The notes beneath the pieces were generated by a model. The model was given only the letters and a program-made list of their open reading frames with translations. It was not told the origin of the DNA and did not search any database. 64,000 nucleotides of DNA, taken from positions 7,884,609-7,948,608 of the forward strand of contig OZ005700.1 of NCBI GenBank assembly GCA_963930775.1, given 5' to 3'. The stretch is from Cliona cf. orientalis. Taxonomy: Eukaryota; Porifera; Demospongiae; Clionaida; Clionaidae. The position numbers and the translations under genes are program-made. Shown here piece after piece: positions 1 through 64,000 of this stretch. Positions within the stretch are counted from its first letter, which is position 1; each line of letters starts with the position of its first letter.

Positions 1-663
1 TTTTTAGTTTGGGTGCACAAATGTGTCAATGACCTACCTATGTATGATAAAGCAGTTGTTGCTGACATACAGTGGTGGAAATTATGCGCCTTAAAACAGA
101 AGTCTGGTCTCTAAATACAAGCTAGTGTGAATATTTGTAGTTGTTATTATTATAATACAGAATGGACCGGTCATACACACGTTGTGGCAACCATATAAAC
201 AGACTTGGCGGTCACAATAATAAATTAAATATGGAGTTGACCATAATGGCCATTACCCAGTTAGCGAAACCACCGGTGTGCAGCCACCACGTTTCCTAAT
301 TAGATCGTTTGGATCAGACTTGACGTGATTTTAGCAGGCATTTGATGTTGGGCAGAGTGCTGTATTTCCCAGTACACACCCTGGATTCCTAACACTCAGT
401 CCGCATGCCTTTTCGTGTTGATAATCTATAATAATAATATTGTATTGCTTTGGTGTTGAGCGTATGTGCTAACTGTATGTATGTATGTATGTATGTATAT
501 GTGTGTGTTGTTTGGCTGACGGTTGTAGTGGCTGACCGACATATCAGTCACATCAAGAGTCTTAGTCACATGAACATAATAATACTATTATGTACGTAGT
601 TGCCGAGGGTGGTGGTAACTGACTAAGCTGCTGCATAAAAATTAGTTTTCTTTATAAGATTGC

Positions 664-678
664 TTCTCTCTCTCTCTC

Positions 679-767
<89 letters not shown>
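664..767. repeat. (CT)n microsatellite, about 100 bp
   Basis: An almost uninterrupted CT dinucleotide run with a single TTCC interruption near its left end. It is the longest simple repeat in the window. Confidence 0.97.
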
Positions 768-770
<3 letters not shown>

Positions 771-2580
771 GCGATTACTTGTACTCTGCAAATTGTAGCA
801 TCTATGTTAGTATTAACAGCTGTATGTGGTGCGTGCCACAATACCAACATACTCTTCAAGTACAGCACAACACTCATATAATATTGTACACTCACTTGTG
901 TAGTGTAGCTATTATAGGGACAGGTAACAATACAGGAAAAATTTTGTGGTTTAGACCCACTTATGTTCAAGAAGCCAGTCCCACTCCCCATAAGGAGTGT
1001 GGTCGGGATTAACCCACCATTCTATAGTATCACTTATCCGCCATAATAGGTCTTCTTCACTCTCGCTCGTACCATAATATTGATACCGAGAACAAGGAGG
1101 AGGTCTTTTTGTTAGCTAGAAACCTGTAGTTACTATTTTTATAACCTATAGCTATTTCATGTTGTATCTAAAAATTGCCACAAGACGTTAATTTTAATTT
1201 AACACTTCTGAGGACTCTGTATTCGTGTATTATGCTCCCTCCCTCCCCCTCTCCCCCCAACTCCCCTATAGGAATGCAAGGCAGTACTGTAGGTGTGTTC
1301 CTTAGCTCCCAGGCAGGGCAGCTGTATAACATTATGTGAGTGTTTATACCACAATTTGCCCATACAAATCGTCCGCTTGATTAAAAAAAATCCCGCTACA
1401 TACGTACGTGCATAGCTAGCTGCAGGGCCTTACCCTGGGTGGAGCAAGTAATGATGGGCAACAGAATGCCATTCTCCAGCTTATCGTGTATGCACTTAAG
1501 ATTCCAAACACGCGGGACACTTAAGCGTGCCGCCGTTCCCTGCCAAGAACCCACTTTGTTCGCTAACCTCAAGACTCTTCAACTCATGTTTGAACATTTC
1601 CACACCCATTATCAGCTACAAGACCTCAATGATGATCGTGGATCACAAATATTGAACGCCAGCCAATGGGCACTCAAGCAACGGCGACATACGATCGGTG
1701 GTAATTAGTTACCACTTGTTAGTTCACTTTGTTCAAAAGCGACTTTTAGCCACCGAGCACAATCTCACAGTACAGTACGTACCCTATAGCTGCATTTGTG
1801 ATACTCATTATTATTAAGCGTATACGTATTACAGTACAGTAATGTGTATATATATAGCCTAGTGCAGTGTAGCGTTGCTTGTTGGTATTCGGGTAATTAA
1901 TCGTCCTGGCAGGCTACCGCTGTCCTCCAATTTGTCCGACCATAGTCCTCGAATTAGCGATGGCCATGCACGTCTCTAGCTCTGGCTGGCTAGCTGGCTA
2001 GTTGGCTGGCTGGCTGGCTCAAATACATTATTATTATTGTGCCCTTTTTGTATCACAAGTGACTGCGACATACCAGCGATGATGGACGGGTGGAGAGTGT
2101 ATGTAATAGTACACACGTACACTCATTGACAATATACATGTACATATATGTATATTATGTGTACCCTACTCTACCAACCTGGTGCATATATATATGTATG
2201 TAGTAGGGACTTAGAGTCGCGTCCTGGGCCAAAGAGGCAATTAAGAAGTAGTTTGTACTGTGTGTGCTAACAAATGCATATTATATATTATATTTTTGCA
2301 TACAAATAATACATTTATTATATAATATTATAATATTGCACTGATGTGATATAAACGGAATTTGTGTGCTTCCGTATACATATAGGCAACATTCTGCGTA
2401 CGTACGTACGTACTTATTATATGTCTGTACAATGCATTGCAATTGTGTGAATTTCTTTGAAAGAGGCACTTGGATCTAGTGCCAACAACTTGTTATAAAG
2501 TGCTTGGCAGCTGCCCAGCTCTTGGCCTGAGTACCGACCTGCTAATTCATTAGATCATATCCAAGTCCAATAGTATGTGG

Positions 2581-2640
2581 TGTGCATGTGTGTGTGTGTA
2601 AGAGAGAAAGAAAGAGAGAGAGAGAGAGAGTGAGTGAGTG
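2581..2640. repeat. GT / AG / GAGT compound microsatellite
   Basis: Consecutive GT, AG and TGAG units. Confidence 0.9.
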
Positions 2641-3308
2641 CCATGAGTACATATACAGTATTTACTATGTGTGTCATACAGTAACGGTGTCCATAGTAAC
2701 CGCCCATGCAATTCTAACATCTATTGGCAGGGCAGTACGAAGCTAGGTGTTGCCTACGTACATAGGACTGATGAATATGGTTAATAACAGCTACGTAGTT
2801 CTAAGCATTTTAGAGGCCGGCAATCACTTGATGTAGTGCACACATAAAAATAGTTGTTAGTGTGAAAGTGAGAAAAGAGTTCCGCTGTGTCTGGTTTCTG
2901 TTGTGTGCATTAGCGATTAGTTCGTCCTGTCATTGTGGAAGTTAAGAGCTGTCATCAAGTAATTTGTTTGGGTCAACAATAGTTACACTAGCTGCTAGTG
3001 CTGCCTGAATTCAGTGAGTGAACAGTATAATATTATTTTGGTTAGTTCTTCCTTCTTGGACTTGCTGTTTTTATTGGGTTTTCAATTGCGGTAAGGTTTT
3101 GGGGTGGCTCCCCCACCAAGACTATTGTGGAGTTAATTTTAATTCATTTGGTGCCTGTGTGTTTATGGAGGGAGGGAAATTTGGCCTGCAGTTATTGGGT
3201 TGTTACTGGACATCAGCCACGATTTATTCAATTTGGTATCTCCCTCTTCCTTTGTGAGTTAACTGTTTGAAAATGGGTTATATCCCATCCATTCCACCCA
3301 CCCTCCCT

Positions 3309-3319
3309 TCTCTCTCTCT

Positions 3320-3382
<63 letters not shown>

Positions 3383-3392
3383 TTCTCTCTCC
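3309..3392. repeat. (CT)n microsatellite
   Basis: A CT run with a few CCC and TTT interruptions. It produces artificial serine-leucine and arginine-glutamate open frames on the two strands, which are not genes. Confidence 0.95.
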
Positions 3393-6300
3393 ACTTCACT
3401 TAATGAGCACATCCATAATTTAATAATATTATTATTATTCTTGGCAGATGGAGCACTCATAGTAGTACATCACAGCAACAGGTACTCACTGTTAGTACTA
3501 CGAACTTGGAGAGAGCTACTTTAAAAAAAAAGGGTCATTTGATTTGATACAATCTAGCAGGACAAACAAACATGCATTACATGCAATTAGTGTCCTAACT
3601 TCTGCAGCAGGTGCACTCTGTGAGTAACTAAGAGCCTGGTAGGTAGGTAGTGCATAATAATAACAACACACAATCAGTGAATGTAATGTAGGTAGTAGTT
3701 GTAGATACATTCTTCTTTTGAAGTGCTCTATGTCTGCATATCCTGTTCCCATACTCATAGTGCATGATTAAAAGCACAGATAACAGCAGCCTATAGCTAG
3801 GCCTGCACATACCTACTACCTACCTAGTACAGTGTTCAGTGTAGCAAGTAGTACACATGTTAAAGTGTAATATTATTATAAGAATGTTTGTGCAGCATAT
3901 TGCAAGCTAAGTGTGCATCCACATAAATGTAGTGTACACTGCAAGATGACGTTTGCACTGGACAAGTATGCACTTGTAACAATATCAAGTATGGCCACTT
4001 TTAAGTACAAGCTAGTCCAGACAGAAATTACATGCTAGCCATGATACGTATAGTCATGCACTGAGAGAGAGATAGAGAGGCCTTGTGGGTGGGCCATTTC
4101 AACCTATGTACATACATACGTACAGCTGGCGTACGTATGTGTATGGGGGATGTTAGTCTTGTGTTCCTTTCAATTTCGCAGAGTGCTCTTGGCCCACTCT
4201 CCTTGTCAGAAACCACTTACCTGCTAAGTGAGTGGTGGAGAGCCTTTGAGAACTGCACACCGATCGATCGATAGCTACATGTATGACATTGTATTTTAGG
4301 TGCATACGTGGCACTCTAAATATTGCGGTTGATGTGCATAATCTACCGTAATTATCGTACATGTATACATTCATGTATGCGTGTGCATACATAATTATTA
4401 TCATGTACACAAGCTCCTTGCCTTGCTAATTACATGCACTCGTGACATGTGCAGATAATATGGACTGATTGATAGCTATACATGTGTATAGCTTTAGGTA
4501 CAGTAAAGAGTAGTTGTGCAACATTTGTACCCTTCATGGTATCGTATGTTACAATATTATAATAATATAGTACACATCCTTGTGAATAATGATGTTCCTT
4601 TCGATGTGCGTCTAGCATCTAACCGTTGCCTGCTACCACCAAGAGAGGATCTGAAAGTGGCTCTATCAGTTTGGGAGCGGGTTGGGTGAATGGCTCAACA
4701 GAAGATGCTCGATAGTCTATCGTTCAGTCTAAAACTCGTCAAGAACCCCTCCTGCCGTGCTTATCTAGTGGCTCTATTCACAGGCACTTAGCTGTGTGCC
4801 TTCAATTTTTGCTTCTCAGACGGCTCATTCTTGCCTGATTCAGAAATGTTTTTACTTTCATTTCATCTCCTACCCATATTTTATTATTGTAGTACAGATT
4901 TTTTTTACTATCTATCTATCTAACCCTACATCCTATTTGCGGTATTTCTTAGCATTGTCCTGGTATTACACACAATTCCATAATAAAGCTACAATCTCGG
5001 TTAGATATTGCTGGTCCTCAACCACTCATTGCAGCTTTCATTGTTAGAATGCGCAGATAATAATATTATTATGCTGAGACGAAGGACAATAAGATAGTGG
5101 TTTTAGGCTGAGTCATTGAGGCTGTCCAGTCGTGAATGGACTAATGCAGCTGCCTGTGCAGCTCCTCTGCCCCACCCATCCACCATCCTTTTGTCCACCC
5201 AGCTTTCCACGCCTGACCTACGTACGTACGTAGCTGTCTTTCTTTGCCTTTGAGAGCGAAACTCCAGAGAGTGAGTGAGTGATTGAGTAGGACTCTATTC
5301 CCAAGTGGCTGACTAATTACTCTCTTTCAGGTGAACCTGTGCACCCGTGACTTGACTGTGTGTCATGCTGCAGTACTCTTAGCTTACGGTTGGATCATTA
5401 GATTAGCGTTCACAATAATTAATGAAAGAATGAACTTCAATGGAAAGACTTTGTAGGTACTCTGGAAGGGAGTTGATGCGTGCTGTACTTGCGCATACAC
5501 AATTAATTTTGGAGGTGTTTCTTTGATCTCAAGTACCCAATAATGGCACTTTTACTATAATAGCTATCATTTGTGTGCATGGGATGGATTGTAAAATGCC
5601 TTGAACCGTAGCTACACAGTGAAGAATGAAGTAACTCCATTTTACGCACTACTATTTACTACAAATTTAAGCACCAGGGCACCATGTATAATAATCTAAC
5701 ATTATATCACTATAATAATATTATACTTTTGATATAATTAACTGCATGGAATACGTGTACTTATCAAAAACGTACTGGTATCGATCTGCTCTTTTTGCTC
5801 CAAAGTGCCCCCATGCATGCGCACACTTCACTAATGAATACGTAACAATAAATCTTATTATAAGGAGAGCCACACTCAACTTGACAATTAAGACCAGAAA
5901 GTGTGTGTGTGTGTGTGTCCTCCATGCTCACTCCACTAGGGAGAGGCACACACACTCAAGGAGACAAAGTGTGTGCAAGAGGGGCGCGTGCATGTGTATA
6001 CACATACAATGTTGGGTCCAGCTGAAGCCACTCAGCCAGCCTCCCTCAGTCAAAACACTCTCTTGGGCTAACTCAACTTACTCACTCACTCACTCACTGG
6101 AGTGTCTGAGTGCACTGGAAATTAGATCTGTCTCTAATTACTCACCAGCTGAAGAGGAATGGCTGACCTGGAAATTAGATATTCTCGAGGTGTTGTGTAA
6201 AAACAGTCCCCTAGCTGAGAGTGGGCTATCATAGCTACCTAGGTAGCTGGCTAGTGTGTAGTCTCAGAGAGAGCTGTGTATAAATTGTAGGCCTTCTTAA

Positions 6301-6992
6301 AATGGTATAATTGCCCATGGCTATAATAATAATAATAATTATACATGTCTATACCAGAGTCAATAATATTATTATCCTTACCATACAAGAACCACAAATA
6401 AACAATTATCACGCGGCTATCAACTGCCAGCACATGTTTAATAATGCCACGTACCAGTCTGCTATGTTTAGTATAATATTGTTTAATAATAATATAATAT
6501 TCACTATAATACTATTTCCACAAGCAAACATCCAAACAAACACTAGCTACATATAATATGACAAATCTGCAGGTATACTATTAATTTTTTTCTTTTTTTT
6601 CCTTCTTCATGTTTAATTTGTTGTGCCACAGCAGTTGGTTGGTACACGGCCCAGTTGGTTGGTTAGTTGGTTGGTTGAATTGGCTGACTGCATGTCCCCC
6701 CGGGGGATATTAAGTGTTAAGTGCCATCAGTGTACCTGGCGATCTACTACACAAACATGAAAGCGTGTGTTTACTGCCGGTGGCTTTAATTTTAAGTGAG
6801 TGAGTGAGCGAGTGATGAGTGGACAGCGGTGGTAGCTTCAAGTTGAGTGTAAGTGCATGGATGTTCAAGAACAGCACACCGTAGTGCCAGCTACATAGCA
6901 TACACAAGTGTTTGTTATTGTGTGTGCAAATGTGGTGTGTGTATACTGAGTGAGAGAAGGGTGAGAGAGAAAGATAAACAGGGAGGAAGATT

Positions 6993-7063
6993 TAGAGAGA
7001 GAGAGAGTGAGAGTGAGAGGGGGGAGGAAGGGAGAGATGGAGAATTGGGGGAGGGGGGGGGGC
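6993..7063. repeat. Purine-rich GA/GGGA tract
   Basis: A GAGA and GGGGA-rich low-complexity stretch ending in a run of G. Confidence 0.85.
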
Positions 7064-8147
7064 TTCAAGAAGAGCCATATAGGGGAGAACAATCAGCTGA
7101 TTAATGATTTGGGGTACCCACTATTCAATAAATAATGACTGTTCCCAGAGTGACAGCTGCTATGATGGGACCAGCTAGTATACATGTGGATGGGTTTATT
7201 ATATCTCATCTTATTTGTGTCTCCCACAGAGAGGATACAGCAGTGCAGCCTCTAATCAAATTAGTGTTTTTCTTCCCTCCTGTTGCTACCAATTCTCACA
7301 CACCACCAGCAAAATAGCACAAAAAGAAGCTGTGTATGTAGCTATGATAATTATAGTAGTAAACAGCTTATTAGCCCAACTGTGGCTTGCAGTATGAAAA
7401 AGCCATGGCAGCCACATGCAGGAAGTGTTGCCAACTCCATAAATGGAGAGAAGGGTGCACAGCTGATCATGGGATAATTACTTATGGGGTAAAGTTAGGG
7501 GTCACCTTGGTCTTCTTGTGCAACAATTACTCGAGTCCCATTTTCCCACTGCTCTGGTCAGCCTGTGGCTACACTGTGTGTACTGACTAGCTAGAGGGGA
7601 GCCTGACCACTTACCACTGGGCTTAATGAGGACAAACAGAGCTCAGCAAGATGAATCTCTACCACTAACCACCTGGCAATTAGTGGGCTGGCTAATTAGA
7701 TGAACCACTTGTTGTATGGGAGCCAGGGGTGCAAAGGGATGTTTGTCTGTTTGTTGCAAGCTCTATGTAGGAGGAATCCCATGCAGAGAGAAAGAGGAAA
7801 CACTTGGCCATGCATAATTCTGTTTTGGTCAGGCCCCAAATGAAATGATGGACACTCTGCTCTGTGTGAAACAGGAAGAAGCTTAGCCTAGTGTTTCTCT
7901 CTGGACAGTCAGTCTACTTTATCTCACCCATCCAAGCTTTAGCTTAATTTGCATTCATTAGCAAGTGATAAACACCAAGCAGCTCCCACCCACTATCTGT
8001 TATGCTTTTATCTATCACTGTATCTTCCTGTCTACTTTTGCTTCATAAATTTTCTGAATCCACCCTTCCAGCCTTACTTGCCCTAATTAGCTATCTTCTT
8101 ATCAAAGGAGTAAAATCTCCAGCTCCCTTTCCTGTTTTTCTAAATCT

Positions 8148-8178
8148 CCCCCCCCCCCTCTCTCTCTCTCTCTCTCTG
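8148..8178. repeat. C run followed by (CT)n
   Basis: About eleven C residues followed by ten CT units. Confidence 0.9.
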
Positions 8179-10429
8179 CCTTATCAACTCAATTAGCAAT
8201 ACTTCAAAGGCTTATTTGTGGGACAGCTGAACTGAGCTAATTAACAGTGAGGCTGAGTGGTTGACACAAGTACACAACACTTGAATGGCACTTATTCATT
8301 GTGGTCACTTCCACTCCAGAGCATGCAAGGTATATACACCCAGCTACACACTTGCTGGCCACACTATTGTGCCAGCATGTATACAAATTACACTGTTCTT
8401 GTGAATTGAGTAGGTAGGTAGGGAGGTTAGCAGCTCAGATAGGGAGCTGTTGTTTGGACTGGAGTGGGTCCCTTTGGCTCCCTGCCCTCCACAAACACTC
8501 TGGAGTGTGGGCAATGTGCATTCATTGTCCCCAATCTGTCCAGCCATTGTCAGAGGGTGAAGGAGCTAGAGGACAGCTGCCAGACACTCCCACACATGGA
8601 AAGGACACTGGAGAGGCTTTCTATTGTGCACGACAAACATGTTAATGAAAAAGATTTGTATTAAGTGGTGTGTTGTCCATGCCAGGTATGCTGTTACTAT
8701 AGGAACTCACAAGGGACGAATTAGTAGCTGCTACTTAGTGAAGTGATGATGTGATCTCTTTAAATTATCCCCCATGGAAACTGATATAATAGATCAAATA
8801 ATTGTGTTACAATTTATAGGTGTGTTAATATTGTTGCCATGGAAGTTGAAAAATTAACCGTTGGGAAGTGAAGCAAATTTTTTTCCTATGAAAGAGAAGA
8901 AACACCAACAGCTTAATTGGGGTGTGTGAGGATTAAATCCACTTCCTTGGATCCATAAACTACTGACACAGCCATGTGGTACTCCCCCAGCCTTTTTCTG
9001 GCCTCGCATAATAGAGTTAATCATTGTATAATTATTTTGCAACTCAAAGAAAGGGATCACCCGGACCACCAACTTGCAAGTGAAAGCAGCTGTGAATGAG
9101 TGTGATGTCTGGATGTCTAGCTGCATTGCATGGGGCAGTGTCAAAGTGCAGACATTTCTTTCATTCATTATTCTTTGCCAGGCCCTTTTAATTCCCCCTT
9201 TTCTTTGCTGTTGAAAGTGCAAGATTTTTATTCAATTCTTCTCGATCTCATTGTACATACTGCAGGCAAGCAACCACACAGGTACAGGAGTCTACTGTGT
9301 TTTTTCATGATTATCATCATGAATCTGCATGCAATGCAAAATTAGCTAATCGATAGGATAATCCAGTGAAAGTAGATAGTTCCTCTGGTTGTTTGTTTGT
9401 GTACACATCCCCAGTAATCGATCCTAATTTTTCTCCAGTCCCTCTAAACAGTAACTGTTGTTCAGCTAGCTGGTATCTGGACATCTGCAGTGTGGGGCTG
9501 TGGGAAGATGCATGCATCTATCTCCACAATATAATCTTGTAGTCTTATCACTAGTACGGTCCACATACTTCCTGAAGTCTTAATGTGCATGTATGCAATC
9601 CCTAGCCACATTACGTAGCATTGTCTAATATTGAAGCACAGTACAGTATTTGTCGTAATATGCATGCGTCATTGTGTACTATCTGTGTTGTAAGTGCATG
9701 GCAAGTGGGATGCATGTACCATCTATGTATGGACGATAGGGATGCTATACGCAACACTGAAGGATAATTCAAGTGCTTCAGATTTCTGAAGCCCAAACTA
9801 CACTTAGTAGCCACTTAGCTTCAAAGGTTCTGGGAAGTTTAGGAGCCAAATTGGATCAGAGTCTCTTTGTGGGGAGCAGTTACTGGTCCCTGGGACTCCC
9901 AAAGGAAGGGAGTCAACACTAACTTGACCCTACCCAACTTCTTAGACAGCTGCTCTGTTACTCCAAGTACATGCACACTCAACTATTTGCAATTTCAGTG
10001 ACCTACACCTGCAAGAATTGCCTGGGAAGTACCATGCACTTGCCTCAGTAGTGAGTACACAAGCAGCTGGCCCTCTACAGCAGAGCCTAGGCCTTGGTAT
10101 ACTAAAAGATAATTGGTGTACTACAGTAGCTATATTATGCATCTTGGAGATTACCCCACAGGCCTATCCCGCTATTGAACACGGCCCAGTGGGTAAGGGG
10201 AGGTCCTAGGTCACTTATGCATGCTCTGCTGCTTCCCTCTGCCCACTGTGGTTCACTACTTGTGGCTACTGTCTGGGCTCAGTTTGGTCGCAGCCCGCAA
10301 TGTCTCTGTGAGGGCCGCCTAAACCACCTGCATCTTAGCGGTCACTCGTACAGTGAGTACGGGCTCCTTGAGATAACGCTATTATGGTAACTGGTACAGT
10401 GCACTTGCAGCTCATTTGAAGCACTTAAA

Positions 10430-10487
10430 GGTACACGAAGCGAACCCGCAACCCACAATAGGCGGTCCTACCAACCGTGTAGCGTTA
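10430..10487 (-). repeat. Possible tRNA-derived SINE head
   Basis: On the minus strand the segment reads with an A-box-like block (CACGGTTGGTAGGA) and, about 25 bases on, a B-box-like block (GGGTTCGCTTC). This is the spacing of an internal RNA polymerase III promoter. It does not fold convincingly as a complete tRNA because no clear anticodon stem or matching acceptor stem is visible. A tRNA-derived SINE or a decayed tRNA gene is therefore more likely than a functional tRNA. Confidence 0.35.
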
Positions 10488-13400
10488 TTCATAGCTGTTG
10501 GGCTGCAGCCATCAATGGCGCTGGGCTAGCCCCAGGCTGGACACCTGCAGATTAGCAGACCTAGAACTCCTCTTCACTGGTCTGTTAGGCTGAACCTCAA
10601 AGCTCAATCCAGCCTTGGTGGGACACACTGCAACCACACAGATGCAATCTGGGAGACATAAAAACAAGAAAAAGTTAATAAGAGGCATCACATGCCATCT
10701 TGCTGCCACCAATAACCACAATGTACTAAGTATGACTAGGGGAACTACTAGTTTTATCATGCAAAATTATGGTCCATCCAAGAAGGTTTTTACAGCAATA
10801 CACAATACATGTCACCAAGAGTTCATAGTGTGAGAAGGATGTCACTGAAGTGATGATAATATAACGATTACAGTGACATGTATGTTGACGTGTACAGAGG
10901 GTAATTCAGTGAAGCCCCTCAGTTAAGTTGAGAACACATGCACAATCATACATGTACTCTACTGCACTGATACAATGGCAACTGCTGAGTGGCTCTGAGT
11001 GTCTGTCGCACTACTTCAAAGCTGGAACAATTGCCATCCTTCCTCAGGTAGGAAACCCTTCCAAAAGTGTCTGCAACAAGGCCAGTACACCTCCATAAAC
11101 AGCACCTACCCGTCATTGTTGATATTAGCGTAAACTGTCCAATACAGAGGAAGATATAATTGAAATTAGATGCTGCACGCGTGCAGTGCAGGATCACAAG
11201 GCACCTTCCTAATGCACATTGGACAGGTAGGAAGCCTCAAGTTTGTTGTTCAAATCACCAGCTGTCGGTAATTCTTGTGTATCACTACCTGACATCAGCT
11301 TGTAGAGGAGGCTGCTTCGGCAGCTAAGGGAGGGGGGTTTCTTGTAATCGTGTATGTGGCCAATTGAGATCTGCTGTATTGTAAGTGAATGCATCACCTT
11401 CCATAAAGGAGCACGTACTTGTAACACTTGAACACGACCCTCAACCTTGTTCAGATTCTGTTTGTGATGCACTTTGCGGATTCAGCAAAAGTGCTTGTGG
11501 CTTCACCGCCATGTGCATTAGTGCGTTCAATAGCCTGGCCAATTGTCTTACAGTGACCTTCCAGTGTGTGTATAACGTTGCTCGTCCCAAGATTCCCCAA
11601 TTTTTCAATGCATGCAAGAAAATTTCAAAAGATTGCTTTTTTTTATGTGTAACATTGAAAACTGGGAATAGCCTGGGGACGACACTATTATGTGTGTGAT
11701 ATATAAACGCTCTTAGTATTTGAGAATTTATATGCATGGCATATCTGTTTGCCTTTATGATCACACAATCAGTTATAGAATGCCAACCTAAGCAATGGGC
11801 TTTCAGCTTTCATTGTTATCTTAGCAAAAGAGCATGATTTATGAACTATTATCAAAGAACATCTGATTTTATTTCATTATCGGTCTGCACATCATTAGGA
11901 AATTGACCTCAAACCAGCTGTTCTAGCTAGTGCAGTTGTGCTGCAACGTGCATGTATAGCGATTTGCAGCTGTGACGACCTTACCATCTGAAAGTTTACA
12001 GCTAGCACGAGATAATGCGCATGCATGTTATATTGACTACCCTTTACCGTATGGGAAGTAGATCTTTTGACCTCAGCCTAGCCACACCCTCGAGCAATTC
12101 GAACGCCCACGCAATGACCTATGTACCGCCGTACCGGCCGTACGCTACGCAACGCCCACGTTTGTACCTTGCACTCAAATTGCTAAACTTATTGCACTTT
12201 GTGGATTTGGGACAGCCAAGTATATACAATGTCATGTGAACTATGATTGCAATAAGAAATTTCTTATTGCTCTAGTGCACTACACCAGACTCCAGCAAAT
12301 ACAACCAACTTGGCCAGCAGTCTCAGGAACACCCTACGTATCTAGTCACTAGTCTCAGTGGTCAGTTCAATGTTTACCCTCAAGGTATAAGTCTTAGGTA
12401 CATCCCTTGATTGGGTATATCGCGAGTACCAAAATATTATGTATAGGACAGAGTAACACCTTCTTGTTCTAACCACCTCAATACATGAGTCAATATATAG
12501 CACCATTCCACTGTGATATTTCCAATTGACCATGCATACAACAATCACACCAGTTAACTCGAATGGCCGCTATAGATAGATATTAATGCACATGCCATGC
12601 ATGAGCTCAGGACCTGCAACAAGATTGAAGCCGAAATCTCAAACTAGTATGATTGCTCAATAATTGTCTCTCAGATAGGGACATGAAAGGACTGGTTCCC
12701 TTGACAGCAAATACTACTAGTCGGCTGCATTCTTTGAAACTAGTAATTTGAAGTGCAGTGGGAGGCATGATCTGAGCAAGTTCCCATCGTAGCTGGACTA
12801 CAAGACTCACTAGGAGCCAGATGTTGGATGAGCCAAGCCCTGGATACCATAATCGAATTGGGTACAAGGCCAGCTGCAGGCTAGGCTGCATGTACAGCTA
12901 CTGGAGCAATTTGTTGCACCCATCTCATCTGTTAATAGCACAACCTCATGCATTACAACATGGACTGCCAGGTTGTAGCATAGAACCTCCTTGAAGTTTT
13001 CTATTCATGTTAAGTCATGTTATTATTAAGAGGCTGAACACCATGTGCTTGCATGAGCACTTAATTTCTCTCTTTCTTTGAATAGAGGGATGGACTCAAC
13101 CAAGCAGAAAATTATTATCAAGTGGATCATGCACAGACGCTATTGTTTCAAGATTGGGTGTCACGGTGGTATAATATAATTATAATGATCATGCGCTTAC
13201 ACACTCCGCACACTGCAGCTCAGATAGCTGGCGGTTTAGTCTTATGCTAATTGCAAATGAACATACCCGGCAATACTGCAAGTGTATGCAGCTTAAACTG
13301 CATCCCTTCTCGACAGCTGCCAGCAAAGTGAAGACCATTGTTTCTATTGGATTGAAGGTTCAGTTTTGAGGATGTGGTTTTTGGCTATACATAAACATCC

Positions 13401-14606
13401 TCGGCAGTGTTTTGCACACTTGCGACCACACTGCAGTATACTAGTGCCGCTTGACCGCAGACAATGGTCGCATCAAAATATTATGATTGGTCAATTAACT
13501 ACCAAACGTAAACAATACACAGATCGGGTTTTTAGGAGACTGGTATCTATTTTTAATCCAAGCTGGTCGCAAAATGACATTGTAATATACACAATCAAGC
13601 TATGCTATATTTAGCCCTCCTTACGCAGATGTTGAATTGAGTATGTATAGATACCCTCTACCTTATGCATAATTGCATATTGTTGAGCAGACTCATTTGA
13701 TCTTGAACATGCTCTATGTTGCCCTTAAAAAGGCATTCCTGCAAGAGACTACTTTAACCCCATCACAAGAGAAAGTAAAGAGAATTATGCCACTTTGCTC
13801 TACAGCATAGTTCCCAAGTTAGATGTGGTCACTCATCATGATTTGATTTGATGCACCTTACACCTGGTGATATAACTTTCGCTTTTTACTACATGCGAAA
13901 CGACTGAGATAATCACTCGTAGCCATTTTGTTTTAATGATCACTTGTAGAGACATGAATTGACATGCATGGATGTGGTAACTTGCAATGCAGTGCATCCA
14001 ATCTTCACAGCATTGTTTCTCATGGGTGTTGTCACATTGTCAAGGTAACGGGCCATCATCCGTAACAGTTTCCATTAATAACCAATTGTTTAACGGTTGT
14101 CTTTCGATTGCGCTATTGCTTCAGTATACGTGGAAACCACTGTTATTGGTAGCTTTATGGGGCAGAACTCTGCTCTAAGAGCAATACATGCAGGTTCCTC
14201 TTTAGATCAATTACCATGTACATCATATGTCGTATTGGAAGCAATAAAACTTGAGTGGTTGTATTAGTATGCAGTTCCTTTGTGCTGGTTTCACAGTTTT
14301 CTACTCAGACGCGAGTGTTGTGAATTGGATGACCATAGCCCTCTTCATTTGTGGATGGTTTGCTAATTGTGCAGGCTACGTAGCTAGTATTCATAGTCTC
14401 TGAGTCTCTCTACTTATGCTCGTCACAGTATATATATCCTGTGACAATTTCATACGATATCTGAATTCAGAGCATGCAGAAGTGTTGGCTCTATAGGGCA
14501 AGTGTACAGTGAGAATAATAATCGATGTAATTGAATGCAAGTGGATATATCCTTTTGCAAGGAGAGTTTACAATCTACTTAGCTTCAGTGGACAAATTTT
14601 GGTTTT

Positions 14607-14871
14607 GTGGGCATCGTTGCGTGTCTGCCTGGAGACGTACAAAAGAAGAAGTGGAGTGCAGTAGGCTGCACTGCTCAAAGAGAGTTCAGCTTCAATAATA
14701 TTGCAAGTTGTGCTCAGCAATCTGATGTCCTATGCATTCTACAAGTTCTATATTACACCGGTAAGTATCTGTCGAATCTCAGGTGCATGCATTATGAATG
14801 TTAGTTTAATAGCTATGTGATATTTGTGATTATTCACTGTTATAATATTATTATTACTTTTATTTCTTCAG
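14607..14871 (+). other. Possible 5' UTR exon and intron of the Hex-like gene
   Basis: A consensus donor (CCG|GTAAGTATC) at 14761 and an acceptor after a T-rich tract (TTTATTTCTTCAG) at 14871 would remove a 111-bp intron just before the coding start of the Hex-like gene. After splicing, the only upstream ATG-led frame (from 14607) runs into a stop just past the Hex start in another frame, so it would act as an upstream open reading frame rather than add protein. No transcript evidence is available. Confidence 0.45.
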
Positions 14872-14952
14872 TTTTGAATAGTGTTGGAGATCTTTCAAAT
14901 AATCACTCACTTGCATGTACTGTCACTGATGCTGTACAAAAGCCCAACTACA

Positions 14953-16128
14953 ATGGCTGGAGGAGACTCTAAACTGTCATTTTCTGTTGAAAATATCCTC
15001 AAAGATCACAGAAAGACTAAGAACTGCACCAATCTTGGCAGTAGCAGTGAACTGCAGTCTAATAATGCTAGATCTCGACAGATTATGAGAACTAAACTGA
15101 CAAGAAGACACTACAGTACCTCAAGCATTGAAACGGTTGGCTTGGGCACTGGCTACCTCTCAAGAGGTAGATCGATGATGCTCGACTCGGACCACGACGA
15201 GATGGAGTGTCGATCGCTTGATACTTACACTTCCAGCCCAAGTCCGCTGAGCAGTCCCAGATCGGTAGCCAGTTTGCCTCAGGAATGCTTGCAAGGTAAT
15301 AGCGTCTAATGGGCTTTCACTTTAATTATGACATGTGTATATAGCAGCTGTCACTTTATTACATTGGTATTCCATTTGGAATAAATGTAACAATAATTAT
15401 CTGAAATTGATGTAACGAAGATGAAAGCCTTCTTTTTATGTTTACCTATATTATATACACCTGCAGGTGATGAAAAGGTATCGTCTCCTGGTGACCACCA
15501 TGAAGAATTCGATGACCAATCAGGAAGCAGCCCACCGCAAGGGGGGAGTGGTGAGCATCAGTCCGATGGCGCCAGTCGTACTCCAAAACGCGGTAGAATG
15601 AGGTTCACTCCAGAGCAGATCCAAGTGCTCGAGAGGAGATTCCAGGAGCAGCACTACCTCCTTCCAGCCGATCGTAAGATCCTTTCTCTCGCTCTCCAGC
15701 TCACCGAGAGGCAGGTGAAGACATGGTTCCAGAACAAAAGAGCCCAGTATAAACGCACTAGACCTCTCGTTCGTCATCCCATCTATCACAACGTCTATTC
15801 CAGCTATCCTCATGGCTGTCACACAGCCCCACAGCCACTCCAGTTGACCTCTCCCTGCTCGCCTAGCTTTCTGACTACTGGGGGCTTGGGCCTGGTTGGT
15901 GCTGTGAACTCGAGTGCTGCCTCTCTGAGAGAACTCTCGCTCCTCTGTACAGCAATCCCTCCCTCTCCCCTCCACCCCACATGTGCTGTAACCACGCCCA
16001 CATTCCCTTCTTCCTCGCCCCTCAGCACCACCACACCAACACCAAACTATTTTCAGATTCCTGCCGTCAGCTCGTTCAATCTGACGTACCCTTCACATAT
16101 TCGATCACCAATTACCACTCCAAAATGA
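14953..16128 (+). CDS. Hhex: Hex/Hhex-like homeodomain transcription factor, 334 aa, two coding exons
   Basis: Exons are 14953-15295 and 15467-16128. The intron is phase 1 with GT-AG ends. I chose the ATG at 14953 because it has A at -3 and G at +4; an in-frame ATG at 14929 has a weak context. Residues 10-16 read FSVENIL, an eh1-type motif of the kind that recruits Groucho/TLE co-repressors. The homeodomain is residues 154-213 (15583-15762). It carries the Hex-like combination of an LQLTERQVKTWFQN recognition helix and YLLPADRK before helix 2. Position 50 is Q and 51 is N; position 52 is K where R is usual, followed by RAQYKR. The C-terminus is rich in S, T and P. In other animals Hex is an NK-related (ANTP-class) repressor acting in the nucleus. 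A divergent NK-type paralogue is the main alternative. Transcription is towards MFSD10 and Msx, all on the plus strand. Confidence 0.75.
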
Positions 16129-16678
16129 GCCTTATATACGGAATCAATCCACAATGATCGTTTATCAATGTCATCATGCTGCATTCAAATCTATAATAGC
16201 ATAGTATTATAGCATACATCAATTAATTATCCCCAACATTTGTACCACTAAGTCTTAATAATGAAGCACAATAATTATTGTCATGTGTGGTGCTATCTAC
16301 ATTACATGTATGTATGTCCAAGACTTAGTGTGTTTATTTTGTGTGGCTAATTATTAATTTGGCATTCTAAAAAGTGGTTAGTATGTTTTGTGTTTCAGGT
16401 GTTTGTAGTACACGGGATTTGTTTTATATCTTGTTATCATCCAACCATAATTGACTAATAGTGTCATACGGACCGCTTGCGCATGCGCGACGTTGCACCA
16501 TACCGTACCCCCATATGCACGCGGGGCATATTAAATTTTGTCACGTGAGTTTCCACCGGAAACCACATGGCCAACCAAAACAGGACCTCTTCCTGATTCA
16601 CTAGATACCAGCATTGATACCAAATAACCAGCAATCAGATCACCCTACAGCAAGATACTACCAAGCAAGGAGAAAGTA
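16129..16678 (+). promoter_or_regulatory. Hex 3' flank and MFSD10-like promoter region
   Basis: A 550-bp gap without a gene. The right half is a plausible promoter. A TGCGCATGCGC palindrome resembling the NRF-1 binding site lies at 16479-16489, about 190 bp before the MFSD10-like ATG. GC content rises locally and a TCACGTGA-type E-box lies near 16540. No TATA box is obvious. The left half is AT-rich and presumably contains the Hex 3' UTR. Confidence 0.4.
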
Positions 16679-19600
16679 ATGGGCGAGGACACATCTACGA
16701 AGCTCCGTAGCAGCGTTAGAACCAAAGAAAATGGGAGAGATCGCGGGGGAACCTCTCCTTCCACGGGGAGCCCTGCCCCCCACACTCCCTCCTCCTCCAC
16801 CAATGGCCCCAGCTCTCACGCCACGCTGGCTTACGTGTTTCTCTTCTTGCTCGTGGACCTGCTCGGCTTCACTGTGATTCTGCCGCTCATCCCTTCCCTC
16901 CTCGAGTACTACGACAATCATGACGAGGTGGGATTCTTGATATAATTTATAGTTGTGCTGACCTGTATACTACTCATGAATACACTCAGGGCTGCACTAT
17001 AATTAAATTTTGATAATATTTATTATGGGTAGCTATATATAAAGCACATTTGCAATGACTACATGTGTATCTGTATGCTTGTGGACAATACGCTATATTT
17101 ATGTACATGTACAAATTTTCCCGGCACTGATTCTCAGATTTATTACAATTTCATGCCCAGCCCCTCCAAATAATATGCACTATCATATTATTTTCTCGGA
17201 TAGTGGACAAATCTTGTACTAATCTTGTGCTTGTATATTATAGGGTGGACTCTATCCGTACCTCATCAGCAAGGTGGACGGGTTTCGCTCGTTCATTGGA
17301 GCTCCTGAGACTGAGCGATTCAACCTCGTTCTCTTGGGAGGTACGTAAATCACGTCCACTATTCATTCAGTGGACTCGAGCATCACCCTGTTGTATCGTA
17401 AATCTACTATATTTCCTTCCTCATGCAGGCCTACTAGGGTCGCTGTTCTCTTTTCTTCAATTTTTTGCTTCACCGCTCATTGGAGCGTCTTCAGACATTC
17501 TAGGCAGAAAACCTGTGCTCATTTCAACAATGGTAAGTGATAAAGTTTATATTATTATTAGGAACTCTGGACATAATAAGTGATGAGTACTCTATACTCA
17601 CAGCTTATCAATGGAAACTTTCTGCATGCAAATGCCCTTAAAGGTATAAATGAAAATGACGGCATCCTTGAGGATGCTGCATCAGTGATTCTCCAATATG
17701 GTCATCACACTAACCACGGAGCAGGATGTAGCCAATATTATGTTGCCATTTTGGTAGCCAATGTTTATGGTACAACTTTTAGATGTTTATTTCCCTATAC
17801 CTGACTGGAGTGGGTTGTACAATGTAAGATGAACTATAAAATTTAATACCAGGGCAAGTGCCCACTCCCTGGTAAGTGCCCATGCACTGCATTTTATGCT
17901 GTCAATGTAGCAGATTCTATACAAATGTGTACAATTTATATCCCCGGGTAGTGCGGGCCAAAATCGCAAGATATGTTTAAGAAAGTACTCCATACCTGGG
18001 ACACTACGGTAAAAATACCTAGTCTTCCTCTTTCTGTTTAGGTGGGTGTGGCTTTGTCCTACGCCCTGTGGGCCGTCTCTCAGAACTTTATGCTGTTTGT
18101 GTTGGCGAGGATCATTGGTGGTCTGTCGAAAGGCAACGTCAGTCTGAGCACGGCCATCGTCACTGACGTCACGACGGCCGAGAAGAGATCAAAGGGAATG
18201 GTAGGCGTAGTGAATGTAAAATGTAATCATATTGGTTTACATAAGACTGTGGTGGAGTGCAATGGTGCAAGTTATAGAGAAAATTAATTTTTTATCCCCC
18301 CACCCCCCACCAAGTGCATAAGGTATTATGTAATATGATATAATGTTCCACGAAATGGTCTTTTAATTATGGTTTGTATTTTGCGGTTTTCACCGTTTCT
18401 ACGAGATTTGACGTCTTAGACTAAAATTAGATTTCTATAGCGATCTAGTTGTTCCTCCCAGAAATTGTGTGGAAGGGTATTTTACTGTGAGAACAATGAA
18501 ACTAATCTATCTAGTCGTCAATTCCCGTACTTTGATTTTCTATTTATAACACAAAAAGTACTGAAAACGATGTTCCATTTTTGTCTAGCATGAAGTACGG
18601 ATAGCTTGGTATTAGCAACTAATGTGAACTTGGTCTGTTGACGACCTTTACCAAATGACATTATCCTGGATTTGGTGCAAAAACATGCAGCAACTGTTGA
18701 TTATCCATACTGGCACTAAAATTCCACCATGACCAACATGTAATATTGACCACACCCACTAACCAAATACCTCAATGGATTGTGGCAAGAGTATACTCTT
18801 GATTATGGTTACATTAATTGTTTTGTAGTTAATTTCCTTTGATCAGATATGAGTCAATTAGCTATGGACTATTAGCGACTAATATTGTAGTGTCTGATAT
18901 AAATTATTCAATGCTTTGTGAATGAATGAGACAAATGCACAATGTCATGGTGACAGTATCCTGCCACATATTAGCAGACATAGTGTCTTTAATCCAGAAA
19001 CTCCCACTGCCGCTTCTCAGGCCGGCTGTGGAAAAGAGAGAGCTCAATGAGCGAGCTACGTAGATCTCACCGTTTTTTGTTTTGTTTTTTTTTTGCTCGT
19101 GGGTGAGAGTAGGTAAAGGTCATCAGATGAAAAGGTCTAGTTTGATAAACTAGGATGGGGTGCACATTACTTTTGTGAGGAGGGATGACACCAATTCCCT
19201 GCATATGTAAAGTAATCAGTTCTGTTGTCGTTTGTTGTCATCGTCCACACAGGTACAGACACACAAAATGATTGCTATGTATGTACATGTATGCCGAGGC
19301 TTAATAATACCCAGTATCTGAGTACCATGATAATATTATAATAATAATAATACATCCAGGCACTGGTAGGTGTGGCTTTCTCTCTTGGGTTCATATTCGG
19401 TCCAATGATCGGTGCAGTGTTTTCGGTCCTCGGCAAGGAGAGCAACGGGAGCTCGTTCACCATGTTCCAGTACCCCGCCCTCTTCTCTCTCACCATGGCA
19501 ACGATAGACATAGTCCTCATGGTTCTACTCTTCAAGGAGACACTACCTCCAGAGAGAAGAGTGAGTCAGTCTTACTGCTTCTTCTTTCATTTTTGAATCA

Positions 19601-22109
19601 TCGTAAGGGTAATCGTTTCTGCAGGCGAAATCTCTCGGTCATGGAATCAGTGGAACCCTGTATTTGATCAACCCCGTGTCACTGTTCAAGTACGACGCTG
19701 TGTCAAAAATAGACAGAAAAGGCAAGTGCAGTAGGTGTGGAGTTGGATCATATACATGCAGATTGGGATTGGACATGGGGGATTATAGTTGATGAATGAA
19801 TCTGTGTGATGTGATTTGTGGTTGCGTAGATCTATTCAATCTTCGTCTGATGAGTATAACTTACTTTCTCTACCTGTTCCTCTTCTCTGGTCTTGAGTAC
19901 TCCCTGACATTTCTTGTGCATCAGAGATTCAATTACACCAGGCAAGTTACTTCTCTCTCTCTCTCATTCTTTCACTCGTGAGTGGTGCTTTTATTCTCTC
20001 TTCTTCCCCACAGTATGCAGCAAGGGAAGATGTTCCTTTTCATTGGTATCATAATGGTACTCGTACAAGGTAGGTTAACATTGCATAATTTTATTAGGCT
20101 GATAGTAGAATGATGCCGTTCAAGTGATTATGATAGGGGTATACTCTGATTGATGAAATTGATGATCGTCCACAAACATCGATCGTTACGAAAGTTGTCC
20201 CTGAATTTCCATTTATGAACTAGCTCCAGTCCAGAGATGCATACCAGATGGATACCTTACAGCGAACCACTTTACCTGTTGACTACAGGCACTGACTTGT
20301 AGCTTGTCAAAACAAGCATGGCATGTCTCATAGTATGGCTTTTCTTAGAATGGTAACTGAGGAATTGCTTTCCACAACCCAAATCGTCCACCCCCAATTC
20401 TCCCCTCAGAGTTAACATCCCATAATATAAACTGCCAGCGTAAGGGCATATCGTGATTGCCATACTATATATGGGCCGGTGACTAGTGGATTCACTGTTG
20501 CTAGGAGTGCATATTATACCCAAGTGATTTTCGTGTCTCTGAGTACATGGGAGGAAGCTTGGGGTGATACTGTGCAATGGGCAGTAGGGTATGAGGTAAT
20601 AGGGAATAATTATTGTACTTTGTGTGTGTTCCGACTTTGTCATCTATACCAAAAGCGATTAGCCTTTGTGCCAATTTGTGTGCTATTCCTGCAATTTCAT
20701 GAAGCTTAGGGTGTGCCTAGGTTGAAGTATGTCAGCTATGTGGTCAGTTCCTCAGTTGAGTGTTTTTTCCCCTTATTGCAGGTGGCTACCTCAGAAGAAG
20801 ACCGCCTGGTACGGAAAAGAGGACGGCACTCACCGTACGTAATATTACTCGATACCATGTGACCAACGGCTTGCTTGTATGTAGTCTATAGAACTGATAA
20901 TAGCTTACCGTGCAGATACGTAAGTTCCATATTATTATGGTAGTACTATAGTGCTTCGAACTTCTGCATAGCTAGCTATTGCCTTGCTGGAGCATCTCTG
21001 CATTAATTTGACACCTGCCTATGTCTATTTATCTCTGGCACTATTAGTCACTAGGCATGACCAGGGACCTATACTTATGGATTATCTTTAATCTGTTGTA
21101 CTCAACAGGTACAAAATCACGTAATCCATGCACATGTACATGCACATGCATGACATGACATGTACATGCATGTGGGTGTGTAGGGTGTGCTGGCTATCAT
21201 CACACACTTACGATCGCTCGACCTCATAGCAATGTGATTAGATTCCCCAATGACCTTAGCGAGCGCTATAAATGGCAGCTGTTGCTAATTAGCTACTGTA
21301 GGCAGATGAGAGGCTCGTGGGAACATGTAATTTCAGTATGCTTGCATCATTATTATACTGCTGCTGCAATTATGAACCATTATGTAATTGATAAATCATC
21401 TCGTACTTGAACTTGTAGGGCATATTGCTGATAATCCCAGGAATGCTATTGGTTGGCTGGGCCTCCTCATCCTACATGCTCTATGCTGGACTCGTCCTAT
21501 ACTCCTTTGGTACAAAATTATTATTATTATGATACATTGTGCATTCGATTTGAGTTTTACTCTCGCTTTCCGTATAATACTATATAGGTTCCGGTACAGT
21601 AGTACCGAGCATGACAACAATGGTTTCCAAGTATGGTAAGACAGTGAGCTGTTTTGAGTTCACAATGATACGCTTTTCTATATAGTGATCATTATTAAAA
21701 TTTTGTTGCAGGCGAGGGAAACGAGAAAGGAAAGGTTATGGGGATATTTCGGTCACTTGGTGCCCTCTCTCGAGCCCTTGGACCATTTCTCGCTTGCACA
21801 GGTTAATCTCATCAACTAATACATTAACTCTCAATAGAACTTGGCATGGCTCATTTGTCGAACAAATGGACCCCTTTTGTATCGTTTCCCTTTGATGTTC
21901 ACTCTGAGACTCCTTCCAACACTCCCCCTCCCTCCCTCCCTCCCTCTCAGAATATGGCCCTCTTTCTGTTTGCCTCAACTCCACCCACTTGTACTATTAT
22001 ACCTAAATTTGTCCACCTGCTACTAACCTCCTCCCTTTGCCCCCTCTCTCTCTCCTCCCTTCCCACCACTCCCTACTCGCTCTCACACGGCCGCACACAC
22101 TCATTCATA

Positions 22110-22146
<37 letters not shown>

Positions 22147-22270
22147 TCGCACTGCAGTGTACTGGCGGTTCAGTGCTTGTGTGTGCTACATGGTTGGTGC
22201 TGCCTGTCTTTCAGTGCCCCTGCTATTCCTACTCTTGGTCACTCCGAAACTCTCCGACAAGAAGCAGTGA
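16679..22270 (+). CDS. MFSD10: MFSD10-like major facilitator transporter, 489 aa, 13 exons
   Basis: Exons: 16679-16927, 17244-17340, 17429-17532, 18042-18200, 19360-19560, 19625-19721, 19830-19941, 20014-20069, 20782-20834, 21419-21509, 21588-21635, 21712-21801, 22158-22270. Every junction keeps frame and the total is exactly 489 codons plus TGA. The first membrane helix is about residues 49-71, after a polar Ser/Pro-rich N-terminus. The MFS signature GASSDILGRK is at 134-143, between helices 2 and 3. The exon at 19830 gives YFLYLFLFSGLEYSLTF and then HQRFNYTSMQQGKMF, matching MFSD10 (tetracycline-transporter-like, TETRAN). The family has twelve membrane helices and moves organic solutes; the substrate here is unknown. 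Two introns, after 19721 and 19941, use GC-AG ends. An AATAAA lies 24 bp after the stop. Human MFSD10 is about 455 aa; the extra length is mainly N-terminal. Confidence 0.92.
22111..22142. repeat. (CA)n microsatellite in the last MFSD10 intron
   Basis: About sixteen CA units just before the acceptor of the terminal exon. Length variation here could affect recognition of the acceptor at 22157. Confidence 0.9.
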
Positions 22271-22293
22271 AAATTTTCAATTATAGAACACAC

Positions 22294-22299
22294 AATAAA
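22294..22299 (+). terminator. Polyadenylation signal of the MFSD10-like gene
   Basis: Canonical AATAAA 24 bp after the stop codon, which implies a very short 3' UTR. Confidence 0.6.
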
Positions 22300-22468
22300 A
22301 AAACTATGGTCTTGATAGCTCAAATTTTAATGATATTCATGATTTTCACGGTTTATGACGCATACTGCAATGGATAATTAGTACAGTGTAATTAACCGCT
22401 ACCGGTATTGTGCGAGTGCAGTATAAAGCATAGTGCGTTTGCGGTATCCCTAAGCTATGGTATAGAAA

Positions 22469-24940
22469 ATGTCGACGACTGGAGGGGAGAGATCTGAGTG
22501 CTGCACGGCTAAGACTCCTGGATGTTGCGAGGGACTGCGGACTGAGCTACAGTGCAGAAATGTCGGGCTGCACTGTGAGGAGTCGTGGAAAGCGTTCCAC
22601 TACTGTCCTGTAAGTGGTTCAACTTCACCAATCGTGCGATAATATTAATTATTATTAGCTCTACACCGTCCTAACTATAGCCTATATTTTTCAATCTCTG
22701 TATGCGTTAAAAATTGGTCACCCACTTTCCAGAGAGGGATAGATCTAATTAATGTATGCAAGATCACGGATTAGTGGAAGCATAATTATTAATAGAGCAT
22801 AATGCATGTTGGTTATCATGTATTAATATCATGAGCAAATCTACAGGCAGAATTGTTATTACAGTTACAGCCATCAGTAACCATTTATTAGTAAAACTCA
22901 AAACTTGCAATCATGCTGGCTTGATTGTATTAGGAGTGTGATAGTGCGTTGCTCTGCTGGCGTGCTAATAGATTGTATGTTGCTTTTTGTGGTTTCTTGG
23001 ATATCAGTGTTGGTCAACAATCATTACTGCGTGAGAATGCCTCCCCGTATGGCAGTGCATTGGAGTATTCACCAGTGCCAATCATGACCAATAATGATTC
23101 ATTGAATGAGCGACTCTCTGTCTGTCTATCTTTGCATTCATTATCGCCTAAAGGTAGTCCAGGAATTACTATGCAATGATGGATTCGCTATAATATTGTA
23201 TCACCTGATGCCATGGAAGTAATCTGCTGTGATATGAGTCAGATTGTTTGATTAAATTTGTGTACTATGAGAGAGGTCTGTAACTTCAGCCTAAGTGACT
23301 AGAACTGGAGCTAGTTACAGCGTCATAATAATAATATTATACATTGATGGGTGGCACTGATTATGTACGTATTATATAGGGGCCGTTTGGCGAGTGGTGC
23401 ATGATGTAGGTTCAAAGATTAACAGCTTGGTTTTGCCTCCTATTGCCTAATTGACCAGGGAATCTACGCTTAAACCACAAAGGATGTTATTTGGCTCTGC
23501 TGTACATGCAACGTGGTCAGTGGTTTCAACCAAATTGCTTTCATGTGCTGTCAGCAGTGATCTAAGGGATGGGGGAGGGTCGGATTGAATTGGGGAGATT
23601 AACAAGCCCCTACTATATACTCCGAAACTAAAACGGCAACAGTGGGGCTACATATTATGGCTATATGAGCAACATCATTCCTATGCTTGAGTAGTTTGAT
23701 CACAACACTGTACAGCTAAGCCCAACATTTCTCATGCAATGCTTTGTCTATGTTTGAATTGAAATCACAGGGAAGTTTTGGTTGATTAGGCTATGCAAAG
23801 AGTGAATCACCGTAAGATCAATGCCTAGCAACAAATTGAATTTCAGCCTCACGGCAGCTGATAAATGTGGACCAACATTGGCGCTAATTACGCTAGGTTC
23901 AACAATATTTAAATGTTCCGCCCCAAACTTGCATGTCAAAACATTCCTTAAATTAGGACATCCAGTGCTTCATGCCTCTGTATTGCCATGACACTCGTCC
24001 ATTTACGGTGTGATAATAGATTCCTTCCTTTTTGTTATTGCAGTGGTTTCCTAGAAACCGTAAGTGGCAGCTGCTCTACCTGTTGTACCGTTGGATCCTG
24101 GCAATCTACTTCACGTGTTGGTTCGTGGTCATTATCATGAATGCGTTCAGCTACATCCAGTGGAAGTACCTGATTTATATCTCAAACTGGTCATTTCTGA
24201 TCTGGTTGGCGTATCTAGTGTTTTCTGCAATTTCTCTAACTATCAAGTTAGTTTGGCAGCTCACTTTACCAATAAATGACAGAATCTCTGCAAAACCAAG
24301 CTATTGCTACTGCTGCTATCAAACGCGACAAATCATGTATCACCCGTGTATTGACTGTGACTGTAAAGACTGTCTGGATCAAGAGGAGTGCCGCCAGATG
24401 CCTCGAAGTTGCAGCATAATGGACAAGATACAATGGCCATTGTCTACTATGGGAACAGAATCTGCCGTTGCCATAACACTACTGTACTGGGCGCTCTTCT
24501 ATGAGCCACACTCAAAGCAAAACCTCTTCAGCATAGACAGTTTGCATATCCACTTGATTAATGGTATCTTGGCCTTTGTCGATGTCTGGGTGTCTGGCGT
24601 GCCCGTGCGTGTCTATCATGCTCTCTACTCGGTTCTGTTTGCAGTAAGCTATGTGGTCTTCACTGGAGTGTACTATACAGCTGGTGGCACAGATCCCACA
24701 GGGAACTCATATATCTATCCGTTCTTGAACTATGAATCCAATCCTGGTTCAGCCGTGGGGCTGGGCATTGTCTGCGCTCTGGTGCTGATGACAAGCATTC
24801 ACTTCATCTTTTATCTTCAGTTTGTTATACGGAACTGGATCACTTGTTATATTCAGAGAAGATTCTATGGACTAAATAAAGCCATACTATGTAGAAAAGG
24901 ATCACTGAACCATAGCCTAAATTTGGAATTACCACTATGA
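22469..24940 (+). CDS. Rolling-stone-like multi-pass membrane protein 1, 345 aa
   Basis: Exons 22469-22609 (47 codons, phase 0, donor GTAAGT) and 24044-24940 are separated by a 1,434-bp intron. Exon 1 encodes a short cysteine-rich cytosolic or lumenal segment ending in CP. Exon 2 opens with a WFPRNRKW block and a run of hydrophobic helices: LLYLLYRWILAIYF, YLIYISNWSFLIWL, ESAVAITLLYWALF, then VPVRVYHALYSVLFAVSYVVF and a last helix before IRNWITCY. Aromatic-rich helices with an YRW motif in the first and an ISNWSF-like motif in the second fit the rolling stone (Rost) family, known in Drosophila for a role in myoblast fusion. The biochemical activity of the family is not established. A Cys/Asp-rich insert (CYCCYQTR to CDCKDC) follows helix 2 and is expanded relative to copies 2 and 3. 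Its 3' end converges with the nucleoside hydrolase gene, 102 bp apart. Confidence 0.85.
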
Positions 24941-25014
24941 TGTCTTATATTTCTGGTACGGGGTCGACAACGCATGCGCACAATAAGCAGGATGCGCAAA
25001 GCTATGACTACAGG

Positions 25015-25020
25015 TTTATT
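25015..25020 (-). terminator. Polyadenylation signal of the nucleoside hydrolase gene
   Basis: AATAAA on the minus strand 23 bp after the stop codon at 25043. The 3' ends of this gene and the convergent rolling-stone-like gene 1 are packed into about 100 bp. Confidence 0.55.
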
Positions 25021-25042
25021 ATAATCATTACAATTTGTATAA

Positions 25043-26062
25043 TTAACCAGTCAGTGCCTTTGCAAGGCTTTCTTCAAAATTTTGCAACCCATTCGACTGC
25101 CAGTTTAAGGCCACCTGCACTGGTACTCCATTCTGGTTATCAACTTTGGTGTAGCCTCTACTGTCCACAGATAGGCGAAGCTCTTGAAATTCTATGAAGT
25201 CCTTGGCCTCTGGCAACATCAACAGGACTGCGTTGGTGTCGTACAAGACAGGGTACACGGTCTTGGCGCTACAGTCGTACTGGTTGGTAAAGATACAGAA
25301 GTACATAAGAGAACTGACCAGCCCCAGTGCAGTTGAGTTCTCTCCAGCCAATATCTCAGCAAAGTGTTGAGCTCCGAGGATAACGATACCACAGGTGTCC
25401 AGTGGGGTGAACGTGATACTCTGCCACCCAGCAGAGAGAAACTTCTGCATACACCATGGGCACATGTAGACGTTGTACTCAGCTACGGGGTTAGAGGAAT
25501 TACGATAGCCTCGATTGATAGATCCTGCCATGGCGTAAATACGAGCCTTCTTTGCAACACCGGGGTAGCGTTTCAGTAGCTCGGGAAAGTTAGTCATAGG
25601 TCCAATACAGATGATATTGACAATCGTAGGGCTATTCATGATAATTTTGCCCATCTGCTCAATCCCATCCTCAAATACACCACCCTTATAAGAGCTCAGG
25701 TCGTAGCCGGACGCCCAGTCGAAGAGGGTGTGTGCTGTCCTATTGTCGTTCTTCAGGCCTATGCCTATGGGGATGTCTTTATCGCGTCCAATGATCGTAA
25801 GCAGCTTGGCCGTGATGCGCGCACGGGCGGTCGTATCGTCGGTGCAAGTCACGACCAGCTTGATATCCAAGTTGCTGCTCTGCGCAGCGTACACCACGGC
25901 AAAGCTGTCGTCTATATCGCTGCCAATGTCCGTGTCGATGATGACAGGCACTGGAGCATCGGAAGTGGAGAAATGGGGATCATCCAGAGGAGGAAAGAAG
26001 GCCCACCCAGGAGTCACAAAGAGCACCGCCGATAGTATATATAGGAGCTGGTCCATGGCCAT
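25043..26062 (-). CDS. Secreted inosine-uridine-preferring nucleoside hydrolase, 339 aa, intronless
   Basis: One uninterrupted frame. Residues 1-21 form a signal peptide (hydrophobic LLYILSAVLFVTPGWAF). Residues 43-52 read DTDIGSDIDD, the calcium-binding aspartate cluster that defines the IUNH family. A central NPVAEYNVY block follows MAGSINRGYRN, matching the family's substrate-ribose-binding AE-N region. A late aspartate lies in LYDTNAVLLML. The family hydrolyses the N-glycosidic bond of ribonucleosides to free base and ribose. A secreted form would act on extracellular nucleosides, in salvage or in removal of purinergic signals. Length is typical. It has no intron, unlike the genes on both sides, which fits either a retroposed copy or an old transfer; base composition is not clearly foreign. 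ATG 26062 is the first of two close in-frame starts. Confidence 0.9.
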   Translation of the reverse strand: MAMDQLLYILSAVLFVTPGWAFFPPLDDPHFSTSDAPVPVIIDTDIGSDIDDSFAVVYAAQSSNLDIKLVVTCTDDTTARARITAKLLTIIGRDKDIPIGIGLKNDNRTAHTLFDWASGYDLSSYKGGVFEDGIEQMGKIIMNSPTIVNIICIGPMTNFPELLKRYPGVAKKARIYAMAGSINRGYRNSSNPVAEYNVYMCPWCMQKFLSAGWQSITFTPLDTCGIVILGAQHFAEILAGENSTALGLVSSLMYFCIFTNQYDCSAKTVYPVLYDTNAVLLMLPEAKDFIEFQELRLSVDSRGYTKVDNQNGVPVQVALNWQSNGLQNFEESLAKALTG

Positions 26063-27437
26063 CTTCTTTTCCAGCTACAATAGGTCACATGGACCCTGCC
26101 ACACCCACGATGCAAAGCATGTAGCCAGCCCCTCCCACATGCACATCTTTTCACCCAGTGTGTCTGTACTGTCATTAGCTAGCAGCGGCATGATTGTCTC
26201 AACGGGGGGGACGTGCCTGATTAGTTGGCGAATCAAACAATGTTGCCAACATTGGCTGTTAGGTCTCTTGCTGGGAATAATCTGAATGTTAAAACTATCT
26301 GATGAGTGAAAAGATACACATGCACTCATTTGATAATGCTGGTGCAATTGCTAAGATTCTTCCGAGATAAATAGTCCCCATAATAATGGTATCTAATCCA
26401 GGTGCACAACAGTTGAGTCCAACTTAACGTCAGCAACATAATAATTATTATTATTTGTGTAGTATAACTCCATTAATCGTACAATAACAATAATAGCATT
26501 AGCTACTATTATGAGTAAATGACATCTCATTATCAATTTTGTGTCACTTTGAGTACTGTCACACCACTATTAAGTGGTCTGAGTCCCCAGACCATCCATG
26601 GCAACTGTGCGTGTACGTGGTACTCCCCTGCCATTTACGAGGGGGGATGGGGGATCAGGGGCTGGGTTTTGGTTAACAGGGTTTGTCCTGGGGGACCATA
26701 TCTGGCGCAGTGGACAGTCACGGGCCATAATTTGTGGGGGGATTGGATATTGCTACCATAATATTAATAGTATGGTATCACAAGATTCAGGAGTTCAGGC
26801 ATGTACCAGTGTTTAATCACAGATGCCCATGAATGATACTGTCATGTATTCAGAATGACACAAATATGTTACTGACATTAAGTTGGATTCTACTGTCATG
26901 TACCTGGAAAGGATACCATTATTATGTATTAGGGGACTAATTATCTCAGAAGAATCTAATTGCACCATAGATAATCAAGACACAGTCTTAATTATCACAT
27001 TCTATGATTGTAACAGCATGATCGAACAAATGCATGACATTGTGTACCTGCTCTTTTCACTGATCAGCAAGAGATCTGGAGTAGTAGTATTCAGTGTTCC
27101 CCCTAAAACTAGGTAATCGAGGTAAATACCGCGTTTAGATTCCAGAATACCGAGTTAAAGTTTCGGAGCACTATATTATAGACTATTGTAATACCTCACC
27201 AAGAAAACACGAACATCAGTATTTTACCTACTTAAGAAAATTTCCTGCGGGGAACACTGGTAGTATTGAAGTGCTGAATGGGGTGGGGCAGCAAATCGTT
27301 AATTGGTGGGTGTGGTCGTACTTCCGGGGGAAGAGTAAATCCCCATGCACATGCGCTTGCTTACGCGCATGCGCTATTCATCTGGGTGACTACTACACAA
27401 CCGAGTTACAGAGAATACATGACTGGCTTAAAAATCA
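26063..27437. other. Intergenic region between nucleoside hydrolase and rolling-stone-like gene 2
   Basis: About 1.4 kb with no supported exon. It contains the 5' flank of the nucleoside hydrolase gene, a G-rich stretch around 26640-26660, and one complete hAT-type miniature element at 27092-27259. A GCGCATGCGC palindrome sits at 27365-27374. Confidence 0.6.
27092..27259. mobile_element. 168-bp non-autonomous hAT-like MITE with 8-bp target duplication
   Basis: The ends are inverted copies starting CAGTGTTCCCC, flanked on both sides by the same 8 bases, GTAGTATT (27084-27091 and 27260-27267). An 8-bp target-site duplication with CAGTG-type termini is the hallmark of hAT transposons. There is no coding capacity. 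The exact duplication suggests a fairly recent insertion. Confidence 0.88.
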
Positions 27438-29057
27438 TCACAGTTCTTTCAGTTCAGTGCCAATCTCGGGACCATTTTGTTTCCCTTCGTCCAATCTGGT
27501 GTGATCTGGTGGTGATGACATGCGCTTGCTATAGATCAGATAGACAACCCAGTAGCGGGCAACATAGGCAAGGTAGAATAGAACGTGCACGATTGGAAGT
27601 AGGAGAAACACTACTCCAAAGATGATGCCAACAGCACCACCAGGGCTGTTGCCATAGTCAAGGACACTGTAGATAAAGGGATCACCAGCCAGATTCGTTC
27701 CACCGGCAGCATAGTAGATGCCACTGAACACCACAAAAGTAGCCCCAAAGATCATTGAGAAGTAAAAATGGTAGAATCGAATTGGCACGCCAGCTGCTAG
27801 AAGTTCTATAACAGCTACGATGGCCTGGGTGCCATGGGTATTGAATCGAATACCATCAATGGAATCATTTGGATTGTAGATAAGGGGCCAGTAGACAATG
27901 GTGATGGCAACTGCAATTTCAGTCCCGATCACAAAAAGAGCCCACTGAATCATGTGATACCATTTGATCTTGTTGTAGCTCCTACCACAGCAACCAGTAG
28001 GAGTCTCCAGGTCATGTTCGTAAGCTGTGGATCGTGTTTCCCCGGCATCAGATTCTATATAACTTTGGCGACAGCAGATAAATTCTCTGCAGAAATCAAC
28101 GGTTGATACGACTGTGGACCAAATAAGGTGAGCATTGAATGACAGGAAGCCCCAGTTGGTGAGAAAGATAAAGAACTTGGCATCTCCATCGTTTATGTAG
28201 CTGAGTCCAGCTGCAATCAGCCAGCCGGCAAAGAATCCCGCAACCACCCAGCGATAGATTATGAAGAAGATCTGAAAGTACCACCGATATGGCAGCCACT
28301 GCATAATAATAATAACAATAACAACAATGAGCACTAGTGCATGCATTGTGGATGTGCAATATTAAATATAATATATTATTATGCTGAGCTAGATGGGTAA
28401 GCTTAGTTACCAGGTGTCGCATTACATAGTAGCCCTGTCAACCTATTGTGTGGAAAAAAATTCTGCAGTGGTGGATTACGCCCATCAGTACAATTATTAA
28501 GCTTATGTAACTGATGCCCATGTATGCCAAGCTGATTACTTTGCTACATTATCCTACGCATTCATGAGTGCTCAAATTAATCGATAGTACTTACTGGGGT
28601 GTACATGTTAATAACATGCATACACAGATGCTTAGTACATCTGTGATAGTATAATACAATACCATAGTAGACGTGAAATGCTTCAATTAACAAAGTGTCC
28701 AATTAGTCAGAAATTTCATTCCTGGAATGTGGTACTTTAAATTTTAGACACTTATTATAAACGTAATTTATCTTAAAAATATTTTTCAAATCAATGCAAC
28801 AGTGACGGTGCTTCTACGTACTCAAGAGTTCTATAGTATAGGCTGTATTAAGTTTGGACACCCAGGCGAATAGATTTTTTTTAATTACCGGTATATATAT
28901 ATACCGTTACTATCGATATTAAGACCAAACTTACCGGTGTATAGGCGAAGGCTCGTTTGTCATGATGAGTTAGACAGAGCCTGGAGTAGTGGCAAAACTC
29001 CAGGCGAAGCAAACGACAGCACCTGGCGTTACGCATATCAACGGGATTACCCGACAT
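27438..29057 (-). CDS. Rolling-stone-like multi-pass membrane protein 2, 327 aa
   Basis: Exon 1 is 29057-28935 (41 codons) and exon 2 is 28298-27438, with a phase-0 intron of 636 bp. Donor CCG|GTAAGT and acceptor TTATGCAG|TGG match copies 1 and 3. Exon 1 contains a CCRLLRLEFCHYSR block. Exon 2 starts WLPYRWYFQIFFIIYRW, followed by helices at FFIFLTNWGFLSF, VIGTEIAVAITIVYW, VPIRFYHFYFSMIFGATFVVFSG and a last one before VARYW. The family is Rost; its molecular role is unknown. It differs from copy 3 mainly in exon 1 and the C-terminal tail. A GGCGCATGCGC palindrome lies about 60 bp upstream of the start. Copies 2 and 3 are clearly tandem duplicates, while copy 1 is more distant. Confidence 0.87.
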
Positions 29058-29115
29058 CTTGAATTCTGAAGGCGGATTACGATTTCCGAAGTCTCTACCC
29101 CCCCCATCACAATTG

Positions 29116-29125
29116 GCGCATGCGC
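29116..29125. promoter_or_regulatory. NRF-1-like GCGCATGCGC palindrome upstream of rolling-stone-like gene 2
   Basis: A perfect 10-base palindrome about 60 bp from the start codon. Similar palindromes occur near 16479 and 31079 but also in 3' flanks (27365), so function is uncertain. Confidence 0.35.
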
Positions 29126-29266
29126 AATATTATTATTGATGGTGCGTCACACCCTCACACTCCTCAGTTTTCGTTTGCGAGAATGACCATAGCATACATA
29201 CTATTGATAATCATGGCATAATTATAGTAAATAGTATTAAATACTCCTAATATTATATTTTCATGA

Positions 29267-30766
29267 TTACAATTCTTTCAATTCAGTATCAATCCTTGGA
29301 CTGCTTTCCTTTGCTTCTTCCAGCCTTGAGTGGTCCAATGATGATGATGATTGCTTACCATAGATCAGATAGAGAGCCCAGTAGCGGGCAACATAGATGA
29401 GATAGAACAGAAAATGTATGATCGGAAGGAGCACCAGAATCACTCCAAAGACCAAACTGGTAGCAGATCCAGGGCTTTCACCATAATTAAGAATGCTGTA
29501 AATGTATGGTTCATTATTCGTATTTGTTCCACCAGCAGCATGGTAGATGCCAGTGAATACAACATAAACTGCTGCAAAGATCTGAGTAAAGTAAAAGTGG
29601 TAGAATCGAATTGGAACCCCAGTAATTAAGAGCTCTATGACGGAAATGATGCCCTGGCTCCCGTGGGTATTAAAATTAACACCGCTAATTGAAAATTCGG
29701 GGTCGTAGAGAAGTGGCCAATAGAGGAGAGTGAGAACTACAGCAAGCTCAGCACCAATCATAAAGAGAGCCCACTGGATCATGTGATACCAGCTGATCCT
29801 GTTGTAACCCCTCCCACAACAACCAGTGGGTGTTTCTACGTCACGTTGGTACGCCAGAGAGCGAGTTTCTCCCAGGTCAATGTACTGCTGGCGGCAGCAG
29901 ACAAACTCTTTGAAGAAATCAACCGTTGACACAATTGCAGACCAAATAAGGTAAGCATTGAATGCCAGGAACCCCCAGTTGGTAAGAAAGATGAAGAACT
30001 TTGGACCGCCATTAAGATCGTAGAGCCCAGCTGCAACTAGCCACCCGAAGAAGAATCCCGCAATCACCCAGCGGTAGATTATGAAGAAGATCTGAAAGTA
30101 CCACTGATATGGCAGCCACTGCATAAGGTGTTTTTTAAGTGCATGTGTAGGTGGAGGTGATGAATACAAAAATGCTTGTGAACAGGGAGTTAATTATCTA
30201 AAATATGCTAATCAGGAAAGAACACAAGGGTATTAGATTACTTATAGAGACAGAGAAATCTGTTGCAAGTCCGGATCCATTACACGTCAATATTGACAAA
30301 AGTGATAGCTAAATCATACGACTTTTTAAGGCATTGTGTACAAAGCTCAAACCACGGGAACAATTTAAGTTCAGTGCTCTAAATTGGCACAGAAATGCTG
30401 TTCACTATAATAATTATACTCTATGTATAGTCGGACTTGAAACATTTGAATACTGGTTTACTTTGAATAATAAATATGCTAGGTTTGCTATCACGGTTGG
30501 CCGGCTAATAGACTTGCATAAAGTCCTTTATACCCAAAGTATAGTTCACAGCAGATCTATGACTAGAATTATAGTGCTAGATCTAGTAGGTCACGCACCG
30601 AAACCAAAAACTATTTCAAGTTAGCGTGATAAACACCACAACTTACCGGTGTAAGAGCGAACGCTCGTTTATCATGATGTGCGAGGCAAATTCTGGAGTA
30701 CTGGCAGAACTCCAGCCGAAGTAAACGACAGCACCGAGCACTGGTAGAATCATCAGGGCTAGCCAT
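29267..30766 (-). CDS. Rolling-stone-like multi-pass membrane protein 3, 323 aa
   Basis: Exon 1 is 30766-30647 (40 codons) and exon 2 is 30118-29267. The phase-0 intron is 528 bp and sits at the same codon as in copies 1 and 2. Exon 1 again carries CCRLLRLEFC and ends FALTP; exon 2 begins WLPYRWYFQIFFIIYRW. Hydrophobic helices follow at FFIFLTNWGFLAFNAYLIW, GAELAVVLTLLYWPLLY, VPIRFYHFYFTQIFAAVYVVFTGIY and the helix ending IYVARYWALYLIYG. The C-terminal tail (SRLEEAKESSPRIDTELKEL) is nearly the same as in copy 2, pointing to recent duplication or gene conversion. It is divergently oriented from Msx, with 1.7 kb between the two starts. Confidence 0.87.
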
Positions 30767-32503
30767 GTTGTTGATGTGACAAAATTAATCAGGAACTTGA
30801 TATTTAGTTCACGCCACACCCATCACTTCTAGTGCTAGTTCTGCTTTCCGCGCGCGCGCCGCGCCACGCCACGATCGACACGCGCGATTAACGATCATTA
30901 CCAGAGTAGTCTGCACGGACTGCCTAATTGTTCACGATTCCAGCGGGCCAATAAATATACCACGCAAGATGCAAAGCGACTTTCTTAGTGATATTATACT
31001 CGTGTATGATTGAACTTAGTCACACGCAAGGTACAATAACGTAGCTGCGAGCTAAGGAACGTTGTGGCACTCCAGCGATGCGCATGCGCAAAAGTAAGGT
31101 ACGAGCGATCCTTACCTTCTCAGAGAATCTACTCATATTAGGCTAATGCCATTGATTATAACCTTCCAGTGGCTAATTTGTAGTGCACCTGTGCAAAAAC
31201 ACACAGTCTGTTTGCCTAATTGAATCTACCGGACAATGCTGTCAGTTTGACCATCTCTGGCCAAAATACGTCGACTTCAAAAACACTGATGGGGGTACAC
31301 TTTTTGGCATTCGCCAGCAACTTCAAGTATCAAACAATGTGGTGTGGTAATTCTGCTAATAGGTGTGCCACTTTGGGCACGTGTGCATTCATATAATCAA
31401 CAGTGCTTAGCAACAAGGCTATTAGCCTATCTGGCACTCACTGTAACTATACACCACAATAATAAATGCAATAATAATATTATGACATGCATTGTCATAA
31501 TATGTTCAGTATGCAATAGTGATTGCGGTGGGGCTGCTTTTTGAACAGCTGCATGCATACAATAGCAACAGCAAGGGCCGTCCTTAGTCCTTTTACAGCG
31601 CTCATGCATGACCGACTATTGATTACTCAAATCCCTGTGTAGGGTATACAAAACAGTGGCTTTGCGGAGCACTTAGATTACTTCCCAACTGGAGTCTTTT
31701 GTCTCCATCTGCAATAACATCAACAGTGTGGCAGACCTCATCAAAGAGCTGAGGTTCGAAAGGCTGGCTTAGCAAGTGCCACAACTAATGATCAGCAGCT
31801 CAGAGCTAAGGATTATGTAACAGACAGTCAACTACTCCCTCATTACCTATTAAAGATTATCACTAATAGCTGACCTGATCTCACTACAAAGTACAATATT
31901 ACTAGCATGATGTTATATTAATTTTTGAAATGTAGAAAGTCTGTGTTGAAGCGGAATGTTTAGGGGGATGGGTTTGTTTATGAGGGAGTGCATAATAATA
32001 ATAATAATATTTTTATTATTAGCCACCAGTATGGTTTTTGTTACAGCAAGTGCAGTCCTAATCTAATCAGAGGCTACTTTGCATAACACAATTGAATCAT
32101 AGGACAAAGCAGCGGTTGGAGCAATTACTCTCCCTTACAGTAACCGGTTCTATCCCATAAACCCTTTGGTACGAGCCGACAAAGGCATGCGCCGTGCCAC
32201 GCATACGTACGCGAGTGAGCCGATGACGTAACGCTCGGAATTTTATGGCAACACTCTTACGGCACAAATATGCACACCATTCAAGCTCGATTCGCGGGAA
32301 AGTTATAAACTGGTCTCTTCAGCTAAGAGTGGATCACAAAAGCCGCTAGGTCCAGTCCGACATCAGTGACCGACCAAGACTGACCGTGGCCAAACAAATA
32401 ATTATTGCGTGTTAGCATCAGCTGAACCGAATCGTTATTGCAACGACTCGTCGAGGAGCCTAAAAAGGTGCATCCACTCACCACAATAGAGAAGAGCAGC
32501 ACT
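30767..32503. promoter_or_regulatory. Divergent intergenic region between rolling-stone-like gene 3 and Msx
   Basis: About 1.7 kb, no supported exon. The left side contains a GC-rich CGCG cluster (30850-30895) and a perfect TGCGCATGCGCA palindrome at 31079-31090. The right side, 32150-32260, is a second CpG-rich patch with a TGACGTAA CRE-like site near 32224. Both look like promoter segments, one for each gene. The middle is AT-rich with no feature I recognise. Confidence 0.4.
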
Positions 32504-37329
<4,826 letters not shown>

Positions 37330-40300
37330 TGTATGTATAAAATGTGACTGTCCTAAGTTAGTGTATCATAATTATTATATTATTATATTATTAGCTCTGC
37401 AGTTCACATTTATATTATCATATTATTATTATTATTATTAATCTCTACATTTATCACCTTCAGATTTTCTCTGGCTATACATGTACCTGTAATATATTAT
37501 TATATTTTGCACAGTTTCAGCAGGATATTGAACATTATAGATATTTCCACCTACTTTTTTGTACCTAATAAAATATTCTGTACAGTATCATTACACTGCA
37601 TGATAGTGATAATCTTAGAGTATATTAATCATCATTGCATTCTTTCACTAATTATATCCAATCTTCACAACTCATCATCCAAAAAGTTCAAAAAAGAATT
37701 ATTGACAACGAATTTCCACTGTCAACTCAAAAGTATAGCAATATGTACAGCATAATAAAGAAACAATTGACACACGTAGCTATAGTATTATAAGAGCCTC
37801 AGTGGCCTGCAGTTCGTTGAACACACAATTGCAACAATGTGCACCATAATGAGGAGTAATTATCCCGTAGTTAGGGTCAAATTACAAGAAAAAAAGAAGT
37901 GGGTTCTTTAATTATCTCTAACTGGCTTGCTATGTACACAGCCACTGACTAGGCATGGCATGAATCCCCTTAATTTGCATTGCATTAGCTACTGCTCTAT
38001 AGCTCTATAATAATATAGTCCGCACAATAATATGCTTGCACACAGTAAAAACCACTCACTTTGTTAACGCAATAATCTTTGTTAGTGAAGTGGTCTCAGA
38101 GTAAACTGCTGTAGGTAATGGGACAGGTAATTGAATTACAGAGGGATCAAATGACTCAGAGTAGTCCCACTATAAAGACAGAGCTAGTGTTTGTGCAAGC
38201 AGAATTATTCAAAGTGAAAATAAGCAGGCATGGGAACTAAAGTGGAGTGCATGCATGGTCTATCCTATAGCTACCCTATAATAATATGATACACATGTCA
38301 GGCCGTCACTGTACAGGGATATCAAATTGTTTTTACTACGCATGCATACACCATCAATCATCAATCAATTATGGTTAAGTCTTGAAGGGCTACCGCTGTG
38401 GGGGAGATCAGCCTTTGCAATGCAAACATACGTGCAGGTGTGGTAGACTCAACTAATCTAATGTTTGAGAACTACCACTCAATGTTATGGACACAGCGAG
38501 ACTGCTACAGAGAGGAGTGTATCCTTGCAAAGACCAAATGCAATGTAGTTACAGTATAATAATAATGATAATAACTGTACATGGCTGCCATCCAGGTAAT
38601 TGTGTTAAGAGCACTTATAGGTATTATTTTGTGCAATAATATCGTATTATGTTGCAGTGTCGTATCAAACACCATAATAATTACACCCAAGAAGCACCTG
38701 GGAGACCTATAAGGTTATTAAGTGCGTTGCTATAGTTATCAGAAACAGCTGACTCCAAGTTAACGATTAACACATTAGCTGGTAATCGCGAGATATTGTG
38801 CACCCGTCCAAATATTGATAAGAAACTAATACGCTGTAAACGATGCCGCGCTCGATGGGCCAATTAACATTTGTAGCAATCTGCTGAAGCAACAAGCCAG
38901 TAGACAGTTCTGGCTTGGCTATAATAATATTATCATAGATATAGCTAAGGGCAATGTCTGCCACTGAGCACACAATTAGATATTGTCTTTTTGTTTGACG
39001 GTAACATCTTCAATCGTTTTGCGGCTCTAGCCTAGTTGCCACTGAAAAAGGCCAATTTTAACTTAGTAATAAACATAATCCTATTATGGCACTGGAAACA
39101 GACGGGGAGACGATTTTAATAGCGGCACTGCCACCGGATCATCTAAAGAGTGAACTTCAAAACCAATACAATAAGAGGCGTGTCCACAATAGTCACCCTA
39201 ATTGAATTTAGGAGAGCTTAGAGCTTAGGAAGCAGCCAGTGATCCTAGTCAGAGGTAGAGAAATAAACCTCTCAGTTCGACGATCAAAGACGATCGAGGA
39301 AAACAAAACCCCAGTATGGCACAAACCACAGAGCCTTAATACCCCCACCTGAGGAATGATCATCTGGACCACCAAGGGCTCAGAATTATAGCGTAGCGTA
39401 CTCGTTATGCAAAAGTGCGCTTCCTTTTGGTATACAGTACGCAGTATAACTGACCACCATATTATTATGTGTGAAGCTCCTTCAGTGCAAGACGAAAGGG
39501 AGTTGAGGTCCTCAGAGGGAAAACACTCGCTCTGGATGGCTTCACACAGCATTCTTGTGAGGTTAGGTATAGTATTACCTCAAGGGTAGCAAGCAGGGGG
39601 ACCATTGTATCCTATGAGAATGGGTAAGGGTGCACTAGCCTGCTTCTGATGTGGGAGGAAATGCAGGGTCCTAGGAGAATGCATCCCAGAAAAAACCTTA
39701 GGGTCCCCTCCCTACCACTACACAAAGAACCTTACCCATATTGTGGCACTTTCAGACAATCGAGTCAGCAAATGTGGTTGCTTTTTGCTCTGACAGTTGA
39801 ACAAAGAGGAGACAGCGAGGTGCTCTCCTGAAATCAAAGCCTAGAGCTCACCACTCACAGGATAGGGCTGGGAACGATAGCCGGGATATGCTAATTATTT
39901 TAGGGCATCCAATCCACGAGGTACCGACAGTGTGTGCATGCACATGGTCGAACATGTTACCATTAACTTTGGTCATTTGATCAAAACGGTATCAGCTATC
40001 CACACACATCCTATAATTCCACAACTCTTTCCACGATCACATATGATGTACACATAGCTATCTATCACCTGTGAGGTATAGCTAGCTATAATAATATTAT
40101 ATAATAGCCAAGTGATGTGATGATGAAATTCCCACAGTTGAAGTAATCATAAAAGTCGGATTTAAATTATCGCGTATGCATACATATACCAGCACATACC
40201 CACATGATCTATTCGCTTTGTGTAATAAGGGTCATACACGCTACCAGGTGGTCTGGGGTGTACGCCCTAAGCTACCAGGCTACAGAAAGCAGCTGCCTTC

Positions 40301-43300
40301 CATGTCACACTGAAACAAACAGCAGCAACATGTGGCCAGCCGGCCGAGCGCACATTTCCAACGATGGACATTTCTGTCTTTGTGGGCAATCATTTTCTCA
40401 TGATGAGTACAAATGACCTCCAGCAGAGCAACAAGGACCAACTGTTGTGTACTTTGATGGCTGAACTGCCAGTCGTGAGAATGTGATTCCGAAATTTGTT
40501 CGCTGAGAGCTCCGTGGTGGTCATGCTTGGTCAACATACAGCACTTTTGCATCACTGCCGCCCACCTACGCTACATGGCTATGCCTGTGATCAGTGTTAT
40601 CTGGTCAAACCACACTTGTATTGTGGGGACTCGGACTTGGCAAGCCATGTTAAGGGGATGACGGCATACGTGGGAGCATTAGCTAAACAGGATTCTGTAC
40701 AGATCTTGTGTATTGATACCGACTCATCCAAACTACCCACGCAGCGTAATCAAATGTAATGGTACATGTATGTACATGTATGCATGTCCTAAATGATGTG
40801 GCGAGGACTCTTTAAGTAGGTCCCTTTTAGAACAGGAATGTTTGTGAGCTCATGATCTGTAGGTTTTATTGACAGCTGACAATGCTTTATCCACCTTTTT
40901 TCCTGATGATGATGACAGCTAGTGCCTCTCTTTTACACACCGCTGTGCCAAAGTGGTCAATTATACAATGAAGAAGTGATATGCACACACAAGCAAACTC
41001 AAAGATTAGAAAGCTTAGAGAAAAAGGGGTCCACTGCTATAAAGCGGCCTTGAAACAAATGAGATCCAAATGATCGCTATGCCACGTGCTGCCATACTTG
41101 GCGCTACAGTAATTCGATGGACAGGCCAGTGCACTATCTAGCTATAGTGGCCTCAATTTTGGGATAACCATTATTATAGCATTACTAAAATGTATCCGTA
41201 TATGACGCAGTATGCGTGACATTGGTACGAATATCCCCCGATGTTCTCCATAACTTTGCGGAACTTTCGCTAGGTATGGCGCCATGTTCTTGATCCGGGC
41301 CGTATGTTCAAAGCATTCTTTTCGCACTTTGAAAATCTAAGTTTTCACAATCACAAAGCCTCAGTGGTTAGGGGGCACGCAGGAGCGCCTTTGTGCCAGG
41401 ATAGAAATTGCACACTCTGTAATGTGAAGTTAATAACAACTTAATGGAACACTTAGCAGTATTTGGAATACATACATGTCCAGGCAAAAGGATGGAACTT
41501 GTCGTGTGCATTGATGACGTTCCAAAGCAAACAAAAACTTGGGCTTCCTCCATCTCGGCAATGCTTATGCAGGGCTTCGCCAGAACTGGACGTAGGGGGG
41601 AGTATCATTTCTTCTTTTTGTTGAAACGTACACAAAGTGGTGTCAAGTTGCACCGTGCACACTTCATGCAAACTTGATATATCGGTCTAACTTTGTTACT
41701 TTCATTAGCAGTAACCTTTGTAGCCCGCGACAACAAAAAAGTTTAGCGTGCCATGGGCTCTCGATAATTTATTCACCTTTTGAGTACCCCTGAGGAGCAA
41801 CGCATGTCAGGAATACAATGCCGATCACCCCTGGAATTCATTCAAGTCGTCGTACAAAGCTTTGCAGCTAATCCACCTTAATGCAAAAAAGGACTATAGC
41901 GCTTTCGATGAAGCCACTAGACAGCACAGCTTTCTTATGGTAGCACAAAGGGTGCTGCTTGCTGAGTGTTGTACTCCCGTGTAGTGCATGTGTAGCTACT
42001 GTTGTTAGCAAAGAAGACCCGGAGGAACAGGAAGCATAATACAACTAGCCCACGTCCACTCCTCCACGGTCCAACCGACTTTCAAAGCATTCATAAACAA
42101 ATTGCATCACTTAATCCTACAGGTAGGCAGTGCTGCCGAGAGTGGCTTATATGTTCAGCGTCAAATAGGAATAAACCTGATGTTTGAGAGGTGCATGCCA
42201 TGGATGGATTGGATAGCTAGAGAGGTAATGCACAAAAACAAAATAATATTATATAGCTATCATACCAGTTGAAGATTGATCCTTATCTTTACGGTATACA
42301 TAATTATTATGTGGTAGCCGCATAGCGATATTATGCGTGTACCATGAAACTAGGGGGAGAGATAATTTGAACAGTACTGGTACACATTGAACCAGTCAGT
42401 GGCTGCAAAAAACAGAAACACTTATCCTTCGTGGTGTACAGCAGTGGTCCAACGCAATTGCTTTGTGTACACACTGTGGTATAATAGAAACCAAGCAAAT
42501 GTTTAACCAACCATAATTGACACTCACTATGATGTATTTTTAAGTTAGTTGCCCTATAGTATAGCTTCCTGCAGGCTGCATAGCAGCAACAAATGGGCCG
42601 TGCAGTTAGCTATGGTGAACTATAGGCATCAATTGTTTGCGCCTGATTGGTGACTTAATGACTTTGGCACTCGAACAATCAGCCTGCAAACTCAATTTGA
42701 TCACTTCATTCATTTCTGGCTAGCTCCAGTGAACACTGGCATGTGAGCAGCATACACACTTTGTTACTATGACGATTAAGGATGGTAATTATATGGCTTG
42801 TGAGCCTAAAACCTTAGATTGAGACACTTTGTCTCTCAGACCACATCGTTGCAGTGGGTTAACTCCCTTTTCTCCCCTCAAACATTCAGATTATCAACCT
42901 TCCTGGCTCGTCAAAATTTTTTCTATATTCTGCAATTTCATGCTGCAGAGTACGTCCCTGAATTTCTGAGAAGTTGTATCTCTTTGAGGAAATGTACATA
43001 CCATACCCGCAGATCAAGCAATTTGAGTATAATATAAGATAAGTCCACCTCATCAGTCAAGTATGTGGTCCACCACAATATTTACATGTACATACATCAT
43101 TACTATTTTAGTATATGCATCATTGCTTATTACTTAATGGAACATGCAAAATCATACAAAGTAATTGCTGTGCATGAGGCATATACAAGTGCGTTGCTAG
43201 GTATCCATCCTACCATGCTCCCATATATACGGGCTCTACTATGCATCCATATTAAATACGTTGAAACGATTGTGGAGTCTTGAAACAAAGATCACACAAA

Positions 43301-46300
43301 CTTAGTCAAGACATGCAATCGAGCAGCAGTAATAATTATTGTTATGTTATGCAAGCAGACATTATCAATGGCTGCAGTCTGCTCACCAATCTAAACACCC
43401 ACCTAACTCTTACACGGTGTTTTGTTAAGACCAGTGTGGCAAATTTAAACCCAATCAGAGCGGCATTGTTTTCATAAGAGCATCACTCACTTGCTCGTTA
43501 ACTCACTCACGCAACTCACTCACAGAAACGACTGGGGTGGCTTGTGGGGATTTGTAAACAATTTGGTTCAGCACTGTTTAACCTAATTATGTTACAAAAC
43601 ATCAAGGCACTCTGTGCAATAGTGAGTTGTAATCATAACAGGCTAAACCTCAGTACACAATTACTACTACATACGGACCTACAATGGACAGTATGGAAAC
43701 CACTATGTACTCTGGTATGTCCAGTACACTTTACTACATGCAAGTGTGTATATACAAGCACAAAAGAAACACAATAGCTTGGTCTGATCTAAGCCTCCTC
43801 AATACGCAACCCAGCAAGCTTGCACTAGTAGTACTGCTACTACTTACGTAGTCTAAGAGTGTCAGCGTTAGTAAACATTGCTTACACCAGTATCCTCTTT
43901 CCGGCTGCAATTTGCTGCTAATTGAATTAGCAACTGGGATACATTCCTCTGGGTAAGTAGTCGAGCACTCCAACTGGTTTGTCTCTGTCTAACCTTGTAC
44001 AAAGACATGGCCAGAAACCACCAAAAAGCCCCAGAGACAGATAGCCTAATGGAGCTGTCCTCTGAGAACATGTGTCGCTAACACATCTTCAAAGCGAGCT
44101 GTCTTCCCAAGAGCATCATTCACAGATGGCCTCGACAGTAAATTCCGCATCGACGTAACTTCGTGTAGCTCACAAAATGCATGTATGTAGGTATGACTGA
44201 GTGAGTGAGAGTACCGCCACTGCCGCTGCATGTGTACACATGTACATATGTATGTATGTACGTACGGGAGGGAGGATACATTATCGGACAAAGGAAAAAG
44301 GGATTATTAAGAGACGGCGGATAAGTAATAGAGAGAGCGACAGGCCAACGTAGTTTTGGTCGAGGAATGCCCATGTGTGGGGTGCGCTGGAAAGGTACAC
44401 GAAAAGGCTGCAGTCTTTTCTATTGACACCTGGTGTTCCCACTCACCCACATGCTTTGGTCTTGTACGATTAATTGGGTTAAGTCTCCCGAGAGAGAGGA
44501 ATCACAGATCACATAGGAATTGTACCATCGTTCGTGCCGATCTCACTGGCTGCCTCGATCAGTTCCTGGCTACCAGACTCAACTGGGGTTTGCTTAATCG
44601 TCAAGAAATATGCTTTTGCAATGCACTCTTGGATGTGTGTGTGAGTGCGTGTAGCTATCTGTATGTATGCAAGCTGAGGGCAACAGATCACAAGTGCCTA
44701 ATTAATAGGACAATTCGGTAAATAATTAGTTCAGCTACAATGATCCGTTAGTACTTACGGTATTAATGTGACACTTGAGGGCAATTAAATCTCCATTAGT
44801 TGCCGCTGCGAAAAGAATAGGCACTCATCAACGCTACAAAATGATGGCACACTGGCAGTCATATGTTCAGTCGTGTTAGACAGATAATTTATCATATAAT
44901 CAGATGATAGAGGAATGCACACGCATCATCCATATGCACGCGTGCTGTGTGAGAGAGATTGATTGATTGATAAACAGTGCTGCCGTACATTGATGCACGC
45001 AAGACGATTCACTGCATTCTATGGATTGATGCAGTTATGCATTAGTTAATGGAACTACATGCACCCAACTATTCTAGACGACAAGCACTATAGAAACATC
45101 ACTATTGAGCTATGTTTACTTCTCTAAAACGCTCTGAAGGGCTGTACATCATATTGCTGTCAGAGTAATAGAAAAAGCACAGAAACTGTAAAAGTGAGCC
45201 TGCTCTTAAACGAAAACACTTGGTCTTAGTTTATCAAACATGTGTTCAAGGTGTCCTGGTTGAAGATATCTGACCACGATGATGGAAACTAGCTTCCATC
45301 ATGATTGGTTATGGTTTAAAATTAATGTAGAGCATTAGGAGTAGAGGCATGGACCCACAGACTGCTCACACCACAAGCGTTGGGGAGTATACCTGTTCAA
45401 TCTGTTTGTCTGCCTGTTTTGTTCTGTAACCATAACAACGGGAGTGCTAGTGGACGAACAAAGCTACGCGGAAAAGTGCAGCGCAGCGATTTGTACCGCA
45501 ACCCGATCTGGGGCAACAAAGTCACCACAAAGTTGCAACCACACTAGCTGTTCAGCAGTGCAGAATGGCAGCTAGCCTGGCCCTGCACCCCAGCAGTGGG
45601 ATGTTATCAAAACACTACTAGCAGCCGGCCCTTTGATGCAGCCGTGGGATATGCCCGCTTATTAGTCAACTTGTACGCTCACATATGCACCTGCTGCTAT
45701 AGGGTTAAAATTACTGCCCGCCACTAGTAAGTATGTATATTGCTGCGGCCAAAAGTATGCGTGCAGAGTATATTATTATATACAGCGAGCGAGGTGTAGT
45801 AGAGTGTGCGTATGTTTGGGGGGAATACGATGTAAGGAAGAGTATGTGTGTGTATGTATGGGATGAGAAGGGGAGGAGGGTTGATTATTATCGGCAGTTG
45901 TGGTGTGGAAAAAGAAACGCAGCTTCGTTTAATGAAGTATCGGTGAATAGTGTTTGAGATACGTGCATATGTGTGTCTGTATGCAAATGTGTATGCACGT
46001 GCATGGAATATTATGGTTATGTTCTGTTATGCAAATAGTCGATCAATTCGAGATCAGAGATTACATATTTCAAGGTACAAAAAGGTTAGTTATTTCCCTC
46101 CTTTTGTTTGGTTCTATTTGGAAGCAAGCATGCATAGCACCAATATAATTCACTAGTATAACAATAATCTCCATAGCGGGGGGAGGGGAGGGAGGTACTG
46201 GAATGGAATCAGGTATGCAGGGGCAACTGACTAATGCTTTTAAGCTTGAGAATTCTGGTACTCTCATCGTCCACGGTCCAGTGGAAGTCGTGGGGGAACC

Positions 46301-48401
46301 CACGGAGTGAATCCGTTTGATGCTCATAATTGATCAAAGGGCACTGTTTACCAAATCAGCTCCCCTACCGTACCATCCTACACAGTGGGATGGGTGAATG
46401 CTCAATACATAGCACAGCACGGTGCGGTAAGCTAGCAAGGGCTATGGCAGTTACCCTAACCTACCATACTATACTACTTGCTGCATGAGTAGAGTTGGGG
46501 GAAGAAATTCCATCACCTTAGCTATAGGTTTCTCCTTTTTTACTTCAAACTTAAAGTAATATTATGGCTTGTGTCCAGCTGATTGGTTTAGCTGCACCTT
46601 GACAGTTCCCCTGAGGACATCAGTTAAGCTTTTGGCTCTTTAGTCAAACAAATTATCCCTACACTGAAGGACGCACCTAGTCACTTAGAGAGAAGTAGCC
46701 ACAGACAGTCTACGCTCTAAGAGAAAGAAGTTGTTGCAACATGGAAAGGGGAGGGTGTAATGCAATTACTGTACAGACTTAAACAATGAATTCCTGGTCG
46801 GTTCTCTCATGATTCTTTATCCCTATTAGTCTTATTCTGTATTATTTCTCCTGCGCATATAATGATGCATGGACCAAGGATAGTTATTTAAAGACAGGTT
46901 GGATTACAGCCTTAGGCATTTCACATAATATTATTATTCTTTAGTCGCACAGGATGGCCGATCAGCAGAAAAAGAAGTTCAGTACATAATATAAATTGAT
47001 GAACATTTCTTGCATACTTGATGGAGTTCAATCATTCCACACAAGACACAATGTCACGATTGTACTCACCGCCCTAATAGTCCCGTCATGGCTAGGCTAG
47101 CCATAATGCCGCTAGCATGGGTAAACTATAGGCTGCATGAAGCCCTAAAAACCGTCAGATCAGGCACAGCATAACAGGCAATCATATGATCCCCGAATAT
47201 CACATGCCGTTTGCTCTCTGTAAGATGTGCACGGATTGCCGTTACTACCGTATGGTACCGTTGTTGAACAAACAACAAATAAAACAACATGGCCCGAAAG
47301 GTCGTAAACCAAGAATGCGGCGAGGATTAGCGATAGATTTGCTCGACCACAGCCAACATGTCGCTGATTAAGAGATGAAAGAGAAAGATATTAGGGAAGC
47401 CCTCTCACCACTCTGTTTACCAGCTGCGTAACTCTGACCACAAAGAAGGAGACCTTTCATATTTATATAGTATGACTTAGAAGTGAACACAGGGTTCAAA
47501 CGGCATGCTGTCCGTTGTACAAACTAGGCAAAAGAATGGAGCAGCTAGCTATAGGGAAATTAGGCTTTTATGACCACTTTACACATACCAAATTTGAAAA
47601 GGTAGGTAATTATTGTAACGTGCAAGTACCACGTATGTGTAGGTCTAATGGAACCTGCACTATAATATAAATGTCTTGTATTCAGCTTTAAAAAGTGTAT
47701 GTGTAAATTGTGCTCCACTATTGCTCATCCTACGCTGTATTTCATGAGTGTGGGTGGAGAGATGGATGCATAAAAATTGTACAATAAATCGATACTACAT
47801 GCCTGTAAGTACGTATGTACACATATGTATGTATGCGTATAATATACATGTACATAACAAAGGGGCTTGAAAGTGTATGTACGGTTACGAACGAGGTATT
47901 TTGTAGCCGGCAATCTGGATGCGGTCACGGGCTGGTATGCATGATCAAAGGACGGCAGCTGAGGAATCGCAGGTATGTCTGCAATGGACCGTACCATTGA
48001 GCATGATGATATCAGATTGCTCATTTGGTTAGCATGTGTATGTGACAAAACAGTCTCCCTCTGTCCCTCCCCTCCCTCCCTAGCTAACATGTACATATAT
48101 AGAATAGCCTGAAGCATAGGTGTATATATTACATTATATTTAATAAGCATGGTATGCCGGGTTTATGGTAAAGGGTCATTAGTTCGCTACAATAGTACGA
48201 GTACAATTTAGCAATGTTCTTATCCAAACACTTGTGAGTAATGCAATTAATGTGCTTGCAAAACAAATTAATCTGCTAAGAGGTTTACACGGCATTCGGG
48301 GCATACTTCTGGTCAGCCGGCAGACATAACAAACCTTAATTGAATTAAAAAGAACACACGAAAATAAGAAAGACGTACAAATTAATAAATGGAGGTGCAG
48401 T
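37330..48401. other. Gene-poor region downstream of Msx
   Basis: About 11 kb with no exon I can support. The first 300 bp include the probable Msx 3' UTR. The remainder is AT-rich unique-looking sequence with short microsatellites. Open frames reach at most 141 codons and show no domain. With the 3.7-kb Msx intron it could be the Msx regulatory landscape (inference). Confidence 0.55.
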
Positions 48402-50757
48402 CTACTGTCCTGTATGAATGCTCCTAATCAAATCAACTGGCGAACGAAACTGCACCACCTTCTCCAGTCCAAAGTGAATTTTTGCAAGCTTTGCCTGAGC
48501 GATGCTGCACAGCCGGGGAGGTTGGAGCTGGACATGGGAACCTAGTTCGTAGACGAGTGTTTTAGCCCGTTCCTGGAATTCCGGATCCACATACCAGGGC
48601 AAGGCAATGACGTAATCAAGTAGCCCCTCCTTAATGAGAACATCGCATGTGCATTTTCGACCTACCTTACTGTGGAGAAAAAATAGAATCATGTTCACAC
48701 TAGTACCAAGCAGCGCTCTGAAATTGGGATATCTGTTCGAAATTACTGCTGTACGGTGTAATAACTGGTGATCTGGCTGGTAGAACAGCTTAACATAAGG
48801 CAGCAGGGTGGACCAGATGCAAGACTGCTCTTCGTCGTACTTTGTGATTGTGCTGGGGTGAGTCTCAGAGAGAAACTGGTTCATGTTGCTCAGAATGACA
48901 TCAATGAAGGACGGAGGAATTAGGTGAGGCGATGTGAGAACTAGCTGGGCAAACTCAACGAGAATTGTACACCTGCAAGCCATCGGCTGGTATGAGGAGT
49001 TGAATCCTTCCCATTATGCACAATACTATTATAATCTTACCGGCACGTATAATATACTTACTTGTACTATTGAAAGAGTGCCCTTAACATAATAATGCTG
49101 CAATTAATGAATCATGCAGTTGTCATAGTAAAGTATCAACGGCTACTTATATTGCAACTTCTTCAGATTTTTGAAAGCACAAGGGCACTTAATCAAATAC
49201 AACGATGTCATATAGTATTCTCCTTTTATACATCCTCAATAATAGTACATGCAAAGATACTCCCTCACAAGTCTAATCTCTGACATCACTCACTTTGATC
49301 TACGTTAGCCTTTACTTCTTACCTGAGTACAAAGATATTGAGTCTATCTGCTTCTTCGGTGGCAGTCAAATCAACGTTGGTTCTCATCTGGTACACCTCT
49401 AGGGGACCCTTTACCACATCCGGTCGGGTCAAATACTCATGGGTGTCGCTGTTGTGAGCCAGGAGGAGAAATGTCTCAGCGACCACTAAGGCAACGTCAA
49501 TTTTAAACTGTTCCGAGAGTGAGATGGAGAGCAGCTGGTCCAGGACACATGGAGCAGAGGAGATCTTAAGCTGACACTCCGGAAGTTCAGCTAGACTGGA
49601 AAAGACATAAAGAAACTAACATTACATCGATCTGGGATACCACAAAGCAACATTTTTATGTGTGTGCTGTTTTTTTTATTTATGAGAATTATGTGAGTCA
49701 AGAGGCTGTTGCATAATTTTTTTTAATACACCATAATATATTGCAATGATAAGCATGAAAATTTTATCTTACTTGCATATGATGTAGGTAGCAATGCTGA
49801 TCATTTGTAGTAATGTATCAGTATTGTACAAGCACATCTCTTCATCACTGCCAGTATCCTTCACAACCTCGCCCCTGACAACCACCTTCCTTAGCAACGA
49901 CCTGAACACCATGTCAAGAATGTTGCCGTGTTGAAACAGTTGTCTCCTCATCTGCAGAGTCTCTCCAAACCCCATAATAACCTCGATCGTGCAGCATTCT
50001 ATCAGCTTGAAGGTTGGTGGCATATGGATATTCCATTCACGCGACGATACCTCCCTATATATAAAAGTTTAATAAATTGGGGATTTTCTCCAGAGGGGGA
50101 ATGTCTAGTACTAGTACTGAAACTGATGGCAAAAATATCCTGGCATCATTTATCCTCATACCTGTATAATTCAATGACAGCTTGCAGTCCACCCATTGCT
50201 TCAAAGTAGAGCTTATTTACATAGCATTTTGGATCCAGCCACCGAAATGACTTATGCAATAAGGTAGGGTACTCTGCTTCAAAGCAGCCCGTCTTGATAA
50301 TGTCATCTGTCTTAACTCCACCCTCTGCTGTCAAGTGTTCTATTCGTATGGCAGCTGTTACGTTCTTGAGCCACTCGATGACTTCTCTGATGAGCTGGCA
50401 GTCTGCCTCGCAGAGGTAGGAGACGGTGAGGGTGTCTCCACTTCTGATTCTCCTCTCCAGTAGGCTGTCTCCATCAGAGAGGGGGGCTAGCTGGTAGGAC
50501 ACAGATTGGACACAAACGGGAATCGAGAAGTTGGACTCGATGGCTTGCTTCAGTTCCAGAGTGGAGCTGGGGAAGGAGCTCAGTGAGAGAACCTTGCTAT
50601 CTGTAGACTTACGAGAAGTGCAGTTCAATTGGAGATGGAACACTGTACTGTCCCCATCAGCTGGGCTGTATGTGTATATAGCCAAGAAAGAGATAGGATA
50701 CACACACTGAATTGATAGCTAAGTTTGAATATTCATCATGTACCTCTCCTCCATCAT
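48402..50757 (-). CDS. Ubiquitin-like plus helical-repeat protein A, 547 aa, five exons
   Basis: Exons: 50757-50744 (14 nt), 50665-50162, 50054-49773, 49595-49323, 48972-48402. All introns are phase 2. The tiny first exon encodes MMEE and is supported by its match to the start of paralogue B. Residues about 10-90 form a ubiquitin-like beta-grasp domain: FHLQLNCTSRKSTD, TLELKQAIESNFSIPV, then IRSGDTLTVSYLCEADCQLI. The rest is helical, with armadillo-like blocks such as VNKLYFEAMGGLQAVIELY, RSLLRKVVV, LAELPECQLKISSAPCVLDQ and PPRLCSIAQAKLAKIHFGLE. I do not recognise the family. The architecture suggests a cytosolic scaffold or adaptor in ubiquitin-type signalling (inference). It is 64% of a head-to-tail tandem with paralogue B in the sense that B lies immediately upstream, 193 bp away, on the same strand. 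Confidence 0.85.
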
Positions 50758-50923
50758 GAAGAACAATACAGTACACTTAACTTAATTCTTATTGGAGCAC
50801 AGCAAAGCCAGCCCCGCCCACAACACAAACAGGGGTCATGATTAGGTCAAAATAAATGTCATACACCATAATTATACCACAACATCATCAACACGTACAA
50901 CTACGTATGTGGAGGGTTAAAAG

Positions 50924-50929
50924 TTTATT
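50924..50929 (-). terminator. Polyadenylation signal of Ubl-helical gene B
   Basis: AATAAA on the minus strand 22 bp after the stop of gene B, which leaves room for a short promoter for gene A. Confidence 0.55.
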
Positions 50930-50950
50930 GAAAAAAAAACCACTATTAAA

Positions 50951-53271
50951 TTATACAGCGATATTTTGATACACACTTCGAATGAGGTCTACAGGTGAGT
51001 CGCTTGCTACTACACTTTCGAGTCCAAAGTGCATCTTGGCGAGCTTGGCTTGCACTATGCTGCACAGTCTGGGAGGCTGCAGTCTCATGTGCCCACCCAG
51101 TTCTGACACCACTGATTCAGCTGATTCCTTTGATTCTACAGATACATGCCACGGCAGTGCAGTGATGTAATCCACCAGGCCCTCTTTGACGAGAATATCA
51201 CAAGAGTACTGTCGGTTCATTTTGCTGTGAAGGAAGAAGAGAATCATACGCTCACTGCTACGCTGTAACTCTTGCATTTGCCGATCATGATCAGAGACAA
51301 TCATTCCAGGATTCTGTGGTTGAGGAAGATAAAAGAGTTTGATGTAAGGGAGCAGTGTGGCCCAAACACACTCCTGCTCTTGCTCGTAGATTCTGATTAC
51401 GTCTGGCTGAGTTTCGGAGAGAAATTTGTTCATCTGATTGAGTACGGTGTCAATGAATTGAGAGGGCACTAGGTGGGGTGATGCTAGAGCAAGTTGAGCA
51501 AAGATCAGAAACGTGAAGCACCTGCAATTATTATAGAACAGGAAAAAAATTCCTAATAACTACTCAAAATTAGTATAGGTAATAGTGAGGTTGTATGTTG
51601 AATTTGGGTAAAATAGCACTCTGAAATAGGTATTTGGTTCAAAAATTGTACGAGCGATAGCGAGTACAATTTGATGAACCAAATGCCTATTTCAGAGTGC
51701 TATTTATCCAAATTCAACATACAACCTCACTATCACAGGCTAATAGTATACATACACAAAGTCAGATAGGTATTTCAACTCAGAAGGGTATTTCAAACTC
51801 AGGTGCCTATTTCACTTGTAATTGGTATACAAGATTTGTACACATCAAAGTACAAGTATACTATTAATGCTATAACAGTTTTGTGAAAATCTCCACCACT
51901 GCTCAAGAAATTACTTAATAATTGCAGAAAGGTACACTATTGATGCAATGAGTGAGCATTATTGTACTCACTTTAAAGCAGCCACTATTCTCTGATCCTT
52001 GGCACTCAGCTGTTTGTCATCGGCACTCTCACACCTGTTCTTATACACCTGCAGAAGGCCCTCCAGGATGCCTGGCCTGCTCAGATACTGGTGAGTGGCG
52101 GTGCAGTGAGCCAGACACACAAATATCTCACTGACAACGACTGATGTGGAACAGTGACAATTCTCTGACATGGAAACACAGATAACCTGCTCCAGCACGT
52201 TTGGATGAGATGCAATTCGAAGCTGACACTCGGGTAGCTCAGAAAAACTGAATAGAGATAATGGTTATTGACATTGTGTGCAATGGGCCATCTCATTATC
52301 CAGACAGGGGTTGGATAACCATGCAGAACATATTCACTGGTAATAATACTCAGTACAGTGGAACCTAGCTAATAACTCATGGGCCATGACTATATTAAAA
52401 TAGAGAGAGGTGGCTGCTGTATGGAGTAAATTTGCTACTTGAAGCTCGAACTATGTGCCCGTAAAGTAAGCATGCATGTACACAGCTGCGTATGAACTTA
52501 CTTGGCAGTTATGTAGACTGCATCTATAAGGACATCCCTCCAAATGCTGTCCTCAAATTCATCATTTCCAGTCTGGCCAAAGCCTTTGACGGTCTCCCCT
52601 GGCTCCAGCACTTTTCTCAGTAGAGACTTCATGGCCATGTCCAGCACACCAGCTTTGAGTGAGATCCTTCTAAGGGGGAAAATCTCGCCAAAATTTCCAA
52701 TGGATTGGATAGAAAAGCTTTCCATGTATTTCTGGAGTGGTCGCATGCTAGGCCAATCACGACCAACGAGCTCACTGTAGAGTTCAACTAGCGCTGTCAG
52801 TCCACCTTCTGTTTCAAAGTAGAGCTTGTTCACAAAAGCCTTCGGACTAAGCCAGTCGAACACTTGGATAGGTAAGGTTACGTGATAGCTGGAGTTGATA
52901 CCACTCCAAATTAGTTGGTCTGTGTGGAGTTGGTTTGCCTCAACTCCATTCTCACACTGTATTGCAGTCACCACACGCCGAATCCACGAGATGATCTCCC
53001 TGATGAGCTGGCAGTCTGCCTCGCAGAGGTAGGAGATGGAAAGAGTGTCTCCACTTCTGATTCTCCTCTCCAATAGGCTGTCTCCGTCAGAGAGGGGGGC
53101 TAGCTGGTATGACACAGATTGGACACAAACAGGAATCGAGAATCTGGACTCGATGGCTTGCTTCAGTTCCAGAGTGGAGCTGGGGAAGGAGCTTAGTGAG
53201 AGAACCTTGCTGTCTGTAGACTTTCGAGAGGTACAATTCAACTGGAGATGAAACGTAGTCTCCTCCATCAT
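50951..53271 (-). CDS. Ubiquitin-like plus helical-repeat protein B, 538 aa, three exons
   Basis: Exons: 53271-52502, 52247-51972, 51521-50951, both introns phase 2. It starts MMEETTFHLQLNC and continues with a ubiquitin-like domain almost identical to that of paralogue A (SLSSFPSSTLELKQAIESRF, YQLAPLSDGDSLLERRIRSG). The helical body is more diverged: FVNKLYFETEGGLTALVELY, KSLLRKVLEPGETVKGFG, FSELPECQLRIASHPNVLEQ and PPRLCSIVQAKLAKMHFGLE. The first exon of B corresponds to exons 1, 2 and 3 of A fused, so two introns differ between the copies. Family not recognised; the function is presumably that of A. The start lies 200 bp from the 3' end of the alpha-kinase gene upstream. Confidence 0.87.
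51582..51733. mobile_element. 152-bp foldback (palindromic) element in an intron of gene B
   Basis: The sequence from ATAGTGAGG to CCTCACTAT is one long imperfect palindrome with arms of about 75 bp and almost no loop. It lies inside the second intron of gene B. No coding capacity. Most likely a foldback-type MITE; no clear target duplication was found. Confidence 0.75.
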
Positions 53272-53471
53272 AGATTATATATTCCCCTCCCCTATGCCTC
53301 CATCGATGATCTCTCGGAAATGTTGCTGAGTCAGCGCTACTTTTAACGAGCCCAACCCACTGATGCGCAATAAATGGAATAATCAGGGGGGGGGCAAAGA
53401 AACATAATAGAAACATCACAATCACGATATAAACCTACAAACCGCAATACTCTAATTATAAAAATTGCTAG

Positions 53472-56400
53472 CTATGGCTGATGTTCTAGCTGCATAGCTC
53501 GACATATATCATTGCATTTGTGCAATTGGAAGAATCTGTGGATTCCTTTCTCGCCGAGGTTGGTGGCGCCATGATGGAGAACGCTGACAGAGTCATGGAT
53601 GACCGGGTCAGTTAGTATCACTCCTGAACCGTCCCTCTTCCCCTGAAGATCGCACACCAGTAACTGCTTCCCAGACGTGATCCAGGTGTAGTGGCTGAAT
53701 GCCTGACATATGACGTTTAGTTCATAGTCTCTGCTCTCCGGAATGCAGGCAAAGCTACTATTGAACTTGGTGTAGTTGCTGCCTCCAACGTATGCTTCGA
53801 ATGTGAAATTGTGCTCTTGTTCGTTAGCAATCCACTGCATCACTCCAACAGTACCAAGCGTAACTTGCTCCACATCCACATTTATGGCACTATTTTGGGT
53901 GAGTACAATGTCATGTATTTCTTCTTTGAATTTAATAAATAACAGGGCAGCAATTGCATGCACATTGGCTGTTTCCAGGCACCTCTTCAAGCAACTGCTT
54001 CTCTCATCGGCCCACTTGGACCTCTTTATCACTAGGTGATGATTCTGGTCTACATCTAGAGCATGGTAGGCTATCCTTTGGGCACCTAGGGCGAACGGTC
54101 GTGGGGCAATTTTGACCGACATTGGTGTCTTGGGATGCTCCAATGTACCGAGTGATCCAGGAGTTGGTGCAGGCATGACCATCACTTGCTGCACTGGTAG
54201 GCTGTCCCAGTGAGGAATGCCTTCATCAATGGTGTACTCATGAAGGTACCTGTCGGAACCGAAAAGAAGGCGTTCAAGTGTGGCACCAATGGAAGTTGTA
54301 ACCAAGTGAAAGATAGTTTCGACAAGATCACTCTCTTGACTAGCATTGAACAGTTGAATGGACAGTTGCTGACTACTTTGTTCCAGCAATGAGGAGTTGA
54401 ATGCCTCGATCATGGCGAGGGTATGGGACTTGTTGATGCATCCAAAATGATAGGCTATCTGCTTGTCAGCCAAACGCTTCATGAGGTCATCTAGCTGAAG
54501 ACCTTCAGGATCACCCTCAGGGTAGTCATCTTTGACGAGTGGATTATGATATTGCAAGCCATGGCACGGAACATCTGCTGAATGAATAAGTACCTACACA
54601 GGAATATGGAATACTACCTTAGGGCTACGATTATTTGCGGGTACAAATATTAGTGGATTTTTGAAATAGTGCGTTTAGCGGGTACTCATTTTAGCGATTT
54701 TCAAAATTAACATTCTATTTATTGGAAAATGTTGAAAATTTTTAATATTCGCAGGTACAAATATTAGCGAAAATTGGATAAATCGCTAATTTCGCTAAAT
54801 TTAGTACCCGCAAACAAAAGTGTCCTTAAGGTAATAGAGAAGCAACATCTTGTACTTCTTTTCAATACTAACCTTTGTTCCAACTTTTTGCCAGCTACAA
54901 CTCAGCACAGTATCCAGTCCTCCAAACACATTCTCCGCCCTGTCCTGTCTTGTACCAGCTGGCAGCACCAAATCATCCACAAAATGATAGAACTTATCCA
55001 GATCACTGAAAAAGACGTTTCAATCCAACTCGCAGCCATTGATAAGATTTAAAAAATTTTCACTTACGTGGTGAAATCGAGGGTACTGATGTGGGTGTAA
55101 GGAGGTTGATCATAGTCAGTGTAGAGCACAAATGCTAAATGAAGCTCCAGGTGGTTGTGATTAGCTCGTAGCTGCTCTCTCCAAGATCGGATGTCCTTAA
55201 TTCTGTTAATCCATGGCCCAGTGGAAACAGTATGATCAACCATGAAACAAATACCGACCTGTATATAGCAAGTAATAGAGAGGAAATACCATAATTATGA
55301 ATCTTATCATCTAGAAGTTCCTCAGATTAATATATCATACAGTTTCGGCAGATCTCAGATTCATGAACATATTATCAATCCTCTCTTGCTTTTCGCTTTC
55401 GTCCTTCTGAAGTTGTGACAGTGTCTTGACTTTTATCTCATCATGCTGATCACGAGATTCATGGCTCATATTATCCAGTGCTGTAGGCGCTGAATTTTCA
55501 CCTGCATGCATGTACAGTAGATATCGCTTTATTGCATGAAACAACAGTGACTTACATTTTGGCTCATTGTTAGCTTCAGGTTTCACATCAGTGGCTTCAG
55601 TCACTAAATTTTCACCTGTACACATGGTTGATAGTACACGTGTAGCATAGATTTTACACACATACAACAGTGACTTGCTTTTTTGCTGAAGTTGTATTTC
55701 CTGTTTCACATCTGCTACTAATTTATCGGCATTACCCGGTCCTATAATACATGGTTGAGATTACGGACAACATTCTGAATGAAGCTATAATATACAAGAA
55801 CAGGAGTGTGTAGTTGTACCTGTACGGAGGTATTTAGCAGCAATTCTGTTGGCTAGTGCTCGATTTTCATGCTCCACGGCCTTCACTAGCGCATGCCAAG
55901 TCGGTGGACCGTACTTCTCAACATTATAATTTTTCCGAAGCCACAGCAGTAAAACTTGAGTAAATGCTTGGGCAAAATCATAAGGAAATTGCTTCTGTAT
56001 GATTTCCAGCTCATGTGGCGGGAGGCCGAGGTGAATCCCAAATTGGTGGTATTTCACTTTGAGGGTGTTGGTTGCGTCATATATATCATGAAAATCATCC
56101 TTCTCAGCTATAAAGGTGATTGATTTTTGTAGCAATGATTGTATGATTAATGATGATAAAACTCACTTAGTACAATGTCACCACTATCTTGGGAACGTAG
56201 TGGCGATGCACCTATATTATTCAAATCAGATATGATTACATATCACTCGGGCCTGAATAATTATGACTATAATAATTATTAGTATAGCAGGATGTATCAA
56301 TCTGAAAATTCAGATTGCCAATGTTTGAACTACTTTACCTGGACTCCGTTTAGCTGATTTGTAACACTTCCTTAAAGGGATAAAGATGACAATAATTATA

Positions 56401-56834
56401 AATAGACCTAGTATCATCGTAATGACACCACTGCTGCCAATACGGCTGGATGCATCATTTGATCCAAAACCTGCAGGATGTTAACAGTTTTGATTTATCG
56501 ATGCCAATTAATCTGTCACTGTTACCTGCTTATGTGTGATAATCCAATTAACCTCAGGGGCCGGGGAGGTTTGATAGGGTCAAAGGTCATAACAGGGTGG
56601 GGCAAATACAAGTGGAATCAAACTTCAAGAATGCCCTATTAATTGTTAACCTTTGACCCTATCGTCTGCTATAATCATGCATACTAGCCTCGTACCCACG
56701 CTGGGAATGAAGATACTTGAAGTACACACTAACTAATATTATCTCTAAACCTCACCAGGATCATGAGATTGTTCAGTAAGCCCAGTAGAATCCATTCCAA
56801 GTTGATGCGGCTTCAAAACATATACCAGATTCAT
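53472..56834 (-). CDS. Membrane-anchored death-domain / vWA / alpha-kinase protein, 757 aa, ten exons
   Basis: Exons: 56834-56756, 56470-56339, 56211-56167, 56107-55820, 55741-55679, 55615-55556, 55501-55341, 55258-55068, 55005-54873, 54593-53472; the frame closes exactly. A membrane helix is at about 41-59 (GVITMILGLFIIIVIFIPL) followed by RKCYKSAKR, which predicts a cytosolic C-terminus. A death-domain-type fold is at about 95-178 (LGLPPHELEIIQKQFP, WHALVKAVEHENRALANRIA). A charged linker follows, then a vWA domain from 277 with MIDAS-like DHTVS at 284-288. The alpha-kinase domain is about 541-751: likely ATP lysine K574 in VIKRSKW, CDLQG at 698-702, LTDP at 711-714, and the Gly-rich/zinc segment GATNLGEKG with H742, C744 and C748. 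vWA plus alpha-kinase resembles the VwkA type; the attached membrane and death parts are unusual. The intron after 55679 is GC-AG. The extracellular part is short, and further 5' exons are possible. Confidence 0.86.
54616..54832. mobile_element. About 217-bp inverted-repeat element in the penultimate-to-last intron of the death/alpha-kinase gene
   Basis: The termini ACCTTAGGGCTACGA...GCGGGTAC and GTACCCGC...GTCCTTAAGGT are imperfect inverted copies of about 28 bp. The interior repeats TTAGCGA and GGTACAAATATTAG units. Non-coding, MITE-like. The paralogous intron at 60854-60910 lacks it and is only 57 bp. Confidence 0.6.
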
Positions 56835-57263
56835 ATAAAAAAAACAGTTACCCCTGTATCCGCATTATGCAAGGGGGGCCATACATCATAGGTCAATTCG
56901 ATGCACTGTAGAGTAGATCCAACACTGTGCCAAATCAGTATGAACCTGTAGTGCGTGATAACAAACGTGGAAGTTCAGACCTTGGCTGGACCTCCACATT
57001 CTATCAGTGTGGAGTCCTAACCGTAAGCTACGTCTGCTTTTATAAACCTTACTCCAACAATTGGCTGAAATTTTCGGATAGGAGATGTCCTAGACCACGA
57101 TATCGCTCGACGCCAGCGATCGCAATGCAAATAACCACGCCCAGGTGGCGGGGATTCTAAATAATGCACCTTTGGACCCCGCGCGCGGAGTTGCGTTAGG
57201 GTCGTCTCATCCCCAAAAAGGGTGGGGTCTGGGGATGAGACTACGTCTCTGTCCGAAAAGTTC

Positions 57264-57634
57264 ACTCCTTGACTAGCCTTCTACGTATACGTCAGGTTTT
57301 ATAAACCTTACAGTAATAATTATTTTGGAGTGTTACTGTAAGGTCTATTTATATATTTATTTATTTGATTTGATATAGCTTAGCCTCGTCCCCAGGCCAC
57401 TCCCACGTTTTCAATGTTGCACGCAGAAAGGAGGGAGGGCCTGGTATCAGGCCCTCCCTCCTTTCTGCGTGCAACATTGAAAACGTGGGAGTGGCCTGGG
57501 GACGAGGCTAATAGCTAACACATGTACACCACAATAGGTGCAGCAGTATATTAAATAGTAGTAATTAGCTAATTAGCTACAATTCCATAAGGTACAATTC
57601 CATAAAACCTGACGTATAAGGCTAGTCAAGGAGT
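57264..57634. mobile_element. Inverted-repeat element carrying a near-perfect hairpin
   Basis: The outer arms ACTCCTTGACTAGCC..GTCAGGTTTTAT (57264-57302) and their reverse complement (57602-57634) enclose about 300 bp. The left arm has six extra bases. At the centre, 57381-57510 is a separate palindrome with 63-bp arms around a 4-base loop. No coding capacity. Confidence 0.75.
57381..57510. repeat. 130-bp hairpin, 63-bp arms and 4-base loop
   Basis: Reading from TAGCCTCGTCCCC to GGGGACGAGGCTA, each base of the left arm pairs with the right arm around GTAT. The absence of visible mismatches implies a very young insertion or active maintenance by conversion. Confidence 0.93.
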
Positions 57635-57643
57635 CTTCTAGTA

Positions 57644-58705
57644 TATGGGGTGCCGTTTGTCTCAAAACTACTTAGACGTCGATGTTTAGCAAAGGGATCG
57701 ATGTTTAGCAAAGGAATCGATGTTTAGCAAAGGAGTCGATGTTTAGGGTCCCTGTCGATATTCTATAGGAGGATACAGCATTTAGAATCGATGTTTATAC
57801 GACAAATAAGATCGCTCGAGATCGATGTTTAGCTCGATGTTTAGTAAAGCGATCGATGTTTAGCGGTGTTGAGGGCCACACCCACAAAGCTACGTAGAAG
57901 CGTGATCAAGTGACCATTGACCTATCTCTCCAAGGAGCGCAAAATGTTCATCCTGGATAATATCTGACTCTATTTGATGGGCGCATTTCAGTGATTTTAC
58001 CTACCGGGGTACATGCAAGTTGCTCCATGATTCCACCATAAACTATGGTAGTCTCTAGTCTCGCGCGCCAGCCCCTCTGCGTGAGACTAGGTAGTCTCGT
58101 TAAAAGGCTGGGCACGAGACTAGAACTATGGTCCCCACGTTATTTACAGTAGCACCACTTGACTATTAGAGTTACTCCAGTGAAGGAGCTGGCACCCAGA
58201 TTGCTAGCTTCGTCCGCCCAACGCAGCTACCAGATAACTGGAAACTGCCTCCCACACCGTGACCTTTTTAGAGTTAGTTCTGAGGCGTACACCTCAAATT
58301 AGATTTGATCAGCACAAAAATGTGCCCATGAAATAGACACCTGTTAGAGTCAGAAATTATCTATGAAATACCCACTGTTTCTAGGACCCATTGATGAGCG
58401 CTGAATCGGAGTTGCGAACAAATAGGTCAAAGGTCAAGCGGGCTTTGGTCACGCATCTACGTACTTAGTGGGTGTGGCTGTCGACCCCGCTAAACATCGA
58501 TCGCTTGACTAAACATCGATCCCTTCGCTAAACATCGATCGCTTGCTAAATATCGATCTCAAGTGTCGTCTAAACATCAATTCCGAATGCTGTATTCTCC
58601 TATAGAATATCGATAGGGACCCTAAACATCGATTCCTTTGATAAATATCGATCCCTGTGCTAAACATCGATATCTAAATAATTTTGAGACAAACGGCACC
58701 CCATA
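57644..58705. mobile_element. 1,062-bp non-autonomous DNA transposon with iteron-filled long terminal inverted repeats
   Basis: The ends are exact inverted copies (TATGGGGTGCCGTTTGTC) flanked by CTAGTA on both sides (57638-57643 and 58706-58711), a 6-bp target duplication. The inverted repeats extend inward about 270-290 bp. Each contains around eight copies of ATCGATGTTTAGC or a close variant, spaced by short AAAGG-type linkers. The middle (about 57935-58430) has no open frame of note. The superfamily is unknown to me. The iterons look like transposase-binding sites. Confidence 0.88.
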
Positions 58706-58926
58706 CTAGTACGGCTGGGACTCCACGGGGATAGAAATTATGCAGAGGTCCAGCCAAAGTCTGCGAACCCCGGATCCCTCAGACGCCGCAGTCTCTCGAG
58801 CGATCCGAAAATAAACACTTTTGTCCTAGGTTTGATGAAATTGGACGTTGCTTTTGAGCGCCGGGCTCTAGTTCCGAAGGTAGCGAAGGTACATATCCTG
58901 ATTCCGGTTTGCAAAGGTGTACATAT

Positions 58927-58952
58927 GGGGGGGGGGGGGGGGGGGGGGGGGG
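58927..58952. repeat. Run of 26 G followed by a C run
   Basis: Uninterrupted G homopolymer, then A and seven C after a short gap. It could form G-quadruplexes, and its length is a place where assembly may be unreliable. Confidence 0.95.
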
Positions 58953-59249
58953 AGCCCCCCCACAGATTTTTCACCATAATCAAGGGCTTATTGAACTGTG
59001 GCTTGAAAAGCCATGGACATGGTATAATACTTCATTCTTGCAAAAAGAAGGACAAGCCACCTTATATTTTAATTTATCATAACACCACCTGCTAGCTACA
59101 GTGGCATGAGTGGCAGTGCAGTGGTCACAAAATTGGGCGTGGCAACACAAGCCCCCCCCCACCAAAATGGGGCTGGCGGAATGCATAGGGCGGCGCAGTG
59201 TTAGACTTGCACCTCATGGAATGCAATAAAAAAATGTTCACATAACATA

Positions 59250-59624
59250 CAGTGGCGTATCCAGGATTTAACAAAGGGGGGTGCTTAACGATGTGCGCGC
59301 GAAGCGCGCGCGAAAATTTGAAAGCCACGCCCACTTTTGTTGACCACACCCACCATTTTCGCCCGTTATTGGGTGTGCATTATTAAGAAGCGCCCACGCT
59401 CTCCACTCTTCACCGCTCAAAAACGATGAAAACGTTCAGGTGAGCAGCTACTAATGAACTAGCTAGCGATTTTGAAGCTTTAGCATAGCGTTTTTATATA
59501 GTAAAGTGCTAGTGACATTATTTATTGATATAAACTAAGGCATGGTAGCACCAATTAATTGTATGCCTCTGAGGCTAAGGGGGGTGCTCGAGCACCCTGA
59601 GCACCCCCCCTGGATACGCCACTG
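59250..59624. mobile_element. 375-bp MITE with CAGTGGCGTATCCAGG termini
   Basis: The left end CAGTGGCGTATCCAGG and the right end CCTGGATACGCCACTG are exact inverted repeats of 16 bp, followed inside by GGGGGTGCT-type extensions. The flanking ACATA occurs on both sides (59245-59249 and 59625-59629). Non-coding. The CAGTGGCGTA termini are of a kind seen in hAT-like and related elements, but the duplication is clear for only 5 bp, so the superfamily is open. Confidence 0.82.
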
Positions 59625-59746
59625 ACATATCATAATCATATTTATATAGCTGCAGGGCCGGAAAATTTGGCGGTTTGGCGGTCTAATCACAATAATTTTC
59701 ATAACAATAATAACTATAATCAGTCTGTAATACAAAGCACAAAGTA

Positions 59747-62700
59747 TTACTCAGCTGGGCGTTCCAGTTGCATAGCTCGACATATGTCATTGCATTTGTG
59801 TAGTCGGAAGAATTGCTTGATTCCTTTCTCGCCAAGGTTGGTGGAGCCATGATGGAGAACACTGACAGAGTTGTGAATAACTGGGTCAGTTAGTATCACT
59901 CTTGAGCCATCCCTCTTCCCCTGAAGATCACACACTAGCAGCTGCTTCCCAGATCTGATCCAGGTGTAGTGGCTGAATGCCTGACATATGATGTTTAGTT
60001 CATAGTCTCTGCTCTCTGGAATGCAGGCAAAGCTACTATTGAACTTGGTGTAGTTGCTGCCTCCAACGTATGCTTCGAATGTGAAATTGTGCTCTTGTTC
60101 ATTAGCGATCCACTGCATCACTCCAACAGTACCAAGTGTAACTTGCTCCAGATCCATTTTTACGATACTATTTTGTGCGAGTATTTCCTTTTTGAATCGA
60201 AGAAATGATTGGGCAGCAATCGCATGTACATTGGCTGCTTCCAGGCACCTCTTCAAACAACTGCTTCTCTTATCAGCCCACTTGGATCTCTTGATCACTA
60301 GGTAACAATTATGGTCCACATCCAGAGCATGGTAGGCTATCCTTTGAGCACCTACAGCGAATGGTTGTGGGGCAACTTTGACCGACATTGGTGTCTTTGA
60401 AGAAATTGGTATCTTGGGATGTTCTAATGCACTGAGAGTTAGTGGTGGCATGACCATCACTTGCTGCACTGGTAGGCTGTCCCAGTGAGGAATGCTTTCA
60501 TCGATGGTGTACTCATGAAGGTACCTGACAGTGTCAGAATCGAAAAGAAGGCCTTCAAGCATCGCACCAATAGAAGTTGTTACTGAGTGAAATATAGTTT
60601 CGACAAGATCACTCTCTTGACTCGCTTCGAAGAGTTGAATGGACAGCTGCTTCTGGCTTTGAGCAAGTAATGAGGAGTTGAATGCCTCAATCATGGCAAG
60701 GGTGCGAGACTTGTAGATGCATCCAAAATGATAAGCTATCCACTTTTCAGCTAACTGGTTCATGAGGCCATCCAATTTAAGATCACCCTCTTTGGTGATT
60801 GAACTATGGTACTGCATGCTGTGGCAAGGAGCATCTGCCATATGAATAAGTACCTGCATATGAAGATTGGATGCTGGTAAATAGAAAAGAGAATGAGAGT
60901 TTGAATCAACCTTTGTTCCAATTAAATTTTTTTCCCAGCTCAGGTTAAGCATAGCATCCAATGCTTCAAACACACCCTCTGCTCTATCTTGTCTTGTCCT
61001 AGTAGGCAGCACTAACTTATCGATGAAATGGTAGAATTTCTCCAGATCACTGATTAAGAAAATTTATTATGGTAACTGCAAGCATGGTAAAGTATACCAT
61101 ATAGCCTAAAATTTTCGAGGTTATCCCGCAAAATATTCAGTATGTAGCATGGTACGCATGGTCAATGACTTGTGGGTGTGGCCAACAATCGCGAGTGTAC
61201 TTGGTTCTGTTATCAGGTATGAACATAGTTTTTAGTGCTCACGAAACTTCTAAAGCAAGCTGACAGTAGGCCGCTTCCAAATCCAGAGTGATATGGTTGA
61301 CAGTGATCATCACCAGCGAAGAAGCTAGTCCAAGCTAACCTGGACAGCATGCATAGGGATCACTTGTATTCCCGCTCCCCATTTCTCTTGTTGATGCGAT
61401 AGCTTACCTTGAACGAATCGAATTATTATTTCGAAATTGCATACCATTGCCTTTACCACCACTAAGGCCATACCTATTTGATATGTTGTTGCTCGGACAT
61501 AGACCAGTGCAAATCAGAGTCGGTCAGTCGGGAAAAAAAAAGAAAAAGAAAGCAATTAACACCTCACTTTACCATGGTAGAGAGCCAAGCAGTTGTCATT
61601 GTGCCTGATCAGACAGCATGACACACGGTGCGCATGCGTGCAATGTGTTGACACACCCACTTTTTTTTTTTTACAATGGACAAAATGCAGGGTCGGTCGG
61701 GTCCGAGCAACAACACATTGAATAGGTATGGCCTAAGCATGCGCTGATATTGACTGGGTGTGGCTTATGCAGGACTCCGGCACAAGAATTTTATCTGCGA
61801 AAAATTGTTCCAAAGAAAATTTGGCACAACTGTGAAATATTTAATCCTCGAAAATTTTAGGCTACACAGTATTCACTTACGTTGTGAAATCCAGTGTATA
61901 AGGAGGTTGATCATAGTCAGTGTAGAGCACAAATGCCAAGTGAAGCTCCAGGAGGGGGTGGTTAGCTCGTAGTCGCTCACTCAAGTACTGGACATCTTTT
62001 ATTGTGTTAATCCATGGCCCAGTGTAGACAGTACGATCAATCATGAAACAAACACCGACCTGTATGCAAGATGTAAAGTATAATAATTATCATTGTAATA
62101 GATGTATATCATTATCTATAGTTTCAGCAGTTCTTAGATTCATGAACATGTCGTCAATCCTCTTTTGCTTTTCACTTCTGTCCTTCTCAAGTTGTGATGG
62201 TGACTTGCGTTTCATCTCATCTTGCTGTTCATGAGATTCATAGTTCATACCTGTTGCATCAGTTACCATAGTTTCACCTACACATACAGTCGAGAACACT
62301 GCCTGATATCATAGCATCATAATAATATTATTATGCAAAAGTGTTTCAAGTTTCGTATCAGTTGCAAAGGTGTCACCAGTATACACTATATTATAGCCAC
62401 ATAATACAATGTCATACTCACACTATCAATAATAATTGGGGCAAGCCTGAGCGAGCCCCACATAAACGATTCGTCAGTTTCGCTATATATTATGGTACGT
62501 CAGTCACGCGAAATTATATCCCTAGCATGGCTCTATGGACATAAACGTGCAATATTCTACTGCGCATTCTCATGCCTGACATGGACTTACGGGCCGTATA
62601 TGTGCCGTTCTAATTTAGCGAATTGCAGATCGCCATTGACCATGCATGTCATCATGAACGAACCACGCCGGGCCACGTGTAAGTCAGAGAAAAGTGAGGC

Positions 62701-63957
62701 TGCAAAGGAGGACAGAGCTCGTCGTCCATCCCAGTCAGCTCGAGGAGCGGCTAAGAAGGCGATCGAGATAGCTCACTGAGACTGTACAACACAGGCAGCT
62801 AGCTATCATCGGTGGCTGTCTCAGAGACTAAGTTGCCAGGGTCAAGTGGCATCAACGGCACCCAATTGCCAGACAGAATAGATACCACTACTTGGAGGGG
62901 GCTATAGGGCTGCGGGCAGGCACACGGCAACTATGACTCGCATGGTCTGCTTGGATCTGTGTCAGAGCCGGGTCTACCGTGCTATGTCTTTAAACTTAGT
63001 TCTTGAATTGCCGGTAGCACTCCAGTTTACGCTCGCTCAGGTTCACCCCAAACAGGCCCTGCATGTACACTAGTATCACTATAATATTATAATCTTATAG
63101 TTGTGTGTCCGTCTGTCCGTTACGGAAGGTCGGCGGAAGTGATTTGACTCCGCGACACAAGAGGCTATATCTCTGGCCGTCGAGCATTACAGGCTACAAC
63201 GAGGCGATCTCTGCGAGTGCCAGCCTTGGCACTACCTACAGGCATGAACACTAGCTTCTTAGACGGATTGTACAAAACCATGCAAGCAACAAATGGAGAC
63301 TCACATTCAGTGGCCTGCAGTTAGGTAAGCAGCTCGATTTGTGAGAAGTCGTTGTGCTAGTGGTCATCACGGAGGTAGTAGATTCTGACTTTGACTTCTC
63401 GCGTTCTCAAGTCTTGTGAGGGGAGCTATGAGCAAGCTAACGACTTTTTTGGACAGTTGATAGATTCAGCCATGTGCTCAAACAGGATGCCCTGAATGCA
63501 CATGCTCAATATTAGAATGTTCCAGAACATAGGTAAAGGGTGACTTCGGCCACTTTCCCAATCAGCAGTTGCAATTAAACTAGCACTCTGGCCTGTGGCC
63601 GTGCACCCTAACTGAGAGAGAGTAGTGGTGCAGTATGTGTGCATGCGCATGCTCGATAGAATATTCTAGAACTGTACAGGTAAAGGGTGATCTCAGTATC
63701 TTGCTTAATGAAACTAGCAGTGACCGGCCATGCCTTTGTAAGAGTTGTGGCACAGTGTTCCATTGAGTACATACACGTCCGCTACTTTGTGGATTCCTAA
63801 CTGATGCCAAAAATACAACAATCATGTGAAGCAGGGGGCGAGCGAAGCGAGCCCCCCTGCTGTGTATATATATAATTATATAGGTACTTACATTTCTGCT
63901 CATCTTGCTGCTCATTAGTTTTGTGTTTCACATCTGTGACGATTACAAACTTTTCAC
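59747..63957 (-). CDS. Second vWA/alpha-kinase gene, 5' incomplete, 548 codons in window
   Basis: Exons seen: 63957-63892 (linker), 62277-62120 (linker), 62059-61881 (vWA), 61049-60911 (vWA), 60853-59747 (vWA end plus alpha-kinase). Sequence and intron phases match the neighbouring death/alpha-kinase gene. The alpha-kinase keeps VIKRSKW, CDLQG, LTDP, the NLGEKG loop and H/C/C zinc residues. Two oddities appear. The vWA MIDAS-like motif is DRTVY, so the serine ligand is replaced by tyrosine. The linker exon ending at 62120 is followed by AT (AAACT|ATAGAT) where the paralogue has GT, and no GT exists between 62119 and 62060, so a normal donor is missing. The 57-bp intron 60910-60854 is open and in frame, so it may be retained, adding 19 residues. 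The membrane and death parts would lie beyond 64000. Confidence 0.75.
61101..61864. mobile_element. About 760-bp inverted-repeat element in a vWA intron
   Basis: The ends TAGCCTAAAATTTTCGAGG and CCTCGAAAATTTTAGGCTA are exact inverted repeats. They lie in the intron between the two vWA exons of the second alpha-kinase gene. The interior carries poly-A and poly-T tracts and no coding frame of note. Confidence 0.75.
62278..63891. other. 1.6-kb intron with decayed linker exon and inserted sequence
   Basis: On the minus strand a segment at 62341-62378 (GTGACACC..CTGATACGAAAC) resembles the linker exons but has no AG before it and no GT after it, so it looks like a dead exon copy. From about 62430 to 63890 there is sequence with GAGCGAAGCGAGCCCC-type blocks typical of mobile-element ends, but I could not define boundaries. 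Confidence 0.4.
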
Positions 63958-64000
63958 CTGACAGTGTATAATATTATTATAGTGATCGTGATACTGGTAG

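Follow-up and report, generated by a model that had tools for sequence, protein, structure and literature searches.

A single gene of the sponge Cliona cf. orientalis very probably encodes, judging from its genomic sequence, a Death domain joined to a von Willebrand factor A (vWA) and alpha-kinase module, behind a single predicted membrane helix. The gene (gene 1) lies on the minus strand at 56834..53472 of the window, the 64,000-nucleotide stretch of DNA that was analysed (C12:7884609-7948608, OZ005700.1), in a genome of 216.8 Mb. Its ten exons join to 2274 nt and encode 757 aa with one terminal stop; rejoining them gave the same 757 in-frame codons that an earlier, sequence-only reading had counted, given a GC-AG intron 5. 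The exons are as follows.

Exon 1, 56756..56834, minus strand: residues 1-27; donor gtgag; Met14 at 56795.
Exon 2, 56339..56470, minus strand: single membrane helix followed by basic residues; Kyte-Doolittle 2.93; two genome matches only.
Exon 3, 56167..56211, minus strand: juxtamembrane; phase 1-1, kept in gene 2.
Exon 4, 55820..56107, minus strand: Death domain, residues 87-181; Pfam Death 3.4e-05.
Exon 5, 55679..55741, minus strand: linker with the GC-AG donor; gene 2 counterpart of equal phase, with GC donor.
Exon 6, 55556..55615, minus strand: linker; gene 2 counterpart of equal phase, with GTAAGT donor.
Exon 7, 55341..55501, minus strand: charged linker before the vWA; conserved in gene 2, whose exon 7 donor is lost.
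Exon 8, 55068..55258, minus strand: vWA part 1, MIDAS D-H-T-V-S; aligned with five paralogues; VWA_4 sub-threshold at 18.9 bits.
Exon 9, 54873..55005, minus strand: vWA part 2; aligned with vWA-kinase paralogues.
Exon 10, 53472..54593, minus strand: end of the vWA, linker, complete alpha-kinase and stop; Alpha_kinase 2e-38, PDB matches and kinase motifs.

All nine acceptors are AG, and the donors comprise eight GT and one GC, the latter at intron 5 (AAAAAA/gcaagt). The 757-aa reading requires this GC-AG intron, and the donor is kept in gene 2, a tandem paralogue; a GT donor for exon 5, which gives 764 aa, was dropped for that reason. The Death and vWA domains share one frame in the 757-aa version, in the 764-aa version and in a read-through of 55760-55335, which is one open frame throughout. 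As a separate observation, introns 5 and 6, each taken with the beginning of the exon after it (55679-55502), resemble mutual duplicates: gcaagtcactgttg / gtaagtcactgttg ... AG/GTGAAAAT.

Gene 2 has its 3' end at window position 59747, 2.9 kb upstream of gene 1 exon 1, and runs beyond the end of the window. Its exons, each part of the tandem paralogue, are placed as follows.

Gene 2 exon 10, 60853-59747, minus strand.
Gene 2 exon 9, 61049-60911, minus strand.
Gene 2 exon 8, 62059-61881, minus strand.
Gene 2 exon 7, 62277-62120, minus strand.
Gene 2 exon 6, 63957-63892, minus strand.
Gene 2 exons 5 to 1, minus strand: past the window end, on the same contig.

Counterparts of all ten gene 1 exons are present in gene 2 in the same order and with equal intron phases, the exon phases being 0,1,1,1,1,1,1,0,2,0 in both genes and the GC donor being shared; the small exons 5 and 6 were found in the 4.4 kb separating its Death and linker exons, with their acceptors present. 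The gene 2 acceptors are likewise AG in nine of nine cases, and its donors comprise seven GT, one GC and one AT, the last at exon 7, whose donor (exon 7/intron 7, 62120-62060) reads ATAGAT as against GTATGA in gene 1 and where reading on hits a stop. Stops are also met in read-through downstream of gene 2 exon 5, so that the linker can be reached there only by splicing. An alignment of 723 codons shows the two genes to be 74% identical with a dN/dS of 0.29, a whole-gene value that takes gene 2 as joined across its lost exon 7 donor. The ratio is 0.22 both in exon 10 and over the 38 codons of exons 5 and 6. The Death exon gives 0.23 (bootstrap interval 0.11-0.44), and pooling exons 1-4 and 7 gives 0.35 (bootstrap 0.24-0.52); constraint is weaker on the transmembrane (TM) exon alone (0.64) and on the linker exon alone (0.56). 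Despite the constraint on its remaining exons, gene 2 may, with its altered donor, now be broken or make a TM-Death product alone.

Given the ten-exon correspondence with gene 2, a single transcript is much more probable than a pair of neighbouring genes; to separate Death from vWA, a gene boundary would have to run through internal exons that are conserved. The domain order proposed by the sequence-only reading, membrane helix, Death, vWA and alpha-kinase in a single gene, is thus supported by the shared frame and by exons 5 and 6 of gene 2. If the locus instead held two transcription units, or gave alternative transcripts, exon 6 or exon 7 would be the last of a TM-Death adaptor, and a separate vWA-alpha-kinase would begin at the exon 7 Met. 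Translation of a kinase-only product could begin at this Met, which is conserved in both genes (MSHES/MNYES); intron 6 contains an AATAAA, the lost exon 7 donor would stop the gene 2 transcript soon after the linker, and this type of Death domain is absent from the other vWA-kinase genes within the flanks searched. However, exons 5 and 6, which bridge Death to vWA, have kept their splice sites, phases and coding constraint in gene 2, and in both genes exon 7 begins with a conserved phase-1 acceptor and its frame is open ahead of the Met, which makes such a split unlikely.

Exon 10 matches Alpha_kinase (PF02816) at 2e-38 with 132.8 bits (cut-off 21.3), covering positions 3-185 of the 185 in the profile, and its PDB matches are eEF2K, MHCK A, TRPM and ALPK1. 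The motifs VIKR, DLQG, LTDP, GATNLGEKGI, FSH and HKCNDIC align with those of the paralogues, and the C-terminal kinase motifs align to eEF2K and 4kuj; we take these motifs to supply the ATP lysine, the D-x-Q-G and TDP motifs, the glycine-rich loop and the histidine/cysteine zinc site. From the full-profile match and the motifs, the alpha-kinase already assigned in the sequence-only reading looks intact. An AF2 model of exon 10 was unusable (pLDDT 36).

A vWA-like region stands directly N-terminal to the alpha-kinase (exons 8-10), in the VwkA-type order and with exon boundaries that match five paralogues. The gene 1 score for VWA_4 (18.3-18.9 bits) is below the cut-off of 27, so the assignment of its vWA depends on homologous paralogues in which the domain is clear; of six aligned members, five reach VWA_4 with an E of 0.1 or lower, the best at 1.4e-10. 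The gene 1 MIDAS, DHTVS, keeps D, T and S but lacks the G-S-M setting seen in four paralogues (DCTGSM), and in gene 2 it reads DRTVY, with the serine changed to Y. The gene 1 vWA is degenerate and its metal site partly altered. Such changes could also mean that the fusion gene is made but that its kinase or Death part is functionless, as in a decaying lineage-specific gene; the changed gene 1 MIDAS, the broken one of gene 2 and the splice donor loss in gene 2 all fit decay. Yet the dN/dS values over the whole gene and over exon 10, together with the intact kinase motifs of gene 1, argue against it, and we regard decay as improbable.

The Death domain is carried by exon 4, where Pfam Death (PF00531) matches with 24.3-24.5 bits, above the gathering cut-off of 22.6. 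The death-type domain that had been proposed for residues 95-178 does match the Death family, within residues 87-181, and the aligned relatives of this exon also match Pfam Death (10/10). Structure prediction gave a six-helix model of moderate confidence whose top structural matches are Death domains, with weak scores.

Relatives of this exon are numerous, with at least 150 in the genome (150 scored of 398 candidates). The acceptor is in phase 1 at all ten loci examined, and an exit in phase 1 was seen for genes 1 and 2. Among the best 40 of the 150 scored Death matches, 12 have a NACHT match downstream of them at no more than 6 kb on the same strand; over the same distance upstream or on the opposite strand the number is zero. 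The count of 12 is a lower bound, taken against 104 NACHT rows with 103 of 490 NACHT candidates scored; a smaller set of 37 NACHT rows gave the same figure. At one locus (L030) the next long frame after the Death exon looks NACHT-like by eye. In three others (L023, L024 and L029) proline-rich or histidine/serine-rich repeat stretches come after the Death exon in the same locus.

The genome contains eleven alpha-kinase matches, equivalent to about ten genes, and the TM exon accompanies an alpha-kinase solely in genes 1 and 2. Eight Death exons were used to build an HMM, with those of genes 1 and 2 held out; it recovered all ten and gave no match in the loci of the other alpha-kinase genes (L010-L020), which extend at least about 7 kb upstream of those genes. 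Three-frame Pfam scans, with stops read as glycine, found no Death domain near genes 3 and 4 or the two C4 genes, but these negatives were set aside, as the method also missed the known Death exons of L023 and L024. A Death match does occur at C4:2212011-2212286, minus strand, about 18 kb upstream of the vWA-kinase at C4:2193624 on the same strand and outside the flanks searched. Upstream of a C4 vWA-alpha-kinase gene (L016, about 4100-9000, minus strand) we also noted a weak ubiquitin match (0.025), a conventional protein kinase and a Kelch region.

Because the Death exon family is large and 12 of its best 40 members stand just upstream of NACHT, the exon of gene 1 was likely acquired from an NLR-type pool through exon shuffling. 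The simplest history suggested by these comparisons is that a VwkA-type gene captured the Death and TM exons and was then duplicated in tandem; less simply, the other alpha-kinase copies may have lost their TM and Death exons.

The sequence-only reading had called the product a receptor, a label that the present analysis does not support. The gene 1 protein has one strongly hydrophobic segment, whose best window spans residues 41-59 with a mean Kyte-Doolittle value of 2.93; the exon that encodes it has two matches in the whole genome at E up to 10, both of them in genes 1 and 2. Only about 27-40 residues are predicted to precede this helix. Translation likely starts at Met14, where the gene 2 ATG aligns, which would give a protein of 744 aa. 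In a true ligand-binding receptor the ectodomain would have to come from undetected upstream exons; both genes do have a frame that stays open for some codons ahead of Met14, and gene 2 has possible acceptor AGs upstream. However, in-frame stops 72 bases (gene 1) and 93 bases (gene 2) upstream of the conserved Met argue against ectodomain exons, as do the upstream regions of the two genes, which share short matches of 21-49 bases only. A ligand-binding ectodomain is thus a distinctly unlikely reading, and the receptor label appears overstated. Upstream of gene 1 there is also an inverted repeat (57381-57510) with perfect arms of at least 60 bases, which resembles a small mobile element, and the motif aaacatcga occurs eight times from 57861 to 57687.

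Downstream of gene 1 the window contains two mutually similar frames with a ubiquitin-like N-terminus (52498-53274 and 50146-50718), whose ubiquitin Pfam scores of 3.1e-05 and 5.6e-05 are both just under the cut-off. Further off are two homeodomain genes (15397-16128, Pfam 2.1e-19, and 36709-37329, 2.7e-22), which we presume could be part of an NK-type cluster, and three frames for Rolling stone-type membrane proteins (24020-24940, 27438-28361 and 29267-30193), adjoined by a nucleoside hydrolase frame (25043-26074).

The reading that we favour with some confidence is that gene 1 encodes a membrane-anchored signalling kinase clustered through its Death domain, which arose when a vWA-alpha-kinase gene gained TM and Death exons. 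Under the positive-inside rule, basic residues flank the cytosolic side of a membrane helix, and the basic stretch RKCYKSAKR right after the hydrophobic segment suggests that the Death domain, linker, vWA and alpha-kinase are all cytosolic, with the short N-terminus and one helix anchoring the protein. Death domains form oligomers, and the Death-kinase proteins IRAK and RIPK1 signal by gathering kinases. By analogy, the Death domains of neighbouring copies or of adaptors would assemble and so bring the alpha-kinase domains together, which, if active, would phosphorylate one another and their substrates. The membrane anchor would concentrate the Death domains and hence the alpha-kinase domains, and the vWA would probably serve as a substrate- or partner-binding arm. 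The Death exon gained by the pre-existing vWA-alpha-kinase gene would be a phase-1 exon of the NACHT-adjoining family, and since that family is common to NACHT genes an immune or cell-death role for the product is plausible. What the sequence itself shows is the domain architecture, the coding constraint, the phases of the exons and the signature of the kinase; the topology, the clustering through Death, the activity and the immune or cell-death role are inferred.

Each part of this architecture has a known counterpart. In IRAK/Pelle and RIPK1, which are not known to have a vWA or TM, a single chain combines Death with a conventional protein kinase; they share the Death-kinase pairing with gene 1, which differs in having an alpha-kinase, a vWA and a TM helix. 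ALPK1 is an alpha-kinase of innate immunity and TRPM6/7 carry an alpha-kinase on a membrane protein; gene 1 shares the alpha-kinase with them and adds Death and vWA, neither of which, to our knowledge, is found in ALPK1 or TRPM6/7. Dictyostelium VwkA resembles gene 1 in that its vWA is upstream, on the N-terminal side, of the alpha-kinase, and the title of a 2005 paper in the reference lists of the two sources places it at the contractile vacuole and Golgi (PMC1420674; PMC7072818). In contrast to gene 1, whose MIDAS is altered, the accessible portions of these sources do not mention a Death domain or TM helix for VwkA.

The nearest sponge precedents concern the shuffling of Death-type domains. 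In the accessible part of one study, Amphimedon has 357 TRADD-N proteins, most architectural types having N-terminal Death-like domains and the C-termini varying and including S/T/Y kinases, and oyster versions have a TM helix (PMC8195603). The likeness to gene 1 is the lineage-specific shuffling of Death-type domains onto varied effectors; the terms 'alpha-kinase' and 'alpha kinase' occur zero times in the main text of that paper, as distinct from its figures and source data. A TRADD-N search of the present genome gave no match, and the controls gave no match either. A 575-Mb sponge genome is described, in the portion of the source available, as having 25 Death-NACHT-LRR (NLRD) genes (PMC12909245). 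Such genes likewise place Death on an immune platform, and here the same Death family stands just upstream of NACHT; the platform there is NACHT/LRR as against vWA-kinase, and the gene 1-type TM exon is confined to genes 1 and 2.

In the open literature, which takes in few subscription papers, no alpha-kinase-Death fusion appeared in the titles or abstract beginnings among the matches listed; a search combining alpha-kinase, death domain and von Willebrand factor returned nothing, and one combining alpha-kinase, death domain and sponge returned, by title, eEF2K inhibitors only. Within that literature the order TM-Death-vWA-alpha-kinase looks undescribed. As far as that search reached, the novelty lies in the combination; its parts are familiar, and so is the shuffling of Death-type domains in sponges. 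More tentatively, and with considerable doubt, genes of this kind might form a class of innate-immune or cell-death kinases of animals that has not been described before, membrane-anchored, in which a NACHT-type Death domain directly drives an alpha-kinase.

Alpha-kinases are a small kinase family, and the tandem pair offers a clean case in which an NLR-type Death exon was probably shuffled onto an enzyme unrelated to it; the pair also makes a direct signalling route from Death to alpha-kinase testable. If the proposed class is real, NLR-type Death signals in this lineage could reach an atypical membrane kinase directly through Death-Death contacts.
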